From Roseibium sp. (GTDB taxonomy: Bacteria > Pseudomonadota > Alphaproteobacteria > Rhizobiales > Stappiaceae): a stretch of DNA of 64,000 bases. The notes under the pieces are model-generated. The model was not told the DNA's origin and ran no database searches. It saw only the letters and a program-made list of their open reading frames with translations. Location: NCBI GenBank assembly GCA_017643925.1, contig JAEPML010000002.1, forward strand, positions 372,001 through 436,000, read 5' to 3'. Shown in pieces: positions 1-64,000 of this stretch (position 1 is its first letter; every line of letters starts with the position of its first letter). The translations under genes were made by a program, and so were the position numbers.

Positions 1-163
1 AACGGTCCGTAACGGATACGCGCAGATAAGTCACTGCTCTGCCGAAGGGATCTATCATCGGGCCATTGGACGGAGCCGATCCGGAATCATTTGAATTTGG
101 AACCAGAATATTGCCGTCCGTCACGTCCCGCTCTCCCTCATACAAAGACACTTTCGCGATCAT
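1..163 (-). CDS. moaA: GTP 3',8-cyclase MoaA, N-terminal part (gene runs off the window start)
   Basis: Only the first 54 codons are inside the window. The reading frame ends with DPFGRAVTYLRVSVTDR, which matches the conserved segment just before the radical-SAM CxxxCxxC cluster of MoaA. MoaA converts GTP to 3',8-cyclo-GTP in the first step of molybdenum cofactor synthesis. The cluster cysteines themselves would lie beyond the edge. The ATG at 163 is the first possible start. A GTG at 124 has a better purine-rich ribosome site (GGGAGAG about 8 bases upstream), and an ATG at 58 sits directly before the conserved segment, so the true start is uncertain. Identity is recognised from the short conserved stretch only. 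Confidence 0.82.
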   Translation of the reverse strand, partial: MIAKVSLYEGERDVTDGNILVPNSNDSGSAPSNGPMIDPFGRAVTYLRVSVTDR

Positions 164-320
164 ATGGCGTTCCGGCAAACAAATTCAATTGAAACCGACG
201 CCAATGGTTCAGATTGCAGCACCATCCAACCGGCGACGAACATAGCGACAAATTGATTTTTGGAAACTTGCCGGAATTACGTAGAGCCGGGCCCCGCCAG
301 GGTATTGCCCGGGTGGGTGC

Positions 321-767
321 CTAATCGCGATAGGCATCCATGAATTTGCGGATTTCTTCCAGCAGGGGCAGAGCCTTCTGGAGCTGCTCTGAGGAAAAGT
401 GATCGGCAAGTGCCATCATGTCCGGGTCCAGCGCCACAATGGCGTCTTCGCGAAAGCTTCGCCCCTTGTCGGTCAACCAGACGGTCTTGCTGCGACCGTC
501 CTTGGGGTTGGGGCGCATCTCCACCATACCCTGGTCGAGCAAGCCCGACAGGGTATGGGTCATGGTGGTCTTGGGCACCTGGAATGCTCTTGCCAGAGCC
601 AGGGGTGTCTGACCGTCCCGAACCCGGATCAGGTGGTTGACGACACTGAAGTGGGGCAGGGTCAGCCCCTTTGGCAGTCGCGCTTCCATGGCCGAACGGC
701 TCAGCTGCGAGATGATGCCGATTTCGTTGAAGAAACGGAAAAAAACCAGCCTGTCGTCGCTATCCAT
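321..767 (-). CDS. MarR-family transcriptional regulator
   Basis: This 148-residue protein has the size and layout of MarR dimers: an N-terminal helix, a winged helix-turn-helix at about residues 35-95 (recognition-helix region QVPKTTMTHTLSGL, wing around NPKDGRSKTVWLT), and C-terminal dimerisation helices. MarR proteins bind short dyads and usually repress their own operon until a phenolic or oxidant ligand binds. The gene overlaps the end of the upstream nitroreductase-like gene by 8 bases (ATGGATAG), so the two are translationally coupled. The promoter of that operon has two tandem 18-bp dyads (1883-1900 and 1903-1920) that are good candidates for its operators. Its ligand cannot be predicted. 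Confidence 0.9.
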   Translation of the reverse strand: MDSDDRLVFFRFFNEIGIISQLSRSAMEARLPKGLTLPHFSVVNHLIRVRDGQTPLALARAFQVPKTTMTHTLSGLLDQGMVEMRPNPKDGRSKTVWLTDKGRSFREDAIVALDPDMMALADHFSSEQLQKALPLLEEIRKFMDAYRD

Positions 768-1866
768 TCATCATCCGTGTTTCAAGTGGCCAGCGGGGTG
801 TTCGGGCAATTTGCGGTCCAAAACCCAGTCGCCCTAGCATCTGAACGGTTTCACCCGGTTTGGCAAGCATCTCATGTGCGGCTTCATAGTGTGGTTTCAT
901 TTCCTCAAATTCCTGAAGTGCCTGGCTGACGGGGTGAAGGGCGAGACCGAGCCGGGTTGTTTCCAGGTTCAACCGCAGCCAGCGCCGTCCGGACTCGATC
1001 TGCTCGACGCGCGAGTTGCCGTTGCTGGTGACTGCAATATAGGCCGGTGTTGCCATCAGCATTTCCCGGTACATCTTTACCCCTTCCTGGAAACCGGTGG
1101 ACTCCGGATCCAGTTGGCCCTCTTTGTTCAGGACGCCCAGTACCATCAGGCTTTCAAGAAAGGGACCGCCCAGATCGATGCCATCAGGATTGGCATCAAT
1201 TTCGGCCTTGCCGAAACGCATCAGGTCGACACTTTCTTTCAGGGTTCGATGCGTGTGCATTTCCGTTAGCCAGGCCTCCCATGTCAGGTCCTTGATACGT
1301 GCAACAGCGTCTGTGTCTGTGAAGATCTCACCATATTGTTTGAGCTGAGCCGTCAGCTCGGAGGGGACAGGACGCTCCTCAAAGGGTTCCTTGCAGGACC
1401 TGCGATCCATGATTTGCGCGGCCAGACGATCCGGCTGTGCGCCATCGGTAAGTTCAACTGCAGCCACGGGCCCATCAAAGCCCTCGGGGAACAGGCGAAT
1501 GTCGGCAGTCTTGCCTCGCATCGTTGCCGCAACGGCCATGAGCTCGAGAAAACAACCAAGACCGACAAAAATCTGACGGTTGAATGGGTCCGTGTACGGC
1601 AAGTCGCGTGATGTGTCGCGATGAAGAACAAATCCACTGGTGCCGGTGAGTTCGATCAACCAGGGTTGCCGATTGTGAGGGTTCGGCGCAAGAAGCGCAT
1701 AGGAGAGGGCATGGAGACGCGGGTCCTCGTAACCCCCGGCCCGGTCCCAGGGCTCGAGAGCTCGGCTTGGGGTGCGCGTGGCCAGAAATGTCCCCCCGGC
1801 TGCAGTTGCAGCGACAATCAATCCACCCCCAAGCAAGGCCAACGTACGACGCCGTGTCAAAGTCAT
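760..1866 (-). CDS. Tat-exported nitroreductase-like (Acg-family) flavoprotein
   Basis: The 368-residue protein begins with a twin-arginine signal (TRRRTLALLGGG at residues 4-15, then a hydrophobic stretch to about 30), so it is probably exported folded with its cofactor. The motif PNPHNRQPW at 61-69 and the overall length fit the Acg/nitroreductase-fold FMN-binding proteins that often carry Tat signals in Proteobacteria. The start at 1866 is preferred over a TTG at 1890 because GGAG lies 8 bases upstream and the Tat signal then starts at residue 4. It is the first gene of a two-gene operon with a MarR regulator. A periplasmic redox or detoxification role is inferred; the substrate is unknown. 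Confidence 0.78.
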   Translation of the reverse strand: MTLTRRRTLALLGGGLIVAATAAGGTFLATRTPSRALEPWDRAGGYEDPRLHALSYALLAPNPHNRQPWLIELTGTSGFVLHRDTSRDLPYTDPFNRQIFVGLGCFLELMAVAATMRGKTADIRLFPEGFDGPVAAVELTDGAQPDRLAAQIMDRRSCKEPFEERPVPSELTAQLKQYGEIFTDTDAVARIKDLTWEAWLTEMHTHRTLKESVDLMRFGKAEIDANPDGIDLGGPFLESLMVLGVLNKEGQLDPESTGFQEGVKMYREMLMATPAYIAVTSNGNSRVEQIESGRRWLRLNLETTRLGLALHPVSQALQEFEEMKPHYEAAHEMLAKPGETVQMLGRLGFGPQIARTPRWPLETRMMNG

Positions 1867-1882
1867 GTCGATATCTCCAAAG

Positions 1883-1927
1883 TAGTGCAATATCGAACTA
1901 GATAGTGCGATTTCGGACTAAAATCAA
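1883..1927 (-). promoter_or_regulatory. Promoter of the nitroreductase-marR operon with two tandem 18-bp dyad operators
   Basis: On the minus strand TTGATT (1927-1922) and TATCTA (1904-1899) are separated by 17 bases. Two near-identical imperfect dyads, TAGTGCAATATCGAACTA (1883-1900) and TAGTGCGATTTCGGACTA (1903-1920), are offset by 20 bp. One lies in the spacer and the other over the expected transcription start. This is the arrangement expected for MarR autorepression. The promoter is read by eye. Confidence 0.65.
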
Positions 1928-1955
1928 GTAAGGCGCAATATTTTTGAAAAAGGCC

Positions 1956-2001
1956 TTGAAGTGACACTAAAAGGTGTCATATAAATAACACCAAAAGGTG
2001 T
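1956..2001 (+). promoter_or_regulatory. Promoter of the cupin-arsR-SRPBCC operon with two tandem operators
   Basis: TTGAAG (1956-1961) and TATAAA (1980-1985) are 18 bases apart. The spacer is exactly the dyad TGACACTAAAAGGTGTCA (1962-1979). A second copy, with ACACC/GGTGT arms around AAAA, lies at 1988-2001, just downstream of the -10 box. The two 19-base units differ at only two positions and are 24 bp apart. Binding would block both polymerase contact and the start site. The ArsR-type protein encoded by the operon is the obvious candidate repressor. Confidence 0.68.
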
Positions 2002-2017
2002 CATGAAAGGATTGCAG

Positions 2018-2464
2018 ATGAAAAAGTGCAGTAGGTATTTGGCTGTTTTTGTCGGTTTAAGCGCAGCAACAACGGCCTATGCGCAAGACGACGACGCAAT
2101 AGACCTGGTGGCGACCTCTGATCTGAAATGGGAAACCACACAGGAGGGGGTTGCGTTCGCAGCGCTTGATGGCGACCGGTTCAAGGAAAGCTATCAGGCG
2201 ATGGTACGCCTGCCGGCCGGGCTGGTCAGCCCGGTGCATATCAAGAGCGCCGACATGTACGGGCTCATCGTGTCCGGTGAGATGGTTCACCTGGCGCAGG
2301 CGGATATCGGCGGAAGCGAGACCGTCCTGAAGGCTGGAGACTACTACAAGATCCCGTCCGGTCTGCCGCATGTGAGTAAATGTGTCTCCGACACGGAATG
2401 CGTAACGTTCCTCTACCAGAACGGACCGTTTGACTTCCTGCCGGTCGGGAAGGACGCGCAATGA
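2018..2464 (+). CDS. Secreted cupin-domain protein
   Basis: This 148-residue protein has a cleavable signal peptide (MKKCSRYLAVF... with cleavage likely after AYAQ) followed by a single small beta-barrel cupin. The cupin shows the characteristic G-x5-H...G pattern around SPVHIKSADMYGLIVSGEM, and the second motif GDYYKIPSGLPHVSKC carries a conserved Pro-His. Two cysteines (KCVSDTEC) near the C-terminus could form a disulfide in the periplasm. The ATG at 2018 is chosen over 2003 because AAAGGA lies 6 bases upstream of it. The stop overlaps the next start as ATGA. Substrate unknown; it is probably co-induced with the downstream regulator and SRPBCC protein. Confidence 0.8.
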   Translation: MKKCSRYLAVFVGLSAATTAYAQDDDAIDLVATSDLKWETTQEGVAFAALDGDRFKESYQAMVRLPAGLVSPVHIKSADMYGLIVSGEMVHLAQADIGGSETVLKAGDYYKIPSGLPHVSKCVSDTECVTFLYQNGPFDFLPVGKDAQ

Positions 2465-2802
2465 ATTCTGGACCTCAAGGCGTCTTCAGAGCGCTGGCTG
2501 ACCCGACCAGGCGGCAGATCCTCGTGCACCTGTCGAAGGAAAGTCTGGCGATTGCCGATATCGCCGAGCGCTTCGACATCACGCGGACCGCGATCAACAA
2601 GCATCTTGCCATCCTGGAGGAGGGCGGACTGATCCGAAGTGAAACCAGCGGGCGCGAAAGACGCAATTCGCTGTCACCCGAACCACTCAGATCAGCCTTC
2701 GAATGGCTCGGTTACTTCGAAAACTTCTGGGACGCAAAGCTCACCGATCTGCAGCGTGAAATTGCCAAGGACATGAAAGACAGGAAGGAAAAGGATCAAT
2801 GA
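2461..2802 (+). CDS. ArsR-family winged-helix regulator
   Basis: At 113 residues this is a typical metal-independent ArsR/SmtB-type regulator. It opens with VFRALADPTRRQIL, the classic first helix of the family, followed by a helix-turn-helix at about residues 30-60 (FDITRTAINKHLAILEEGGLI) and a short wing. No cysteine metal site is visible. Such regulators are very often paired with an SRPBCC/AHSA1 gene, as here. It overlaps both neighbours by 4 bases (ATGA), so three proteins are made from one coupled message. Its likely operators are the tandem dyads at 1962-2001 in the operon promoter. Confidence 0.9.
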   Translation: MNSGPQGVFRALADPTRRQILVHLSKESLAIADIAERFDITRTAINKHLAILEEGGLIRSETSGRERRNSLSPEPLRSAFEWLGYFENFWDAKLTDLQREIAKDMKDRKEKDQ

Positions 2803-3233
2803 TCGCAACGACCATCAGCAAAACCGTATTTTTGGACGCTCCCAAAGACGTGGTCTGGGATTTCCTGACCAAGAAGGACAAACTGGCCAGATGGTTCCAT
2901 CCGGCGGAGGAGGATCTGAAAGAAGGCGAGGCCTATACGCTTCTGGATCAGCACGGTGACATGACCCGCATTTGCTGGGGAACGGTGCAGGAGATGCGGC
3001 CCCACGACAGCCTTGTTTACACCTTCACGGTCAAACCCTTGAACGGTGCCATGACAACGGTGCGATGGACCCTTGAAGACGCGGCGGGTGGAACACGCCT
3101 TACGCTTCACCACGAGGGCATCGAGCAGGCAGCAGGCGAAGCCGCCTTCGGCATGTTGAGTGCACTTGATGCCGGCTGGGATGCGCATTTTGCACGTCTG
3201 CGCGCCGAGGTTAAGGAAACTGTGCCAGCGTGA
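2799..3233 (+). CDS. SRPBCC (AHSA1/START-like) domain protein
   Basis: The 144-residue protein shows the AHSA1-type pattern of the SRPBCC hydrophobic-cavity fold: an opening beta strand and APKDVVWDFLTKKDKLARWF, then the central WGTVQEMRPHDSLVYTF segment, and TRLTLHHEGI before the long C-terminal helix (GWDAHFARLRAEV). Members bind or process small lipophilic ligands, but few have known substrates. The gene is the last of the cupin-ArsR-SRPBCC operon and overlaps the regulator by 4 bases. A ligand-binding role linked to the regulator is inferred. Confidence 0.87.
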   Translation: MIATTISKTVFLDAPKDVVWDFLTKKDKLARWFHPAEEDLKEGEAYTLLDQHGDMTRICWGTVQEMRPHDSLVYTFTVKPLNGAMTTVRWTLEDAAGGTRLTLHHEGIEQAAGEAAFGMLSALDAGWDAHFARLRAEVKETVPA

Positions 3234-3325
3234 GGTGGCTGGCCGTCGGTGCAGCTGTGTCGATGGCCAGTTGATCCATGTCTGCCTGGATGCGTATGAA
3301 GAAGCATTGAACAAGGCAGGCATTG

Positions 3326-4762
3326 ATGACGACGATCGTTTGGTTCCGTCAGGACTTGAGGGTTTCCGACAACCCGGCACTTTTCAAGGCAGCACAGGAA
3401 GGCCCTGTGCTGCCAGTATTTATATTGGAGGAAGCGGAGCACAGCGGCGATACCCATCCTCTGGGTGGCGCGAGCAAATGGTGGCTGCATCACGGTCTTG
3501 CTGCACTTCAGGAAAGCCTGCCAGGACTGGTTCTCCTTCGTGGAGACGCAAGAGTTCTGGTGCCTTGGCTGGTGGAACAGGCGGATGCCAATGCCGTTTT
3601 CTGGAACCGGTGCTATGAGCCCCATGCCATCGATCGCGATGCCGAGATCAAGGCCGGATTGAAGGCGGCCGGTGTTCGCGCCGAGAGTTTCAAGGCGTCG
3701 CTGCTTCATGAGCCATGGGAAATCGAGACCAAAAGCGGCGGTCCTTTCAAGGTCTATTCGCCGTTTTGGCGCGCGGCCCAGGCCAAAACGGTTGAAGCCC
3801 CGCTTCCCGCTCCGAAGAAAATCGATATCGTGCCTTTCTCAGGGGGGCTCCGGCTTGCAGACCTGAGCCTGTTGCCGGCGAAACCAAACTGGGCCGCCGG
3901 GTGGGAAACGCTCTGGCAGCCGGGCGAGGCGGGTGCGAGGGGCCGTTTGCGCGCCTTCCTGAAAGACGGCCTCCAGAATTACGGCGACTTGCGCAATCGA
4001 CCCGACTTGCCGAATGTTTCACGACTGTCGCCACATCTTCATTTCGGAGAGATTTCACCACGTCAGGTCTGGCACGAAACGAGACAACACACCCAGGGAA
4101 ATGACCGCTTGGAAAAGGATGGACAGAAATTCCTTTCGGAGATTGCCTGGCGCGAATTTTCCTATCATCTTCTCTATTACTTCCCGACCTTGCCATCCGA
4201 GAACTGGCGCCCGACGTTTGATGCCTATCCGTGGCGTGAGAGCGAGGCCGACCTGCGAAAGTGGCAGACGGGACAGACCGGGTATCCGATCGTTGACGCG
4301 GGCATGCGCGAACTCTGGCAAACCGGCTACATGCACAATCGGGTGCGCATGATCGTTGCCAGTTTCCTGATCAAGCATCTTCGTCTTCATTGGCGCCACG
4401 GCGAAGCCTGGTTCAGGGATACGCTGGTCGACGCGGACCTCGCCAACAATTCCGCAAGCTGGCAATGGGTTGCCGGGTCCGGTGCCGATGCCGCACCCTA
4501 TTTCCGCATCTTCAATCCGATTACCCAGGCGGCAAAATTCGATCCGGACGGCGCATATATTCGAAAATGGGTTCCGGAGTTGTCAGGTCTTGCCGCGCCT
4601 CACCTGTTCGAACCTTCCAAGGCGCCGTCTTTCGTGCTCGAGGAGGCAGAAGTCGTTCTTGGACAGAGTTATCCGTTGCCGATGGTGGATCACGCCGAGG
4701 CGCGCAAGGCTGCGTTGGCAGGATATGAGGACGTCAAGCGAATGGGACAAAACGCGGCTTGA
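3326..4762 (+). CDS. phrB: Deoxyribodipyrimidine photolyase
   Basis: The 478-residue protein matches class I CPD photolyases in length and motifs. The N-terminal alpha/beta antenna domain starts TTIVWFRQDLRVSDNPAL. The C-terminal FAD domain has the strongly conserved DLANNSASWQWVAGSGADA and FNPITQAAKFDPDG segments near residues 370-410. It repairs UV-induced cyclobutane pyrimidine dimers with blue light, using FAD and an antenna chromophore. The ATG at 3326 is preferred over a TTG at 3323. The gene stands alone between the SRPBCC operon and a DUF971 gene on the same strand. A CPD rather than (6-4) or cryptochrome role is inferred from overall similarity. Confidence 0.95.
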   Translation: MTTIVWFRQDLRVSDNPALFKAAQEGPVLPVFILEEAEHSGDTHPLGGASKWWLHHGLAALQESLPGLVLLRGDARVLVPWLVEQADANAVFWNRCYEPHAIDRDAEIKAGLKAAGVRAESFKASLLHEPWEIETKSGGPFKVYSPFWRAAQAKTVEAPLPAPKKIDIVPFSGGLRLADLSLLPAKPNWAAGWETLWQPGEAGARGRLRAFLKDGLQNYGDLRNRPDLPNVSRLSPHLHFGEISPRQVWHETRQHTQGNDRLEKDGQKFLSEIAWREFSYHLLYYFPTLPSENWRPTFDAYPWRESEADLRKWQTGQTGYPIVDAGMRELWQTGYMHNRVRMIVASFLIKHLRLHWRHGEAWFRDTLVDADLANNSASWQWVAGSGADAAPYFRIFNPITQAAKFDPDGAYIRKWVPELSGLAAPHLFEPSKAPSFVLEEAEVVLGQSYPLPMVDHAEARKAALAGYEDVKRMGQNAA

Positions 4763-4832
4763 CCGATGCAAGGGGCCAGGTATCGTCAGCGCGATTTCTA
4801 TCGCGAGTTGACGCGACAGCCGGGACTGACAA

Positions 4833-5201
4833 ATGACAGACAATTCAAACGCCCCTTGGCCGACGGAACTCCGCGTGTCCAAGGACCGAAAGACGCTCAC
4901 AATTGCTTTCAACACCGATGAAAGTCACGAATTGTCGGCAGAGTATCTGCGTGTCTGTTCCCCCTCGGCCGAGGTCAAGGGCCATGCACCGTCGCAGAAG
5001 AAAACGGTTCCGGGCAAACGTCTTGTCGAGATCATCAAGATCGAGCCCGTGGGCAATTACGCCGTTCGCATCCATTTTGACGACATGCACAATTCAGGCA
5101 TTTTTTCCTGGACCTATCTCCATGAACTGGCGAACGACCGCAAGAAACACTGGATCGGTTACCTGAAGGAACTGGAAGACAAGGGATTGTCGCGGGACTG
5201 A
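4833..5201 (+). CDS. DUF971 domain protein (gamma-butyrobetaine hydroxylase N-terminal-like)
   Basis: The 122-residue protein has the DUF971/GBBH-like N-terminal fold: PTELRVSKDRKTLTIAF at the start, AEYLRVCSPSAEV in the middle, and VGNYAVRIHFDDMHNSGIFSWTYLHEL near residue 75-100. Stand-alone forms of this domain are widespread in Proteobacteria and are found fused to Fe-S cluster carriers (Mrp/ApbC) or hydroxylases; their exact role is unsettled. It lies 70 bases after photolyase on the same strand and ends at a strong bidirectional terminator. Confidence 0.88.
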   Translation: MTDNSNAPWPTELRVSKDRKTLTIAFNTDESHELSAEYLRVCSPSAEVKGHAPSQKKTVPGKRLVEIIKIEPVGNYAVRIHFDDMHNSGIFSWTYLHELANDRKKHWIGYLKELEDKGLSRD

Positions 5202-5246
5202 GTGCGACGGGCACGTTTCCAAAGCTGGCTGCCAAGCAATCGGACA

Positions 5247-5287
5247 CAAAAAAGCCGGGCACCAGGGCCCGGCTTTCGCTGTTTTTT
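5247..5287. terminator. Bidirectional intrinsic terminator between convergent genes
   Basis: A perfect 10-bp stem, AAAGCCGGGC (5251-5260) with GCCCGGCTTT (5267-5276), encloses a 6-base loop. An A-run lies on the left and a T-run (5282-5287) on the right. It can serve both the DUF971 gene and the facing L,D-transpeptidase gene. Confidence 0.85.
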
Positions 5288-5297
5288 GGATGCGCTG

Positions 5298-5897
5298 TTA
5301 GCGCTTCACGACGATTTTGCTGCCGACCGTTACGTTCTTGTAAAGGTGGATCACGTCTTCATTTGCCAGTCGAATGCAGCCGGACGAAACTTCGGAGCCG
5401 ATCGTCCAGGGTTCGGTGGTTCCATGAATGCGATAAAGCGTGGAGCCAATGTAAAGAGCGCGTGCGCCCATCGGGTTGTTCGGGCCACCTGGCATGTAGG
5501 ACGGCAGGATCCGGCCTTTTCTGCGCTCACGGGCACGCATCTGGGCCGGCGGGGTCCAGCTCGGCCACTCTGCCTTACGGGTAATGCGGTGCGTTCCGGC
5601 CCACTGGAAGCCGTCCTTGCCGACGCCAACGCCGTATTTCATTGCCTTGCCACCATCCAGAACGTGGTAGAGGCGGCGCTCTGAAGTATCGACAATGATC
5701 GTACCCGGCTTGTACGGGCCGGAATAGCGCACTTTCTTGCGCTTGATCGGTGACTTGCCACCCGGATGATATTTTGGAGTGACCCAGGTGTTGGTGCTGT
5801 GGTCAAAGAAGCCCGCCCTTGCAGAGGCATCCGCAGGCAACATGAACGCGCCTGCGATAACAGCAATCATTGCGTAAAAAAACGTCTTCATCTTCAT
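5298..5897 (-). CDS. L,D-transpeptidase (YkuD family), secreted
   Basis: The 199-residue protein has an N-terminal signal peptide (hydrophobic residues 5-22, cleavage near ADASA) and a C-terminal YkuD catalytic domain. The active-site pattern is visible: His158 (YRIHGTTEPW) and Cys174 in SSGCIRL followed by the conserved N/D. Such enzymes form 3-3 cross-links in peptidoglycan or attach proteins to it, using the Cys as nucleophile; they are numerous in Hyphomicrobiales. The gene is monocistronic and faces the DUF971 gene across a shared terminator. Which of the two reactions it performs cannot be told from sequence. Confidence 0.92.
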   Translation of the reverse strand: MKMKTFFYAMIAVIAGAFMLPADASARAGFFDHSTNTWVTPKYHPGGKSPIKRKKVRYSGPYKPGTIIVDTSERRLYHVLDGGKAMKYGVGVGKDGFQWAGTHRITRKAEWPSWTPPAQMRARERRKGRILPSYMPGGPNNPMGARALYIGSTLYRIHGTTEPWTIGSEVSSGCIRLANEDVIHLYKNVTVGSKIVVKR

Positions 5898-6253
5898 CCC
5901 CCATCAGCGCTCATCCCATCGTCCGGAGCGCTTCCTGTCGAAGGTTACGTTAGGAAAATGTCCTTGCGTCTCGGTTAACGATCATGGCTCAAAAATGGCC
6001 GAATTGGAATCTCACGATGATGTGAGCGGGCTGTACATCGATCAATTGTGCCGAAATTGCAACGGAACTTGCTCAGTTCAACGAGTGTTTACCAGTTTTT
6101 TCCCGCCAGGATTGTCGATCGACAATCGTAAAACCTGCCAATATGCCCATTCCGCTCTTCTCAGGAATCAAAGACACGCCCACCGGCTGAGCGGGCGAAG
6201 CGTCCGATTGCACACATGATTGCTTACTCGTCACCGCTCGCAAGGGGCAAAAG
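5898..6253. other. Non-coding stretch with dyads between ldt and fumA
   Basis: No convincing gene is seen here. Three features stand out: the likely promoter region of the L,D-transpeptidase gene, an interrupted dyad CTCAC-GATGAT-GTGAG at 6011-6026, and an 18-bp perfect palindrome at 6110-6127. A 74-codon open frame at 5995-6219 lacks a ribosome site and protein-like composition. Confidence 0.5.
6110..6127. promoter_or_regulatory. Perfect 18-bp palindrome GATTGTCGATCGACAATC
   Basis: The sequence equals its own reverse complement over 18 bases. Its form is typical of dimeric regulator sites (GntR or TetR style). It lies about 210 bases upstream of the L,D-transpeptidase start and has no close promoter partner on the plus strand. 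Function unknown. Confidence 0.4.
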
Positions 6254-6282
6254 AAAACCCCGGCTGTTGAGCCGGGGTTTTT
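6254..6282 (-). terminator. Intrinsic terminator downstream of fumA
   Basis: An 11-bp stem, AAAACCCCGGC (6254-6264) with GCCGGGGTTTT (6271-6281), has a 6-base loop. T-runs flank it on both strands, so it could also stop transcription arriving on the plus strand. Confidence 0.85.
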
Positions 6283-6313
6283 GCAAGGTCGCTGTTGCGG
6301 GTATCAAGTACGC

Positions 6314-7951
6314 TTAACTGAGGTTCAGTTCCTTGAAGAAGTCATTGCCCTTGTCGTCGATGACGATGAAGGCCGGGAAATCTTCAACCTCGATTTTCCA
6401 GACAGCTTCCATCCCGAGTTCCTCGAACTCGACGACTTCCACTTTCTTGATGCAATCCTGGGCGAGGCGGGCGGCGGGACCGCCGATCGAGCCCAGATAG
6501 AATCCGCCATGGGCCTGGCAGGCGCGGCGGACCTGAGCGGAACGGTTGCCCTTGGCGAGAATCACCATCGAACCGCCAGCTGCCTGGAACTGGTCGACAT
6601 AGGCATCCATGCGACCGGCTGTTGTTGGACCGAAGGAACCTGATGGCATGCCTTCCGGGGTCTTTGCCGGACCGGCATAGTAGATCGGATGGTTCTTGAA
6701 GTAGTCGGGCAGGGGCTCGCCGCTCTCCAGCCGGTCTCGCAGCTTGGAATGCGCGAGATCGCGGGCAACGATCAAGGGCCCGGTAAGCGACAGGCGTGTC
6801 TTGATCGGGTGCCTGGAAAGCTCGCCCAGGATCTCGGACATTGGCCGTGTCAGGTCAATCTTGACGACATGGTCGGAAAGGTTGTCGTCGGTGACTTCCG
6901 GCAGATATTTTTCCGGATGCATCTCCAACTGCTCCAGGAAGATGCCATCCTTTGTGATCTTGCCGACGGCCTGGCGGTCTGCGGAGCAGGAAACCGCGAG
7001 GCCGATCGGCAGGGAAGCGCCATGACGCGGCAGGCGGATCACCCGCACATCGTGACAGAAATACTTGCCCCCGAACTGCGCGCCCACGCCCGTTGCCTGG
7101 GTCAATTTGTGGATCTCTTCTTCCATCGCCAGGTCACGGAATGCGTGTCCGAGCTCCGAACCCTCGGTCGGCAATCCGTCCAGATAGCGAGCGGACGCAT
7201 ACTTGGCCGTCTTAAGATTCATCTCCGCTGAGGTCCCGCCGATGACGATGGCCAGGTGATAGGGCGGGCAGGCCGCAGTGCCGAGCGTCAGGATCTTTTC
7301 CTTCAGGAACTCGATCATGCGGTCATGCGTCAGCAGGGACGGCGTTCCCTGGAACAGGAATGTCTTGTTTGCAGAGCCACCACCCTTGGCCATGAACAGG
7401 AACTTGTATGCGTCTTCACCATCTGCATAGAGCTCGATCTGCGCCGGCATGTTGCTCTTGGTGTTCTGCTCCTCGAACATGGAGATCGGAGCCAACTGCG
7501 AATAGCGCAGGTTCTTCTTGTAGTAGGCGTCACGCGCGCCTTCACCGAGCGCTGCCTCGTCGGATCCGTCGGTCCAGACGCGACGTCCCTTCTTGCCCAT
7601 GATGATGGCCGTACCCGTGTCCTGGCACATCGGCAGGACACCGTGAGAGGCAATGTTGGCATTCTTGAGCAGGTCGAAGGCGACAAACTTGTCGTTTTCG
7701 GTCGCTTCCGGGTCCTCAAGGATTTTCTTCAGCTGTTCCAGGTGGCCTGGGCGAAGGAAGTGATTGATATCCTTGAAGGCTTCCTCGGCCAACAAGCGCA
7801 GGCCCTCTGGCTCGACCATCAGAACATCTTCTCCGTTGAACTGGGCGGTCTTCACATGATCGGAAGTCAGCTTGCGATAGGGCGTCTTGTCCTCTCCCTG
7901 GGGAAAAAGGGCGCTGTGCTGATAGTCGGGGGGCGTTACGGGAGCGTTCAT
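6314..7951 (-). CDS. fumA: Class I fumarate hydratase (Fe-S dependent)
   Basis: The 545-residue protein has the two-part structure of class I fumarases. The N-terminal alpha domain contains the cluster-binding CQDTGTA motif near residue 110, and the C-terminal beta domain has [13 protein letters not shown]. The enzyme interconverts fumarate and malate in the TCA cycle using a labile [4Fe-4S] cluster. It is monocistronic with a strong terminator. A perfect 10-bp-arm dyad lies 25 bases before the start codon (7977-8000) and may control expression. The ATG at 7951 starts [13 protein letters not shown], matching the usual N-terminus of this family. Confidence 0.96.
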
Positions 7952-7976
7952 GAGGACAGTTTTCCTGATCTGGCCG

Positions 7977-8000
7977 TTCCGGCAACAACTGTTGCCGGAA
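7977..8000. promoter_or_regulatory. Dyad upstream of fumA (TTCCGGCAAC-AACT-GTTGCCGGAA)
   Basis: Perfect 10-base arms surround a 4-base centre, placed 25-49 bases upstream of the fumA start codon. It could be an operator or a 5' leader hairpin. There is no T-run, so it is not a conventional terminator. Confidence 0.5.
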
Positions 8001-8033
8001 GCGCTGGAACATTGTGTGGTGTTCTCTTACGGC

Positions 8034-8065
8034 AAAAAGGCCGCGTACGCCAAGTGCCGCGGCCT
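8034..8065 (-). terminator. Intrinsic terminator of the yceI-cybB-yceI operon
   Basis: On the minus strand the stem AGGCCGCG/CGCGGCCT (arms 8038-8045 and 8058-8065) is followed by TTTTT, the complement of 8034-8038. It lies 35 bases after the stop of the last YceI gene. Confidence 0.75.
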
Positions 8066-8099
8066 GCCCAATTGGTCTGACCCGACCTGGAACGAGATG

Positions 8100-8654
8100 T
8101 CAGCGGACCGCGGTCAGATCAAGCGATACCGTTACAACATCGCCAACCGTGTCTGCTCCGACCCCCTTGCCCAGGTCATAGTCGAAGCGGTTGGTCTTTG
8201 CGGTCCCCTTGGCGATAGCCGTATCGCCATCGATCTCAAGCGTGAAATCCAGCTCTACCGGGTGGGATATTCCCTTGATGGACAAGGTCCCGGTCGCCCG
8301 GTAGCTGTTGCCTTCCACCAGCGTGACGCTGTCGGAGGAGAAGGTCGCCGTTGGAAATCCGCTGGCGTCGAACCAGTCCTTCCCCGGCAAGGTGCCGTCG
8401 AACTGCGCGTTGCCTGTCGTGGCACTGCCTGGCTGGATTTCTGCAGATATCGTAGCGGCTTCAGGAGCGTCCGGATCGAAGTCGATGCTTGCGGTCCAAC
8501 TGTCGAACGCGCCTTCAAGGGTGTTATCGCCCTGGGCGACGGAAAATCCGAGTGTGCTTTTGTCCTGATCGACAGTCCATGTGTCGGCCTGGGCGCTATT
8601 TGCAAGCAGGACAATCGATGAAGCGAGAAGGGTAAGCCTTAATTTATTCAGCAT
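8100..8654 (-). CDS. YceI-family periplasmic protein (second copy)
   Basis: The 184-residue protein has a signal peptide (hydrophobic residues 6-20, cleavage after AQA) and a YceI lipocalin-like barrel: WTVDQDKSTLGFSVAQGDNTLEGAF at the mature N-terminus, then the typical FDASGFPTATFSSDSV and GTLSIKGISHPVELDF blocks. The family binds polyisoprenoids or other lipids in its barrel; physiological roles are mostly unclear. It is the last gene of a three-gene operon, 27 bases after cytochrome b561. The other YceI (9324-9908) is a distant paralogue. Confidence 0.92.
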   Translation of the reverse strand: MLNKLRLTLLASSIVLLANSAQADTWTVDQDKSTLGFSVAQGDNTLEGAFDSWTASIDFDPDAPEAATISAEIQPGSATTGNAQFDGTLPGKDWFDASGFPTATFSSDSVTLVEGNSYRATGTLSIKGISHPVELDFTLEIDGDTAIAKGTAKTNRFDYDLGKGVGADTVGDVVTVSLDLTAVR

Positions 8655-8681
8655 GATGGAGATTTTTCCTAAAGTGACTGT

Positions 8682-9266
8682 TCAGGCAGATTCATTTGCC
8701 GGTCTCGTTGACAACATGCGTTTCAGGGTTTCATCGCGCGCAATGAAATGGTGTTTCAATGCGGCGGCGATGTGCACGACGATCAGGGCGATCAGCAGGA
8801 AGGCGGCGTATTTGTGGAACGCCTTGAAAAGGCTTTCTGCCTGTTCCTTGGTTCCTAGCAGTTCCGGTATCGGCAAATGGGGGACCGGCAATACGTTGAA
8901 AACGACTGTAGGTATTCCCCAGGGCGAAGCGGACACCATGAACCAGCCTGTGATCGGGATCGCGAAAAGCAGGGCGTAGAGACCGACATGGCCAAGATGG
9001 GCGGCAAGTCGCTCCAGCTTGTGCATGCCGTCGGGCAGTTTTGGCGTCGGGTTCATCAGCCGCCAGATGAGGCGAAAGAGCGCCAGCGCCAGTACAACGA
9101 AGCCGATGGATTTGTGGAGCTGGTAAAGCTGGAATGTTTCAGGAGCGGTGGGGGGGAGCTCATGCATGTAGATCCCGAGCGCCAACATGCCGACAATCAG
9201 GACGGCCATCGTCCAGTGAAAGGCGATTGCGATTGTTCCGTAGCCTGTTCGCGTATTGCGCAGCAT
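8682..9266 (-). CDS. Cytochrome b561
   Basis: The 194-residue protein has four predicted membrane helices with the histidines expected for two b-type hemes: FHWTMAVLIVGML near residue 17, the LHKSIGFVVLAL helix, and FHKYAAF...VVHIAAALKHHF near the C-terminus. Bacterial b561 proteins oxidise quinol or pass electrons between the membrane and periplasmic partners. It lies between two YceI genes, the same pairing as E. coli yceJ-yceI, which suggests a shared job. GGAGG six bases upstream of the ATG supports the start. The partner electron donor is unknown. Confidence 0.93.
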   Translation of the reverse strand: MLRNTRTGYGTIAIAFHWTMAVLIVGMLALGIYMHELPPTAPETFQLYQLHKSIGFVVLALALFRLIWRLMNPTPKLPDGMHKLERLAAHLGHVGLYALLFAIPITGWFMVSASPWGIPTVVFNVLPVPHLPIPELLGTKEQAESLFKAFHKYAAFLLIALIVVHIAAALKHHFIARDETLKRMLSTRPANESA

Positions 9267-9323
9267 CTTGAACCTCCATGCGAGGGGATGGGGCCGGTGT
9301 CACCGGCCCCGACCTGGGTGGTA

Positions 9324-9908
9324 TCAGTTTGTCGCGTCGGTCTTCAGCGTTTCCGCGTGGAAAGTCACCGTGACCTCGTCGCCGACATAGGGGACATAAA
9401 GATCCATTCCGTAGTCGGAGCGCTTCACAACTGTGGTGACGGCAAAACCGGCTGCTTCTTTCTTCGCCATGGGGTGTTCGCCCATCGCGGTTACGTTCAC
9501 CGTGAGTGTGGCGGGCTTTGTGATGCCCTTGATGGTCAAGTCGCCGGTGACTTCGAGCTGCTGCTCACCGGTTTGTTCAACCTTGGTGCTCTTGAAAGTC
9601 GCCTGCGGAAACTTTGCGGCGTCAAAGAAGTCGGCGCTTTTCAGATGGGTGTCCCGGTCTGCCCAGAACGTGTCCAGACTGTCGATGTCGATGGTGAATT
9701 CGACGGACGAGTTGGACGGTGCTTCCTTGTCGATGAGCAGTGAACCTTCCCAGTTTCCAAAACGGCCGTCCGTGGTGGAATAGCCCAGGTGGTTGTAGGT
9801 GAACGACAGGTTGGCGTGGGACTTGTCGAACTCATAGGCGACTGGCTGGGCAACAGCAGCGCCGGCCATCAGGGAAAATGCAAGTGCAGTGGCTGCAAAA
9901 CGTTTCAT
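9324..9908 (-). CDS. YceI-family periplasmic protein (first copy)
   Basis: The 194-residue protein has a signal peptide (KRFAATALAFSLMAGAAVAQ) and a YceI barrel. The mature start YEFDKSHANLSFTYNHLGYS, the central DTHLKSADFFDAAKFPQATF and the GDLTIKGITKPATLTV block are all diagnostic. It is the promoter-proximal gene of the YceI/b561/YceI operon. The ATG at 9908 is chosen over a TTG at 9914 because GAGG lies 7 bases upstream. Lipid or isoprenoid binding follows from the family; a link to quinones via the neighbouring cytochrome is inference. Confidence 0.94.
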   Translation of the reverse strand: MKRFAATALAFSLMAGAAVAQPVAYEFDKSHANLSFTYNHLGYSTTDGRFGNWEGSLLIDKEAPSNSSVEFTIDIDSLDTFWADRDTHLKSADFFDAAKFPQATFKSTKVEQTGEQQLEVTGDLTIKGITKPATLTVNVTAMGEHPMAKKEAAGFAVTTVVKRSDYGMDLYVPYVGDEVTVTFHAETLKTDATN

Positions 9909-9914
9909 GATCAA

Positions 9915-10333
9915 ACCTCGTTAGTGATCCTCAAAGCGTTCGATCGTGAACGCTGCCGACTTTAGATATGCGAATTTTCCCCGGGCGCTATTTGACTGAC
10001 CGTTCAGCGACAATGAACAATATTGTGAACTCGAACCTGTTTCCTTCCGGCGCGGCATTGCCAAAGCAGTCAGGCGCACAAAAGATATGCGCAAGGGAGT
10101 GCGTGTTGTCGAAATCCGAATCGTGGCTAAAGGAAGGTGCCCGGTTTCAGGAAAAGAGATATCAATTTATGGTTGAGTGTCCGGGCAAGTGTCTGAATTG
10201 ATGAAACAAGTTTTGCTGTCATCATTCCATCAAGAAAATCGGGCACTTATTTGGAAACTTCCCCAAAGAGCGGCCCTTCATTCGGCCACAATTTCTCCAG
10301 AAAACAGATTTTGGAGACGCAGGAGACTTAAAC
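9915..10333. other. Non-coding stretch upstream of the yceI operon and the GDPD gene
   Basis: This 419-base divergent region holds no credible gene. It has an interrupted dyad AGCGTTC-GATCGT-GAACGCT at 9935-9954, close to the yceI start and a candidate operator. The ribosome site AGGAG for the GDPD gene is at 10321-10325. A 77-codon frame at 9968-10201 shows no family features or ribosome site. Confidence 0.5.
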
Positions 10334-11056
10334 GTGAAACAGGCTGCCATTGTGTGTCACCGGGGCGCTTGTCTGGTCGCCCCAGAGAACACCTTCGCTT
10401 CGCTTGAGAAGGCAATCGAGATCGGTGCCGACGTTGTCGAGTTCGATGTCAGACCGTCCATGGACGGCGTCCTTTACGTGATCCATGATGCCACCGTCGA
10501 TCGCACGACGGATGGAACTGGTCGTCTCTCGGACATGACCTCAAAGGAGGTTGACCGTCTCGATGCCGGGTCTTGGTTCGGTCCGGAATTTGCCGGAGAA
10601 CCGGTTCCACGGCTGGATGTCTTCCTGGATGCCTGCCAGGGCCGGATCGCGACCTATGTCGAGATCAAGGATGGGGATCCGGCGGAAATCCGTGACATGC
10701 TGGCAGTGCGCGGGATGCTGGAAGACGCGTGGACCTTCTCGTTTGAACAGGCCATTCGGGCTGAAACCCGGGCAAAAGTGCCTGATTTCAAGCGCATGGT
10801 GCTGTTCAACCATGTCGGGTCGGTAGAACGCGCTGTTGCCCAGGATGCCCATATTCTGGAATTTCACGAAAACGACTTGACCGAAGAACGCGTTCAGGAA
10901 GCCAAGAAGGCGGGATTGATCACCCAGATGTTCTATGGCGGAGACGATCCATCTGTCTTCGAAAACGCAGTGCGCTTTGGTATTGAACAGATGAATATCG
11001 ACCATGTCGAACTGTTTCGGTCGGTGGAGCGAAACATCTTTGAAACAGCGGCCTGA
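10334..11056 (+). CDS. Glycerophosphodiester phosphodiesterase
   Basis: The 240-residue protein starts at GTG, supported by AGGAG 8 bases upstream. It has the GDPD TIM-barrel signature: CHRGACLVAPENT at residues 8-20 (catalytic His-Arg and Glu), VEFDVRPSMDG and IHDATVDRTTDGTG, with the metal-binding Glu and His, then YVEIKDG. The enzyme hydrolyses glycerophosphodiesters to glycerol 3-phosphate and an alcohol. No signal peptide is visible, so it is cytoplasmic. It faces the succinate-semialdehyde dehydrogenase gene and is alone in its unit. Confidence 0.93.
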   Translation: MKQAAIVCHRGACLVAPENTFASLEKAIEIGADVVEFDVRPSMDGVLYVIHDATVDRTTDGTGRLSDMTSKEVDRLDAGSWFGPEFAGEPVPRLDVFLDACQGRIATYVEIKDGDPAEIRDMLAVRGMLEDAWTFSFEQAIRAETRAKVPDFKRMVLFNHVGSVERAVAQDAHILEFHENDLTEERVQEAKKAGLITQMFYGGDDPSVFENAVRFGIEQMNIDHVELFRSVERNIFETAA

Positions 11057-11071
11057 TTGGACCGCTGTTTC
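11042..11071. terminator. Hairpin shared by convergent GDPD and gabD genes
   Basis: A perfect 10-bp stem, GAAACAGCGG (11042-11051) with CCGCTGTTTC (11062-11071), has the GDPD stop codon inside its 10-base loop. Only short T-runs follow, so terminator strength is uncertain. Confidence 0.5.
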
Positions 11072-11083
11072 TGAAAAAAGGGT

Positions 11084-12541
11084 CTAGAGACCTAAGCCAC
11101 CGATGCAGCTGTATTTCACGTTGAGGTAGTCATCGAGGCCGTATTTTGAGCCTTCGTTGCCGATGCCGCTGTCCTTGAAGCCGCCGAACGGTGCGACTTC
11201 GGTGGTGATGACGCCTTCGTTGACACCGACAAGGCCATATTGCAGCTTTTCCATCACGCGGAAGGAGCGCCCCAGGTCCTGCGTGTAGAAATAGGTGGCC
11301 AGGCCGTATTCGGTGTCATTGGCCAGTTGAATGGCTTCTTCCTCGGTTTCGAACTTGAAGAGTGCGGCAAGCGGGCCGAACGTCTCTTCATGGGCCACCT
11401 TCATGTCTGGCGTGGCACCAGTGATGAGGGTCGGTTCGAAGAAGGTACCGGCGCCATCCGGACGGTGACCGCCGGAGATCAGTTCGCCACCCTTGGCAAG
11501 CGCATCCTTGACATGATCCTCGACCTTGTCGACAGCCGCCGCATTGATCAGCGGGCCCTGCGTCGTGGAACCCTCCAAGCCGTTGCCAACCTTCAGCTGG
11601 GCCTGCATGGCCGTTTTCAGTTTCTCAGCAAATGCATCATAGACACCAGCATGGACATAGAGGCGGTTGGCACAAACGCAAGTCTGGCCGGAGTTGCGGA
11701 ACTTGCTGGCGATCGCGCCTTCGACGGCACGGTCCAGATCGGCATCGTCAAAGACGATGAATGGCGCATTGCCTCCGAGTTCCATAGAGATTTTCTTCAT
11801 GTTGCGGCCGGCGTTGCCTGCAAGCAGCTTCCCGACCCGGGTCGACCCGGTGAAGGTGATCTTGCGCAGGACCGGGTTCTCGCACATTTCCTCGCCAATG
11901 GCCGGCGCATCGCCGGTGACAATGTTGACGACGCCAGCGGGGATATTGGCCTTCTCCGCCATGATGCCGTAGATCAGGGCCGAATATGGCGTGAACTCGG
12001 CAGGTTTCATCACCATTGTGCAGCCGGCGGCAAGTGCCGCACCGAGCTTGCGCGCGATCATCGAATTTGGAAAGTTCCAGGGCGTGATCGAGCCAACGAC
12101 CCCGACCGGTTCCTTCGTCACCAGGATCCGCCGGTCGGCCCAGGGAGAGGGGATGGTGTCGCCGTAGATCCGTTTGCCTTCCTCGGCAAAGAAGCGGATG
12201 TATTTCACACCGAGCGCAATTTCACCCTTTGCCTCGGCAACAGGCTTGCCCATCTCCGTGGTCAGCAGGACCGCAAGGTCGTCGATGTCTTCCATGATGG
12301 CGTCGCACAGGGCGTGCATGTAACCCGCGCGGGCCTCGGCAGTCAAAGCGCGCCACGCCGGCAACGCAGCCTCGGCGGCCGCAATGGCACGGGCTGTTTC
12401 GGGCCGGCCACAAAACGGAATGGTTCCGATTTTTTCTCCAGTCGCCGGGTTATGGACGTCAAGCGTTTCACCGCTGTCTGCGTCCAGCCAGGCGCCGTCG
12501 ACAAAAACCTGTTGCTTCAAAAGGGCAGTGTTCAAAGACAT
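11084..12541 (-). CDS. gabD: NAD(P)-dependent succinate-semialdehyde dehydrogenase
   Basis: The 485-residue length and motifs fit the SSADH branch of the aldehyde dehydrogenases. TPWNFPNSMIARKLGAALAA supplies the nucleotide-binding region, MELGGNAPFIVFDDADLD the catalytic Glu segment, and FRNSGQTCVCANR the nucleophilic Cys, with PFGGFKDSGIGNEG near the C-terminus. It oxidises succinate semialdehyde to succinate, the last step of GABA breakdown, feeding the TCA cycle. No aminotransferase partner lies beside it. A related aldehyde such as glutarate semialdehyde is possible. Confidence 0.93.
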   Translation of the reverse strand: MSLNTALLKQQVFVDGAWLDADSGETLDVHNPATGEKIGTIPFCGRPETARAIAAAEAALPAWRALTAEARAGYMHALCDAIMEDIDDLAVLLTTEMGKPVAEAKGEIALGVKYIRFFAEEGKRIYGDTIPSPWADRRILVTKEPVGVVGSITPWNFPNSMIARKLGAALAAGCTMVMKPAEFTPYSALIYGIMAEKANIPAGVVNIVTGDAPAIGEEMCENPVLRKITFTGSTRVGKLLAGNAGRNMKKISMELGGNAPFIVFDDADLDRAVEGAIASKFRNSGQTCVCANRLYVHAGVYDAFAEKLKTAMQAQLKVGNGLEGSTTQGPLINAAAVDKVEDHVKDALAKGGELISGGHRPDGAGTFFEPTLITGATPDMKVAHEETFGPLAALFKFETEEEAIQLANDTEYGLATYFYTQDLGRSFRVMEKLQYGLVGVNEGVITTEVAPFGGFKDSGIGNEGSKYGLDDYLNVKYSCIGGLGL

Positions 12542-12841
12542 GGAAGATCTTCCTGAACCGGGGGTCGTGGGGATGTGGCTTGCGTGGAAGCCGTTCTCCT
12601 AGAGATAGGGGGCGAACAAAGCACCATGCAAGCCTTTTCGTCGTCGCCTTGAATGCCTTGGGCGCAGATCTATGCGGGAGCAGGGGCAAGCCGAAATCGG
12701 CCCGAGTTCAGGGAAGGGGTTTAGGTCTTGAACCCACCCTGAAAAGAAAAGGTCCGCGCTTGTAACACGGACCCTTGGTTATCTCTCATTCCGGCAGAGT
12801 TCTGCAAAGGCGCTCTCAGATGCCGGTTGAGTCTTGTTGTC
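12542..12841. other. Non-coding stretch between the XRE gene and gabD
   Basis: This 300-base interval holds the gabD promoter region on its left and a terminator for the XRE gene at 12741-12773. No coding potential stands out. Confidence 0.5.
12741..12773 (-). terminator. Intrinsic terminator downstream of the XRE regulator
   Basis: On the minus strand GGTCCGTG pairs with CGCGGACC (arms 12766-12773 and 12751-12758, one G-U pair) and is followed by TTTTCTTTTC. It lies about 70 bases after the XRE stop codon. Confidence 0.65.
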
Positions 12842-13288
12842 TCAGGCGCCGCCGATGCGTTCCTGCAAGACCGAAATCTCGTCGGCAAGTGCCTGGGCCT
12901 GACGCTGGATACGGTCAAGCGCGACCCGCATGCTGTCGATATCTGCCGCGGCGGGCTCGTCTGAAACGGGCGGTGTGCCGCGCCCGACGAGGAGCCAGGT
13001 CGGGCTCACGTTCAAAACACCTGCGAGTAGCACGAGCTTGTTGGATCTCGGCTCGGACCGGTCTGCTTCCCAGCTGTGGAGTGTTGCCGTCTTGATGCCA
13101 AGGCGCCTTGCAAGCTGGGCGGTTGACAAACCGGCAGCGTCACGGGCCTTGCAGATGCGTTCGCCGAGCGTGTAGTCGCTGCTGTTGCTGGCCATGGCGT
13201 TGCCCCCCGTTTCGGCACCTGTTTCCGTCACCAGATGAACGGGTGCAGCCGGATGGGAAAGCGAGTTGTTTTTGAAGTGATGGGTCAT
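12842..13288 (-). CDS. XRE-family helix-turn-helix regulator with C-terminal coiled coil
   Basis: The protein (148 residues from the ATG at 13288) has a Cro/C1-type helix-turn-helix starting LGERICKARDAAGLSTAQLA with recognition helix IKTATLHSWEADRSEP. It then carries a Pro-containing linker and a C-terminal predicted coiled coil (MRVALDRIQRQAQALADEISVLQERI). The start is uncertain: an ATG at 13195 just before the domain and an ATG at 13288 are both possible. GC-rich third positions continue to 13288, which favours the longer form. It lies downstream of tamB on the same strand. Targets are unknown. Confidence 0.82.
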   Translation of the reverse strand: MTHHFKNNSLSHPAAPVHLVTETGAETGGNAMASNSSDYTLGERICKARDAAGLSTAQLARRLGIKTATLHSWEADRSEPRSNKLVLLAGVLNVSPTWLLVGRGTPPVSDEPAAADIDSMRVALDRIQRQAQALADEISVLQERIGGA

Positions 13289-13410
13289 GGCGCGCCCACT
13301 TGCACGATGAACTGTGCACTGCAACAGCTGTCGTGGCAATTGTCGCATTGAGAGTGGCAAAGGGCGGGAATACACAGCCAGATTGTCAAAAATGACGGGT
13401 CGCCTCTGGC

Positions 13411-16400
13411 TCAATACTCGCGCTCGAAGAAAATACCGGCCTTTGACGAGCCATCGGCGCCGACTTCCCCCCGGACCTTGAGCCCCCGATCCAGATCGAT
13501 GTCAACCTTGACCCGGCTCGAACCGGAACCCGTTCCCTGTTCGACGCCCAGATAGATATTATCATTGATGTACTTGCCGACCGAAACGGATGGCCCGTCC
13601 TCGCCATCGGTATTGATGTCGATTGCGTCCAGACCCAGTGACTTTCGAATTGTCGCCAGGGGACCACTGTCGCTGCCACCTGTCAGCGTTGCGATGGCGG
13701 CAGCGAGGCTGGCGATCTGGGTCGCTGACAGGTTGCCGACACTCTTGCCGAAGAGCAGAAGCGCCAGAACCTCATCCTGTGGCAACTCGGGCGAGGACGT
13801 GAAGTTGATTTGCGGGTCGTCGGCATCTCCGCTCACCGTGACCGTGATCGTTGTGTCGTTCACAGTGGTATTGGCCGCAAAGTCAATCACCGGGGTGAGG
13901 GAGCCCTCGAAAGTTGCCGTACCGCGCGAGAACACAAGACGCCGGGTCAGGATGTCCAGTTGTCCTCGCTTCAGGGAAAACGCACCAACGGCCTGTGGAT
14001 CGGCCGTTGTTCCGATCACTTTCAGATTTCCCTGGAGCTCGGCGTCCAGGCCGCGGCCCCTTATGAAGATGCGTCCGGGAGCCGACAACAGAATGTCGAG
14101 GCGAGGCGGATTGGATTTCTGTTGTGTCTGCGTCTTCTTCGCGCCGCCACCGAGTTCCTCCACCTGTTGCCGGATCGCCTTTGACGCGTGGATATGCTGC
14201 ACTTCCACGGGGGGAATGGCCCCGGGCAGGCTTTCTGGAATTGAGACATCGGCCTTGTTGATGGTGATGTTGCCCGCAATCAGCGACGATTGCGAAGGCG
14301 AGGCAAGGGGGCCGGTTACGGTCAGGTTGGCGTCCACCTCCGCTGTGACAAGCCCTGGGTCAACATATCGCCCGCGGTCGAGTTTGAGGGCAAGATCGGC
14401 GGGGAACCCGCTTGTCGTACCGACGGTGCCTGAAGCGGACAAGGTCCCACCTGTCGCAATGTCTCCGGCTATGCCGTTGAGAGAAGCCTGTGTCTGGTTG
14501 ACGGTCGCACTGCCGCGAATGTTCTGCAAGGTGAGGCCTGTCGACAGGCTGGTTACCTTCAATCCGGCGGGTGTCGCGGTGATCTGATAGGCTGGCGCCT
14601 TGGCAGATCCACTGACGCTTCCCTTCAGCGAGACGGCACCTTCCCCTCGAAGACCTGCCTCAAGCAGTGGACGCTTGAGCGCCGCGATCGGGACAGAGCC
14701 GTCAAGCTGCAGCGACAAGGCGTTCGGGGATTTGATCCCAACGGTGCCGTTCGCGGAAAATGTCAGTCCGTTCGGGTCGGCAATCTTCGTCGATTGCGAA
14801 ATCTGGTCACCTTCCAGCGTACCTGTCGAGGTCAGGTTGACGGTCGACAGACCGTTGTTTCGCATTTCACTGGCCGTTAGCCCGGCGCCAGTGAGTGACC
14901 ACGAGGCTGCCGGGTTGCTCGAACTTCCGGTTGCCTTGATGTTGCCCGATAACGTGCCGCCAAGGCCGAGCGAAGGCACAAAGGCATTCGCCAGACTCAA
15001 CGGAATGGATTTCAGGTCCGCCGTGAGGTTCAAGGACTGCCCGGCGGTTCCCGAAACGGCCAGAGATCCCTCTCCGAGTTGGAGTTCCAGAGGTTGAATG
15101 CTGGCCTCGCCCTGACTGTAGCGAACAGATGTCGGTTGTTTGAGCTTGCTGGCGATGCCCTGGTAGCGCATGGCAAGCTCGGACAGGGCAACAACATAGC
15201 TGCCGGCATCAGGCTCACTGAGATTGGCGGCAAGTGTCAGGCCGTCTTTGCCTTCCTGATCCATCTTGACGTCAGCAGTAATCGCGGTGCCATCTGCCTC
15301 CGGCTTGGCCGTGAGGCGAGCGCTATGGATTGGAGTTGCATCTGTCAGAAGATCCTGCACGACGACATCGGCGGAAACGGTCTCGGGCTGATAGGGAGCT
15401 GACAGGTTGGCCTTCAGCGTGAGTTGGCCAAGGCTAGCTCCTGGCACGACAATGTCCTGTCCCACGACATCAAGCAGTAGTTTCTTCTCGCTCGGCGCCG
15501 CCGAGACGGAGCCCGTCAGGGTACCGCCGATATCCATTAGCAGGAGAGGAGACAGGGACGACAGATCGGGTGCGTTGATCTTCAGACTGCCTTCAAGTGT
15601 CTCGACCGGCTTGTTCAGGTCGGCAACATTGAGCGAACCGGTCACAGAGTTTCCGACAAGGTCGATCGACAGCGGATTGACGGTTGCGCCACCATCCTTG
15701 CTGGAAAGTTCAACATCCACCTTGATCGGTTGCCCTTTCAGGGTCGCGCTGCTTTTGATCACGGCGGTCGGCTCTGCAGGGTTGGCCGTCGCTGAGACCG
15801 AGAGAGACAAGTCGTCAAGCGGCGTCCCGGAAAGGCGGATTTGATCGGAAGATAGGTCTGCTTCGACGCCAAGCGCGGCGAGGGGACCACTGGTCTTGCC
15901 GTCGAGTTTCAGGCTGCCGCCCAGTTGCGGATCAAGCCTGGCAAGATCGTTCAGCGCCGCGGTGAAATCGGAAGTGAGTGTGTCATCCTTGAAATGCGCA
16001 TCGCCGTTCACCTGCAGCGCGTCGTTGCTGAACGACAATTTCTTCAAGGTGATGTCATTCTGACCGGAAAGGTCGGTCACAAGGTCGATCGTGCTCTTTC
16101 CGGCCAACATGGCGTCTGCCTGGGATATGCCGGTTTGGAGGTCCGTGGTCACCAGGGCCGCCGTCGCCGAGCCACTCAACGTCTGCAGGTTCAGATCCGT
16201 CGAGAAATTGCCGGAGACCTGACCTCCCAGATCCCGACCGGCAATATCCGAAAGAACACCGAGTTCAAGGACACTAAAGGTGCCCTGGCCTTTGAGTGCC
16301 TCTGCGGAGACTACCGCGTTGGTCAGCCTGATCGTACCGACTGCCGAGGCGACGCTCAGGTCCTCCAGATCAACCTTCTTGTCTTGGCCGTTGACTGATC

Positions 16401-17754
16401 CTGTTCCGCTCACCTCGAGTTTGCCGGACAGTGGTCTCGTCTCATTCGTTTGGCCGACAAGGTCATTCACGACCAGATCGATCGAAAAAGGTGAACTCAA
16501 CACGGTCTGAGAAAGGTCAGCACCGGTTCCGAAAGATGTGAGCTTGATGCCTCCCGAGGTCACTTCGGTGGTCTGGAACGAGGCGAGTTCGACATTGGCT
16601 GCCCAATCGGCCGCAGTTTGCTGCCCGCTCACCTTTAGAGTTGCCGTCAACGGCCCGAATGCGATACGGCGATTGTCCAGTCCAACGGCGATCATGGACT
16701 GGTCACCCGCACTGACCCGGAGATTGGCTGCCGCATCCAGCTGCCCGTTTTCCAGGTCCGCGCTTGCCTTGAGTGACACGGTTTGCGTGGTGAGCGTCAG
16801 GTTGGCCGTTTGCGGCTGGAACTCGCTTGAAAACACCGCTGTTCCGGCCGCATTCGTTGTTCCGAGCAGGAAGGCCTGGGCAGCGGGTGGCGCGAGCGGC
16901 AGCAGATCTCCATCCAGATCGAAGGACAGGTGTCGCGCGGTTCCGGCCTGCTCGATCTTTGCGGAACCCGAAACCGTCGGACGTCCGTCCAGGGCAAGGT
17001 CAAGCTTTGCTGCCCAGTCGGTCAGTGGCCCGCTGCCTGTCAGGTCCAGTTTCAGGGCCGGAAGATTGGGGACTTCCAGCAGTCTTGCGGCCATCCCGCC
17101 GCGGGGTTCTGAAACAGACACATCGAATGACAGCGTTTCTGCCGCAGGTTCAAACTTCGCCGTCGCCGCGAGACCGGCTTCGATGCCGTCGATGCGATGA
17201 ACGTCAAGGTCTGCCGTCAGGAGCGCAGGATCCAGGGCAAAGTCTCCGGAACCGGTCGCCATGAGCGACACCGGTGCGCCCAGCAAAGGCTCACCGATGT
17301 TGATTTCGTCAACCGATAGTTTCCCTAGCGTGATGTTGAAGGGCAGAGACATCGACCCGCCGTCGGTGCCTGTCGGTTCCGCAGCTGAGGTGCCTGCGCT
17401 CGCGACTGGCAACCGGTCCAGATCGACCCGCGTCACGGTGGCGCTCTCGATATTCAGGTTTCCGCCCAGCAGGCCGAGGGGATGCCAGTCAACACCGGCT
17501 TCGTCTACCGAGAGCCAGACCCCGTCAGGATCAGCGATGGTCAGCTCTCCAAGTGCAATATCCAGCCCGAAGCTGACATACAGCTCCTTGAGCGTAATGG
17601 TTTGGGCGTCGGTCGAGGCGAGGGAGCTGACAAAGTTCGAAACAAGTGTCCTGCCCGCAGGAACCTGCAACGTGCCGATGACGAGCAAGGGCACGGCGAT
17701 CGCGATTGCGACCAGGATTGTCAAAATCCTTAGGGACAGTCTCAAAAAACGCAT
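13411..17754 (-). CDS. tamB: Translocation and assembly module inner-membrane protein TamB
   Basis: The 1447-residue protein starts with one N-terminal membrane anchor (residues 6-28, LSLRILTILVAIAIAVPLLVI) and continues as a very long repetitive beta-rich periplasmic region. It ends with the conserved DUF490/TamB C-terminal domain (RRLVFSRGTATFEGSLTP, PQINFTSSPELPQDEVLALLLFGKS). TamB spans the periplasm as a hydrophobic groove. With TamA it supports outer-membrane protein insertion and/or phospholipid transport to the outer membrane. The stop of tamA lies 5 bases before its start, so the two form one operon. Length is at the upper end of the usual range for the family. Confidence 0.95.
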   Translation of the reverse strand: MRFLRLSLRILTILVAIAIAVPLLVIGTLQVPAGRTLVSNFVSSLASTDAQTITLKELYVSFGLDIALGELTIADPDGVWLSVDEAGVDWHPLGLLGGNLNIESATVTRVDLDRLPVASAGTSAAEPTGTDGGSMSLPFNITLGKLSVDEINIGEPLLGAPVSLMATGSGDFALDPALLTADLDVHRIDGIEAGLAATAKFEPAAETLSFDVSVSEPRGGMAARLLEVPNLPALKLDLTGSGPLTDWAAKLDLALDGRPTVSGSAKIEQAGTARHLSFDLDGDLLPLAPPAAQAFLLGTTNAAGTAVFSSEFQPQTANLTLTTQTVSLKASADLENGQLDAAANLRVSAGDQSMIAVGLDNRRIAFGPLTATLKVSGQQTAADWAANVELASFQTTEVTSGGIKLTSFGTGADLSQTVLSSPFSIDLVVNDLVGQTNETRPLSGKLEVSGTGSVNGQDKKVDLEDLSVASAVGTIRLTNAVVSAEALKGQGTFSVLELGVLSDIAGRDLGGQVSGNFSTDLNLQTLSGSATAALVTTDLQTGISQADAMLAGKSTIDLVTDLSGQNDITLKKLSFSNDALQVNGDAHFKDDTLTSDFTAALNDLARLDPQLGGSLKLDGKTSGPLAALGVEADLSSDQIRLSGTPLDDLSLSVSATANPAEPTAVIKSSATLKGQPIKVDVELSSKDGGATVNPLSIDLVGNSVTGSLNVADLNKPVETLEGSLKINAPDLSSLSPLLLMDIGGTLTGSVSAAPSEKKLLLDVVGQDIVVPGASLGQLTLKANLSAPYQPETVSADVVVQDLLTDATPIHSARLTAKPEADGTAITADVKMDQEGKDGLTLAANLSEPDAGSYVVALSELAMRYQGIASKLKQPTSVRYSQGEASIQPLELQLGEGSLAVSGTAGQSLNLTADLKSIPLSLANAFVPSLGLGGTLSGNIKATGSSSNPAASWSLTGAGLTASEMRNNGLSTVNLTSTGTLEGDQISQSTKIADPNGLTFSANGTVGIKSPNALSLQLDGSVPIAALKRPLLEAGLRGEGAVSLKGSVSGSAKAPAYQITATPAGLKVTSLSTGLTLQNIRGSATVNQTQASLNGIAGDIATGGTLSASGTVGTTSGFPADLALKLDRGRYVDPGLVTAEVDANLTVTGPLASPSQSSLIAGNITINKADVSIPESLPGAIPPVEVQHIHASKAIRQQVEELGGGAKKTQTQQKSNPPRLDILLSAPGRIFIRGRGLDAELQGNLKVIGTTADPQAVGAFSLKRGQLDILTRRLVFSRGTATFEGSLTPVIDFAANTTVNDTTITVTVSGDADDPQINFTSSPELPQDEVLALLLFGKSVGNLSATQIASLAAAIATLTGGSDSGPLATIRKSLGLDAIDINTDGEDGPSVSVGKYINDNIYLGVEQGTGSGSSRVKVDIDLDRGLKVRGEVGADGSSKAGIFFEREY

Positions 17755-17759
17755 GTGCG

Positions 17760-19796
17760 TCAGAACGCCTGGCTCAAACCAACATAAAGCGCGAAATCCG
17801 GGTCATCCTGGCCGGGATCAAGCGGGACGGCCGCGTCAATGCGAAGCGGCCCGATAGGAGTAAAATAACGCAAGCCGCCGCCGACGCCCACCTTCAGGCC
17901 TTCAGAAAAATCAGGAATGCTGTCTTCGTAGGCATTGCCCGCATCAACAAAGCCGACAACACCAATTGTTTCCGTCACCTTCACGCGGACCTCACCGGAC
18001 AACTCGATCAGTGACCGGCCGCCTACGACTTCACCATTTACGCGGGGTCCGACATTCCGATAGGCATAGCCTCGAATGGAGCCGCCACCGCCGGCGATGT
18101 AGCGCCGGCTCGCCGGTATGGATTCGACAGACGGAGCAAAAATGGACCCTGCGGTCGCCTTGCCCGCAAGTATGAAACGTTTCGACTGATCAAGAGCATA
18201 GTAGCTTGAAACAGTGCCCCTGACGAAGCCCATGGCATTGGAATTCAGCGTGTCATAGGCCGGCTCGGCGAATACGGACGCAAAGAAGCCCTTGGAAGGA
18301 TTGAGCTTGTCATCCCGGTTGTCGAAGGTCAGGTCCGCAGGCAAGCCGACGAGCAGGTATTCGTCTTCACCAAACGCATCTTCTTCATCAGCGTAGAAGA
18401 TTTCCGCCCCGGCACGTCCCTTGAGCTGTTCTGAAAATTCGCGGTTCAGGTACGCATCGAAAGTAAGCGTTCGGCTCTTGTAGGCGTCAGGGTTTTCCTG
18501 ACGCGCGGCCAGGCTCGTCGAGAAGCTGGTCAAGGGGCCAAAAACACCCGGTTTTTCGAAAGCAATCCGGGCCGAGTATTCAAGATCCTGCAGGCTCTCA
18601 TTGCCGAGCCTGCCGATCGAGCCCTCTACAGAGAGAAGCTCACCCCGGCCAAACAGGTTGCGCCTGCGCCAGTAGCTTTCGACCCCAAAACCTTCCGTGC
18701 TTGACCACGATGCTCCGGCGCCGATGACGTGACGTTTACGCTCGCTGACCTCGATCGTGACCGGCATGGACCCGTCGGGTCCGCTGATATCGCCCTCAAC
18801 CAGCCTGATCGAGGAAAAGATGCCGAGTTCATTCAGACGTTTGCGCGCGCGCTCCAGGTCTTCGGGGGAATAGACACCCCCTTCGGGCAACATGGCCTGC
18901 TGGATGACAAAGTCCGGATCCGTAACATCGGTTCCATTGACCGCGACCGTGCCGAACCGGGCCTGCAATCCCGCATCCGCGATCAGCGTCACTTCCAGCG
19001 TGTCATTGGCATGATCGGCGGTGATCCTGCGTTCTGCGATGCCTGCCTTCGGATAGCCGCGACCTCTCAACATGGAGATGATCCGTCTTTCTGCAGACAA
19101 TATCTTGCCGGAACTGGCGACTTCTCCGCGTGCAAGCCCCCAAAAGGCCGGGTCGCTGGAAAGGTCATATCCTTCGGTTGAAATGGATACGTTGCCGAAT
19201 GTGAAAACCGGACCGGGATCGATCAGGACGGACACCTTCACTGGTCGGCTGTTCGGAAGATCAGCCTGTTCCAGAGCGGTTTCCAGCGGAACCCCGGCGA
19301 GGGAGATGTCGACCGTGCCGCCGTATCTTCCGTCGGAATAGAGTTTGGCAACGAGCCGTTCACGATCCGACAGGGCCCGGGCGATCAGGCCCGCCTCGCC
19401 GGATGGTGGCTTGTCCTGTTGCTGTAGCAAAAGGGACGCAGCCTTCAACTGCGAGGTCAGCTCTTCGTTGTCACCTGTGGTGGCAAGCGAGGCTTCGTAG
19501 GGAAGGGGATCGGGAACAGGTTCCGTCTCTTCCTCCGAGGAACCCCATAGCTTGAGACCGAACAATTCAAGGGAATGTGCCGGGATCGGCGCCAATGTGA
19601 GCGCACCGGCGAGCAAAAGGCCGACGCCCGTTTTCTGGACAAAGCAAATCGCGCCGGCTGCTGTGGTCGCAACCAGCGTGTTCCATGCGGTTCCACGCGC
19701 GCCCAATCCATTGTTGGGCTTGCAGGACGGTAGACTCTTCACTAACTGCCGCCTGACTGTTTGGACTGGTCGGGTATTGTCAGAAAAAACCGACAT
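17760..19796 (-). CDS. tamA: Outer-membrane assembly factor TamA (Omp85 family)
   Basis: The 678-residue protein has an N-terminal hydrophobic segment around residues 45-75 ending at a probable signal-peptide site (PIPAHS). POTRA repeats follow (PVKVSVLIDPGPVFTFGNV, TLEVTLIADAGLQARFGTV and others to about residue 340). The C-terminal 16-strand barrel contains the diagnostic GGGSIRGYAYRNVGP loop near residue 575. TamA is the outer-membrane half of the translocation and assembly module and interacts with TamB. The long N-terminal extension before the signal region makes the exact start uncertain. It is transcribed upstream of tamB with a 5-base gap. Confidence 0.94.
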   Translation of the reverse strand: MSVFSDNTRPVQTVRRQLVKSLPSCKPNNGLGARGTAWNTLVATTAAGAICFVQKTGVGLLLAGALTLAPIPAHSLELFGLKLWGSSEEETEPVPDPLPYEASLATTGDNEELTSQLKAASLLLQQQDKPPSGEAGLIARALSDRERLVAKLYSDGRYGGTVDISLAGVPLETALEQADLPNSRPVKVSVLIDPGPVFTFGNVSISTEGYDLSSDPAFWGLARGEVASSGKILSAERRIISMLRGRGYPKAGIAERRITADHANDTLEVTLIADAGLQARFGTVAVNGTDVTDPDFVIQQAMLPEGGVYSPEDLERARKRLNELGIFSSIRLVEGDISGPDGSMPVTIEVSERKRHVIGAGASWSSTEGFGVESYWRRRNLFGRGELLSVEGSIGRLGNESLQDLEYSARIAFEKPGVFGPLTSFSTSLAARQENPDAYKSRTLTFDAYLNREFSEQLKGRAGAEIFYADEEDAFGEDEYLLVGLPADLTFDNRDDKLNPSKGFFASVFAEPAYDTLNSNAMGFVRGTVSSYYALDQSKRFILAGKATAGSIFAPSVESIPASRRYIAGGGGSIRGYAYRNVGPRVNGEVVGGRSLIELSGEVRVKVTETIGVVGFVDAGNAYEDSIPDFSEGLKVGVGGGLRYFTPIGPLRIDAAVPLDPGQDDPDFALYVGLSQAF

Positions 19797-19960
19797 AACG
19801 CCGCCAAACTGCTGATGCAGCCCCTACGTAAGTCACGTTAAATTGCCATGGTTAAAGTTTTCTAACCACGATAGATCACGGCAACGAAGTCAACGCAAGG
19901 GAATTGGGGTGCTATCGCCCGGCAGTTGCGTAGTAAATCAGGATGGATATTGACCGCAAT

Positions 19961-19980
19961 GGAAGCCCGTGTGGGCTTCC
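19961..19980 (-). terminator. Possible terminator hairpin downstream of folD
   Basis: A perfect 8-bp stem, GGAAGCCC-GTGT-GGGCTTCC, lies 22 bases after the folD stop. The following minus-strand sequence is not T-rich, so this is only a weak call. Confidence 0.4.
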
Positions 19981-20002
19981 GGCAGGCGAACCTTGCACCT
20001 GA

Positions 20003-20914
20003 TCAAAAGAGGGCCTCTTCTTCGGGAAGATTCAGCAAGCGGCGAGCTGCCGTGAGGGTGTTGACTATCAGCATCGCGATGGTCATGGGACCGACCCCTC
20101 CGGGAACCGGCGTTATGGCACCAGCATGCGTGACGGCCTCCTCGAAAGCGACATCGCCGACAAGACGGGATTTGCCTTCGCCGCGCTCCGGTGCGGGGAT
20201 GCGGTTGATGCCGACGTCAATGACGGTTGCGCCCGGTGCAATCCAGTCGCCCTTGATCATCTCAGGCCGCCCGACGGCAGCCACAACAATATCGGCGGCG
20301 CGCACGACATCCGGGAGGTCGCGGGTCCGGCTATGGGCGATTGTTACGGTACAGCTTTCCTGAAGCAGCAGGCTCGCCATCGGCTTGCCGACAATGTTGG
20401 AGCGCCCGACAACGACCGCGTTCTTGCCGGACAAGGTGTCACCGAGAGTTCTTTTCAGAAGAACAAGACTGCCGGCCGGGGTGCAGGGCACCAGCGCGCT
20501 GTCGCGTTCGCCTGCCGTCAGCAGGCCCACATTGACCGGATGAAAGCCGTCGACGTCCTTTTCCGGGCGGATGAGGCGGAGCACTTTGCTTTCGTCGATG
20601 TGATCGGGCAAAGGCAGCTGGACAAGAATTCCATGGATCTCAGGGTCGTTGTTCAACTGGTCGACCAGCGCAAGGACGTCTGCTTCGCTCGTGTCGGCGG
20701 AAAGGGTGTGCTTGACGGAGTTGAAACCGCAGGCCTCTGCCGCGCGGTCCTTGTTGCGGACATAGACCTGGCTGGCGGGGTCTTCACCGACAAGCACGAC
20801 GGCCAATCCCGGTCTCTTGCCGCTTTCATCAAGCAGCTTGGCCGCGCGCTTCGTGATCTCGTCCCGGACTGATTCCGCGATTGCCTTACCGTCGATAATC
20901 TGAGCGTTTGGCAT
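20003..20914 (-). CDS. folD: Bifunctional methylenetetrahydrofolate dehydrogenase / methenyltetrahydrofolate cyclohydrolase
   Basis: From the ATG at 20914 (AGGGAGG six bases upstream) the product is 303 residues, the usual FolD length. Diagnostic segments are [13 protein letters not shown] with the catalytic Lys region, [26 protein letters not shown] and the NADP-binding [14 protein letters not shown]. It converts methylene-THF through methenyl-THF to formyl-THF, supplying one-carbon units for purines, methionine-tRNA formylation and, potentially, oxidation of methyl groups. The upstream start at 20962 gives a non-conserved extension and is rejected. It is a single-gene unit. Confidence 0.96.
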
Positions 20915-21052
20915 TCCGCCTCCCTTTCGAAATTCTGTCGTCTCGATCAAATTCGGCACCAAGCTATAATGGGTTGGCAGAGGCCGAAAAAGGCGGAATG
21001 CGTCTTTTTATGCTCTGGTTTCGCCATAACGATGTGACGCGTGCGCGCAGTC

Positions 21053-22237
21053 TCAAAGTGACTTTGCAAATGCATCAAGTTCGGAGATCGCGCAGACAAT
21101 GTGGTAAAGCGTGCTGGCCGGCGCCGATTCCCGCTTGAAGGTTCCGTCAGGCGCCATCTTGTCCAGGTAAAGGCCTCGCGGCACCTCTTCAAAAAAGACG
21201 CGCAGCGCATGTACCGAGAGCGGAATGTCCTCAAGGTAGGCGTCCCGTTCCGGTCCGGTGGAGATTTGGGCAAGGGCAACGGCAGCTTTGATCCACTCGG
21301 TCTGTCCCCAAAGACGCGCAACCGGATCATTGACCGTGAAGTCGTCATTGAGTGCCATGAAGGTAACGCCACGGCTTTCGTCAATTCCGAATGTGCGGCC
21401 AATGTCATAAAGCCTTCTGGCCGCGATCAGGGCATCGGCATCCGCACGCAACTGGCCCCACTTCGCGAGCAGCCAAGCCCATTCGAACTGATGCCCCGGC
21501 TCCATGATCCTGCCCTTGTCACCGGGCATCGGCGTCCAGTCGAGGTCAAAGAATTCGCGCAGCCCCCCGCTGACGGGGTCAATGAAACGGGTCAACGCCA
21601 GTTCGGCGATCTCATCGGCAAGTTCTCGCCAGATCGGATCATCGGACACCTGTTCCCAGGCCAGGCAGGCTTCGAACAAATGCATGTGAGGGTTGGAGCA
21701 CAGGGGAGCACGTGGTGGTGATGCTTCCTGAAATCCACCTTCCGGATGTTTGTACTCGGCAATCAGATGATTGAGCAGCGTTCTGGCTTCGGTTGTTGCC
21801 TCGTCACGAAGGCTCGGAAGCGAAGCTGCCACCTGGGCAAACCCGAACAGCGCGAAGGCCTGATTGTACAGATCGAAGTTTTCGTCCACCTGCTCGGCAT
21901 TGATATTCGCGGCTGCGGCAAAGTGACTCGCCCCGGTTCGGTAGGTGCCCAGGAACCACTTGTAAAGCCCGGTGGCGATCTGTTCGGCTGGGCCGTTCCA
22001 GCCAAGATTTTTGCCTTCCAGGAAAGAATAGATTTGACGCGGGACAATACGCGCGCGCCTTGGAATGCGGTCCGCTTCCAAAGTGTCCAAGTCAATCGTC
22101 TCGAAACACTCGCCTTTTGAATCGTCAACGCCAGCCTTGTGCCAAACAGGGAGCGCTTCTTCTAAAAGCCACCCTGTTAATTCTGACGAGAGTTTCAAAG
22201 TTGTTGCCTCGTTTTCGGACAAGTCATGAGCGGTCAT
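21053..22237 (-). CDS. AGE-family N-acylglucosamine 2-epimerase / mannose isomerase-like protein
   Basis: The 394-residue protein has the alpha/alpha-barrel pattern of the AGE superfamily: RIVPRQIYSFLEGKNLGW, PHMHLFEACLAWEQ, and EPGHQFEWAWLLAKWG with the active-site HQFEW histidine, then LYDIGRTFGID and LWGQTEWIKAAVAL. Members epimerise N-acylglucosamine/mannosamine or isomerise mannose and fructose. GAGGT just upstream of the ATG supports the start. It is divergent from the capsule export gene 235 bases away, so a role in supplying a sugar for capsule assembly is plausible but unproven. Confidence 0.85.
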   Translation of the reverse strand: MTAHDLSENEATTLKLSSELTGWLLEEALPVWHKAGVDDSKGECFETIDLDTLEADRIPRRARIVPRQIYSFLEGKNLGWNGPAEQIATGLYKWFLGTYRTGASHFAAAANINAEQVDENFDLYNQAFALFGFAQVAASLPSLRDEATTEARTLLNHLIAEYKHPEGGFQEASPPRAPLCSNPHMHLFEACLAWEQVSDDPIWRELADEIAELALTRFIDPVSGGLREFFDLDWTPMPGDKGRIMEPGHQFEWAWLLAKWGQLRADADALIAARRLYDIGRTFGIDESRGVTFMALNDDFTVNDPVARLWGQTEWIKAAVALAQISTGPERDAYLEDIPLSVHALRVFFEEVPRGLYLDKMAPDGTFKRESAPASTLYHIVCAISELDAFAKSL

Positions 22238-22472
22238 TCGCTACCTCTTCGGGAACTGCGGGCCTGTTGACGGAGATCGAAATGTACTGTGCGGTGTGTA
22301 ACCGACTTTAGGCGATAAATCAGAAATTAATCAATTGACTAGGAAAGAAGGGTAAGTGTTACAGCATTGCCACAGGTAGAATGTTTCTCCTGGGTAAAAT
22401 TGCGTTGTGCCTTGGACATCTCGGTGTGGGGGTGTTACCAGACTGGCAGCAAAAGGGGTGGATCGGGTTCTA

Positions 22473-23603
22473 ATGCGAATTTTGTCAGTACTGGTGGCTG
22501 CAGGGGCTCTGTTTGGATGTGCCGCTCTACCTGGTGATGGGCCAGCAGCCATTAACATCACGTCGCAGGATGTCGAGTCGAGTGCTGAGACCGGCGAGTA
22601 CACCGTTGTGACGGTGAGTGCCGACAATATTGAAACCATCAAATCCTATCGTCCGCTTTCTTTCGCCAACCAGTTCAGAGGCGTGGGGCACGGCGGTTCG
22701 CAGGTCCAGCTTGGGGTTGGCGACACACTTATCGTGTCGATCTGGGAAGCCGCTCCTGACGGCCTTTTCTCCGGTGGAGAATCCGGATCCAGCCAAATTC
22801 CAGCAGTTGTCGATGAAAGCGGGTACATCTTCGTTCCCTATGCCGGTCGCGTGCGGGCGGCAGGCTTGAGCGTCGAGGGACTGCGTCAGTCGATCCAGAA
22901 AAAACTCGTCGGGAAAGCGGTTGAGCCGCAAGTCCTTGTCTCGTTGCAGGAGAAGCTCAGCACGACGGCTGTGGTGGTCGGCGATGTCGCAAAGCCCGGT
23001 GTCTATCCCTTGCCGCTGCGCAACACCCGGCTGCTCGATCTTGTCGCCCAGGCAGGTGGAGCGCGTGAAGCTACCTATGAAACGGTGGTCACGCTCAAGC
23101 GGGGCAATCGTTCGGGTACGACCCGTCTCGAGGATCTGATCGAATATCCTGAGAACAATGTCCTGGTTGCGCCAAAGGACAACATTCTTCTGTCGCACAG
23201 GCCGCGCACCTTCTCTGCCTTTGGCGCAGTGAAGGCCAACCAGCTTGTTCCTTTCAAGACCAAGACCGTCACGATGGCGGAAGCGTTGGCAACCGTCGGC
23301 GGATTGCGGGACGAGCGCGCGGATGCCAATGGCGTCTTCCTTTTCCGCTATGAGGACGCGGCGCTTGTAAGAGCGCTGAGACCGGAACTGGCGGATAAAT
23401 TGGCAGGTCGGGGCGCTGTTCCGCTTGTCTACAAGCTGAGCCTCAGGGATCCGAAAGGATTTTTCTTGTCGCAGTATGTGGAAATGCGTGACAAGGACAT
23501 CCTGTATGTGTCAAATCACCCGACGGCAGAATTCGGCAAGTTCCTGCAGATTATTGCGCCGCTCCTCAGCAACTATGCAACGGTACAACGGATTACCGAC
23601 TAG
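22473..23603 (+). CDS. Capsular polysaccharide export lipoprotein (Wza/KpsD-like)
   Basis: From the ATG at 22473 the product is 376 residues. It begins with a lipoprotein signal (RILSVLVAAGALFGC, acylated Cys16). It then has a Poly_export region (VQLGVGDTLIVSIWEA... SQIPAVVDESGYIFVPYAGRV) and SLBB repeats (AVVVGDVAKPGVYPL, RTFSAFGAVKANQLVPF), as in Wza, KpsD and rhizobial export proteins. It would form the outer-membrane/periplasmic channel for capsule release. It is the first gene of a run of five same-strand genes (export protein, KpsS-like, KpsS-like, KpsC-like, SDR). The ATG at 22407 would put the lipobox too far from the N-terminus. Confidence 0.9.
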   Translation: MRILSVLVAAGALFGCAALPGDGPAAINITSQDVESSAETGEYTVVTVSADNIETIKSYRPLSFANQFRGVGHGGSQVQLGVGDTLIVSIWEAAPDGLFSGGESGSSQIPAVVDESGYIFVPYAGRVRAAGLSVEGLRQSIQKKLVGKAVEPQVLVSLQEKLSTTAVVVGDVAKPGVYPLPLRNTRLLDLVAQAGGAREATYETVVTLKRGNRSGTTRLEDLIEYPENNVLVAPKDNILLSHRPRTFSAFGAVKANQLVPFKTKTVTMAEALATVGGLRDERADANGVFLFRYEDAALVRALRPELADKLAGRGAVPLVYKLSLRDPKGFFLSQYVEMRDKDILYVSNHPTAEFGKFLQIIAPLLSNYATVQRITD

Positions 23604-23679
23604 TATCTGCATGATCGAAATGTCCAGAGCTTGATTAAGCGCCCGGTAATGGCGTCAGGTTGCAGATTGGCAAAACTCT

Positions 23680-25029
23680 ATGGGTTCAGACAGCTCCAAG
23701 GTGGTTCTTTTTCTTCAGGGACCGCCCGGGGTATTTGCGAAAACAATCGCGGATGCCCTGGAGCGAGTTGGTGCCAGAACGTTGCGCGTCAACCTGTGCG
23801 CTGGAGACTGGATCAGCTGGCATGACAAAAGGTGCACGTCTTATCGTGGCAGCCTTGAAAACTGGCCGGACTGGCTTCGCGACTTCTGTCTGAAACACAA
23901 GGTCACTCATATCGTCTATTATGCCGACCGTGTGCCTTACCATGTGGCCGCGGCTGAAGTCGGTGTCGAAATCGGTGCAACGTGCCTGACATATGAGAAC
24001 GGTTATTTGCGGCCGGACTGGATCACGCTCGAACATGTCGGCATGTCCGCCCATTCCAGATTTCCTGACGATCCTGAAATCATCCGCCAGGCCGGTAACG
24101 GTCTTCCGGAAATTGATCGTGAACCGCTCTACACGTACCCGTTCATCAACGAGGCGGTCAACGAAGTCTCGTACAACGTGTCGAACGTCTTTTTTGCGCT
24201 GGCATATCCGCGCTACCAGCGGGACAAGCTGTATCACCCCATCATCGACTATCTGAGCAACATTCCAAGATTTTCACTGGCAAAATGGCGCAACAGGCGC
24301 GCCTACCACGTGATCGACGACATTATCGCCACCGGCCTGCCGTACTATGTTTTTCCGTTGCAGCTCCAGAGCGACTACCAGCTGCGATACAATTCCCAAT
24401 ATGATCACATCGGCGAAGCTGCTGAAGAAGTCATAAGATCCTTCGCTGCCAACGCACCTTCTGCCGCGCAGCTTGTTTTCAAGGTCCATCCTTTGGACAA
24501 CGGCATGGAACCCTGGACACGCATCTTGCGGACGATCTCCAGGAAGTATGGCGTCAAGAAGCGAGTGCATCTGGTTGACGGTGGCAACCTGGGACAATTG
24601 CTCACCCACGCCGCAGGATCCATAACGATCAACAGTACAACCGGCTTGCATGCACTGCGTGTCGGATGCCCAACAAAGGTACTCGGGATCGCCCTTTACA
24701 ATATCGACGGCCTCACATGTCAAAAGCCACTGGATGATTTCTGGCGTCACGGCACTGCCCCCGATGAATCACTGCTTGAGGCTTTGGAACGCCTGTTGGC
24801 AGCGTCAATTCAGGTCAAGGGATGCTTTTACACCCGCGAGGGCCGGGAGGCAGGGGCTGAACTCATGGCGGATCGCATCGTTTCCGGAACGGTCAACCTG
24901 CCTGATGCCAATTGCGAATATCCCCCCAGACTCGAGGAAGCGCGCGCGCGGAAAATAGCGACATCCTTCGCCGAACAGCTCAGGACACGCGGAACAATGG
25001 AACGCTGGTCACATGTCTGGCGCCCTTGA
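23680..25029 (+). CDS. KpsS-like capsular polysaccharide (Kdo transferase) protein, copy 1
   Basis: The 449-residue protein shows the KpsS/LipB-type layout: VVLFLQGPPGVFAKTIADAL at the start, NLCAGDWISWHDKRCTSYRG, YADRVPYH and TYENGYLRPDWITLE near residue 100, and FPLQLQSDYQLRYNS and VFKVHPLDNGMEPW in the second half, ending with the sugar-nucleotide-site segment SITINSTTGLHALRVGCPTKVLG. KpsS and KpsC build the poly-Kdo linker that joins group 2 capsules to a lipid anchor. It overlaps the next, paralogous gene by 17 bases. Assignment of its exact linkage step is not possible from sequence. Confidence 0.85.
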   Translation: MGSDSSKVVLFLQGPPGVFAKTIADALERVGARTLRVNLCAGDWISWHDKRCTSYRGSLENWPDWLRDFCLKHKVTHIVYYADRVPYHVAAAEVGVEIGATCLTYENGYLRPDWITLEHVGMSAHSRFPDDPEIIRQAGNGLPEIDREPLYTYPFINEAVNEVSYNVSNVFFALAYPRYQRDKLYHPIIDYLSNIPRFSLAKWRNRRAYHVIDDIIATGLPYYVFPLQLQSDYQLRYNSQYDHIGEAAEEVIRSFAANAPSAAQLVFKVHPLDNGMEPWTRILRTISRKYGVKKRVHLVDGGNLGQLLTHAAGSITINSTTGLHALRVGCPTKVLGIALYNIDGLTCQKPLDDFWRHGTAPDESLLEALERLLAASIQVKGCFYTREGREAGAELMADRIVSGTVNLPDANCEYPPRLEEARARKIATSFAEQLRTRGTMERWSHVWRP

Positions 25030-26341
25030 TCAAAGTGGCAAGCCGCACGCAGAGCCTGCCGAGGCAACGGAACGTCGTGTCCTGTTTCTTCAAGGTCCGC
25101 TCTCGCCCTTTTTTCGCCTCGCGGGTGATCACCTCAAGGCGATGGGGCATGAAGTCTTCAGGATAAACTTTTGTGCTGGTGATTGGTTTCACTGGCATGG
25201 TGGGGAATGCACCAGCTTCAAGGGCAGTTCCGAAGATTGGCCTCAGTTCATCGAAACCTATCTGACGCAGAACCGGATTACGGATCTGGTGCTGCACGGA
25301 GATCAACGGCTTTACCATCGGATCGCCATCCGGAAGGCAAGGGACATTGGCGTTTATATTGCCGTGACGGAGCTTGGCGCCTTGAGAACAGGGTGGATGA
25401 CGCTTGAAAGGAACGGACTTTCGACGCTCAGCCACTTTCCTTCCAATCCCGAGCAGATAAGCGAGATTGCCAGGACGGCGGAGGAGATTGATCTTCAACC
25501 GAGATATCCGTCGTCCTTCTGGCTCCAGACTGCGCCGGATGTGACCTACAATCTCCTGAACGTCTTCCTGAAACCACTTTATCCGAACTATCAGCAGCAC
25601 ACGATTTATCCGCCTGTTCTGGAATACATGCGTGGCGCTGGTCGGCTGGTCTCGGAGGACAAGCGAAACCGGACGGCAGAAGAAGAATTGCAGAAGCTGC
25701 AATCCGCCAAGACTGACTATTTTCTTCTTCCATTGCAGCTGGAGGGAGACTTCCAGCTGCGCAGGCACTCCAACTTCGACAGCTTTTCCGAAGTCATCGA
25801 AACCGTCTTTGCTTCCTTTTCAAGCCATGCCTCGAGGGATGTTCATATCGTGCTGAAAAGCCATCCGCTCGATGTCGGCTTCGAGGGCTGGCCAGGCGTG
25901 ACGAAGGAGCTTGCATCCAAGCATGGCCTTGCGGATCGTGTGCATTTTCTTGACGGCGGTGGGCTTGCCAAGCCGTTTGAGACGGCAAAAGGGGTCGTGA
26001 CACTGAATTCGACAGCAGGACTGGAGGCGATTCAGCAAGGTGTTCCGGTAAAGACACTGGTTCCGGCGCATTATGATATTGCCGGCCTGACGCACCAGGG
26101 CGAACTCTCCGATTTCTGGAAAGCCCCCCAGCGTCCGGATGCTGAGTTGTTTGACAGCTATATCAAGGCACTTGCCGCAACGACGCAGATCCGTGGCACG
26201 ATCCACAACGCGGAAGGCGTGAAGGTCGCGGCGAAGAATCTCGCCGAACGCGTCAGCGCCCGGTCTCTCAACCCGCTGGGAGCGTTCGTCGATCCGCCAC
26301 CGCGACTTGAAAAAGCCCGGAAGATCGGGGTGCCGTTGTGA
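25013..26341 (+). CDS. KpsS-like capsular polysaccharide (Kdo transferase) protein, copy 2
   Basis: The 442-residue protein is a clear paralogue of its upstream neighbour. Shared blocks include VLFLQGP near the start, CAGDWFHWHGGECTSFKGS, the DVTYNLLNVFLKPLYPNYQ region, LPLQLEGDFQLRRHSNFD, VLKSHPLDVGFEGW and VVTLNSTAGLEAIQQGVPVKTL. Like that protein it fits the KpsS/RkpZ-type Kdo transferases of capsule linker synthesis. The start lies inside the end of copy 1 and the stop overlaps the next GTG start, so all three are probably coupled. Two tandem copies suggest two different linker steps or two acceptors. A less likely alternative is a redundant duplicate. Confidence 0.86.
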   Translation: MSGALDQSGKPHAEPAEATERRVLFLQGPLSPFFRLAGDHLKAMGHEVFRINFCAGDWFHWHGGECTSFKGSSEDWPQFIETYLTQNRITDLVLHGDQRLYHRIAIRKARDIGVYIAVTELGALRTGWMTLERNGLSTLSHFPSNPEQISEIARTAEEIDLQPRYPSSFWLQTAPDVTYNLLNVFLKPLYPNYQQHTIYPPVLEYMRGAGRLVSEDKRNRTAEEELQKLQSAKTDYFLLPLQLEGDFQLRRHSNFDSFSEVIETVFASFSSHASRDVHIVLKSHPLDVGFEGWPGVTKELASKHGLADRVHFLDGGGLAKPFETAKGVVTLNSTAGLEAIQQGVPVKTLVPAHYDIAGLTHQGELSDFWKAPQRPDAELFDSYIKALAATTQIRGTIHNAEGVKVAAKNLAERVSARSLNPLGAFVDPPPRLEKARKIGVPL

Positions 26342-28086
26342 CTGAAGCGCTGAACACCAAACCCCGATTGAAATTGAAGGCGCTTCCGACGGCAAAACGG
26401 TACCAGAAGGCCCTACGGGCTGCCTTGCATGCTGGAACCGTCGATGGGCTGTCCGAGAGGAGATCGTTTGTTGCCGCGGGCCCGAACGAAATCGAAACGG
26501 CAATCAAGCGTGCAAGCGCAACAGGTGCGGTGCCATTGCTGGTTGTTGAAGGACCGACGCCCTTTGGGTCGAAAAGGTTGCCGCCATGCCTGGTCACGTT
26601 GCCGTTGGCACAGGGCAATTCAAGGACGGAAACCGGTTCGAACACATTACTTGCTGCCAGTGTTCTGGCCGAATTGTCTTCGGAGATTGCTAAGAGAGAG
26701 CCGGACAGTTGGGGGGACTATGCCTGGCCTCCGTTTGAGACCACGTTCGAACAATCGGGAGAAAAGGAACCGTCCTCAACCGATGTTCTCGGCTTTCAGG
26801 ACTTTGCCTATGGTACCGGGGAGCGTTCGACTACCAATGGGTTCTGGCAAGACTTACTTTCCGCTGCGCGGTCGGCTGCCGTCAATCAAAAGTATTTGGC
26901 AAGCCTGATACAGCGCCGGTATTGCGCTTGGTTCTCGCCCTATACCGGGCTGCCGATCAGTCCTGTTGAGGCGCAGACAATTGGTGAGATCATTTTGGAA
27001 AACTGGCAGCAAAATGATCTCATCAGTCACTGCTACGGCGCGCAACATTGGAATCATCCCGCGATCAATGCCACGTTTTCCGGCAAAAACGGCGATGTAC
27101 ATTTTCATGACACGCAACAAGGAGCCCTGGACGCGGCTGCAGCAGACAATGGCCAGGTTCTGTCCTGGGCCGGACGAACCGATCCGCAATTTGAAAGCAA
27201 TTGCCAGGAGCGAAGCGTACGGCTGCTGCGGATCGAGGACGGCTTTTTAAGGTCGGTAGGGCTGGGGGCTGGCCTGGCGCGCGGGGCGATGCTGGCTGTC
27301 GACGACAGCGGCATCTATTATGATCCGTCCCGACCCAGCCGGCTGGAACGGCTTCTCTCTGGATATGACCTGTCGGATGACGAGTTGGAACGCGGCAGGT
27401 CTCTCGTGCAACTGATCAAGGCGGCGCGCGTTTCCAAATACAACTTTGGCAAACCGAAATCTTTCTCCTTTCCGTCTGACAAGATGCGCATTCTCGTGCC
27501 GGGCCAGGTGGCCGATGACGCAGCGATCAGAAAGTCCCGCTCCAGCACGATCGACTGCGTGAACACGCCAAATGTCAATCTGGACCTTCTTCGACTTGCA
27601 CGCGAACGCCATCCGGACGCGTTCCTGGTTTTCAAGCCGCATCCGGACGTGGAAACCGGACTTCGCAAGGGCAAGGTCGAACGTGAGATAGCGTTGCAAC
27701 ACGCCGATGAAGTGGCGAGCGACGCGAACATCATCGATCTCATTGAAGCTGTCGATTGTGTCGAAACCTTCTCGTCCTTGTCGGGATTTGAAGCATTGCT
27801 GCGAGACAAGCGGGTGATCGTGCACGGTGCGCCGTTTTATGCCGGTTGGGGATTGTGTGAGGATCTCACTGAAATCGAGGGCCGTTCCAGGCGCCGGACA
27901 TTGCCGGAACTTGTTTATCTGGCGCTCGTAAAATATGCACGCACCATCGATCCGGTTTCACTACTGCCCTGTAGTCCCGAATTCCTGGTGCAGCGGCTCG
28001 TGGAACAGAAGTCAGACAAGAGGCATCTGCTTGTAACAGCGCTCAAGCGGCATTCGTCGTGGCTTGGCCGCAAGCTCGGCATATGA
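26338..28086 (+). CDS. KpsC/RkpJ-like capsular polysaccharide protein with one transferase module
   Basis: The 582-residue protein starts at GTG overlapping the previous TGA. The C-terminal half (about residues 220-560) is a KpsC-type transferase module: VLSWAGR, RIEDGFLRSVGLGAGLARGAML, DDSGIYYDPSRPSRLE, ILVPGQVADDAAI, FKPHPDVETGLRKG, VETFSSLSGFEALLRDKRVIVHGAPFYAGWGL. A terminal RRTLPELVYLALVKYARTIDPVS segment follows, typical of the second KpsC module. The first about 200 residues are not a recognisable second module; classical KpsC is about 670 residues with two. This is therefore a single-module version. It probably adds a Kdo residue to the capsule linker, with the KpsS-like pair supplying the other steps. 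Confidence 0.85.
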   Translation: MTEALNTKPRLKLKALPTAKRYQKALRAALHAGTVDGLSERRSFVAAGPNEIETAIKRASATGAVPLLVVEGPTPFGSKRLPPCLVTLPLAQGNSRTETGSNTLLAASVLAELSSEIAKREPDSWGDYAWPPFETTFEQSGEKEPSSTDVLGFQDFAYGTGERSTTNGFWQDLLSAARSAAVNQKYLASLIQRRYCAWFSPYTGLPISPVEAQTIGEIILENWQQNDLISHCYGAQHWNHPAINATFSGKNGDVHFHDTQQGALDAAAADNGQVLSWAGRTDPQFESNCQERSVRLLRIEDGFLRSVGLGAGLARGAMLAVDDSGIYYDPSRPSRLERLLSGYDLSDDELERGRSLVQLIKAARVSKYNFGKPKSFSFPSDKMRILVPGQVADDAAIRKSRSSTIDCVNTPNVNLDLLRLARERHPDAFLVFKPHPDVETGLRKGKVEREIALQHADEVASDANIIDLIEAVDCVETFSSLSGFEALLRDKRVIVHGAPFYAGWGLCEDLTEIEGRSRRRTLPELVYLALVKYARTIDPVSLLPCSPEFLVQRLVEQKSDKRHLLVTALKRHSSWLGRKLGI

Positions 28087-28943
28087 CCGGAAGGTTGAAA
28101 GGTCTGCGCATGACGTCAGAAAAGGGAAATGTCATCGTTCTGACGGGCGCCAGCGGCGGTATTGGCCGGGCGCTCGCATTGGAACTGGCACAACCTGGAA
28201 CCTATTTTGCGCTGATTGCCCGCGACGCCGACAGGCTGCAACCAATTTTGCAAGAGGTCTGCGCCAAAGGTGCAAGCGGGGAAGTCGCAGCGATTGATAT
28301 CCGGGAGAGGGCGCAATTGCACGATTATCTCCTCGATCTCGACGCGCGCCATCCCGTGGATGTCGTCATCGCCAATGCCGGTGTCACTGCAGGGCTCGGG
28401 CCGGACAGGACCCGTGAAAGCGATGCGGATTGTGAACGCCTGACCGAAATCAACTACCAGGGTGTCGTGAACACGGTGACGGGCATTGTTGATGCCATGC
28501 AAAAGCGGGGACGTGGCCAGATCGTGTTGATTTCGTCGCTTGCCGGCATGCGCGCCTTGCCGGATATGCCTAGCTACAGCGCAACCAAGGCTGCCGTCAT
28601 CGCCTACGGCCATTCTCTCAGGGGCTGGCTCAAGCCATTCGGCGTGTCTGTGACAATCATTTGCCCTGGATTTGTGACCACGCCGATGTCGGCGCGGCAC
28701 AAGGGATCCAAGCCGTTCGAGATGAACGCGGAAAAGGCGGCACGGCTGATGCGGCGTGCCATGGAAAGGCGCAAGGCCTTCTTCGCCTTTCCCTTTGTTC
28801 TGGCGCTCGGCATAAGGCTGCAAAACCTGTTGCCACCAGTGCTGGGTGACTTGTTCATGGGTGGTTTCGCGGCCGATATCGAGGCCGATCCGCGCTATAG
28901 CGCCGGTTCGGAGAATCCTTCGAACGACAGCAAGTCAGACTGA
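28083..28943 (+). CDS. rkpH: Short-chain dehydrogenase/reductase (RkpH-like)
   Basis: From the ATG at 28083, which overlaps the KpsC-like stop as ATGA, the product is 286 residues. A second ATG at 28110 is possible. The classical SDR features are intact: TGASGGIG at residues 21-28 for NAD(P) binding, NAG at 98-100, catalytic Ser152, and Tyr165-x-x-x-Lys169. In rhizobia the equivalent gene, rkpH, sits in the rkpAGHIJ region beside the RkpA synthase and the RkpG transferase. By analogy with 3-ketosphinganine reductase it may reduce the ketone made by the neighbouring alpha-oxoamine synthase. The symbol rests on context and family, not on proven function. Confidence 0.82.
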   Translation: MTGRLKGLRMTSEKGNVIVLTGASGGIGRALALELAQPGTYFALIARDADRLQPILQEVCAKGASGEVAAIDIRERAQLHDYLLDLDARHPVDVVIANAGVTAGLGPDRTRESDADCERLTEINYQGVVNTVTGIVDAMQKRGRGQIVLISSLAGMRALPDMPSYSATKAAVIAYGHSLRGWLKPFGVSVTIICPGFVTTPMSARHKGSKPFEMNAEKAARLMRRAMERRKAFFAFPFVLALGIRLQNLLPPVLGDLFMGGFAADIEADPRYSAGSENPSNDSKSD

Positions 28944-28980
28944 TTTTTTAGAAATTACCGAATGAAATCAAGGCCGCGCT

Positions 28981-30339
28981 TTATCGCGCAGCCCTGATAA
29001 GCCGGTCCACGGCATTGCCGTCCGCACGCATGGCGTCAAGTTCGGACGCGGTCGTTTCGACAGCGCGGACAATCTGCTCTTCCGTATGCTCGCTGGTAAT
29101 GAAGAAGCGGAGCCGGGCCGATTTTTCCGGCACGGCAGGGAAGATGATCGGCAGAGCATTGATGCCCTTGGCCAATAGCCGATTGGACAATGTTGCCGCA
29201 CTGGCCGAGTCACCGACAATCACCGGTACTACCGCGTAACCTGCACTTGGGCCTGTATTCAGTCCGGCTTCTTTCGCCAGTTTGAGAAAGAGCGCCCCGT
29301 TTTCCTGAAGCTTTTGGACCCTCTCAGGTTCTCTTTCGAGCAAGTCGGCGGAAGCGATGGCTGCGCCCGCAAGTGCAGCGGACAACCCCACGGAGAACAC
29401 GAAGCCGGGCGCAGAAACCCTGAGATAGTCGCACAAAACCTTGGAACCAGCGATGTAACCGCCACAAGACGAGAACGTCTTGCTGAGCGTTCCCATCCAG
29501 ATCTCGACCTCGGTCGGATCGATGCCGAAGTGCTCGGAAATCCCTTTTCCGGTCTTGCCGAGCACGCCGATGGAATGGGCCTCATCCACCATGAGCCAGC
29601 AATCATAGGCTTGCTTGAGTTTTATGACGCGCTTCAGGTCCGGAAAATCTCCATCCATGGAATAGAGACCTTCAACGGAAATCAGCACCTTGTCGAACTT
29701 GTGCCGATGATCGGACAGCATTTTTTCAAGAGCGTCCAGATCATCATGGGGAAAGTTCATGCGTGTGGCACCTGACAGCCGCACGCCTTCAGCAATGGAA
29801 TTGTGCACGAAGGAATCAGTGAGGACCAGGTCACCTTTCTGCATCAGGTGTCCGATGGTCGTGACATTGGTTGCATGGCCGGACACCATGACGATCGAGG
29901 ATTCCACGCCGTGTATGCGGGCGAGGGCGTCTTCCAGTTCACCATGGAAGGGCCGTTCTCCCGCTACGATACGGCTGGCGGAAACACTGGTTCCAAATTT
30001 CTCGAGCGCCGCCTTCGCCGCAGCATTCACCTCAGGGTGCCCATTCAGGCCCAGGTAATTGTAGGAAGCAAAATTGTCGTAGTTGCTTCCCTCGATAATG
30101 CTCGTCCCGGCCGCAAGGCCGTCATGAGGTCGAAAGAATGGATTCTCGATCCCCATCATATCGGCAGCCGCGCGATGCATCTGGAGCTGCTTGATCTGCG
30201 GCAGTTCCTTGAAATCGAAGACTTTTCTCTTCGCGGCAGGCGCCTTTGACGACGTATCCGTCTCGGCCTTGCGTCCGCGAGCGGAACGTCTGTTAGCCTT
30301 CAGGCTGTCCATGAGTTTGGCGCGGCTGTCCGATCCCAT
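28981..30339 (-). CDS. rkpG: PLP-dependent alpha-oxoamine synthase (RkpG / serine palmitoyltransferase-like)
   Basis: The 452-residue protein is a fold-type I PLP enzyme of the alpha-oxoamine synthase group: SYNYLGLNGHPEV, RIVAGERPFHGELE, SGHATNVTTIGHL, VDEAHSIGVLGKTGKGI with Asp252 and His255, and TLSKTFSSCGGY with the Schiff-base Lys287. Such enzymes condense an acyl thioester with glycine, serine or alanine with loss of CO2. A basic, low-complexity N-terminal tail of about 45 residues precedes the core. The gene is directly downstream of the large synthase on the same strand (25-base gap), so it could off-load the acyl chain from the synthase ACP. It matches rhizobial RkpG in family and position. 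Amino acid substrate unknown. Confidence 0.85.
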   Translation of the reverse strand: MGSDSRAKLMDSLKANRRSARGRKAETDTSSKAPAAKRKVFDFKELPQIKQLQMHRAAADMMGIENPFFRPHDGLAAGTSIIEGSNYDNFASYNYLGLNGHPEVNAAAKAALEKFGTSVSASRIVAGERPFHGELEDALARIHGVESSIVMVSGHATNVTTIGHLMQKGDLVLTDSFVHNSIAEGVRLSGATRMNFPHDDLDALEKMLSDHRHKFDKVLISVEGLYSMDGDFPDLKRVIKLKQAYDCWLMVDEAHSIGVLGKTGKGISEHFGIDPTEVEIWMGTLSKTFSSCGGYIAGSKVLCDYLRVSAPGFVFSVGLSAALAGAAIASADLLEREPERVQKLQENGALFLKLAKEAGLNTGPSAGYAVVPVIVGDSASAATLSNRLLAKGINALPIIFPAVPEKSARLRFFITSEHTEEQIVRAVETTASELDAMRADGNAVDRLIRAAR

Positions 30340-30364
30340 GCAGTATTATCCTTGAGTATGCCCG

Positions 30365-33300
30365 TTAAAGGAATGAACCGAGCTCGCGGCTCTTGTTCTC
30401 GACCTCTGCTGCAACGTCCGACAGATCCTCTGTTTCGTGTCTCTCGTCGTCCATGTGCAGGCTGGCTAGCTGTTGGGTTTCATCCGAAACGCCAGATGCT
30501 GACTCCTCCCCAAGCACACGATTTGCAACACGGCTTGAAAGATCAATCAGAGTCGCCCCATTAGCCAGCGACATCAGCGGGATGTCAATGCCAAATTGCT
30601 GTTCTGCGCTCATGCGCAGCTCGAGCGCCATGAGGGAATCCATTCCGATGTCGGACAGAGGCTTGTGTGGGTCGATTTCTTCGGGTGAGATCCTCAGAAT
30701 CTTGCCAATTTCGGTCGCCAGCAGCTTGGCAACGGTCTGTGCGGCCGTAACCTGGTCCATCCCCTCAAGCATTGCCGCAAGATCAACAACACCATCGGCA
30801 CCGGCATCGTCTTCGTCACCGAGGCCAAGAAGTGACACCAGCGGTGTTCCGACCAGCGAGAGGTCCTTGCGCGCAGCCTGCCAGTCGATGCGGGCATAAC
30901 CCAATGCAGAGAGCGCGCCCTGGTCAGCATATTGGGGTGCCAGAAGGGTCATCAGACCATCGAGCGCCTCTTTTGCCGTTAGCGCGTGCCGGCCAAGTTT
31001 GCGCGACAGCATCTCATTGACGTCTTCGTTGCGGGCAAGGTAACCCGCATCGGAAATGGCGCCCCAGGCAATCGCCAGGGCAGGTTTGCCTTCTGCGCGC
31101 CGTTTGCGGGCGAGACCTTCCAGGTACCCGTTGGCCGCGACATAGTTTGCCTGGCCAGGGTTGCCGACAAGGGTGGTCGCGGAAGAATAGAGCACGAAGT
31201 GATCCAGCGGATCGTCGGATGTAAGCTCGTCGAGCAACTCGGCGCCACGCACTTTCGGGGCGAGAACCCTGGTGAGCCCGTCGTGATCCATGTTTGCCAG
31301 GAGAACGTCGTTCAGGACCATCGCGGTATGGAACACGCCCTTGAGCGGCAGGCCTGCAGATCGGATGTCCTGCAGCGCATTTTTGATCGCGGTTTCGTCC
31401 GTGATGTCGCAGGCATAGCCCGTGACCGTCACATCGCGGTCTTTCAGCGAGGCGATGACGGCCTGGGCGTCTTCGCTCGCATCTCCCCGGCGGCTGAGAA
31501 CTGCCAGGTTTCGAGCACCGTGATCGGCAAGACGATGCAGCAACGCGGCACCGAAACCGCCAAATCCACCGGCAATCAGGTAGACAGCGTCGCCATCAAT
31601 GGCAACTTCTTCATTCGCGGTCGTCGAACTTTCTGGAGCGAGCGGCGGACGAAGCACGATCTTGCCGATGTGCCCAGCCTGCTGCATCAGGCGGAACGCA
31701 TCCACAACGTCTTCTGAATCAAAAACACGGTGCGGCAATGGACGCAGGGTTCCGTCTTCGAACAATTCCACGAGTTTTTCGAAGAGTTCCTCGGCGAGTT
31801 TGGGCTGACGTGTTAGGAGCTGATCGGCGTCGATGCCATAATAGGTGAGGTTCTGGCGGAACGGCCGGAGGCCGATGCGCGTGTTGCCATAGTAGTCGCG
31901 TTTGCCGAGCTCAAGGAAGCGACCGAACGGCTTCAGCACCTCGATGCTGCGCTCCATCGCTTCGCCGAACAGCGAATTCAGAACCACATCAACACCGTCG
32001 CCGGCGGTTTCTTCGAGCACCGCGTCAACAAAGGCCAGGCTGCGGGAATCCAGAACGACATCGGCTCCCAGGAGTTTCAGCGTGTTGCGCTTGTCTTCCG
32101 AACCGGCAGTCGCAATGATCCGCGCACCGCGCCACTTTGCGATCTGAAGGGCCGCGAGGCCCACGCCACCGGCACCACCGTGAATCAGGACCGTTTCGCC
32201 TTCCTCGAGGCGCGCGAGATGCACGAGGGCATAATAGGCCGTCAGGAAGGTCACCGGGATTGTCGCGGCTTCCTCGGCCGAGACGTTTTGCGGCATCGGT
32301 GCGCAACCGCTTTCATCAACGGTCACATGCGAGGCAAAACAGGCCGGGGCAAAGGTAATGACCTTGTCACCGGGACGGAAACGCGTGACATCGGGTCCGC
32401 AATTGACGACATGCCCGCAGCATTCCATGCCAAGGGTCGGACCGGCAAAACCGTCTTCCAATGCCTCTTCGGGAAGCAGGCCAAGTGCCCACATGACATC
32501 CCTGAAGTTGAGACCACTCGCATCGACCGCGATTTCGACATCCCTGTCGCCAAGAGGCTTGCGCTCGACGGTTTGCCAGGAAAGCTGATCAAGGGAACCT
32601 TGTCGAAGGATGTCGAGACGCATTGCGGTCTCTGCGCCGTCCCGCAAACCAGGTCCGGAAAGAACACCGCCCTTGAGAATCCGCAGGCCAGAGCGAGACT
32701 TGCTGTCGAGCACGACCTCGCGTTCACCATTGTGCACCAGGATCTCTTCGGCTACCCGCGCTGCGGCGATGCCGGGTTCCAGATCCGGGGAAACATCGAT
32801 CAGTTTCAGATTTGCATCCGGGTATTCGTTCATCACCACGCGGCCGAACGCCCAGACACCGGCCTGATCAGGAATGGGCGCCTTGCCTCCGGCAATGTCC
32901 TGGGCACCGGCAGGGGCAATGATCGTTACTTCGCCCTCATTGGCGCTGAGCGCCTTGAGAACGGCCATCATGGTGTAAGCACGTGTATCAACCGACTGAA
33001 GCGCGTTACCCGGTGCAGCGTATGCTCCCAGCAAATGCACGATGCGACCTTCATGTGACCTGATCAGGTCCGACAAAGTCTCATCCGGGGCTTCACCCTG
33101 TTTGTCGGCATCCAGGTCTGCGCTCCAGATGCCTTCGCCGAGCTGCTCTGTCACTTCACCCGGTACCAGGAGCGTTGCCGTGTGTCCGTCGCGCTCCAGA
33201 CAGGATTTCAGGCCTTCTGCAAACCGGTATTCGGCACCTTCGGCGTCTGTCAGCAGCAGGTAGGACCTGGTGGTTTCCTGCTCATCCTGTTCTTCGCCAT

Positions 33301-36300
33301 CGTCATCTGAAGCCGCTGTCTCTTCGATTTCCGCGATTTTTGCGGAAATCAGGTCGGCCTCCAGCAGGCTCGTCTTCAGAGGCACGGTGGAAACGTCTCT
33401 GAAACCGGCTGCTTCAAGCGGTTTTTGCCAATCGTCCTGTTGAAGCGATACGGGGAACTCCGCGCTGGCGGACTCGTTCCACCAGTTCGCGCCCACACCC
33501 ATGATCAGATCCGTAAGTGGCTGTGGCAGGGGCTCTGCGGCAAAGACCAGCCCGCCCTTGGTCACGGCACTGGCGATGCGGGCAAGCACCTCGCTGTCTA
33601 TGTCTGCCAGAGACGTATCGAAAAGAACCAGATCGAAGTAGCGGTCAAAGGTGAACTCGGCTTCACTCGGGTCCACGAAGCTGGTCGCCGAGCTTCCCTG
33701 CCAAAGCCGTTCGCCGCGGCCAACCGCCGCGGACGTTGAATCGGTGACAGTCAGAGCCATGTGCCTGGGGTCGAGCAATTCGTCCAGGCTGTTGGCGAGG
33801 CCGCCGGTGGCGCCGACAAGGAGAATCCGAAGAGGTTGATCCTTGGACCAGTCGATCACGAACTTGCGCGCGCTCTCCAGCAGGGCTGCGGAAAGCGCCT
33901 TTTTGCCCGGCGACGAGTCGCGGTAGGCCTCAAACAGGCTCGACGAATAGATCTTGCCGGACGTTTCAGCCAGGCCGAATGTGAGGATCTCGGACAATCC
34001 GGTCCAAAGTCGTGCCAACAAGGCGGCTTCTGCAATGTGCTCTCCACCACCGTCAATCAGAGCCTGCAGCAGGTCATGTGCGGATGGGTTTTCGGAAGGA
34101 TCACTGATCAGGAAACCGTCTTCCGTTTCCTCACACAACTCGCTTTCATGCAGCCAGTGCAGCATGCTTGCTGCGAGCGGAGCTGCCGTTTCGTGCAGTT
34201 TGCCTGCCTCCACGTGGGCAGGGAGCTGGAGAGGGGTGCCATCGCTCAAGTCATAAAGGGCCTGGTGGGCAATCGTGCGCCCAAGCGCTTCAATGAGAAG
34301 CCGGCTGTCTTCGAGCTCCTGTTCGTCGGAGCCAGCCAAGTCAAGTTCTTCGGCCAGTTTTTCAAGGCTCTGGAACTTTTCGGACACTGGTGACACGCGG
34401 CCGTTTGTCGGCAAGATCGTTGCGATCTGTCGATATACGAGGTCGTCGGGATGTGTGTCCTGTCCAAGCGTGACCGCCTTGAACCGAGCCTTGTTCAGCC
34501 GTGCAATTGTCTGACCGTCCTCGTCGAGGAACTCGAAGCTTGCCTCGATCGAACGGGGTGAGGCCTTGGTGACTTCAATGCGCACCGTTGTTGGATTGAC
34601 CTCGGCTGCGAGCAGCCGGAGCGTTCCCATTCTGATCGGCAGGAACGATGTGTTCTGGGGCACACCCTCGACGCCGTCCAGCAAGGCAAACAGGCCGTGG
34701 AAACCTGCGTCAACCAGGGTCGGGCAAAGCGCAAAGGGGAGGTCTGCGACACTTTCATCCTGCGGCAGCAAGGTGACTGTTGCGGACGTGTCCGAGTGGC
34801 GAACAACTTCCTTGGCGCGTCTGAAGGCTGGCCCGTAGTTCAGACCGAAACTCTGTGTGATCTTGTAAAGAGTCTCGTGATCGAGAACCGAAACGGTTTC
34901 GTCATGGGTCTTCAGCCACGGCGTTCTGGAAACGGTGGAAGGTGTGATGAACGTTCCACGAGCATTCAACGACCAGTCGTTTTCGGACAGGCGTGGTCGC
35001 GAAAGGATCTCGATCACATTGTCATCTGATGAAATGCGGACCTGGGTTTCCCAGACTTCGTCCACCTCAATAACGAGAGGGCGCAGGATGTCGAAGTCCC
35101 GGAGTTCGATCTTGTCGCCGCGCGTCCAGCGCAAGGCTGCCCGCAGGCTCATTTCAATATAGCCGGCAGCGGGGAAGACCACGCTTTGCTCAACCTTGTG
35201 GTCGGTCAGGAAATCGAGAGAACCTGAGTCGATGTGGTTGAACCACTCTGCTGCATCCTGACGAAGTCGATATCCGAGCAGGGGCCACGTCTGGCCGAAC
35301 ATGAAGTCGACACGCTCGGGACTGCTTTCCGGCTTGAAATCGCTGTTTTGCCATGGATAGGAAGGCAGATCGGCGATATCGGCCGGTTTGGGGCCGACAA
35401 ATTTCTCAAGATCGGTCTGACCGCCATGTGCGATGATGGTTGCGGCGATCCGGTCAATGGGATTGCCGGCAGGGACGCCGCCACTCTTGGGCGGTTCTTT
35501 CAGCGTCTCGAGGAACTTGGCCTTCTTGCCCTTGGCCCGCAGCACGTCGTTGACGTAGGTCCCCAAAACGGTCTTGGGACCGATTTCGACGAGGACGCTG
35601 AAATCGTAGGCGGCCATGTTTTCGATCGCAGCGGCAAAAAGAACCGGCTGACGAACGTTTTTCCACCAATAGTCCGGGTCTACGCGGACGTCGGTCTCTT
35701 CTGGGGTCACCGTTGAATAGAACGGCAAGCCCGGTTCGGTCGGAGTGAGACCATCCAGTGCCGCAAGGAGCGGTTCGCGGATCGGGTCAACGAGCGCACT
35801 GTGGAAAGGGTAGGCCAGGTTCAGTCGGCGCATGGCCCATTTTTTCTTGCGAGCAAACTTCGCAAACGCATCGAGACTGTCGCTGTCACCGGAGATCGTG
35901 ACACTGCGCGGGCTGTTGTCTGCAGCGAGTTCAAGCCGCGGCAGTCCGCTTTCGTTTATCGCATCGACAGCCTTTTCAGCCGGCAGAAGCAGAGCTCCCA
36001 TGGAGCCAAGGTCGCGCACCACTTCTTGCTCGCTGGAACGTGCCCGGATGACCTTGACGGCCTGTTCCAGGTCAAGCGCGCCTGCACACCATGCCGCAGC
36101 CACTTCACCGACGGAGTGACCAGCCGTTCCGGAGGCGGTAATTCCCCGATGGCGGAGCGATTCAACAAGACCGACCTGTATCGCGAACAACAGGGGCTGC
36201 GCGATTTCGGACCGCTCGAGATCTGCTTCCAGGTCTTCCGCGAAAAGCGTGGTAACCAGCGACCAGCCGCTGATACCCATGAAGATCTTGTCGACCTTGT

Positions 36301-37978
36301 CAAAGGCGTCCCGGAACGTGACATCAGCCTGATAGGCATCCTGGCCCATCCCGGCCCACTGGGAGCCGTTCCCGGAAAACACGAACCCGACCTTGGCGTC
36401 TGGTTTGATAATGCTGCCAGAAATGGTGTCAGCCTGTTCGTCACCGGTTTCCGCGAATGCACGCAGGGCGGCCAGCTTGTCCTCTGCCGACTTGGCCGTA
36501 AGGATCAGACGCTCGGAAAGCAGGTCACGCGCATGCGCTGAAGAGGCAATGATCTTGCCGGCCGTGTCCGCGTCCCCGTTTTCAAGACGATCACCATACC
36601 GGCTTGCAAGTTCCTGCAAGGCTTCCTTCGAACGGGCACTCAGTACCAGCGGTGCCTCGACCGGCAGTGTCTCGGTGGCAACGGGGACCGGTTCTGCATC
36701 TCCGATGACCGCGTGTGCGTTGGTGCCGCCAAATCCGAAGGAGTTGATACCCGCGAGGCGGCGTTTGTCAGACCGCTGCAATTCAATGGCGTCGCCGGCA
36801 ACCTTGAGGTTCAGCTCTTCAAACGGAATGTCGGGATTTGGCGTGTTGAAATGCAGGGAGCTGGGCAGCAGGTCCTGCTTCAGCGCCATGACGGATTTGA
36901 GCAAGCCAACAAGGCCGGAGACAGGCTCCAGGTGACCAACATTGGTTTTCACCGAACCGATCGGAAGAACGTCGGTCCGCTTCTGACCGATTACCTTGCC
37001 AAGAGCATCCGCTTCCGCAGGGTCGCCCACCCGGGTGCCCGTGCCATGAGCTTCAACAAAGGCCAGTTCCTTTGGATCAACCTCGAGGCCTTCATAGATC
37101 TCGCGCAGCAGATCAGCCTGGGCGTAGGGCGAGGGGAGTGACAGGCCAACGGTTCGTCCGTCGGCGTTGATGCCGGTCGCCAGCAGTTTGCCGTGGCTCT
37201 TTGATCCGCTTGGCAGACCTGCACGTGCTGCTCGCAGCACGACGACGGCACCGCCTTCGGAGCGCACATAACCAGCGCCATTGGCGTCGAAAGCCTGGCA
37301 CAGGCCTGTCGGCGACAGCATGGTCGCGCGCGAAAACCCGACAAAGGCGAAGGGGCTGAGGAGAAGGCTGACACCGCAAACGATTGCAGTATCGATCTGT
37401 CCGCTTTCAATTGCCGATACAGCCTCGTGCAATGCAACGATTGAAGAGGAGCATGCCGTGTCGACGGTGAAACTCGGCCCGCGCAGGTCGTAGATATAGG
37501 AAATTCGGTTGGAGACGATGGAAAGCGTGTTCCCCGTCATGAACTGCATGTCGGCTGTCGCAGGGTCGACGATGAAGCGATGATGGTAGTCCAGAGACGA
37601 AGCCCCGACATAGACACCCGTGTTCGAGCCGGCGAGGTCGCTCGGGCGGATGTTTGCGTGCTCCAGGGCTTCCCACACCAATTGCAGCAAAAGCCGCTGC
37701 TGGGGATCCATCTGGACGGCTTCACGCGGGGAAATTCCGAAAAAAGCCGGATCGAATCCCCACACATCGTCGAGCTGCCCGGCAGCCCATGTATATGTTT
37801 TCCCGGAAGTGGATTGCTGCGGATGCCCGAAGCGCGCCAAAGGCCAGCGCTCAGGAGACACCGAAGAAACGGCGCATTGCCTTTCCTTCAGCAATGACCA
37901 GAATTCATCAGAATTTTTGGCTCCAGGGAGCCGAGTAGAATAGCCTAGAATGTCTATGTTTGATGTAAGCGATGCCAC
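30365..37978 (-). CDS. rkpA: Single-module highly reducing type I polyketide synthase (RkpA-like)
   Basis: The 2537-residue multienzyme reads, in order: ketosynthase 1-430 (Cys176 in TACSSS, His311, His349); malonyl-type acyltransferase 530-830 (Ser622 in GHSVGE, AYPFHS at 722-727); dehydratase 895-1180 (His927, Asp1090); a degenerate methyltransferase-like region about 1230-1540 (LLVGATGGL instead of a proper SAM loop); enoylreductase 1780-2110 (HGGAGGVGLAALQ); ketoreductase 2125-2330 (GGFGGFG, active Tyr in GQANYVAANGY); and ACP 2410-2490 (Ser2448 in GMDSL). There is no thioesterase. The set can carry out full fatty-acid-like cycles on one module. Start is GTG. It matches S. meliloti RkpA in size, domain order and linkage to RkpG/RkpH, and probably builds the acyl part of a lipid for K-antigen export. 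Confidence 0.92.
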   Translation of the reverse strand: MASLTSNIDILGYSTRLPGAKNSDEFWSLLKERQCAVSSVSPERWPLARFGHPQQSTSGKTYTWAAGQLDDVWGFDPAFFGISPREAVQMDPQQRLLLQLVWEALEHANIRPSDLAGSNTGVYVGASSLDYHHRFIVDPATADMQFMTGNTLSIVSNRISYIYDLRGPSFTVDTACSSSIVALHEAVSAIESGQIDTAIVCGVSLLLSPFAFVGFSRATMLSPTGLCQAFDANGAGYVRSEGGAVVVLRAARAGLPSGSKSHGKLLATGINADGRTVGLSLPSPYAQADLLREIYEGLEVDPKELAFVEAHGTGTRVGDPAEADALGKVIGQKRTDVLPIGSVKTNVGHLEPVSGLVGLLKSVMALKQDLLPSSLHFNTPNPDIPFEELNLKVAGDAIELQRSDKRRLAGINSFGFGGTNAHAVIGDAEPVPVATETLPVEAPLVLSARSKEALQELASRYGDRLENGDADTAGKIIASSAHARDLLSERLILTAKSAEDKLAALRAFAETGDEQADTISGSIIKPDAKVGFVFSGNGSQWAGMGQDAYQADVTFRDAFDKVDKIFMGISGWSLVTTLFAEDLEADLERSEIAQPLLFAIQVGLVESLRHRGITASGTAGHSVGEVAAAWCAGALDLEQAVKVIRARSSEQEVVRDLGSMGALLLPAEKAVDAINESGLPRLELAADNSPRSVTISGDSDSLDAFAKFARKKKWAMRRLNLAYPFHSALVDPIREPLLAALDGLTPTEPGLPFYSTVTPEETDVRVDPDYWWKNVRQPVLFAAAIENMAAYDFSVLVEIGPKTVLGTYVNDVLRAKGKKAKFLETLKEPPKSGGVPAGNPIDRIAATIIAHGGQTDLEKFVGPKPADIADLPSYPWQNSDFKPESSPERVDFMFGQTWPLLGYRLRQDAAEWFNHIDSGSLDFLTDHKVEQSVVFPAAGYIEMSLRAALRWTRGDKIELRDFDILRPLVIEVDEVWETQVRISSDDNVIEILSRPRLSENDWSLNARGTFITPSTVSRTPWLKTHDETVSVLDHETLYKITQSFGLNYGPAFRRAKEVVRHSDTSATVTLLPQDESVADLPFALCPTLVDAGFHGLFALLDGVEGVPQNTSFLPIRMGTLRLLAAEVNPTTVRIEVTKASPRSIEASFEFLDEDGQTIARLNKARFKAVTLGQDTHPDDLVYRQIATILPTNGRVSPVSEKFQSLEKLAEELDLAGSDEQELEDSRLLIEALGRTIAHQALYDLSDGTPLQLPAHVEAGKLHETAAPLAASMLHWLHESELCEETEDGFLISDPSENPSAHDLLQALIDGGGEHIAEAALLARLWTGLSEILTFGLAETSGKIYSSSLFEAYRDSSPGKKALSAALLESARKFVIDWSKDQPLRILLVGATGGLANSLDELLDPRHMALTVTDSTSAAVGRGERLWQGSSATSFVDPSEAEFTFDRYFDLVLFDTSLADIDSEVLARIASAVTKGGLVFAAEPLPQPLTDLIMGVGANWWNESASAEFPVSLQQDDWQKPLEAAGFRDVSTVPLKTSLLEADLISAKIAEIEETAASDDDGEEQDEQETTRSYLLLTDAEGAEYRFAEGLKSCLERDGHTATLLVPGEVTEQLGEGIWSADLDADKQGEAPDETLSDLIRSHEGRIVHLLGAYAAPGNALQSVDTRAYTMMAVLKALSANEGEVTIIAPAGAQDIAGGKAPIPDQAGVWAFGRVVMNEYPDANLKLIDVSPDLEPGIAAARVAEEILVHNGEREVVLDSKSRSGLRILKGGVLSGPGLRDGAETAMRLDILRQGSLDQLSWQTVERKPLGDRDVEIAVDASGLNFRDVMWALGLLPEEALEDGFAGPTLGMECCGHVVNCGPDVTRFRPGDKVITFAPACFASHVTVDESGCAPMPQNVSAEEAATIPVTFLTAYYALVHLARLEEGETVLIHGGAGGVGLAALQIAKWRGARIIATAGSEDKRNTLKLLGADVVLDSRSLAFVDAVLEETAGDGVDVVLNSLFGEAMERSIEVLKPFGRFLELGKRDYYGNTRIGLRPFRQNLTYYGIDADQLLTRQPKLAEELFEKLVELFEDGTLRPLPHRVFDSEDVVDAFRLMQQAGHIGKIVLRPPLAPESSTTANEEVAIDGDAVYLIAGGFGGFGAALLHRLADHGARNLAVLSRRGDASEDAQAVIASLKDRDVTVTGYACDITDETAIKNALQDIRSAGLPLKGVFHTAMVLNDVLLANMDHDGLTRVLAPKVRGAELLDELTSDDPLDHFVLYSSATTLVGNPGQANYVAANGYLEGLARKRRAEGKPALAIAWGAISDAGYLARNEDVNEMLSRKLGRHALTAKEALDGLMTLLAPQYADQGALSALGYARIDWQAARKDLSLVGTPLVSLLGLGDEDDAGADGVVDLAAMLEGMDQVTAAQTVAKLLATEIGKILRISPEEIDPHKPLSDIGMDSLMALELRMSAEQQFGIDIPLMSLANGATLIDLSSRVANRVLGEESASGVSDETQQLASLHMDDERHETEDLSDVAAEVENKSRELGSFL

Positions 37979-38278
37979 AGAACAACCTGTATTACTCTTT
38001 GGAAGCCGACCTATTTATTGAGATTCTAAAAAACTTACAATTAGCGAATACTCATTTCCAAGGGCTCCCTCAACGTCAATATTCCGTCCGGCGAACGCCT
38101 GCGAGCAGGTCTAACCGGAGATTACCCCAGACACGGAATTGTCTCCATAGCTCTGAAGAGTGTCAAATCGAGGATGGTTTATCTCATGCTGTATATTAGT
38201 GGAAGGCATTATGTTCAAAAACTGCAGTGATGTTGCCATTTTTTGAGATTTGCCTAGATCATTGACACAACGAATAAA
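37979..38278. other. AT-rich non-coding region upstream of the polyketide synthase
   Basis: This stretch is visibly lower in GC than the surrounding genes and contains no gene. It holds the probable promoter of the synthase near 38012-38040 and, at its right edge, the terminator of the mttB-like gene. A 75-codon frame at 37972-38199 lacks a ribosome site. Confidence 0.55.
38012..38040 (-). promoter_or_regulatory. Candidate sigma-70 promoter of the rkpA-rkpG unit
   Basis: On the minus strand TTGTAA (38040-38035) and TAAATA (38017-38012) are spaced 17 bases apart in an AT-rich tract. The predicted leader is about 30 bases to the GTG start. This is by-eye matching only. Confidence 0.42.
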
Positions 38279-38305
38279 AAAAGCCCCGATTTTTTCGGGG
38301 CTTTT
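38274..38305 (-). terminator. Intrinsic terminator of the mttB-like gene
   Basis: A stem AAAAGCCCCGA (38279-38289) with TCGGGGCTTTT (38295-38305) has a loop of T residues and a long U-tract on the minus strand. It lies 14 bases after the stop codon. Confidence 0.88.
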
Positions 38306-38319
38306 GTAATTTTATGTCA

Positions 38320-39858
38320 CTAAACGTTACTGTCAGGGAAGGATGATTTTCGCTCCGCCATGAAGGCCTGCAGAGCTTCATCGGTTCCCGGGTCGAGTTC
38401 CGGCCCGGAATAGGACCTGAGCATCTCCTTCCAGCGCCCGTTTGCCCGCTGAGCGGCGTCCATTTCCCCGTCTGCCAGCCACTGTTCGAACGAGTTGTTG
38501 TCGGCAATTGACGAGCGGTAGAAGGCGCTCTCGAAATTGCGCTGCGTATGCGCCGCACCGAGAAAATGTCCACCAGGACCAACTTCCTGAAGGGCGTCCA
38601 TCGCCAGAGCTTCTTCGGATACGTCGATCCCCTTGGCCAGAACATGCATCATTCCGAGCTGGTCGGCATCCATGATGAACTTTTCATAGGACGAACACAG
38701 GCCCCCTTCGAGCCAGCCTGCGGAGTGAAGCGCGAAGTTCACGCCGGACTGAACGGTAGCCAGAATTGTCTGGGCCGACTCCTGCGCCGACTGGGCGTCC
38801 GGAACCTTTGAAGCGGTAAAGGAACCACCGGACCGGAAGGGCAGGTTCAGGCGACGAGCAAGTTTGGCCGCACCATTGAGGAGCAGCGACCCTTCGGGGC
38901 TGCCGAATGTCGGTGCGCCGGACTGCATGGAGATGGAGCTGACGAAGGCGCCGAAGACAACCGGCGCGCCGGGACGCACCAGCTGCGTCAGGGCACAGCC
39001 GGCCATGGCTTCGGCCAGAACCTGGGACAGGGTACCTGCGACAGTGACCGGGCTCATCGCGCCAGCAAGGATGAAGGGAGACACGATACAGGCCTGGTTG
39101 TGGCGGGCGTAGACCTTGAGCGCCCCGAGCATGGTCGCGTCAAAAACCAGCGGAGAGTTTGCATTGATCAGCTGGATCATGACGCAGTTCTGGTCGACAA
39201 AGTCCTCACCAAAGGTGATCTGGGCCATGCGGACCGAATCTTCAGCGCGCTCCGGAGCTGTTACGGATCCCATGAAGGGTTTGTCCGAGTATTTGATATG
39301 GGAGTAGACCATATCGAAATGGCGCTTGTTGACCGGGAGGTCGACCGGCTCGCAAACGGTCCCGCCAGAATGGTGCAGCCACGGCGACATGTAGGCCAGC
39401 TTCACGAAATTCCGGAAATCCTCGATGGTTCCGTAGCGGCGTCCCTGGTCGAGGTCAGTCACGAAAGGAGGGCCGTAGACCGGCGCGAAGACGAGATTGT
39501 TGCCGCCGATTTCAACGCTGCGCGCCGGGTTGCGGGCATGCTGTGTGAACTGGGATGGCGCGGTTTTCAGGATCTCCCGAAGCATGCCTTTCGGGAACCG
39601 CACCCGTTCACCATCAACTTCGGCGCCGGCGATTTTCCAGATGTTCAGGACTTCCGGGTCTTCTCGAAACTCAAGACCGATTTCTGCCAGGATCCGGTCG
39701 GCATTGGCTTCGATTTTCTCAACACCTTCGTCGCTCAGAACGTCGTAAACCGGAATATTGCGCGCGATGTAGGGTACGGCCTGGCTGCTCGGACCTGCCT
39801 GTCGCCGTTCACGACGAGCATTTCTTCCGCGGCGGCCTGATGGGGCAGCTTCTGACAT
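38320..39858 (-). CDS. Trimethylamine methyltransferase (MttB) family protein, non-pyrrolysine type
   Basis: The 512-residue protein is a TIM-barrel MttB-superfamily methyltransferase with the typical segments VYGPPFVTDLDQGRRYGT, HHSGGTVCEPVDLP, FILAGAMSPVTVAGTLSQ, APTFGSPEGSLLLNGAAKLARRL and AGWLEGGLCSSYEKF. There is no internal amber codon, so it is not a pyrrolysine enzyme but one of the MtgB-like forms that demethylate quaternary amines such as glycine betaine onto a corrinoid protein. No corrinoid protein or activase gene is in the window. It is divergent from a dimethylglycine-dehydrogenase-like gene. The N-terminus is Arg-rich (GRRGRNARRERRQ). Substrate uncertain. Confidence 0.9.
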   Translation of the reverse strand: MSEAAPSGRRGRNARRERRQAGPSSQAVPYIARNIPVYDVLSDEGVEKIEANADRILAEIGLEFREDPEVLNIWKIAGAEVDGERVRFPKGMLREILKTAPSQFTQHARNPARSVEIGGNNLVFAPVYGPPFVTDLDQGRRYGTIEDFRNFVKLAYMSPWLHHSGGTVCEPVDLPVNKRHFDMVYSHIKYSDKPFMGSVTAPERAEDSVRMAQITFGEDFVDQNCVMIQLINANSPLVFDATMLGALKVYARHNQACIVSPFILAGAMSPVTVAGTLSQVLAEAMAGCALTQLVRPGAPVVFGAFVSSISMQSGAPTFGSPEGSLLLNGAAKLARRLNLPFRSGGSFTASKVPDAQSAQESAQTILATVQSGVNFALHSAGWLEGGLCSSYEKFIMDADQLGMMHVLAKGIDVSEEALAMDALQEVGPGGHFLGAAHTQRNFESAFYRSSIADNNSFEQWLADGEMDAAQRANGRWKEMLRSYSGPELDPGTDEALQAFMAERKSSFPDSNV

Positions 39859-40233
39859 TATTGGGCTCCCAGGATGGAATGATCATTATCGCTAGTCTTA
39901 GACAGCTTGGCCAGCGGCCTTGGTACAGATGCGTCCTAACCTAACCTAATTCCGGCATGCGTGAACCGGAGATATTGCCTCGCGCAACCCATTGTGGTGT
40001 GATTTTCAGCCCTCCGGAATTTTGGACCGTGTCGTGGTCAACACGCGCCATGACGCAATTACGCTATTTGGTACCGTGATCTGCCGCGATACTGACACCA
40101 AGTTGTCTGTATGCCGGGTCAGACCGACAGGTAAACATGCATCGGATCTGAAACCGGGCTGATCAGCCGCGCACACTAATGCATATGGGAGGGGCGCTGC
40201 CTCTGTTCCCTGCTGTTGAAGAGGAATGAAAAA
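39859..40233. other. Divergent intergenic region between mttB-like and DMGDH-like genes
   Basis: This 375-base region should hold both promoters. A short interrupted dyad CGTGT/ACACG occurs at 40028-40045, and CCTAA repeats at about 39936-39946. The ribosome site GAGGA for the plus-strand gene is at 40221-40225. No gene is seen. Confidence 0.5.
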
Positions 40234-42795
40234 ATGTCAGCGTTTCCTGACAGGGCAAAGGTCGTCATTGTTGGTCTCGGAGGGATTGTCGGCGCATCGG
40301 TGGCGCATCACCTGATCGAGCGGGGCTGGGACGACATCGTCGGGATCGACAAGTCGGGTGTCCCCACCGACATCGGCTCGACCGCCCACGCTTCCGATTT
40401 CTGCTACACCACCAGCCACGACTACCTGTCCGTCTGGACAACGCAGTACTCCATCGATTTTTTTGAGAAGATGGGTCACTACGCGCGCGTCGGCGGTCTC
40501 GAAATCGCCCGGACCGGCGACGACACCTGGATGGAAGAAATCAAGCGCAAGGTCACCTCTGGCAAGGCCTTCGGCACCAATGTGCGCCTCGTCGATCCGG
40601 CCGAGATCAAGGAAAAGTTCCCGCTGATCGAGGAGGACATGGTTCAGGGTGGCATGTGGGACCCGGATGCGGGTCTCGTCATACCGCGTTCGCAGACAGT
40701 CGCGGGCAAACTCGTAGACGCGGGTGAAAAGAGCGGAAAGCTCAAGGTCTTTGCAAATACACCAGCCCAGTCGCTTCTGGTCGAGAATGGCCGGATCAAG
40801 GGCGTCGTCACCCACCGGGGGACGATCCTTGCCGACCATGTCATCGTCTGCGCAGGGCTGTGGGGCAGGCAGATTGCCGAGATGGTCGGTGAAGACCTGC
40901 CGGTCATGCCGGTCGATCACCCGCTGACCTTCTTCGGCCCCTATAACGAATTCGAGGGGACAGGCAAGGACATCGGCTACCCGCTTCTGCGCGACCAGGG
41001 TAATTCGGCCTACATGCGCGACACAGGTGATCCGAAGACGTCCGAAGGTGGTCAGATCGAGTGGGGCTACTATGAACCCACTCATCCACGCATGTGCCAC
41101 CCGCGCGACCTCCTTGAAAAGGATCAGGCACGCCTGTCACCCTCCCAGCGTGACCTTGAAATGGAGCAGGTCATCGAGCCGCTGGAACGGGCCATGGAGC
41201 TGACGCCGATCCTGGGTGAGCTTGGGTATAATGAAAGCCACTCGTTCAACGGACTTCTGCAGGTGTCAGCTGCCGGCGGGCCGTCTTGCGGCGAAAGCCA
41301 GAAGGTGCGCGGCCTGTGGTACTGTGTTGCCATCTGGGTCAAGGACGGGCCGGGCTATGGCAAGCTCATTGCAGACTGGATCACCGACGGAAGAACCGAA
41401 ATCGATCACGCCACGATCGACTATTCCCGGTTCTACCAGCACCAGCTGACGGAAGAATTCATCGAGGGGCGGTGCTACGAGGCCGCGCAGAAGATCTACT
41501 TCCCGGCGATCCATCCGCGTGAGCCCTATGCCAACGGCCGCAACGTGAAGAGGTCGCCCTTCTATGAGAGGGAAGTCGAACTCGGCGGCCATTTCATGGA
41601 GCTCGGTGGCTGGGAACGTGCCCATGGCTATGCGGCCAATGAACATCTGCTTGAAAAATACGGCAACCAGGTTCCGGAACGCGAGAACGAATGGGACAAC
41701 CGTCACTTCTGGCGGGTTTCCAACGCCGAACAGCTCGCCCTGAGTGAGGATTGTGGCATCATCAACTTGTCCCACTTCTACATGTTCGATGTGGAAGGAC
41801 CGGATCATGTCGAGCTGATGGAATGGCTCTGCGCCGCAAAGATCGGCGGCGACAACATGGTCGGCAAAGGCATCTACACACATTTCCTGGATGACGAAGG
41901 CAACGTGCGTGCCGACCTGACCGTCTTCCGCATGGAAGACCGCTGCCGGATCGTGGATGGAGCCGACGCCGGACCGCGTGACTATCACTACGTCAAGCGC
42001 ATTGCGGAAGACAAAGGCTACGACGTGACCGTCACCGATGTCAGCGAACAGTTCACCACAATCGGCATCTGGGGACCGAATGCGCGCGAAAACCTCAAGA
42101 AGGTCGTTTCCGATCCGGCTGCACTGGATCCGGAGAACTTCCCGTTCGCAGCCATCCGGCAGATCGAGATTGCAGGCAAACCGGTTTCCGCCCTGCGCCT
42201 TTCCTATGTTGGTGAACAGGGCTGGGAACTGCACATGAAATTTGAGGACGGGCTGGCAGTCTGGGATGCGCTGCGCGGCATTGGTGTCATGGCCGTCGGG
42301 GTTGAAACTTATGCAAACTCCCGCCGTATGGAAAAGAGCCTCCGCCTGCAGAATGCGGACCTGCTGACGCAATACAATCTCTATGAAGCCGACCTCGCGC
42401 GACCAAAGGTCAAGGCTGCAGATTTCCGCGGCAAGGCCAAACATGTCGAGTATCGGGAGCGGGAGCATCAACCGGCGATGCTTTGTACGCTGGTCATGAC
42501 GGAAAACACCGATGCAAGCGGTGTGAAGCGCTATCCTGTCGGTGCCATGCCGGTCATGGACCCTGATACGGGCAAGACACTTGTCGACAGTCTCGGGCGG
42601 ATTTCCTACACGACCTCCGTTGCGTTCGGGCCCACCATCGGCAAGAACATCGCTCTGGCCTATCTGCCTTACGAGTATTGTCAGGTCGGTCGCAAGTTGA
42701 CGGTCGAGTATTTCTCCGAGACTTATCCGGTCGAAGTGGCCGGCGTCGGTTATCAGCCGCTATACGACCCGGAAAACCTGAAGCCGAGGAGCTGA
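40234..42795 (+). CDS. FAD-dependent dimethylglycine/sarcosine dehydrogenase-like protein with GcvT domains
   Basis: From the ATG at 40234 (GAGGA 8 bases upstream; the TTG at 40216 is rejected) the product is 853 residues. It has an N-terminal DAO/FAD-binding domain (VVIVGLGGIVGASVAHHLIERGW at residues 10-32), an oxidoreductase central region, and C-terminal GcvT-like folate-binding domains (about 430-850, with FRMEDRCRIVDGADAG and LRLSYVGEQGWELHM). This is the architecture of dimethylglycine and sarcosine dehydrogenases, which oxidise N-methyl groups and transfer the formaldehyde to tetrahydrofolate. It lies between mttB-like and homocysteine methyltransferase genes, pointing to stepwise demethylation of betaine-type substrates. 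No signal peptide. Exact substrate not determined. Confidence 0.9.
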   Translation: MSAFPDRAKVVIVGLGGIVGASVAHHLIERGWDDIVGIDKSGVPTDIGSTAHASDFCYTTSHDYLSVWTTQYSIDFFEKMGHYARVGGLEIARTGDDTWMEEIKRKVTSGKAFGTNVRLVDPAEIKEKFPLIEEDMVQGGMWDPDAGLVIPRSQTVAGKLVDAGEKSGKLKVFANTPAQSLLVENGRIKGVVTHRGTILADHVIVCAGLWGRQIAEMVGEDLPVMPVDHPLTFFGPYNEFEGTGKDIGYPLLRDQGNSAYMRDTGDPKTSEGGQIEWGYYEPTHPRMCHPRDLLEKDQARLSPSQRDLEMEQVIEPLERAMELTPILGELGYNESHSFNGLLQVSAAGGPSCGESQKVRGLWYCVAIWVKDGPGYGKLIADWITDGRTEIDHATIDYSRFYQHQLTEEFIEGRCYEAAQKIYFPAIHPREPYANGRNVKRSPFYEREVELGGHFMELGGWERAHGYAANEHLLEKYGNQVPERENEWDNRHFWRVSNAEQLALSEDCGIINLSHFYMFDVEGPDHVELMEWLCAAKIGGDNMVGKGIYTHFLDDEGNVRADLTVFRMEDRCRIVDGADAGPRDYHYVKRIAEDKGYDVTVTDVSEQFTTIGIWGPNARENLKKVVSDPAALDPENFPFAAIRQIEIAGKPVSALRLSYVGEQGWELHMKFEDGLAVWDALRGIGVMAVGVETYANSRRMEKSLRLQNADLLTQYNLYEADLARPKVKAADFRGKAKHVEYREREHQPAMLCTLVMTENTDASGVKRYPVGAMPVMDPDTGKTLVDSLGRISYTTSVAFGPTIGKNIALAYLPYEYCQVGRKLTVEYFSETYPVEVAGVGYQPLYDPENLKPRS

Positions 42796-42852
42796 TTGCC
42801 ACCGGTATAACAAGACCGGGGAAATCTTGCTTTCCAATCCAGAACCAGACAA

Positions 42853-42878
42853 ACCCCGCGTGGACAACCGCGCGGGGT
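42853..42878 (+). terminator. GC-rich hairpin between the DMGDH-like gene and bmt
   Basis: Arms ACCCCGCG and CGCGGGGT pair around a 10-base loop, but no U-tract follows. It may only partly terminate, or may stabilise the upstream message. Confidence 0.4.
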
Positions 42879-42934
42879 CTGCTATTGCAGGCGCAAGGCC
42901 CTGAAGGGCTATCGACAAAATGAAAGACAGTTGA

Positions 42935-43963
42935 ATGTCCAAGCTGGAAGATCTTCTTGCGCGCAAGGGCGCGCTTCTTGCTGACGGGGCGACCGGAACC
43001 AACCTTTTTGACATGGGGCTGGTTTCAGGGGATGCGCCGGAACTCTGGAACACGGACGAACCGGATAAGATCAGGGCCCTGCACCAGTCTTTTGTAGACG
43101 CGGGCTCCGACATCATCCTGACCAACACGTTCGGCTGCAACCGGCATCGGCTCAAGCTGCACAATGCGGTTGACCGGGTGAAGGAACTCAATATTGCCGG
43201 TGTGAAGCTGGCGCTGGAAGTTGCCGGTACCGTTGAGCGCGAGGTTCTGATCGGCGGATCCATTGGTCCGACCGGAGAGCTTTTCCAACCTCTTGGCGCG
43301 CTGAGCTACGAGGAAGGCGTGGAGGCCTTCCGCGAACAGATGGAAGGGCTGGTCGAAGGTGGCGCAGATATTCTCTGGGTTGAAACCATGTCGGCCGTTG
43401 AAGAAATGAAGGCCGCTGCCGAGGCGGCCAGGGATTTTGATTTGCCGCTGGTCATCACTGCCAGCTTCGATACCGCAGGCAAAACCATGATGGGATTGCC
43501 GCCTAAAGGGCTTGGCGACCTGCAATCGCAATTTGCCTGTACGCCGGTGGCAATCGGTTCGAATTGCGGGGTCGGCGCGTCCGATCTTCTGACCGCCATC
43601 ATGGAGATCACCGAAGCCTATCCCGACGCTATCGTGGTTGCGAAGGCCAATTGCGGGATTCCCCAGATCCAGGGCGACGAGGTGGTCTACACGGGAACAC
43701 CGGATCTCATGGCCAGCTATACGCATATGGCGTTGGACGCCGGTGCCAGGATCATCGGAGGCTGCTGCGGCACATCTCCGGTGCATCTGTCCGCCATGCG
43801 TGGGGCTATCGACACCCATCAGGCCGGCAGCCGGCCAACTCTGGACCAGGTTCTTCAGCAAATCGGCCCCCTGGTTTCCCCCCCCAACAGGGAGGCCGAT
43901 GCTGCGCGTGCCGAAAGCGAGGGGGCCGCAACAGGCCGCCGCCGGGGCCGCAGAAGAGGCTGA
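42935..43963 (+). CDS. bmt: Betaine/homocysteine S-methyltransferase family protein
   Basis: The 342-residue protein is a homocysteine S-methyltransferase TIM barrel. GALLADGATGTNLFDMG opens the domain, TNTFGCNRHRL follows, and the zinc-binding cysteines lie in SNCGVG and GGCCGTSPVH. Members use zinc to activate homocysteine and a donor such as glycine betaine or S-methylmethionine, yielding methionine. In rhizobia Bmt makes dimethylglycine from betaine, which the upstream flavoprotein could oxidise. Donor specificity cannot be fixed by eye. The C-terminus is a short Arg-rich tail (GRRRGRRRG). A strong terminator follows. Confidence in the family is high, in the symbol moderate. Confidence 0.88.
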   Translation: MSKLEDLLARKGALLADGATGTNLFDMGLVSGDAPELWNTDEPDKIRALHQSFVDAGSDIILTNTFGCNRHRLKLHNAVDRVKELNIAGVKLALEVAGTVEREVLIGGSIGPTGELFQPLGALSYEEGVEAFREQMEGLVEGGADILWVETMSAVEEMKAAAEAARDFDLPLVITASFDTAGKTMMGLPPKGLGDLQSQFACTPVAIGSNCGVGASDLLTAIMEITEAYPDAIVVAKANCGIPQIQGDEVVYTGTPDLMASYTHMALDAGARIIGGCCGTSPVHLSAMRGAIDTHQAGSRPTLDQVLQQIGPLVSPPNREADAARAESEGAATGRRRGRRRG

Positions 43964-43980
43964 CCAGCACATATCTAAAG

Positions 43981-44004
43981 AGGCTCCTTTCCGGAGCCTT
44001 TTTT
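43981..44004 (+). terminator. Intrinsic terminator after bmt
   Basis: Stem AGGCTCC-TTTCC-GGAGCCT (43981-43999) followed by a T-run. It separates bmt from a convergent gene. Confidence 0.88.
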
Positions 44005-44019
44005 GTTTGCGCGTGGAAT

Positions 44020-44571
44020 TCAGTCTCCGGCGCAGGGGCCGGGTTTGGTCGTCTTGAAAGACGACGTGACTTCTTTCAGCGAAGCCTTGTTGATCCCCAT
44101 CGGCCTGTAAGGTGGGGCGCTCTGCATCCCCGGGCTGATCATGTGGATCGTGAAACACCCGGCAAACACCTTGACGCCGCCATCGCTTTGGACCGCGGAA
44201 AGTGCGACAGGCAGCACCCAGAAAATCTGTCCTGCTCCGGGATCAGGCGCCGTTGAACCGAACTTGACCGTCACGGATTGCGTTTCACTGAATCCCTTGG
44301 ACCAGGTTTGAAAGTCCTTGGGTGCCGAACCTTCCGAGAAGTAGCTGTAAGCCTGGACATAGAGCCTGTTGCTGATTGCGTAATAGTAGCTCTCGATCAG
44401 CTTTTGCGGGGACGAGCGATCATCCTGGAATGTCCAGTCGCTGGCGTGCGTCGGTACTGACGACAAGCTTGCGGCCACAATGAAAACAGGAAAGATCCTC
44501 TGCGCAAATCGAACAAATCTCGAGTTTCTGTTAGAGACACCCGACTGAATTCCGTTCGACCTGACTGTCAT
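44020..44571 (-). CDS. Secreted protein of unknown function
   Basis: The 183-residue protein has a signal-peptide-like segment (FVRFAQRIFPVFIVAASLSSVPTHA, residues 19-43) and a mature domain with many aromatics (LIESYYYAISNRLYVQAYSYF). The YYYAISNRLYVQAYSYF segment is reminiscent of an NTF2-like fold, but this is not certain. Two cysteines (FAGCFTI and PGPCAGD near the end) could form a disulfide. It overlaps the preceding monooxygenase-like gene by 4 bases (ATGA), so the two are probably expressed together. No function can be assigned. Confidence 0.75.
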   Translation of the reverse strand: MTVRSNGIQSGVSNRNSRFVRFAQRIFPVFIVAASLSSVPTHASDWTFQDDRSSPQKLIESYYYAISNRLYVQAYSYFSEGSAPKDFQTWSKGFSETQSVTVKFGSTAPDPGAGQIFWVLPVALSAVQSDGGVKVFAGCFTIHMISPGMQSAPPYRPMGINKASLKEVTSSFKTTKPGPCAGD

Positions 44572-44864
44572 AGGCCTTCCACGCTTTCCGGCGAGATGAT
44601 TTCAACGGACTTTTCGACAATCAGGGGGCCAGCAATTTCCCGCCAGACAGCCAGGTGTTTTGAGGCAAAGTGGGCTTCCAGAACCTCCCGATCCTGCCAA
44701 CGCTCCACAAACACGAAGGCATTGGGGTCAGTGACACTCTGATGAAGGTCGTAGGACAGATTGCCCGATTCCTTTCGTGTCTCCTCGATGCAGACGCGTG
44801 CCGCCTCGATGAGACCGGGCCGGTCTTCGTCAGTGGTCTTGATGGATGCGATTACAAAAATCAT
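44568..44864 (-). CDS. Antibiotic biosynthesis monooxygenase (ABM) family protein
   Basis: The 98-residue protein (ATG at 44864) is a small dimeric alpha/beta ferredoxin-like fold. It has IFVIASIKTTDEDRPGLIEAARVCIEETRKESGNLSYDLHQSV and the FVFVERWQDREVLEAHFASKHL motif typical of quinol monooxygenase YgiN/ABM domains. Members oxygenate quinols or related substrates without cofactors, or act in heme degradation. An upstream TTG start at 44903 is rejected because it adds a non-conserved tail. Overlap with the secreted unknown protein suggests a shared unit. The real substrate is unknown. Confidence 0.85.
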   Translation of the reverse strand: MIFVIASIKTTDEDRPGLIEAARVCIEETRKESGNLSYDLHQSVTDPNAFVFVERWQDREVLEAHFASKHLAVWREIAGPLIVEKSVEIISPESVEGL

Positions 44865-45047
44865 AGTTTTGGGGTCCCCGATCTGGAAACGTGCCGGTTG
44901 CACGTGGCGGCTTAACCCTCAGTCTTTCCATGAAAATTCAATGACGCAATCAAAAGTTTATTGAGTTTAGGCAGCAAGATGCTACGTGAACGCCGACTTT
45001 GCCCTGCGGACGTGACAGGGCGTTGATCTGCAAAAGGGAGAGGGTCC

Positions 45048-46391
45048 TTGCGGATATTCGGACTTGTCTTGATCGCGGCAGCCTGCCTGGCGCCGATCTA
45101 TTGGTATGCACCGCTCGCCACCGGGCGTGATGCAGGGGCTCTTTTCAGCCAGTATCTGGGCTCGGCAGCGCTGATCCTGATGGGCATCAATCAGTTCATT
45201 GCAACAAGAACATTCGGCCTTGAAGCCGTCTTCGGTCCGCTGGATCGCATCTATGTGCTGCACAAGTGGCTGGGCGTGATCGCCATGGTCGCGATGGGGC
45301 TTCATGACATAATCGATGCGGAAATGAACGGCATTCGGGGCGGGCCCCTGGCGGGGATCGCGGAAGACATCGGCGAAGTCAGCCTTTACGGGCTTCTGAT
45401 TCTCGCCCTTGCCTCCGTAATCACCTTCATCCCCTATCACCTGTGGAAATGGAGCCACCGTCTCATTGGTATCTTCTTCTTCATGGGCGCGTTTCATTTC
45501 TTCTTCATCGAGAAGCCCTTTTCCAACGCGGACCCGCTTGGCCTTTACATCTCCTTCTTCTGCGTGCTCGGCATTGCAAGCTATGTCTGGATGTCGATCC
45601 TTCGGCCAATGGCACCACGCGGTCATGGCTACACCGTCTCGTCGGTCCGACATCTCGGCGGGCTTACGGAGGTTGAGCTGGAACCGAAGGGCAGGGGACT
45701 GAAGCACAAGCCCGGCCAATTCGCCTTCCTGTCAATCAAGGGAAGTGGTCTGTCCGAGGAACATCCCTTCACATTGAGCGCGGCGCCCAATTCTGAACGC
45801 ACCCTGCGTTTTTCCATAAAGGATCTCGGTGACTACACGCGCCGTTTGCGCAGGACCCTGACGGAAGGACTGGATGCAACCGTCTCCGGACCGTTTGGCC
45901 ATTTCTCCATGCCGTCCGGCCGCGACCCGCAGGTCTGGATTGGTGCAGGTGTCGGTATCACGCCATTCCTGGCCTTTGCAGAAAGCCTGAAAAGCCGGGA
46001 AGCAGGGCCCGCAAAGCTCTACTATTGCGTCCGGGAAAAGGATGACATCCCCTATGCGGTGGATCTGGAACGGATCGCGGAAGACGTCGGCAATCTTGAA
46101 CTGATCATCGTGAATTCCGCCGAAGGTGTCCGGCTTACCCCGGATCGCATCACGGCCGATCTTGGCGGTGATCTCGAAAGGGCTCATGTTTTCTTCTGCG
46201 GTCCGACGGCCATGCGCAAGGCACTCAAGAGCGGTTTGGTTCTGAAAGGGCTGCGCGCCAGCCGGTTCCATTTCGAGGAATTCGAGATGCGGACTGGTAT
46301 CGGTCTGGGTGCGCTGGCGGCCTGGATCTGGGACCGTGGCATCTACGCCATCGAAAAGCGCAACGCGGCCAGAACACAGCCTGCCGAGTAA
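45048..46391 (+). CDS. Ferric-reductase-like membrane flavocytochrome (FAD/NAD(P)-binding)
   Basis: The 447-residue protein starts at TTG with GGGAGAGG just upstream. It has about six membrane helices (residues 1-190) including heme-ligand-type histidines (VLHKWLGV, GLHDIID, WSHRLIG, GAFHFFF). A soluble C-terminal ferredoxin-reductase part follows: FAD-binding KPGQFAFLSIKG and EEHPFTLSAAP, NAD(P)-binding WIGAGVGITPFLAF and VFFCGPTAMRKAL. This is the layout of NOX/FRE-like ferric reductases. It would move electrons across the inner membrane to iron or another acceptor. It is followed by its own terminator. Confidence 0.88.
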   Translation: MRIFGLVLIAAACLAPIYWYAPLATGRDAGALFSQYLGSAALILMGINQFIATRTFGLEAVFGPLDRIYVLHKWLGVIAMVAMGLHDIIDAEMNGIRGGPLAGIAEDIGEVSLYGLLILALASVITFIPYHLWKWSHRLIGIFFFMGAFHFFFIEKPFSNADPLGLYISFFCVLGIASYVWMSILRPMAPRGHGYTVSSVRHLGGLTEVELEPKGRGLKHKPGQFAFLSIKGSGLSEEHPFTLSAAPNSERTLRFSIKDLGDYTRRLRRTLTEGLDATVSGPFGHFSMPSGRDPQVWIGAGVGITPFLAFAESLKSREAGPAKLYYCVREKDDIPYAVDLERIAEDVGNLELIIVNSAEGVRLTPDRITADLGGDLERAHVFFCGPTAMRKALKSGLVLKGLRASRFHFEEFEMRTGIGLGALAAWIWDRGIYAIEKRNAARTQPAE

Positions 46392-46400
46392 ATTGGCGAC

Positions 46401-46430
46401 GGCAAGCACGCAGTGCTTGCCTTTCTCCTT
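46401..46430 (+). terminator. Intrinsic terminator after the ferric-reductase-like gene
   Basis: A 9-bp stem, GGCAAGCAC-GCA-GTGCTTGCC (46401-46421), is followed by a T-rich tract. It lies 10 bases after the stop codon. Confidence 0.82.
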
Positions 46431-46497
46431 GTTTTGACGTTTACGTAAAAAAAATCCGGTTAACCGGTGCAAATTGAGCGGCGTAGGGGAGACGGGA

Positions 46498-46923
46498 ATG
46501 CAGCCAGTTATGACCGGCGATGAAATCATGGCCTTGCTGGACAAGGTATTCCCGCAGATCCATGCCGGTGGACGGGTTTATTCCATCGACAGCGTTTCGC
46601 CTGGCAAATCGGTTGTGCGGTTGTCTGCCAATGAACTGCATCTGCGCCCTGGTGGAACCGTTTCCGGTCCTTCGATGATGGCGCTGTCGGATCTGGCGGC
46701 CTATGTCGTGATCCTTGCCCATATCGGACCGCAGGCGCTTGCGGTGACAACCAACCTCAACATCAATTTCCTGCGCAAGCCGGATCCGGGCGATCTGCTG
46801 GGCACCTGCCGTCTCCTGAAACTCGGCAAACGCCTGGCTGTCGTCGATGTCGAGATTGCCGGAGAAGGCGCCGAGGACCTGGTGGCCCACGCCACGGCAA
46901 CCTACTCGATACCGCCACGTTAA
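46498..46923 (+). CDS. PaaI-family hotdog thioesterase
   Basis: From the ATG at 46498 (GGGGAGACGGGA upstream) the product is 141 residues, a single hotdog fold. LRPGGTVSGPSMMALSDLAAYVVILAH contains the helix and catalytic acid region (Asp in SDLAAY) of PaaI-type thioesterases. TTNLNINFLRKPDPGDL and VAHATATYSIP complete the fold. These enzymes hydrolyse acyl- or aryl-CoA thioesters. No pathway genes surround it. The TTG at 46474 is rejected as start because the ribosome site fits 46498. Confidence 0.87.
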   Translation: MQPVMTGDEIMALLDKVFPQIHAGGRVYSIDSVSPGKSVVRLSANELHLRPGGTVSGPSMMALSDLAAYVVILAHIGPQALAVTTNLNINFLRKPDPGDLLGTCRLLKLGKRLAVVDVEIAGEGAEDLVAHATATYSIPPR

Positions 46924-46944
46924 CGCCTCTTGATCGTCTGGCCG

Positions 46945-48162
46945 TCACGCCGTCTCCTGCGTTTCTTCCCGATCGAACAAGCCTTCCAGGTCTTCGGAAT
47001 ACTCCACGACCTGGTTTCGTCCCTGGCGTTTGGCCGCGTAAAGGGCAAGGTCTGCCCGGTGCAAAGAGGTTTTCTCGTCGTCTTCCACACCTGCCAGATA
47101 GGCACCAATGCTCAAGGTCGGATGATGAACTGTATTGTCAAAACTGAACGGTGCCTTCGTCGCTTCCATGATCCGGCCATAAAGTTTGCGGAACCCTTTC
47201 AGCGTTATTCCCCGGCACAGGACTATGAACTCGTCACCACCATAGCGTCCGACGATATCGTCATTGCTTCGTGTGCTTGACCTGAACTGATCTGCAAAAT
47301 GTTTCAGGATCGCGTCGCCCGAAGCGTGTCCGTGCTCATCATTGACCTGCTTGAACTGATCGACGTCAATGAAAAGAATGCCGAGGGTTGGGGAGGCCGT
47401 GTCAGCCTCGAAGTGGCTTTTCAGATAGTCCGATATGGAATTCCGGTTCAAAACCCCGGTCAACTGGTCATAGCGCGTCAGTTCGAGCAGACGTTTGTCC
47501 TGTTTCATGACCTGTCGCGTTCGGTAGACATCGGCCGCTGCCGGGAAGAGCAGCGCTATAAACGTGCCAAGGATCAGGTACCCGCTGACACGCTGGAAGA
47601 CCTTCTCAAGTGCTTCTTCAAATTCGCTGACATCGACATAAACCTCCAGTGCACCGATACGTTCACCACTGGGAAGAACAGCAGGCAGGTAGACATCGAC
47701 ATACGTTTCCAGATGCGCCTCGTGATCGTATTCGTCTGCTTCCTCATGTTCGTGGAGTCCGACAATCGGCTCGCCGCTTTTGAACACCTGAAGGGCTTCA
47801 TCGCTGAACAGGTCCGAGGGACCCAGCAGCCCTGAATCGGAAAGGAGCGTCTGCATGCCTTCCCGGTTGAACAGCTTGAAACGGACGACGTCGATCAAGG
47901 GAAACGAGGATTCGATGCGGTCGCGTTCGGACGGCGTGATGATTCCGGTTTCAACCATCCGACGGGCTGACGGTGTTGTCTTGAAGAAATTGTCGGCCCA
48001 GTGCTGGGCGCGGATCTGTGCGTTGTTGCGCAAGGCGGCCTGGACCTGCCAGTCGATCAGGGAATTCAGCGTCAGCGCAAAGAGCAGAACGAGCAACAGG
48101 GCGCCAGTGATTGCGATGAGCAGCGGATTTCGATATTCCCGCAATTTGGAAGACAGATCCAC
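46945..48162 (-). CDS. Membrane-bound diguanylate cyclase with His/Glu-rich periplasmic sensor
   Basis: The 405-residue protein has two membrane helices (about 13-37 and 193-212) enclosing a periplasmic region, then a GGDEF domain (about 225-395). The active motif is RYGGDEF (GGDEF at 308-312) with an intact DVDQFKQVNDEHGH metal and substrate site, so it should make cyclic di-GMP. The periplasmic part carries an unusually acidic and His-rich stretch (HEHEEADEYDHEAHLE, residues 137-152) that could bind divalent metal. No EAL domain. It is convergent with the thioesterase gene across a 21-base gap. The signal it senses is unknown. Confidence 0.92.
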   Translation of the reverse strand: MDLSSKLREYRNPLLIAITGALLLVLLFALTLNSLIDWQVQAALRNNAQIRAQHWADNFFKTTPSARRMVETGIITPSERDRIESSFPLIDVVRFKLFNREGMQTLLSDSGLLGPSDLFSDEALQVFKSGEPIVGLHEHEEADEYDHEAHLETYVDVYLPAVLPSGERIGALEVYVDVSEFEEALEKVFQRVSGYLILGTFIALLFPAAADVYRTRQVMKQDKRLLELTRYDQLTGVLNRNSISDYLKSHFEADTASPTLGILFIDVDQFKQVNDEHGHASGDAILKHFADQFRSSTRSNDDIVGRYGGDEFIVLCRGITLKGFRKLYGRIMEATKAPFSFDNTVHHPTLSIGAYLAGVEDDEKTSLHRADLALYAAKRQGRNQVVEYSEDLEGLFDREETQETA

Positions 48163-48375
48163 GGGACGCCATCTCCTTGACTTCGCTACGTTCGTTTACG
48201 TTCCCAGACTATCTCGCCGGCAAACAAGGGGCCAGACATTCCTTTTCGATTGTCAGGATCGCCCGCTGAGGCTGAAGATCCCGTAAATGGAGTGAATTTG
48301 TGTGGTATTATAATACCGTTTTTTTAAGACATTGAAAAATATAAAGAAAATAATGCAAGGGCGAAATTTTCATGC

Positions 48376-48404
48376 TTGACGGCAAATTTGCTCAGGCGTA
48401 TAAG
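48376..48404 (+). promoter_or_regulatory. Strong sigma-70 promoter of rplM-rpsI
   Basis: TTGACG (48376-48381) and TATAAG (48399-48404) are separated by exactly 17 bases, close to the consensus for vegetative promoters. It sits about 90 bases before the rplM start. Confidence 0.78.
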
Positions 48405-48422
48405 CTGCCTCGAACGAATTTG

Positions 48423-48463
48423 AGGTCCGTTCGCTGGCTCTTTGGATGCCGCGCGGGCCTTTT
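48423..48463 (+). promoter_or_regulatory. Possible leader hairpin with T-tract before rplM
   Basis: AGGTCC (48423-48428) can pair with GGGCCT (48455-48460, one G-U pair), followed by TTTTCTTT. The position between promoter and gene suggests a leader structure or attenuator of the ribosomal operon. The loop is long (26 bases), so the call is weak. Confidence 0.35.
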
Positions 48464-48491
48464 CTTTAACTGACCAAGTTGGATCAAACTC

Positions 48492-48959
48492 ATGAAGACC
48501 TTCTCTGCCAAGCCGGCTGAGGTCGAGAAAAAGTGGATCTTGATCGACGCAGAAGGCATGGTTGTCGGCCGTCTCGCCGCCTACATCGCCAATCACCTGC
48601 GTGGCAAGCATCTGCCGACCTACACGCCGCATGTTGACACCGGCGACAACATCATCGTCATCAATGCCGACAAGGTGGTACTGACCGGTCGTAAATACGA
48701 CAACAAGAAGTACTACTGGCACACCGGCCATCCAGGCGGCATCAAGGAGCGCACCGCGCGTGCCATCCTCGAAGGCCGTTTTCCGGAGCGCGTTCTGGAA
48801 AAAGCCGTACAGCGCATGATGCCCGGTGGTCCGCTCTCCAACAAACAGTTGAGCAACCTCAAGGTCTACGCTGGTCCGAACCACCCGCATGAAGCTCAGT
48901 CGCCTGAACTGGTCGACGTGAAGGGCCTCAACGCAAAAAATGATGGCAAGAGGGCTTAA
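48492..48959 (+). CDS. rplM: 50S ribosomal protein L13
   Basis: The 155-residue protein matches L13 throughout: [28 protein letters not shown] at the start, the [27 protein letters not shown] block and the [30 protein letters not shown] end. L13 is an early-assembly protein of the large subunit. It is paired with rpsI two bases downstream, the conserved L13-S9 operon. A near-consensus promoter lies upstream. Confidence 0.98.
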
Positions 48960-48961
48960 CG

Positions 48962-49438
48962 ATGGCTGAGCTGCAATCCCTGGAAGAACTGGGCGGCGCG
49001 GTCGACACCGCAGCCCCGGAAGCTCCGGTCCATGTCCAGAAGCTGGACGCACAGGGCCGGGCCTACGCAACTGGTAAACGTAAGGACGCCATCGCGCGCG
49101 TCTGGATCAAGCCGGGCACCGGCAAGATCATCGTCAACAAGAAGGACTTCACCGAGTATTTCGCTCGCCCGGTTCTTCAGATGATCCTTCAGCAGCCGAT
49201 CATGCTGACCGATCGTGCCGGCCAGTATGACGTCATCGCGACTGTCGTTGGCGGTGGCCTTTCCGGTCAGGCTGGTGCTGTGCGTCATGGTCTCTCCAAG
49301 GCCCTGACCCATTACGAGCCCGAGCTGCGCGGCATCCTGAAGAAGAACGGCTTCCTGACCCGCGACAGCCGCGTGGTCGAGCGTAAGAAATTCGGTCGCC
49401 GCAAGGCCCGTCGTTCGTTCCAGTTCTCCAAGCGTTAA
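48962..49438 (+). CDS. rpsI: 30S ribosomal protein S9
   Basis: The 158-residue protein has an N-terminal extension common in Alphaproteobacteria, then the S9 core ([47 protein letters not shown]). It ends with the basic tail [19 protein letters not shown], whose terminal KR contacts the P-site tRNA. It follows rplM by two bases and is closed by a strong terminator. Confidence 0.98.
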
Positions 49439-49467
49439 TCGCCGGACTTCTGGACTTCAAAGATTTG

Positions 49468-49497
49468 AAACCCGCCGGAGAGATCCGGCGGGTTTTT
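49468..49497 (+). terminator. Intrinsic terminator of the rplM-rpsI operon
   Basis: An 11-bp stem, AAACCCGCCGG-AGAGAT-CCGGCGGGTTT, with further T residues, lies 30 bases after the rpsI stop. Confidence 0.92.
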
Positions 49498-49578
49498 GCA
49501 TGGCCGGATGTGGTGTAGGAAGAAGGGCGCCGCGCGTCACACGTCCGGCAAAACCCGCTCAGGGGCAAACGGGTATCC

Positions 49579-50976
49579 ATGGCTCAGGCAAAATTCACCA
49601 GCGGCAATCTGTTTCGCCATGTCACGGTGATGTCGCTGACGGCATCGGTCGGACTGATGGCGATTTTTGCCGTCGATTTCATCGACATGATCTTCATCTC
49701 GATGCTCGGCAAGGACGAGCTTGCCGCTGCCGTTGGCTATGCCGGTGCCATCCTCTTTTTCACCACCTCCTTCAATATCGGCTTTGCCATTACCGCTGGT
49801 GCACTCGTGTCTCGGGCACTTGGCGAGCGCAACCGCGAGCTCGCCCGCCGGCGCGCGTCCAATGCTCTGGCAGCAGGTGTCCTGTTTTCAGCGCTATTCG
49901 CGGCAGCCGTCTGGTTCAATCTTGATTTCTTTGTCACCCTGATCGGAGCGTCAGGTGTCACGCACGATCTGGCCGTACACTATCTCCAGATCATCATTCC
50001 GACCCTGCCGCTGCTGTTGCTTGGCATGGCGGGAGGGGCGGTGCTCAGGGCGCACGGAGACGCCCGACGGGCCATGACGGCGACCCTGTTGGGCGGCCTT
50101 GTGAACGCGGTTCTGGACCCGATCCTCATATTCGGCCTCGACCTGGAACTGACCGGTGCAGCGCTGGCGAGCGCGGCCGCAAGGGTTGCCATGGCCTATT
50201 TTGCGCTGCAGCCGATTTTCAAGTTTCATGGCGGACTGGACCTGCCTCGTCCGCCGGAATTCCTGCGGGACCTGTCGCCGATCATCGCAATCTCGGTACC
50301 GGCGACCCTGACACAGCTGGCAAGTCCTGTGGGGCAGGCCTGGGTGACGCGGTCCATGGCCGAGTTCGGTGAGGAAGCTGTTGCCGGCATGGCGATTGTC
50401 GCCAGGATGATGCCGGTGGCCTTCGGCACGATCTTCGCGCTTTCGGGTGCTGTCGGACCGATCATTGGCCAGAACTATGGGGCAGGGCTTTATGACCGGG
50501 TGCGCCGGACCCTGCGCGATGCGCTGTTGTTCACCGTGCTGGTGGTCGCTTTGGCGGCGGCATTGCTCTACATCCTGCGGGCTCCGATTGCGGCCCTTTT
50601 TGAAGCCCAGGGCCTCGCTCTGACCCTGATCTACCTTTTCTGTGGTCCCCTCGCGCTCGCCTTCTTTTTCAATGGGGCGCTGTTCGTGTCCAATGCCTGT
50701 TTCAACAATCTGGAACGGCCCTTTTATTCAACGCTCTTGAACTGGGGGCGGCATACACTGGGAACTATTCCGTTTGTCTGGCTTGGCGCCTATTTCTGGG
50801 GTGCTCCCGGCGTTCTGATCGGACAGGCGACCGGTGGCGTCGTCTTTGGCGTCCTGGCGGTCTTCATCGCCTATCGGGTGATCCGAGATGTCGAGATCAA
50901 GGGCAAGAAATCGAAAGGGCCGGGCCTTTTCCAGCGCCAGGCGCGTCAGGTGATCCTGTTCTTCGCCAGGAGGTGA
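49579..50976 (+). CDS. MATE-family multidrug/toxin efflux transporter
   Basis: The 465-residue protein is an integral membrane protein with about 12 helices in two homologous halves. MATE features include the opening SLTASVGLMAIFAVDFIDMIFIS with its acidic residue in helix 1, ITAGALVSRALGERNRELARRRASNAL, and the second-half equivalent LSGAVGPIIGQNYGAGLYDRVRRTLRDALL. MATE proteins export cationic drugs or metabolites in exchange for Na+ or H+. The 3' end overlaps a convergent gene by 31 bases. No regulator is adjacent; substrates are unknown. Confidence 0.93.
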   Translation: MAQAKFTSGNLFRHVTVMSLTASVGLMAIFAVDFIDMIFISMLGKDELAAAVGYAGAILFFTTSFNIGFAITAGALVSRALGERNRELARRRASNALAAGVLFSALFAAAVWFNLDFFVTLIGASGVTHDLAVHYLQIIIPTLPLLLLGMAGGAVLRAHGDARRAMTATLLGGLVNAVLDPILIFGLDLELTGAALASAAARVAMAYFALQPIFKFHGGLDLPRPPEFLRDLSPIIAISVPATLTQLASPVGQAWVTRSMAEFGEEAVAGMAIVARMMPVAFGTIFALSGAVGPIIGQNYGAGLYDRVRRTLRDALLFTVLVVALAAALLYILRAPIAALFEAQGLALTLIYLFCGPLALAFFFNGALFVSNACFNNLERPFYSTLLNWGRHTLGTIPFVWLGAYFWGAPGVLIGQATGGVVFGVLAVFIAYRVIRDVEIKGKKSKGPGLFQRQARQVILFFARR

Positions 50977-51518
50977 CCGGTCTGCGCTGTGTGGGCCGCC
51001 ATTTTCTTCAAGTCGCGTAACGCCTTTTGGGCGGCAATGTCGGTCATGGGCTTCGACGGTGCTTCGCCGAACTCACCGGTAAAGAACGACCATGCGAAGA
51101 GGACGGGGTTTGCGGACTGCAGCCAGCTTGCTTTTCTCGTGACACGCTTTTCCGCCAGGACCTGACCGCTGTCGACATCGAGCAAATACCCATAAAAGGT
51201 CACGGACGGGCGAAAGAGAATTGGAATGAAGGTGTCATTGGCGTTGAGCGCCGCGTGAAAGCCGTAACGCAGATCCGTGATTGCCAGATGTAAAAGCTGG
51301 TCTCCGGCAGCGGTTTCCAGGCCATTTTCGTAGAGCGGCAGATCAAGCGCTTGCGCAAAATAGCTGCGCAGTGTCCCCGGGTCCGGTTGGGTTTGTACCG
51401 GCGCACCGAAATGGTGGCAGAACGAACTGATGATGTTCCAGTCCAGGTGCATCTGGACATCACCCAGATAAATCTGTGGGGGTTTCTTACGGCGGAACAG
51501 CCAATTGAAAATGGACAT
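50946..51518 (-). CDS. Protein of unknown function, member of a tandem paralogous pair (downstream copy)
   Basis: The 190-residue protein has no recognised family or signal peptide. A basic N-terminus (FNWLFRRKKPPQ) is followed by a mixed alpha/beta region. The segment PSVTFYGYLLDVDSGQVLAEKRV, then a helix LRDLKKMAAHTAQTG, is clearly similar to the C-terminal part of the protein encoded 5 bases upstream, so the two probably arose by duplication. The phrase about a trait recorded and kept (SGQVLAEKRV / SGRLLARKKL) resembles secreted GNA1162-type or lipoprotein-like domains, but no function can be given. The 3' end overlaps the MATE gene by 31 bases. Confidence 0.78.
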   Translation of the reverse strand: MSIFNWLFRRKKPPQIYLGDVQMHLDWNIISSFCHHFGAPVQTQPDPGTLRSYFAQALDLPLYENGLETAAGDQLLHLAITDLRYGFHAALNANDTFIPILFRPSVTFYGYLLDVDSGQVLAEKRVTRKASWLQSANPVLFAWSFFTGEFGEAPSKPMTDIAAQKALRDLKKMAAHTAQTGHLLAKNRIT

Positions 51519-51523
51519 GGTAG

Positions 51524-52057
51524 TCAGCTCAAAGTTTGTCCAACAGTCTTCAGAGCTTTCTTTTCGAGATCGTTCAAAAGCCTGAGTGCGCCGTGTTCTA
51601 TGAGTGGAAGCGTCGGAGGGCCATGATGGCTCCGATAGTTTTTGGGAGTAATGGAGTTCGACAGCTTCTTTCTGGCGAGCAGGCGGCCGGATTTCGCTTC
51701 GACCAGGCGGCCATCAAGTGTGACGGAGTCTGAAAGAAGAAGCCAAATCACGGGCGCCAAAATCAAATACAAGGGGTTCAGATCAGGTTGCCCTGCGCTC
51801 ACCGCCTTGTGAACTTTCTTTAGCTCAAAATCAAAATACCAATTTCCTACTTTTACTGGCTTGTCTGGTTCGAACACCTTGAGTCCAAGACGATGGGCAA
51901 ATCTGAAACGCAGATGGTCGTCCTTGTCGGCGGTTTCGCAGTCAAGTTCACTTTCGTCCAAAACATCCTCAACAACGCGATAGTCCTTGTCGAGATTGAC
52001 GTGGCGTATGTAGGTGAGAGGAATGTTTCCCCTTGGGTTTATTTTAGGAACCTTCAT
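51524..52057 (-). CDS. Protein of unknown function, member of a tandem paralogous pair (upstream copy)
   Basis: The 177-residue protein shares its C-terminal pattern with the next gene: DSVTLDGRLVEAKSGRLLARKKL, then LRLLNDLEKKALKTVG. A hydrophobic segment (NPLYLILAPVIWLLLSDSV, about residues 94-112) may be a buried strand/helix or a membrane segment. The N-terminal half (NLDKDYRVVEDVLDESELDCET) is unlike the neighbour. The two genes are 5 bases apart and probably co-transcribed. No function is recognised. Confidence 0.76.
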   Translation of the reverse strand: MKVPKINPRGNIPLTYIRHVNLDKDYRVVEDVLDESELDCETADKDDHLRFRFAHRLGLKVFEPDKPVKVGNWYFDFELKKVHKAVSAGQPDLNPLYLILAPVIWLLLSDSVTLDGRLVEAKSGRLLARKKLSNSITPKNYRSHHGPPTLPLIEHGALRLLNDLEKKALKTVGQTLS

Positions 52058-52108
52058 TCATCGCTCTGCATTGCCCAAAGTTCAAACATAGGTTTTTTTG
52101 CCGATGTT

Positions 52109-52543
52109 TTAAAGCGATGCCCCGCGCCGGGTGACCTTGTGATCTGACGGTGTCCGTTTGCCACCCAGCCTCAGCAGTCTTCGAAACTTCGGACACTCCA
52201 TGTGGGATGGAGCTGGACATTCAGCCACGTGACGGATCATGTCGCGCAAGGAAGCCAGGTGGTCAATCTGGCGATCGAGATCGTCAGCCTTGTCGTAGAG
52301 TTTCTGCCGCGAGATGGACGCGCTTCCGTCCGGCCCGAACATGGTCTTGATCTCGTCCAGGGCAAACCCGGCCTTCTTGCCAAGTTCGATCAATGCCAAT
52401 TGATCCAGCACTTCCTGCCCGAACAGACGTTTCAACCCCCGGCGCCCGACGGACGTGATCAGACCCTTTTCCTCGTAGTGGCGAATGGCCGATGCTGCTG
52501 TACCAGATTGTTTTGAGACTTCGGAAATATCGAGCAATTTCAT
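52109..52543 (-). CDS. MerR-family transcriptional regulator
   Basis: From the ATG at 52543 (GAGGT 6 bases upstream; the GTG at 52546 is too close to it) the product is 144 residues. The N-terminal MerR DNA-binding domain is clear: LDISEVSKQSGTAASAIRHYEEKGLI and RLFGQEVLDQLALIELGKKAGFALDEIK. A coiled-coil region follows, then AECPAPSHMECPKF with two cysteines in the same area where SoxR carries its Fe-S cysteines, although here there are only two. It is divergent from an MFS exporter. The shared intergenic region has a MerR-type promoter with a dyad in an overlong spacer. Effector unknown. Confidence 0.9.
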   Translation of the reverse strand: MKLLDISEVSKQSGTAASAIRHYEEKGLITSVGRRGLKRLFGQEVLDQLALIELGKKAGFALDEIKTMFGPDGSASISRQKLYDKADDLDRQIDHLASLRDMIRHVAECPAPSHMECPKFRRLLRLGGKRTPSDHKVTRRGASL

Positions 52544-52546
52544 CAC

Positions 52547-52577
52547 TTGACCTCAAGTCGACTTGAATTTGTACGCT
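52547..52577 (+). promoter_or_regulatory. MerR-type promoter with dyad TCAAGTCGACTTGA in a 19-bp spacer
   Basis: TTGACC (52547-52552) and TACGCT (52572-52577) are 19 bases apart. The perfect 14-bp palindrome (52553-52566) starts directly after the -35 box. This long spacer plus central dyad is the hallmark of promoters activated by MerR-family distortion. The sequence is close to the SoxR-box type CCTCAAGT-N2-ACTTGAGG. The dyad overlaps the leader of the regulator gene, which allows autocontrol. Confidence 0.72.
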
Positions 52578-52610
52578 GGACTCCTCCCTCTCAAAACGCA
52601 AGGAAAATCC

Positions 52611-53834
52611 GTGTCCCAATCCCCCGAACACACACACCGTCCACTTTGGCGAGACACTGTCGCCGTCGGTCTCTTGATGACCGCAACCCTGAAGATCATG
52701 GCCAATGCTACCATCAGTCCCGCTTTGCCTGCGCTCGAGGCAAGCTTTTCTGAGGAACCCATGGCGGCCTACCTGACGCGTTTCCTCGTTTCCGCTCCGT
52801 CCTTGTCCGTCGTGCTCGTCGCGCCTTTTGCCGGGCTTGCCGCTGATCGGTTCGGGCGAGGGCCCTTGTTGCTTGCCGGGGTCATCCTTTTTGCGGTTGC
52901 AGGCAGTGCGGGATCATATTTGCCGGACCTCAATGCAATCCTGGCCAGCCGGTTCCTGCTTGGCATTGCCGTCGCCTTGACAATGACGGCCCAGGTTGCG
53001 CTGGTCGGAGATCTTTTTTCCGGATCGAACCGCAGTGCCTTCATGGGGTGGCAGGTCGCCGCCGTCAATTTCAGCGGGTTTTTCTATATCGGTTTTGCGG
53101 GACTGCTCGCAGGCACATCACCACGCCTGCCGTTTCTGATTTACGCGTTGCCCCTGTTCCTTGTACCTCTCCTGGCCAAAATCCATCGCGAGGAACGGCA
53201 GCGGGGCAGGGCGCAGACAAAAACGACTAGCGACGAAACCCGGCTTTCCGGATCACGGAGTTGGCTGCTTCCGGCGATTTCGGTTGGGCTGCTTACAATG
53301 GTGACCGTGATGCTGTTCTTCCTGATGCCAAGCCAGCTGCCGTATTTCCTCGACCTCAACGGTTTTGACAGTGCCACGGGAACGGCCATCGGTTTGGGCG
53401 TGCTTACGTTGACGGGCGGAGCTGTCGCCATTCTGTTCAAACGTGTCTCGGACGCGCTTGGAGTTCCTGCCACCTTCGCACTTGGGTTTACTCTCATGGC
53501 AGCAGGGTTTGGCGCACTGGCTCTTGAGGCGGTCTGGCCGACCATCCTCGCCGGTGCTTCGCTTGTCGGTGCGGGCTACGGTCTGGTTCAACCGAGTTTC
53601 CTGATGCTAGCGCTCCAAATTGCCCCGGCAAGCCGACGCGGCAGCGTCTCGGGTATCGTTACGACAGCAATGTTTCTGGGCCAGGTCATCTCACCACTGG
53701 TTTTGACGCCGCTGATCCTTTCAAGAGGATTTCCGGTGACGTTTATCGTCGCGGCGACTGCACTCGGGCTTTGTGCGCTTGCAGCTCTGTCGGCATTGCT
53801 GCTTCCGCAAAGGCTCCGAAAGCGGACAACCTGA
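52611..53834 (+). CDS. MFS-family efflux transporter
   Basis: From the GTG at 52611 (AAGGA 6 bases upstream) the product is 407 residues with about 12 membrane helices. The first half contains LSVVLVAPFAGLAADRFGRGPLLLAG, the conserved loop 2-3 motif of drug:H+ antiporters (GxLaDrxGrkxxl). The second-half region PSFLMLALQIAPASRRGSVSGIVTTAMFLGQVISPLV is also typical of major facilitator drug or metabolite exporters. It is divergent from a MerR regulator whose likely operator lies in its promoter, so induction by the exported compound or by a redox signal is plausible. Confidence 0.9.
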   Translation: MSQSPEHTHRPLWRDTVAVGLLMTATLKIMANATISPALPALEASFSEEPMAAYLTRFLVSAPSLSVVLVAPFAGLAADRFGRGPLLLAGVILFAVAGSAGSYLPDLNAILASRFLLGIAVALTMTAQVALVGDLFSGSNRSAFMGWQVAAVNFSGFFYIGFAGLLAGTSPRLPFLIYALPLFLVPLLAKIHREERQRGRAQTKTTSDETRLSGSRSWLLPAISVGLLTMVTVMLFFLMPSQLPYFLDLNGFDSATGTAIGLGVLTLTGGAVAILFKRVSDALGVPATFALGFTLMAAGFGALALEAVWPTILAGASLVGAGYGLVQPSFLMLALQIAPASRRGSVSGIVTTAMFLGQVISPLVLTPLILSRGFPVTFIVAATALGLCALAALSALLLPQRLRKRTT

Positions 53835-53841
53835 TCCGCCG

Positions 53842-55071
53842 TCAGTTCGGAAACACCAGAACCTTCACCGGCAACAGGAGCGACTGGGCCCGGATGACAA
53901 TTGCATTGGCAATGCCCATGCCATCGACGATGCGTGACAGGAAGGCCGAGAAGCCGGTGATTTCACCTTCCTTGATGGCCTTGTCGTGATTGGAATAGGC
54001 GACCCCGATGCATCTGCTGCCCGGGGGAACCAGATCGGCGTGCCCGGCATAGATCGGCTCGATGACGGTAAATATCGTTCCTGGCCGGGCCCGGTCCTGG
54101 ATGTCGATGAGTTGATCCGTCGGCCGCAACTGCCCGCCTGCAATGGAAGTCTGCACTTCGACAACCTTCATCGGGATGATCGTAAGAGGCTTGGACGCAC
54201 AAGTGATCTCCAGAACGGTGCCGGTGTGAAGCACCTGGGCTGAAACCTGCCCAAAGCCTGCCTGGAACCGTCCGCGCCCCGACCCTTCCGGGACGAGGAT
54301 CCCGGCGGGGCGAAGAATCGGATTGACCAGGTCACCCGGTTTCAGGAGAAACTGGCGAACAGTACCGTTGGTTCCGGCATAGACCGTTGACTTCGATATC
54401 TCGGTCTCGGCCTGGAGCAGGGCAGCGCCGGCACTCGCTTTTTGTGCTGGCAGCAGGGTGTTGAGACGCGCGGACAGGGCGTCCCGCTGTGCGCGCGCAG
54501 CCTCCAGTGAACCCACGAGGGTCTGAACGGACAGCCGCAAGCGTTCCAGTTCCTGTTCGGTGACTACATTCTGATTGCGTTCGCTTAGCTCCTGGCGTCT
54601 GCGAAACTCGTCTTCCGCCTGTTTGAGCTGGCTTTCGGCCGAGAGGATCTGCCCATCTGCTGCGGCAAGTTCCGCGCTTGCGACAGCCGTGGCGGCTTCG
54701 ATCTCGGTGATCCTGCGCCGGGCCGTTTCGGCGGCTGCTTCCTGTCGTTGCGTGTCCAGACGGAAAATCGGTTCACCCGCGAGCACGAATTCGTTGTCTG
54801 TCACGTAGACTTCAGCCACTCGGCCCGGCCGGTCGCTCAGGATTGAAACGGTGCGGAAGAGAGAGGTGACATTGGACGTCGTCGGATGAAAATAGAAAAT
54901 CACTGTCAGGAGGGTGACCGCAAGAACGACACAGGCGGTGATGCCCCATCTGAGCTCGTACCAAACGCTGAAAATGGTGATTTCGTGTCCCAGCCGCTTG
55001 CCCTGCTTGTAGTGCCGGTAGAGATAGTCTGGAACGATGGTGATAAGCGCGCTGAAAAGGAGTTCGAGCAT
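53842..55071 (-). CDS. HlyD-family membrane fusion protein
   Basis: The 409-residue protein has one N-terminal membrane helix (about residues 44-64, WGITACVVLAVTLLTVIFY), then a biotinyl-lipoyl-like domain (VSILSDRPGRVAEVYVTDNEFVLAGEPIFRLD), long coiled-coil arms (about 110-230) and a beta-barrel domain. This is the layout of inner-membrane adaptors such as EmrA and YibH/YiaV. Its start overlaps the stop of the DUF3302 gene (TGATG), reproducing the DUF3302-HlyD gene pair of enterobacteria (yiaW-yiaV). No ABC or MFS pump gene is adjacent in the same unit, and the partner is unknown. Confidence 0.9.
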   Translation of the reverse strand: MLELLFSALITIVPDYLYRHYKQGKRLGHEITIFSVWYELRWGITACVVLAVTLLTVIFYFHPTTSNVTSLFRTVSILSDRPGRVAEVYVTDNEFVLAGEPIFRLDTQRQEAAAETARRRITEIEAATAVASAELAAADGQILSAESQLKQAEDEFRRRQELSERNQNVVTEQELERLRLSVQTLVGSLEAARAQRDALSARLNTLLPAQKASAGAALLQAETEISKSTVYAGTNGTVRQFLLKPGDLVNPILRPAGILVPEGSGRGRFQAGFGQVSAQVLHTGTVLEITCASKPLTIIPMKVVEVQTSIAGGQLRPTDQLIDIQDRARPGTIFTVIEPIYAGHADLVPPGSRCIGVAYSNHDKAIKEGEITGFSAFLSRIVDGMGIANAIVIRAQSLLLPVKVLVFPN

Positions 55072-55430
55072 CAGTTAGCACCCCGTCCATATCGGGATAC
55101 CCGGCGCCGTTCCTTCTCCCGGATCTTGACGGGGAGCACGATCTTGGAAATGGGAATGGCCGCAAACAGAAGTGCTGCTATCCAGAAGATATTGTTCATC
55201 GTTAAAAGGGACAGGAGCCCCAGGATGCCGACGATCTGCAGCTGCGCCTTGCTTGTGCCGGAAGCCATTCTGTCGGGAATGGCCTGTATGGTGAAATAAA
55301 GAGCCCCGAAACCCAGCAGAACCAGGACGAGCACCACTCCGACCGCAAAAAAGAGAAGGTCCGTGTCACCGGGGCCGGTGATGAAAAACGGCAACGGATC
55401 GTGAGGTGCATCGCTATAGGAGGATTTCAT
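55071..55430 (-). CDS. DUF3302-like small inner-membrane protein (YiaW-like)
   Basis: The 119-residue protein (ATG at 55430) has two to three hydrophobic helices (FFAVGVVLVLVLLGFGALYF, IVGILGLLSLLTMNN, IFWIAALLFAAIPI). The pattern and spacing resemble YiaW/YibI (DUF3302), including a conserved IPDRMA-like turn between helices. It precedes and overlaps an HlyD-family adaptor gene, as in the yiaWV pair. A longer frame starting with TTG at 55463 is possible. It probably forms a complex with the adaptor; the transported substrate is unknown. Confidence 0.72.
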   Translation of the reverse strand: MKSSYSDAPHDPLPFFITGPGDTDLLFFAVGVVLVLVLLGFGALYFTIQAIPDRMASGTSKAQLQIVGILGLLSLLTMNNIFWIAALLFAAIPISKIVLPVKIREKERRRVSRYGRGAN

Positions 55431-55540
55431 ACTGCCCGGTCTCAACCTGATTGTAGCTGCCAAGAGTAGACTAAGCCGGTCGGGTCAGAGCAATAGGTAG
55501 TTCTACCAGTATTTTGTCGGCGAGAGGCGCCCGCCCGGGA

Positions 55541-56857
55541 TTATTCCGGTCCTGACTGCTTCGCGGCCGATCCGGCCACATAGGTCTCGACGATCGCGCG
55601 ATCATCGCCAAGTGTCTGAAGAACGAAGAGCTCTTCCGAGAGTGTCTCAACTGTTTCCATCCGCAAAGCCATCGGACGCGTTGCACGCGCGTCAAGAACC
55701 ACGACATCCGCATCGGTACCCGCATCCAGAGTGCCGATCCAGTCCGAAAGGGACAGGGCTTTGGCATTCCCAAGCGTTGCCCAGTAGAAACAGGTCAGCG
55801 GATGAAGGCGTTGACGTTGCAGCTGCAGCACCTTGTAGCCTTCATCCAGCGTACGCAGCATCGAATAGTTTGTTCCACCCCCGACATCGGTGGCAATGGC
55901 GGTCCGAATGCCGGAGGCCTCCAGCCTTGCCTTGTCGAACAGGCCGCTGCCAAGGAAAAGATTGGACGTTGGACAGAAGACCGCGACCGATCCCGTCTCG
56001 CGCATGACCCCGAGTTCCCGCTCGTTCATATGGATGCAATGACCGAGCAATGACCTGGGGCCGAGGAGCCCGAATCCTTCATAGACCCCCAGATAGTCCG
56101 CAGCCTCCGGAAAAAGCTCTTTGGTCAGGGAGATTTCGTTGTGATTTTCGTTGATGTGGGTCTGGAGGTGAACGCCGGGATGTTCATTCAGCAATGATCC
56201 CGCGGCTTCGAGCTGGGCGGGCGTTGACGTAATCGCGAAACGGGGGGTTACAGCGTAATGTGCACGCCCCCTTCCATGCCATTTCTCCAGAAGTTTCTTG
56301 CTGTCGTCATAGGAGTTCTGTGCCGTGTCGCAGAGATCCGCCGGAGCATTCCGGTCCATCATGGTCTTGCCACCAATCATCAGCATGTCGCGGGCTTCTG
56401 CTTCTTCGAAATAGGCATCGACCGAGTTGGGATGGCTGGAGCAATAGGCGACAGCAGTGGTGGTGCCATGGGACAAAAGCGCGTCGAAGAATTCCTTTGC
56501 GATGCGCTTGCCATGCGTCTTGTCGGCGAATTTCAACTCGGCCGGAAAGGTGTAGTCATTCAGCCAGTCGAGCAACTGGTCGGCCCAGGAGGCAATCACT
56601 TGTGCCTGCGGAAAGTGGATATGCGTGTCAATGAAACCGGGGACAATGAGGTGCGGGCGATGATCGATGATTTCGGTGCCTGTCGGCGCATTCGACGCAA
56701 CGACGGAATAGGGGCCTCGCTCCTCGATCTTGCCGTTTGAAATCAGAAGTGCACCGTCTTCTTCGTAAGAATAGCTGTCCCAATCGTCCGCACCCTTGGG
56801 AGCGTCATTGAATGTGAGCAGCCTGCCGCGCAGGATTTTTGTTTTTTTGTCGGACAC
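55541..56857 (-). CDS. guaD: Guanine deaminase
   Basis: The 438-residue protein is an amidohydrolase with the expected zinc-site pattern: PGFIDTHIHFPQAQ (His-x-His), LQTHINENHNEI, LGHCIHMNERE and ATDVGGGTNYSML (catalytic Asp). The segment SWADQLLDWLNDYTFPAE after the first motif is typical of guanine deaminase rather than related chlorohydrolases. It converts guanine to xanthine, the entry to purine breakdown. Length matches the family. It is alone in its unit, downstream of a small-protein gene on the same strand (distance about 170 bases). Confidence 0.95.
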   Translation of the reverse strand: MSDKKTKILRGRLLTFNDAPKGADDWDSYSYEEDGALLISNGKIEERGPYSVVASNAPTGTEIIDHRPHLIVPGFIDTHIHFPQAQVIASWADQLLDWLNDYTFPAELKFADKTHGKRIAKEFFDALLSHGTTTAVAYCSSHPNSVDAYFEEAEARDMLMIGGKTMMDRNAPADLCDTAQNSYDDSKKLLEKWHGRGRAHYAVTPRFAITSTPAQLEAAGSLLNEHPGVHLQTHINENHNEISLTKELFPEAADYLGVYEGFGLLGPRSLLGHCIHMNERELGVMRETGSVAVFCPTSNLFLGSGLFDKARLEASGIRTAIATDVGGGTNYSMLRTLDEGYKVLQLQRQRLHPLTCFYWATLGNAKALSLSDWIGTLDAGTDADVVVLDARATRPMALRMETVETLSEELFVLQTLGDDRAIVETYVAGSAAKQSGPE

Positions 56858-57028
56858 GGACCGTTTCCCGGATGAAGTGGCTCAGGTGAGTTGGCAGTCT
56901 CCGGAATCTAAACCTCATTTCCCAGTGGTACAACGGATGACTGTCAATGAATTCAAGAAGGTGTCGCAACCGAAGACGAATGGAAAGGATTGTTGGCGGG
57001 AACGCCGCTTCTGCACCAACGGGTCAGC

Positions 57029-57190
57029 CTAACCGGCAAGATTACCGTGCATGAGCAGCTGGAAGATGGCTGCAGCGGTACCGACCGTCGCCAGCAGGAC
57101 GTAGAGCACAAACAGGGTTACCCCGTGGTTGGACGCGGGTGATGTCCCGGCGCTGGGGCCATCAGGGTTTTCAGTTTCTGCAGTCTGCAT
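57029..57190 (-). CDS. Small single-span membrane protein (53 residues), function unknown
   Basis: An ATG at 57190 opens a 53-residue frame. Its N-terminal part is hydrophilic (QTAETENPDGPSAGTSP) and the C-terminal part is one hydrophobic helix (GVTLFVLYVLLATVGTAA, about residues 23-41) ending GNLAG. The codon use is GC-rich at third positions like neighbouring genes, which supports coding. No clear ribosome site is seen upstream. It sits between guanine deaminase and the divergent agmatinase. A plausible small membrane protein; no family recognised. Confidence 0.6.
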   Translation of the reverse strand: MQTAETENPDGPSAGTSPASNHGVTLFVLYVLLATVGTAAAIFQLLMHGNLAG

Positions 57191-57402
57191 GGATCGCTAA
57201 CCGGAAGACCAATGAATTCAATTTCTTGCTTAGCAGCAAGCACCAAATTTTGTCTTAAGAAACCGACGTCCCCGAATTTCTACAGCAGGATCCGGCCGGG
57301 CGGCATGAAATGCGTGTTCGCGCACAGTTTGGCGTTTTGTTTTTGGTCTCGCCTTCGTATGGTCAGGGCATTGTTGCGAGCTCAAACGATTCAGGAAACG
57401 CA

Positions 57403-58356
57403 ATGTCAGCTGATCTGCCCCGTCCAACCGACAACGCCTTTCTGGGAAACTCCGTAAAGGGAGGGTCACACGAAGCGACCTATGCCGGAGCCTTGTCTTT
57501 CATGCGCCGCCGCTACTCCCGTGATCTTGACGGCGTCGACCTCGCGATTTGGGGGGTCCCGTTCGATGCTTCCGTTTCCAACCGCCCGGGGGCCCGTTTC
57601 GGACCGCAGGGCGTGCGCAGGGCATCGGCAATCTTTGACGGAGATCCGCAGTATCCGTTCCACATGGACCCGTTTGAAACTCTGGCCTGTGTCGACTATG
57701 GCGATTGCGTTTTCGATTACGGTCGAAATACCGATGTGCCCGGTCATATCGAAGCCCAGGCCAAGGCTATTCTGGACACCGATACCCATCTGTTTTCCAT
57801 AGGAGGCGACCACTTCGTCACCTATCCGTTGCTCCGGGCACATGTCGCGAAACACGGGCCACTGGCGCTGGTCCAGTTCGACGCTCACCAGGACACATGG
57901 CCGGACGAAGGCGACCGGATCGATCATGGGACCTTTACCGGCAGGGCTGTGCGTGAAGGATTGATCGATCCCGAACGCTCGATCCAGATCGGCATCAGGA
58001 CCCACGCACCCGAGACCTGTGGTCTGGAGATCATCTACGGACACGAGATGGACCCGCTGGGAATTCCGGGTGTTGTTCAACGGATCAAGGATCGGGTCGG
58101 TTCCGGTCCCGCCTACATGACTTTTGACATTGATTGCCTTGACCCCGCATTTGCCCCTGGAACGGGTACACCGGTCGCCGGAGGCCTGTCTTCTCGTGAG
58201 GCCTTGTCCATCCTGCGGGATCTGGGGGAAATCGAATTTGTCGGGGGTGATGTTGTTGAAGTGGCTCCCGCCTATGATCATGCGGATGTCACGTCCATTG
58301 CAGGGGCAAGCGTTGCACTGACTTACATCGGCCTGCTTGCGGAAAGGCTCAAATAG
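57403..58356 (+). CDS. speB: Agmatinase / ureohydrolase family protein
   Basis: From the ATG at 57403 (AGGA 7 bases upstream) the product is 317 residues, the usual agmatinase length. The binuclear manganese ligands are visible: GGDHF, QFDAHQD and FDIDCLDPAFAPGTGTP, together with the PFD...RPGARFGPQGVR segment near the N-terminus. Agmatinase hydrolyses agmatine to putrescine and urea. Related guanidino hydrolases with other substrates (guanidinobutyrate, guanidinopropionate) share these motifs, so the symbol is a best estimate. An upstream start at 57310 is rejected. Confidence 0.88.
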   Translation: MSADLPRPTDNAFLGNSVKGGSHEATYAGALSFMRRRYSRDLDGVDLAIWGVPFDASVSNRPGARFGPQGVRRASAIFDGDPQYPFHMDPFETLACVDYGDCVFDYGRNTDVPGHIEAQAKAILDTDTHLFSIGGDHFVTYPLLRAHVAKHGPLALVQFDAHQDTWPDEGDRIDHGTFTGRAVREGLIDPERSIQIGIRTHAPETCGLEIIYGHEMDPLGIPGVVQRIKDRVGSGPAYMTFDIDCLDPAFAPGTGTPVAGGLSSREALSILRDLGEIEFVGGDVVEVAPAYDHADVTSIAGASVALTYIGLLAERLK

Positions 58357-58415
58357 TCAGGGTTTTGGTCAGGCTGTTCACATGGTTCGCTGCGCGTGAA
58401 GTTTTCTCAATCACG

Positions 58416-59069
58416 TCAGTAGGCACGCGCCTTCGCCTTGGGCGTGTTGTCGTTCTGGGCTGAATAACTCCAGAACCGGTAGAGCGGATTCTTATTCTTC
58501 ATCGCGCGGTAAAGCTGCCGGAGCTTGTGAAAATGGACGGTCATGGCCGCGTAGCAAACGATCAGCCCCGTTCCGGTCAAGATTGGTGACGCAGTGAGCC
58601 CACCTGTCATTGCGACGAGTGTTCCCGTGAGAAAGGCGAGATAAAGGGTCGTCAGGGCAACATTGATATCCTGGGGCACAGGTGTTTGCAGCCTGTTCAG
58701 CCAGATCCTTTCGCCGAAACTGACTTCGGTTGCCCAGCCACCGCCGCGCGAGAGCCTGGCGCCAACTCTGGCCAAGGCGGCAAATCCGAGGATTGCGATC
58801 AGGACCAGAACGATGGAAACGACATAACCAATCCAGAGATGAGACCACAAGATCGCTGTAACAACCGAGGGGCCGGCAATTCTGACATACGTTCCCAGAG
58901 CGCCGGCTGGCTTCACGGAGCTCATTTTCAGCATCGACAGCGACGGATTCGGTGCAAGGGGACCAAACTGGCCGGAGCTGGATTCTGAAGGAGCGTTTCG
59001 CTGGTGAGTTTGCATGACTGACACTGGTCCGTTGGCGCGTTTTAACTTTACCCGGACAGACGCTTCCAT
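58416..59069 (-). CDS. Integral membrane protein of unknown function
   Basis: The 217-residue protein has about three to four hydrophobic segments (VVTAILWSHLWIGYVVSIVLVLIAILGFAAL; INVALTTLYLAFLTGTLVAMTGGL; ILTGTGLIVCYAAMTVHF) with basic loops. It ends in a Lys-rich, cytoplasmic-type tail (KNKNPLYRFWSYSAQ). No known family is recognised. A second start 54 bases downstream (59015) is possible and would remove 18 residues. It converges with the agmatinase gene. Confidence 0.7.
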   Translation of the reverse strand: MEASVRVKLKRANGPVSVMQTHQRNAPSESSSGQFGPLAPNPSLSMLKMSSVKPAGALGTYVRIAGPSVVTAILWSHLWIGYVVSIVLVLIAILGFAALARVGARLSRGGGWATEVSFGERIWLNRLQTPVPQDINVALTTLYLAFLTGTLVAMTGGLTASPILTGTGLIVCYAAMTVHFHKLRQLYRAMKNKNPLYRFWSYSAQNDNTPKAKARAY

Positions 59070-59341
59070 TGCAATTGAGTTCTTTCAGCTTTTTCCAAGC
59101 GGCACCCGTCAAAAGTAACGATAGATTTTTAAACAAACTTGGAAAATATATGCGTAAAAGTATTAGTTAAGTAAAGTGCAGTAGAAACTACCGGTTGGTA
59201 GGAAAATGTCTACTAAGTAGCAGTTTTCGCTCAAAATTTCTGTGCGTTGCCGTGTTGTAAATTTGATTTTTCTCTGTTTCTCGGAAAAAGTATTACTCTA
59301 GAGATGAGGTCAAATCGCTTTGAGCAGGGGTCTCCTTGTAA

Positions 59342-61639
59342 ATGAGTAAAACTGCACAGTACGTTTTACCCCTTGAAGAAATGCTGTCTCTTGCCGCAGA
59401 ACTCAAGCGTCTCGACAAGATGGACAAGATAGGCGCGGCAGATGAATTGCATCTGAGCAGCGATTGGCTGCAGATCCTCGTGAACCAGGTTTCAGACCAC
59501 ATCTACGTCAAGGACCGCAATTTCCGGGTCGTGAAGGCAAATCTGAGTGTCCTGAAAGACATAGGTTACGAAGAAATTGCCGAGCTGCTCGGCAAAACGG
59601 ATCTTGACCTGCATGGCGAAGAAATCGGCAGCTATTTTTTGGCGGTGGACCAGGAGGTCGCGCGTACCAAGAAACCGAAGATTGATGTCGAGGAGTTCAT
59701 GATCCTGCCGAATGGTCGGAGAAAGTGGTTCTTTTCGTCGAAATTTCCGGTGCTGGACGAGGCCAACGAGTTCGTTGGATTGGTCGGGATCTCAAGGGAT
59801 ATTACCGCTCGGAAAAAGGCTGAAATGCTGCAGGAGGGCCAGAACAAGATCCTGCAGGATATAGCAACAGGACGCCCGCTATCAGAGGTTCTGGACACTC
59901 TTGTCCAGACAATCGACGAACAGCTCGATGGCGTTATGGGCTCCGTCATGCTGGTCGACAATGATGGCACCAGCCTGACATCTGCCGCGGGCCCCAATCT
60001 GCCGGAAGGCTTTCTGCAACTGGCCGACGGCATCCCGATCGGTCCCAAGGTGGGCTCATGTGGCACCGCCGTTTATCGGCGCGAAAGCGTTTTCGTGGAC
60101 AACATCAAGGAAGACGAACTTTGGGAAATGTTCAGGGAGACCATGGCAGCCTTTCCCATGCAGTCCTGCTGGTCGGTACCCTTTTTCGGCAAGGACGAGA
60201 TGGTCCTTGGAACCTTCGGCATTTATTCCAACGAGATACGCAGTCCCACCGATTATGAAAAACGGGTGGCGATGGAAGCAGCGCGCCTGGCCTCTATCGC
60301 GGTGGAACGCGAGATAGCTGAGAGCAAGATCCGTTATCTTGCCAATCACGACGTTTTGACAGGCCTCCCGAACCGGCACGAATTCAAGAACAGGCTAGAG
60401 GACAAGGTGGTTTCGAGCCAGGACAGCGGAGAACCGCTTGCCGTTGTCTTTGTGGACCTGGATAACTTCAAATTCGTCAATGACAGTTTCGGTCACGCGG
60501 TGGGGGACAGGGTTCTTCAGCTCGTCGCTGAACGCATTCTTTCACTTCATGACCCGGCGCAAGACGTTATTCGGTTTGGCGGTGACGAGTTCGTTCTGAT
60601 CGTTTGGGGAGAGGCGGCGAAAAGGAAAAATCTGGAAGCCTTCATGGGGAAACTCATGGAAGAGATCACAAAGACGATCCAGATCGGCGACTATTCCTTT
60701 CATGTGACTTGCAGCATTGGTGCTGCCCGTTACCCGCAAGATGCCGGCAATGCCGCTCAGCTCCTCAGGAATGCGGACTGTGCGATGTTTGAAGCCAAAT
60801 CCGAGGGACGAAACGGTTTCAAGATCTACGATCACACGGCGCCTGACAAAAGTGTTAACCGACTGACATTGCTGGAAAATATGCGTCAAGGACTTGAGAA
60901 AGAAGAGTTCTTTCTCGAGTATCAGCCGCAATATGATCTCCTGAGCGGACGCATTGTCGGAGCGGAGGCTCTGGTCAGGTGGCAGCACCCGGAGACAGGT
61001 CGGCTGATGCCTCGGGAATTCATCGCACTGGCCGAGGAAAGCGGATTGATTGTTCCGCTTGGGCGCTGGGTTCTGCACGAGGCCTGCCGGCAGAACAAGG
61101 CCTGGCAGGAAGCCGGGCTACCGCCCATTACCGTGGGTGTGAATGTTTCGGCGCGCCAGTTTCGCGACGCGCGGCTGACAGCTGATATTGCCCATGCACT
61201 TGAGAGTTCAGGGCTTCAGGCCAGGTATCTGGAACTGGAGGTAACCGAAAGTCTTCTGATCGAGAATGCCGAACAGGCAATCGAACTGATGGTCGAGCTG
61301 CGGAAGATTGGCGTGAACCTGGCGATGGATGACTTTGGTATCGGATATTCAAGCCTTGCGGCTTTGAAGAAGTTCCCGCTGACGAGACTGAAAATCGACC
61401 AGAGCTTCGTGGAGGGCCTTGATACCGTTGCGAGCGACCAATCGATCGCTCGGGCCATCATTTCACTTGGACGGGATCTCGGTCTGAACGTGGTTGCGGA
61501 GGGGGTCGAAACGGCAAAGCAACATGCATTCCTGACCACCTGCCAGTGCGAAACCGTACAGGGGTTTCATTTTGGTCGGCCCATGGCGGCGCCGAAACTG
61601 GAGAAGCTTCTGGGCATGACCAGGACACCGCTTGGATAA
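59342..61639 (+). CDS. PAS-GAF-GGDEF-EAL cyclic di-GMP signalling protein
   Basis: The 765-residue protein has a PAS domain (about 41-158), a GAF domain (about 165-325), GGDEF (330-500) and EAL (510-760). The cyclase motif is intact (RFGGDEF, GGDEF at 413-417; VDLDNFKFVNDSFGH). The phosphodiesterase motif is also intact (EAL at 542-544; DDFGIGYSSLAALKKFPLTRLKID). It has no membrane helix, so it is a cytoplasmic sensor that may either make or degrade cyclic di-GMP depending on PAS/GAF ligands. An AT-rich 272-base upstream region probably contains its promoter. It converges with the PHA synthase gene. Net activity cannot be predicted. Confidence 0.94.
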   Translation: MSKTAQYVLPLEEMLSLAAELKRLDKMDKIGAADELHLSSDWLQILVNQVSDHIYVKDRNFRVVKANLSVLKDIGYEEIAELLGKTDLDLHGEEIGSYFLAVDQEVARTKKPKIDVEEFMILPNGRRKWFFSSKFPVLDEANEFVGLVGISRDITARKKAEMLQEGQNKILQDIATGRPLSEVLDTLVQTIDEQLDGVMGSVMLVDNDGTSLTSAAGPNLPEGFLQLADGIPIGPKVGSCGTAVYRRESVFVDNIKEDELWEMFRETMAAFPMQSCWSVPFFGKDEMVLGTFGIYSNEIRSPTDYEKRVAMEAARLASIAVEREIAESKIRYLANHDVLTGLPNRHEFKNRLEDKVVSSQDSGEPLAVVFVDLDNFKFVNDSFGHAVGDRVLQLVAERILSLHDPAQDVIRFGGDEFVLIVWGEAAKRKNLEAFMGKLMEEITKTIQIGDYSFHVTCSIGAARYPQDAGNAAQLLRNADCAMFEAKSEGRNGFKIYDHTAPDKSVNRLTLLENMRQGLEKEEFFLEYQPQYDLLSGRIVGAEALVRWQHPETGRLMPREFIALAEESGLIVPLGRWVLHEACRQNKAWQEAGLPPITVGVNVSARQFRDARLTADIAHALESSGLQARYLELEVTESLLIENAEQAIELMVELRKIGVNLAMDDFGIGYSSLAALKKFPLTRLKIDQSFVEGLDTVASDQSIARAIISLGRDLGLNVVAEGVETAKQHAFLTTCQCETVQGFHFGRPMAAPKLEKLLGMTRTPLG

Positions 61640-61714
61640 AGTGCTCCTGCGACTGGTCGGAACAAGCCAGAGCCCGGCCAGTCGATGACCCGAACATGAT
61701 CCGTTAGTCCCGGG

Positions 61715-63520
61715 TCAGACCTTTTTCATGACATAGGACCCCGGCGCGTCGCCAAGGATTTTCACCCGGTTGGCGCCCGGCTTGCGTGCCTTGACCTCGG
61801 CACCGTCGTTTGAACGGATCCATTCATCCCAGTAGGGCCACCAGGATCCGGGGTGTTCATCCGCTTTTTTCAGCCAGTTCTCGACATTGCCTCTCGGCTC
61901 GCCACCGGTCCAGTATTGATACTTGTTCTTGGCGGGCGGGTTGACGACGCCGGCAATGTGACCGGAACCTGCAAGAACAAACTCGACCGGTCCACCAAAA
62001 CAGCCGGACCCGAGGAAGACAGATTTTGGGGGCGCGATATGGTCTTCCCGTGTTGCCAGATTGAAGATCGGGATCTTGACCTCGGAGAGGTCGAGCACTT
62101 CGCCGGCAATCTCCATCTCGCCACGCGACAGCTTGTTGTCCAGATAGCAGTTGCGCAGGTAGAAGGAATGATTGGCCGCGGGCATACGGGTGGAATCTGA
62201 ATTCCAGTAGAGAAGGTCGAACGGGAAGGGCTCCTTGCCCTTCAGGTAGTTGTTCACGACATAAGACCAGATCAGGTCGTTCGATCGGAGCATGTTGAAG
62301 GCCGAGGACATTTTCGAGCCGTCCAGATAGCCTTGCTCTGCCATTCTCTTTTCGAGATTTGAGATCTGTTCCTCGTCGACGAAGACCTTCAGATCGCCGG
62401 CGAACGTGAAGTCGACCTGCGTCGTGAAAAATGTCGAGGTCTTGATCCGGTCATCACCGACCCGCGCCATGTAGGCGAGCGTGACCGCCAGCAGGGTGCC
62501 GCCAACACAATATCCGATCGCGTTGACCTCTTCCTGCCGCGTTGCCCGTTTGATTATATCGAGCGTGTTGAGGATACCCTCTTTCATGTAGTGCTCGAAG
62601 CTTTTGAGAGCCTGGCGTTCGTCCGGATTGACCCAGGAGATGACAAAGACCGTATGCCCCTGGTCGACCGCCCACTTGATGAAGGATTTTTCCGGATTGA
62701 GGTCGAGAATGTAGAATTTGTTGATCCACGGCGGCACGATCAACAAGGGTCGCTTGAGAACTTTATCCGTGGTCGGTGTGTATTGGAGGACCTGGCAGAC
62801 GTCATTCTCGGCAATGACCTTGCCCGGCGTGTTTCCAAGGTTGTCGCCAAGCTTGAACTTGGACGGATCTGTCTGGCGAATCTTGAGTTCGCCTTTGCCG
62901 CTTTTCAGATCTTCCGCGAGGTTCTGCATGCCCTTGACCAGGTTTTCACCGTTGCTCTCCATTGTCAGGCGCAACAGCTCGGGATTGGTCAGAACGAAAT
63001 TGGAAGGGGATACCGCGTTGGCGATCTGAGTGACGTAGAACTCGGCCTTGTGCTTGGTGTGTTCATCCAACCCCTGGGCCTCGTGAACCATGTCCTCGGC
63101 CCAGTTGCTGGTGATCAGGTAAAGCTGCTTGATGAAGTCGAAAAACTGGTTTTCTTCCCAGTCCGGATCGGCAAACCGTTTGTCTCTCGGTGGCGTTTCA
63201 ACGGCAGGATCGGCGGTTTCGCCCATCATGCGCTTCAACGAGGAGCCCCACAGCTCGATATAACCGTTCCAGAGCCTCGATTGCGCCTCGACTGCTCTCT
63301 GGGGATCGGAGGTCCAGTACTCGCCGACTTGCGCCAGTGTTTTCACGACACCGGTCAGTTCATCGGTCGAATTGGCGGCTATTTTCCCGGTTTCCCGCGG
63401 CTCGATGTAAGCCGCAAGCGCCTTGCCGGCCTGTTCCAAAGTTTTTGCAAGGTTCTGCGCAAAGGCTTCCGGATTGTTGATTATGTATTGCAACATGGGA
63501 TGTTGGCGATCATCAGCCAT
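61715..63520 (-). CDS. phaC: Class I poly(3-hydroxyalkanoate) synthase
   Basis: From the ATG at 63520 the product is 601 residues, the size of class I PhaC. The N-terminal domain and the alpha/beta-hydrolase core are clear: lipase-like box [13 protein letters not shown] with the catalytic Cys, [40 protein letters not shown] with the catalytic Asp, and [12 protein letters not shown] with the catalytic His. It polymerises 3-hydroxybutyryl-CoA into storage granules. The longer frame from 63583 is not needed. It faces the GGDEF-EAL gene; no phaA, phaB or phasin gene is in the window. Confidence 0.95.
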
Positions 63521-63761
63521 GGGTGGAGCGTCCCTCCGGTTTTTTTGCCACATCCGCCCATGCTTGGGCCGGGGTATTCTCAATCATAAAAATCGAAATC
63601 TTGTTCTCGTTGCGCCAGGAATTCGAGATTCATTACGTTATGGCACATTGGTCTGTCGGCGTCGATTGGAAACAAGTCTCGAGTGAGGTACCGCAAATAG
63701 AAAACTTGTGTGACAATGGCGTGAGAAGTTCGAATCGTATCCGGGGTGTTCTGTCGACATC

Positions 63762-64000
63762 ATGTACAAGGCTTTCGCATCAGCATGCAGCATTCTTGTT
63801 CTTTTGTTGCCAACGGGCTGTGCAGTTGGCCCGGGAACGCCACTTGTCGATGCGCTCAAGGGGCCGCCTGCGCATCAAAAGGGCAATGTTCCTGCGCCTG
63901 AAGGGTACGGACAGCCTCTCTATGCCGGGCAGTCGTCCGGCTTGATCAATCCGCAGGACAGGGAAGCGACGGAAGCGTATCTGGACTCGCTTGCCAACGA
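63762..64000 (+). CDS. Probable lipoprotein, 5' part (gene runs off the window end)
   Basis: An ATG at 63762 opens a frame that runs to the window edge without a stop. It starts with a lipoprotein signal peptide (YKAFASACSILVLLLPTGC, acylated Cys19). A Pro/Gly-rich mature segment follows, then INPQDREATEAYLDSLAN. Only about 79 codons are visible and no family is recognised. It is divergent from the PHA synthase gene. Confidence 0.6.
   Translation, partial: MYKAFASACSILVLLLPTGCAVGPGTPLVDALKGPPAHQKGNVPAPEGYGQPLYAGQSSGLINPQDREATEAYLDSLAN

Follow-up and report, generated by a model that had tools for sequence, protein, structure and literature searches.

A connection of the rkp genes with the rhizobial K antigen has been known since the 1990s, and the rkp-1 region is described in PMC7902896. 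An rkpA mutant of S. fredii is listed as KPS-negative (PMC4270759). The corresponding capsule cluster of Burkholderia extends from wcbT to manC, with fatty acid synthesis assigned to wcbR, and wcb and rkp are treated as orthologous (PMC2945791, PMC7858667, PMC3908369); here, Burkholderia is likened by description, and Paraburkholderia and Caballeronia by sequence. A Burkholderia deletion that includes wcbR lowers the capsule and does not abolish it (review PMC7858667). In the literature searched, one open-access collection, no name was found for the lipid made by the rkp genes. A group 3 capsule paper (PMC13410964) was discarded as a parallel, its 'polyketide synthase' being an unrelated gene, and the sponge swf polyketide synthase (PKS) was dropped, as its paper separates swf from wcb/rkp.

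PfSgaABC of Pseudomonas fluorescens MYb115 comprises a one-module iterative PKS, an alpha-oxoamine synthase (AONS) and an SDR (PMC12134224). According to this source, PfSgaB uses serine almost exclusively, mass spectrometry shows that C24-28 sphinganines disappear in mutants of sgaA and sgaB, species at +154 Da are read as phosphoglycerol sphingolipids, and the SDR is proposed for the ketone reduction. The products are free sphinganines and glycerophospho-sphinganines, interpreted there as secondary metabolites, and the main text of PMC12134224 makes no mention of capsule, kps, polysaccharide, rhizobia or LTA synthase.

The window, a stretch of 64,000 nucleotides from Roseibium sp., contains the same PKS/AONS/SDR set as PfSgaABC, here beside capsule genes (Table 1). 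The observation made in the sequence-only reading, that PKS, AONS and SDR lie by KpsC/KpsS-like genes, is confirmed to residue level, and the SDR does end a KpsC/KpsS-like operon, in the row OPX, KpsS, KpsS, KpsC module, SDR. This can be refined in that the window holds two KpsS-type genes and one recognisable KpsC module. All frames of the block are open. The reading frames of the two KpsS genes share 17 bp, the second KpsS frame and that of the KpsC-module protein overlap by GTGA at 26338, and the PKS/AONS pair is convergent with the capsule row, 37 bp separating the AONS stop from the SDR stop.

Table 1. Coordinates of the capsule and lipid genes within the window.
Feature	Position	Strand	Basis
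OPX/Wza-KpsD-type polysaccharide export protein (RkpU position)	22407..23603	+	Pfam Poly_export + SLBB
KpsS/RkpJ-type putative beta-Kdo transferase 1	23680..25029	+	PF05159, 252 bits
KpsS/RkpJ-type putative beta-Kdo transferase 2	25013..26341	+	PF05159, 239 bits
KpsC-type protein, one recognisable beta-Kdo transferase module (residues 288-560)	26338..28086	+	PDB match
SDR, candidate 3-ketosphinganine reductase	28059..28943	+	adh_short
RkpG-kind AONS, candidate serine/acyl-ACP condensing enzyme, PLP Lys287, 452 aa	28981..30339	-	
RkpA/WcbR-type one-module PKS without release domain, 2537 aa	30365..37978	-	Pfam + motifs
PKS ACP domain, Ser2448	30533..30721	-	PP-binding, motif DIGMDSL

The block thus fits the RkpA/WcbR-RkpG/WcbT module, a release-less PKS beside an AONS, linked to KpsC/KpsS genes and an export protein. 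With the rkp-1 region of S. meliloti and S. fredii it shares the adjacent PKS and AONS, a KpsS-type gene, an OPX gene and an SDR; it differs in its two KpsS-type genes, its one-module KpsC, the low identity of its SDR to the RkpH candidate and the convergence of PKS/AONS on the capsule genes, and an RkpI-type gene was not found. Of the rhizobial rkpAGHIJ set with which the sequence-only reading compared the block, the PKS, AONS and KpsS-type genes have counterparts in the window; the SDR and the RkpH candidate of S. meliloti share 28% of their residues.

Pfam places the PKS domains at residues 7-377 (KS), 532-826 (AT), 899-1170 (DH), 1811-2109 (ER), 2131-2309 (KR) and 2420-2482 (ACP). The scan gave no match for residues 1171-1810, and among its 18 matches both thioesterase and terminal-reductase (release) domains are absent. 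The motifs DTACS, EAHGTGT, KTNVGH and GHSVGE, the DH His/Asp pair, the ER and KR nucleotide motifs and the ACP serine were all found, so that domains and motifs bear out the description of a single-module reducing PKS without thioesterase. In the DH motif, the window PKS has Q at the position where the Pseudomonas PKS has G. Fusions of PKS and AONS as one polypeptide are found in Planktothrix and Streptomyces. A comparable division of labour is known from fumonisin biosynthesis by Fum1, Fum8 and Fum13, in which the AONS unloads a reducing PKS chain and the SDR reduces the ketone. That system differs from the window in being a toxin pathway, not known to include capsule genes, and in its amino acid; fungal Fum8 uses alanine. 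Fum13 is also named in PMC12134224.

The AONS with its PLP lysine was located exactly as claimed, directly downstream of the PKS across a gap of 25 bp. It is 53% identical to the RkpG candidate of S. meliloti and, in an alignment with five Pseudomonas relatives, has their residue in each of 25 chosen columns. Its top scores on curated profiles are for BioF (343 bits) and two KBL-like profiles (304 and 300 bits), as against 288 bits for SPT, and among PDB sequences it matches a BioF/KBL-type enzyme best. Assignment as biotin BioF or threonine-degradation KBL was nevertheless rejected, since the respective cut-offs are not reached (343/426 and 300/460 bits) and a PKS adjoins. The curated NCBIfam cut-offs for SPT are not reached either (288/640, 257/500 and 199/670 bits); though below them, the enzyme may still work like SPT. 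The AONS shares Tyr93 with plant and human SPT chains, but the solved bacterial SPT 3a2b has Asn in this column, as do KBL, BioF and ALAS, so Tyr93 is no general mark of SPT. A tree of 52 AONS sequences was built, in which 36 were labelled as PKS-linked, including four Pseudomonas proteins whose neighbours were not inspected. These 36 share an ancestor of 44 tips (support 0.94), a clade that also includes eight sequences without a nearby PKS; the tree holds only two SPT references, and no conclusion is drawn from its deep branching order. By sequence, the window AONS belongs with the PKS-linked, putatively sphinganine-type AONS enzymes.

The two KpsS-like proteins are 46% (copy 1) and 43% (copy 2) identical to the RkpJ candidate of S. 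meliloti and 38% identical to each other. Residues 288-560 of the KpsC-type protein match PDB 6mgd (E=3.6e-49) as well as 6mgb and 6mgc, the N-terminal stretch ahead of residue 288 being unmatched, and the protein fits the second half of two-module KpsC proteins better than the first. PF05159 is strong in two genes of this set of putative Kdo transferases, with NCBIfam KpsS scores of 227 (copy 1) and 209 bits (copy 2) that lie below the cut-off of 600 bits. The E. coli group 2 capsule shares the PF05159 family, and the window module matches solved KpsC; to our knowledge, E. coli group 2 capsule loci contain no lipid-making genes. There, KpsS adds Kdo to (lyso-)PG as the acceptor and KpsC has two domains (PMC7694667), in contrast to the one recognisable module in the window.

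An SDR is in place, as claimed, yet close kinship with the RkpH candidate is not seen. At 39-40%, its identity to SDRs of Pseudomonas and Paraburkholderia capsule-lipid loci exceeds that to the S. meliloti candidate, which makes 'RkpH' a loose label. Its start is uncertain; the candidates are 28059 (as listed), 28083 (ATGA overlap) and 28110, the last in view of a relative in which a stop aligns with residue 16.

A search returned 40 loci, 15 of which belong to the Roseibium group (Roseibium/Labrenzia/Stappia; L005-L019). The gene order is kept in 15/15 of these, so the arrangement is not due to chance. PKS and AONS were matched at full length in all 15, with few stops, all at gene ends, and the OPX gene is likewise present in all, cut by the contig end in L010. 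Among 299 Pseudomonadota genomes, 13 contain the AONS, and the PKS adjoins it in 14/14 places. PF05159, the KpsC/S family, occurs in 11 of the 13 AONS-positive and 36 of the 286 other genomes (Fisher p 3e-8; p 3e-5 when genus g5 is reduced from five genomes to one), and in 6/13 both lie on the same contig, at most about 15 kb apart. The KpsC/KpsS-family linkage of PKS/AONS across Pseudomonadota is thus statistically strong. Two AONS-positive genomes lack PF05159 (G012 and G169), the former having exporter-like genes near one copy. Over two genome samples there are 20 distinct AONS places, 17 with a directly adjacent PKS as judged with the query panel; the others are two in G302 and one in G384. 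In one stretch of G302, a weak match of PKS type lies 5.5 kb from the AONS. Capsule neighbours were checked in flanks of about 10 kb, and in longer ones for G050, G143 and G262.

Among annotated relatives, 15 regions out of 322 matched plasmid records were inspected. The S. meliloti record contains an export gene, PKS, AONS, SDR, an LTA-synthase-type ORF, a PF05159 gene and a KpsF gene in rkp-1 order, and the rkp names used here for its genes were assigned from this order, not from the record. The Pseudomonas plasmid locus L046 is a capsule locus with two KpsC-type genes, a KpsS-type gene, KpsF, KdsA and KdsB. Its PKS-AONS-SDR locus-tag spacing (5 and 25) equals that of the published PfSga tags, this spacing being the one feature that would tie MYb115 to capsule loci. 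Caballeronia and Shinella relatives carry ABC exporter genes beside the lipid module.

The rhizobial RkpI candidate finds its best PDB match in the phosphoglycerol transferase GacH, followed by LTA primase and LTA synthase, and membrane helices are predicted in RkpI-like proteins. With a profile built from genes near AONS genes, matches of at least 333 bits, a limit set post hoc after a gap was seen in the scores, occur in 7/13 AONS-positive and 0/286 other genomes, and in 7/7 they lie within 1 kb of PF05159. At E 1e-40, 22 genomes match, 15 of them AONS-negative (7/13 versus 15/286, p 6e-6). This apparent resemblance to glycerophosphate transferases and the linkage to AONS and PF05159 are new here, and together they suggest that the class may make glycerophospho-sphinganine. 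LTA synthases act outside the cytoplasm and KpsS acts inside it; an RkpI site of action outside, if it is like that of LTA synthases, would count against a scheme with a cytoplasmic acceptor. The S. meliloti candidate ORF is missing from the gene table of its record and seems to be out of frame at its beginning. This copy may therefore be broken in that strain; it was used in comparisons as found. In the window genome, searches with the L046 protein, PF00884 and profile A2 did not find the expected RkpI-type gene. Five PF00884 proteins are encoded there, but none resembles the comparison panel, and simple hydropathy scanning gave no membrane helix for any of them.

Of the expected KpsMTE exporter, KpsM and KpsE were not recovered in the window genome either. 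KpsM was sought with profile A3 and the G262 protein, and KpsE with TIGR01010, which matched in the other five of six genomes. Two PF01061 (ABC2) permeases are present, and with neighbouring ATPases of drug-export appearance both look like drug-export types, not KpsM. The assembly, a draft of 130 contigs, is rated 99.98% complete. Within the genus, KpsM scores at least 286 bits in 17 of 39 genomes, 176 in one and 62-85 in seven, while 14 have none; R. album, the nearest named relative, has KpsM.

We interpret the block, with a probability of about 0.58, as the version in Stappiaceae of a lipid module, RkpA-RkpG (WcbR-WcbT), that belongs to KpsC/KpsS capsule loci, making a sphingoid base for a capsule glycolipid. 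The PKS would assemble a long, saturated acyl chain while it is bound to the ACP of the same protein. Since it has no release domain, the AONS would unload it, converting acyl-ACP and L-serine, with release of CO2, to 3-ketosphinganine, which the SDR would reduce to sphinganine. This order of events, acyl-thioester plus amino acid followed by ketone reduction, had been predicted beforehand and is well supported by SgaAB (PMC12134224), the fusions and the 25 matching AONS columns. In many relatives, an RkpI-type enzyme, similar to those that move glycerol phosphate from phosphatidylglycerol, would then yield glycerophospho-sphinganine, which shares its glycerol-phosphate end with lyso-phosphatidylglycerol, the known KpsS acceptor. 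The KpsS-type enzymes would attach the first Kdo, and the KpsC module would extend it. We infer which lipid Roseibium makes, what headgroup it carries and that it serves as the capsule acceptor, and likewise its role as primer or anchor of the Kdo linker. The distance of the SDR from the RkpH candidate, the single KpsC module and the failure to find RkpI, KpsM and KpsE in the genome count against a simple anchor version.

A different outcome, unlikely yet to be taken seriously, is that the genes make a free sphingolipid, destined for the membrane or for secretion and with no covalent bond to the capsule, and are neighbours of capsule genes as both shape the outer surface. The free MYb115 products, read as secondary metabolites (PMC12134224), would fit this, as would the lowered but not abolished capsule of the Burkholderia deletion (PMC7858667), the two AONS-positive genomes without PF05159 and the retention of the block in the window genome though KpsM, KpsE and RkpI were not found. 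It is at odds with the KPS-negative S. fredii rkpA mutant (PMC4270759), with the strong RkpI-type matches close to PF05159 in all seven genomes and with the SDR directly following the KpsC-type gene in the window. Given the KpsC/S linkage, a plain secondary-metabolite cluster was not adopted as the principal interpretation and is kept as a rival.

That the block is what remained when a capsule locus lost its export half has a very slim chance: the patchiness of KpsM in the genus would agree with it, but the window frames are open, PKS and AONS are full-length throughout the Roseibium group, R. album has KpsM, and a gap is possible in a draft assembly. It is also improbable that the AONS takes glycine or alanine and thereby yields an amino alcohol lipid of the 1-deoxy type within an otherwise unchanged scheme. 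The higher BioF and KBL-like scores, the best PDB match and the alanine use of Fum8 speak for this, and the identity with the Pseudomonas relatives at the chosen columns against it, as these are taken as kin of serine-using PfSgaB, itself outside the comparison (PMC12134224). Little weight is likewise given to an anchor exchange, in which the capsule would be begun on PG, the E. coli way, before an RkpI-type enzyme moves the capsule-bearing glycerol phosphate to sphinganine outside the cytoplasm. The predicted helices and the match to glycerophosphate transferases, enzymes of the outer side, would suit this compartment better than a cytoplasmic acceptor. Conversely, polymer-free glycerophospho-sphinganine is reported in MYb115 (PMC12134224), and RkpI was not found in the window genome.

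Returning to the sphingoid-base module, a wider reading is conceivable, with chances somewhat short of even. Gram-negative capsules of the rkp/wcb/sga type would be anchored by a PKS-made very-long-chain glycerophospho-sphinganine, a mimic of lyso-PG and the true KpsS acceptor, and the 'secondary metabolite' sphingolipids of Pseudomonas would be anchor precursors. The Stappiaceae form would be a reduced one without the glycerophosphate step, with Kdo perhaps attached directly to the sphingoid base or to a headgroup of other origin. A capsule class that includes those of nitrogen-fixing rhizobia may thus have a sphingolipid anchor instead of an ordinary phospholipid. If this is true, the rhizobial capsule anchor would gain an exact, testable structure and the recently discovered PKS-derived sphingolipids of Pseudomonas a likely function in the cell. 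Capsule anchors would then include sphingolipids as well as phospholipids, at surfaces in contact with plant and animal hosts.

The sequence-only reading had proposed that a PKS, an alpha-oxoamine synthase (AONS) and an SDR make a sphingoid-like lipid that primes or anchors the Kdo linker of a capsule. Its positions and residues, among them ACP Ser2448 and AONS Lys287, were all borne out when the sequence was re-read, as was its gene observation of a PKS without a thioesterase, an AONS directly downstream and an SDR ending the KpsC/KpsS-like operon; the gap between PKS and AONS measures 25 bp. The predicted sphingoid-base chemistry is considered very likely (probability about 0.8).

Coordinates of the capsule block, its neighbours and the comparison loci
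Locus	Feature	Coordinates	Strand	Remark
Window	TamB and Omp85/TamA-type genes	13411-19796	minus	close to capsule block
Window	N-acylglucosamine 2-epimerase family gene	21053-22237		divergent from export gene
Window	OPX (polysaccharide export protein)	22407-23603	plus	successive row; gene listing, Pfam
Window	KpsS-type	23680-25029	plus	as OPX
Window	KpsS-type	25013-26341	plus	as OPX
Window	KpsC-type	26338-28086	plus	as OPX
Window	SDR	28059-28943	plus	as OPX; start uncertain
Window	AONS	28981-30339	minus	facing capsule row; gene listing, Pfam
Window	PKS	30365-37978	minus	as AONS
Window	MTTB-superfamily methyltransferase (minus), FAD-oxidoreductase/GCV_T fusion (plus), homocysteine S-methyltransferase (plus)	38320-43963		
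S. meliloti L045	rkpI candidate, PF00884 family	18382-19920		stretch 18223-19944
Pseudomonas plasmid L046	PhyH-family dioxygenase, PF05159, GNAT and LTA-synthase-family proteins			AONS-SDR interval
Pseudomonas plasmid L046	two further PF05159 proteins, phosphotransferase, KpsF, KdsB, KdsA			after that interval
Paraburkholderia L047	LpxC-type deacetylase gene	14941-15855		PKS-AONS interval; Pfam
Caballeronia L048	LpxC-type deacetylase gene	14898-15824		PKS-AONS interval
Streptomyces plasmid L049	KS, AT, ACP, AONS fused	10371-15194		one protein
Planktothrix plasmid L051	KS, AT, DH, ER, KR, ACP, AONS fused	7587-15185		one protein, 2532 residues
Acidisoma plasmid L058	capsule locus	11022-25050		

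The frames of the two KpsS-type genes overlap by a few bases, as do those of the KpsS/KpsC pair, which speaks for a single coupled operon. Gene order is identical in all 15 Roseibium-group loci (L005-L019) among the 40 returned by the AONS search, each with full-length, stop-free PKS and AONS matches; stops in three OPX or SDR matches sit at gene ends. The window AONS is 92% identical to that of the Labrenzia alba/R. album record. With Roseibium/Labrenzia species as the nearest named relatives, the window, at positions 372001-436000 of its contig, probably comes from a Roseibium-like member of the Stappiaceae. Among the other 25 loci, PKS and AONS occur together only in Chthonobacter (L041), with the SDR 9 kb off and no KpsS-type match within 21 kb; the remainder lack a PKS match on the stretch covered. 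The epimerase family gene is present in 14 of the 15 group loci, the remaining one being cut by a contig end. The MTTB gene adjoins the PKS in all 15 and seems to be part of a cluster for demethylating methylated amines.

The PKS carries KS, AT, DH, ER, KR and ACP domains, a set expected to work iteratively and to reduce its chain fully, and by Pfam neither a thioesterase nor a terminal reductase. Residues 1171 to 1810 (~640 residues, between DH and ER) gave no Pfam match and hold what appear to be degenerate remains of a methyltransferase and a ketoreductase. The lack of a release domain and the adjoining AONS point to unloading by the AONS. The PKS-AONS fusions in Planktothrix and Streptomyces strongly indicate that such an AONS acts on its own PKS.

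The window AONS falls below the cut-off of every matching NCBIfam curated model (BioF, KBL, SPT and ALAS). In a tree of 52 AONSs, the sequences labelled PKS-linked share a common ancestor of 44 tips (support 0.94), spanning the S. meliloti RkpG candidate and members from Pseudomonas, Paraburkholderia, Methylobacterium and the Roseibium group, and also taking in eight enzymes without a nearby PKS. At all 25 columns compared around the active site, hand-chosen and in many cases invariant, the enzyme has the same residues as L046 and four further Pseudomonas proteins. Its Tyr93 (motif SYNYLG) is common to the plant SPT subunit and the human SPT2 chain, and Asn occupies the position in single KBL, BioF and ALAS representatives. 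Tyr93 is no proof of serine use, since the solved bacterial SPT 3a2b also has Asn there. AONSs 44-48% identical occur in Clostridiaceae, other Bacillota, Planctomycetota and one unclassified bacterium (L020-L040), with no PKS match on the stretch covered. A Thioclava plasmid (L061) has its AONS in another kind of small cluster, for a lipid or metabolite, next to genes for an ACP, an AMP-binding protein, a ketosynthase and a phosphopantetheinyl transferase.

Co-occurrence with the KpsC/KpsS family (PF05159, E <=0.001) was assessed in 299 evenly drawn Pseudomonadota genomes, using L046 as AONS query (E <=1e-110). AONS was found in 13 and PF05159 in 47 genomes; PF05159 was present in 11/13 AONS-positive versus 36/286 other genomes (Fisher p 3e-8), and in 7/9 AONS-positive genomes (p 3e-5) when one of five genus g5 genomes was kept as the sole kinship correction. 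Both lie within ~15 kb on the same contig in six of the 13 (G000, the window's genome, G262, G028, G143, G167, G050) and on different contigs in five (G185, G095, G271, G151, G265). PF05159 is absent from G012 and G169; in G012, one of the two AONS copies has KpsT/KpsE/KpsM-like matches nearby. PKS adjoins AONS at all 14 places in this sample. In a second sample, 229 genomes from the class that includes G050, AONS (E <=1e-120) occurs in six, with PKS alongside in G050 and three others and none in G302 (two places) or G384.

A precedent is the sga cluster of Pseudomonas MYb115, for which 6,101 homologous clusters were counted, Burkholderia being dominant (Peters et al. 2025, PMC12134224). The main text of that paper contains no capsul-, kps-, rhizob-, polysaccharide or LTA synthase wording. 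The published sga locus tags (PKS RS19805, AONS RS19800, SDR RS19775; PMC12134224) have the same spacing as those of L046 (RS26445, RS26440, RS26415). From this spacing and the capsule genes of L046, rather than from MYb115 DNA, we infer that the sga genes, too, sit within a capsule locus.

In the S. meliloti record L045, the interval between SDR and KpsS-type gene, where the published order places rkpI, is unannotated; it holds an ORF that the record's gene table omits and that shares 60% identity with a Shinella protein. The start of this ORF seems to be out of frame, so this strain may carry a broken copy. A profile (A2) of six RkpI-type proteins taken near AONS genes, and thus favouring such kin, matched GacH phosphoglycerol transferase best in the PDB (E 1.4e-27), followed by LTA primase and LTA synthases. 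These enzymes transfer glycerol phosphate from phosphatidylglycerol. The RkpI-type alignment conserves E-S-F, T-x-R-x-E, N-H-G-P and G-D-H. At E 1e-40, A2 matched 22/299 genomes: 7/13 AONS-positive versus 15/286 others (p 6e-6). Seven genomes, all AONS-positive, score at least 333 bits, and 15, all AONS-negative, ~152-232 bits; a limit placed in this gap after seeing it gives 7/13 versus 0/286 (p 4e-11). Each of the seven strong matches has a PF05159 match within 1 kb; PF05159 is absent from all 15 genomes with weaker matches. Among 18 genomes picked for AONS, ten have an RkpI-type gene, all among the 16 with PKS beside AONS.

An RkpI-type enzyme would give a natural source of the glycerophospho-sphinganine of MYb115. 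Since (lyso-)PG receives its first Kdo from KpsS and further Kdo from KpsC (PMC7694667), this lipid would be a fitting KpsS acceptor. Membrane helices are predicted in RkpI-type proteins. Their relatives work outside the cytoplasm, whereas KpsS acts inside, so flipping or later anchor exchange would be needed.

In the window's genome (5.83 Mb), neither RkpI type, KpsM nor KpsE was found; two other ABC2 permeases are present, and KpsE was found in the other five of six genomes searched, always below the family cut-off. In G262, which belongs to the same family, KpsM, KpsT and KpsE stand together with a KpsC module. Across 39 genomes of the genus, KpsM scores at least 286 bits in 17, 176 in one and 62-85 in seven, with none in 14. 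It is present in R. album, R. marinum, R. polysiphoniae and Stappia sp. BW2, matched to block loci by species or strain name, so block and KpsM coexist in at least these. The window strain has either lost or replaced its exporter, or the genes fall in a gap of the assembly. In the KpsC-type protein a single module can be recognised (residues 288-560, matching 6mgd best in the PDB), preceded by an unmatched N-terminal stretch, hence the Kdo linker may be short. With the missing RkpI, KpsM and KpsE, this leads us to regard the block as a variant of the rkp/wcb module.

The Acidisoma capsule locus contains an AONS (45% identical), an SDR, a fatty-acid-hydroxylase/sterol-desaturase-family protein, two PF05159-type genes, an LTA-synthase-family gene and KpsE/M/T-like genes; the 25 kb covered there contains nothing that matches a PKS. 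This favours a sphingoid capsule lipid irrespective of the acyl-chain source.

In published work, a table gives an S. fredii rkpA mutant as a KPS non-producer (PMC4270759), the rkp-1 gene order with a single long rkpA is summarised (PMC7902896), and wcb and rkp clusters are termed orthologous and capsule-related (PMC3908369). According to a review, capsule was reduced but still present in a Burkholderia deletion that took in wcbR (PMC7858667), which counts against strict need. In the portions of the open-access literature available, no paper connecting sphingolipids with rkp/wcb-type capsules was recognised. For the class as a whole, the lipid probably serves as a capsule anchor; in the window strain it may do so. 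Besides a variant of a known gene module, the analysis gives a link between two literatures that was not found in print.
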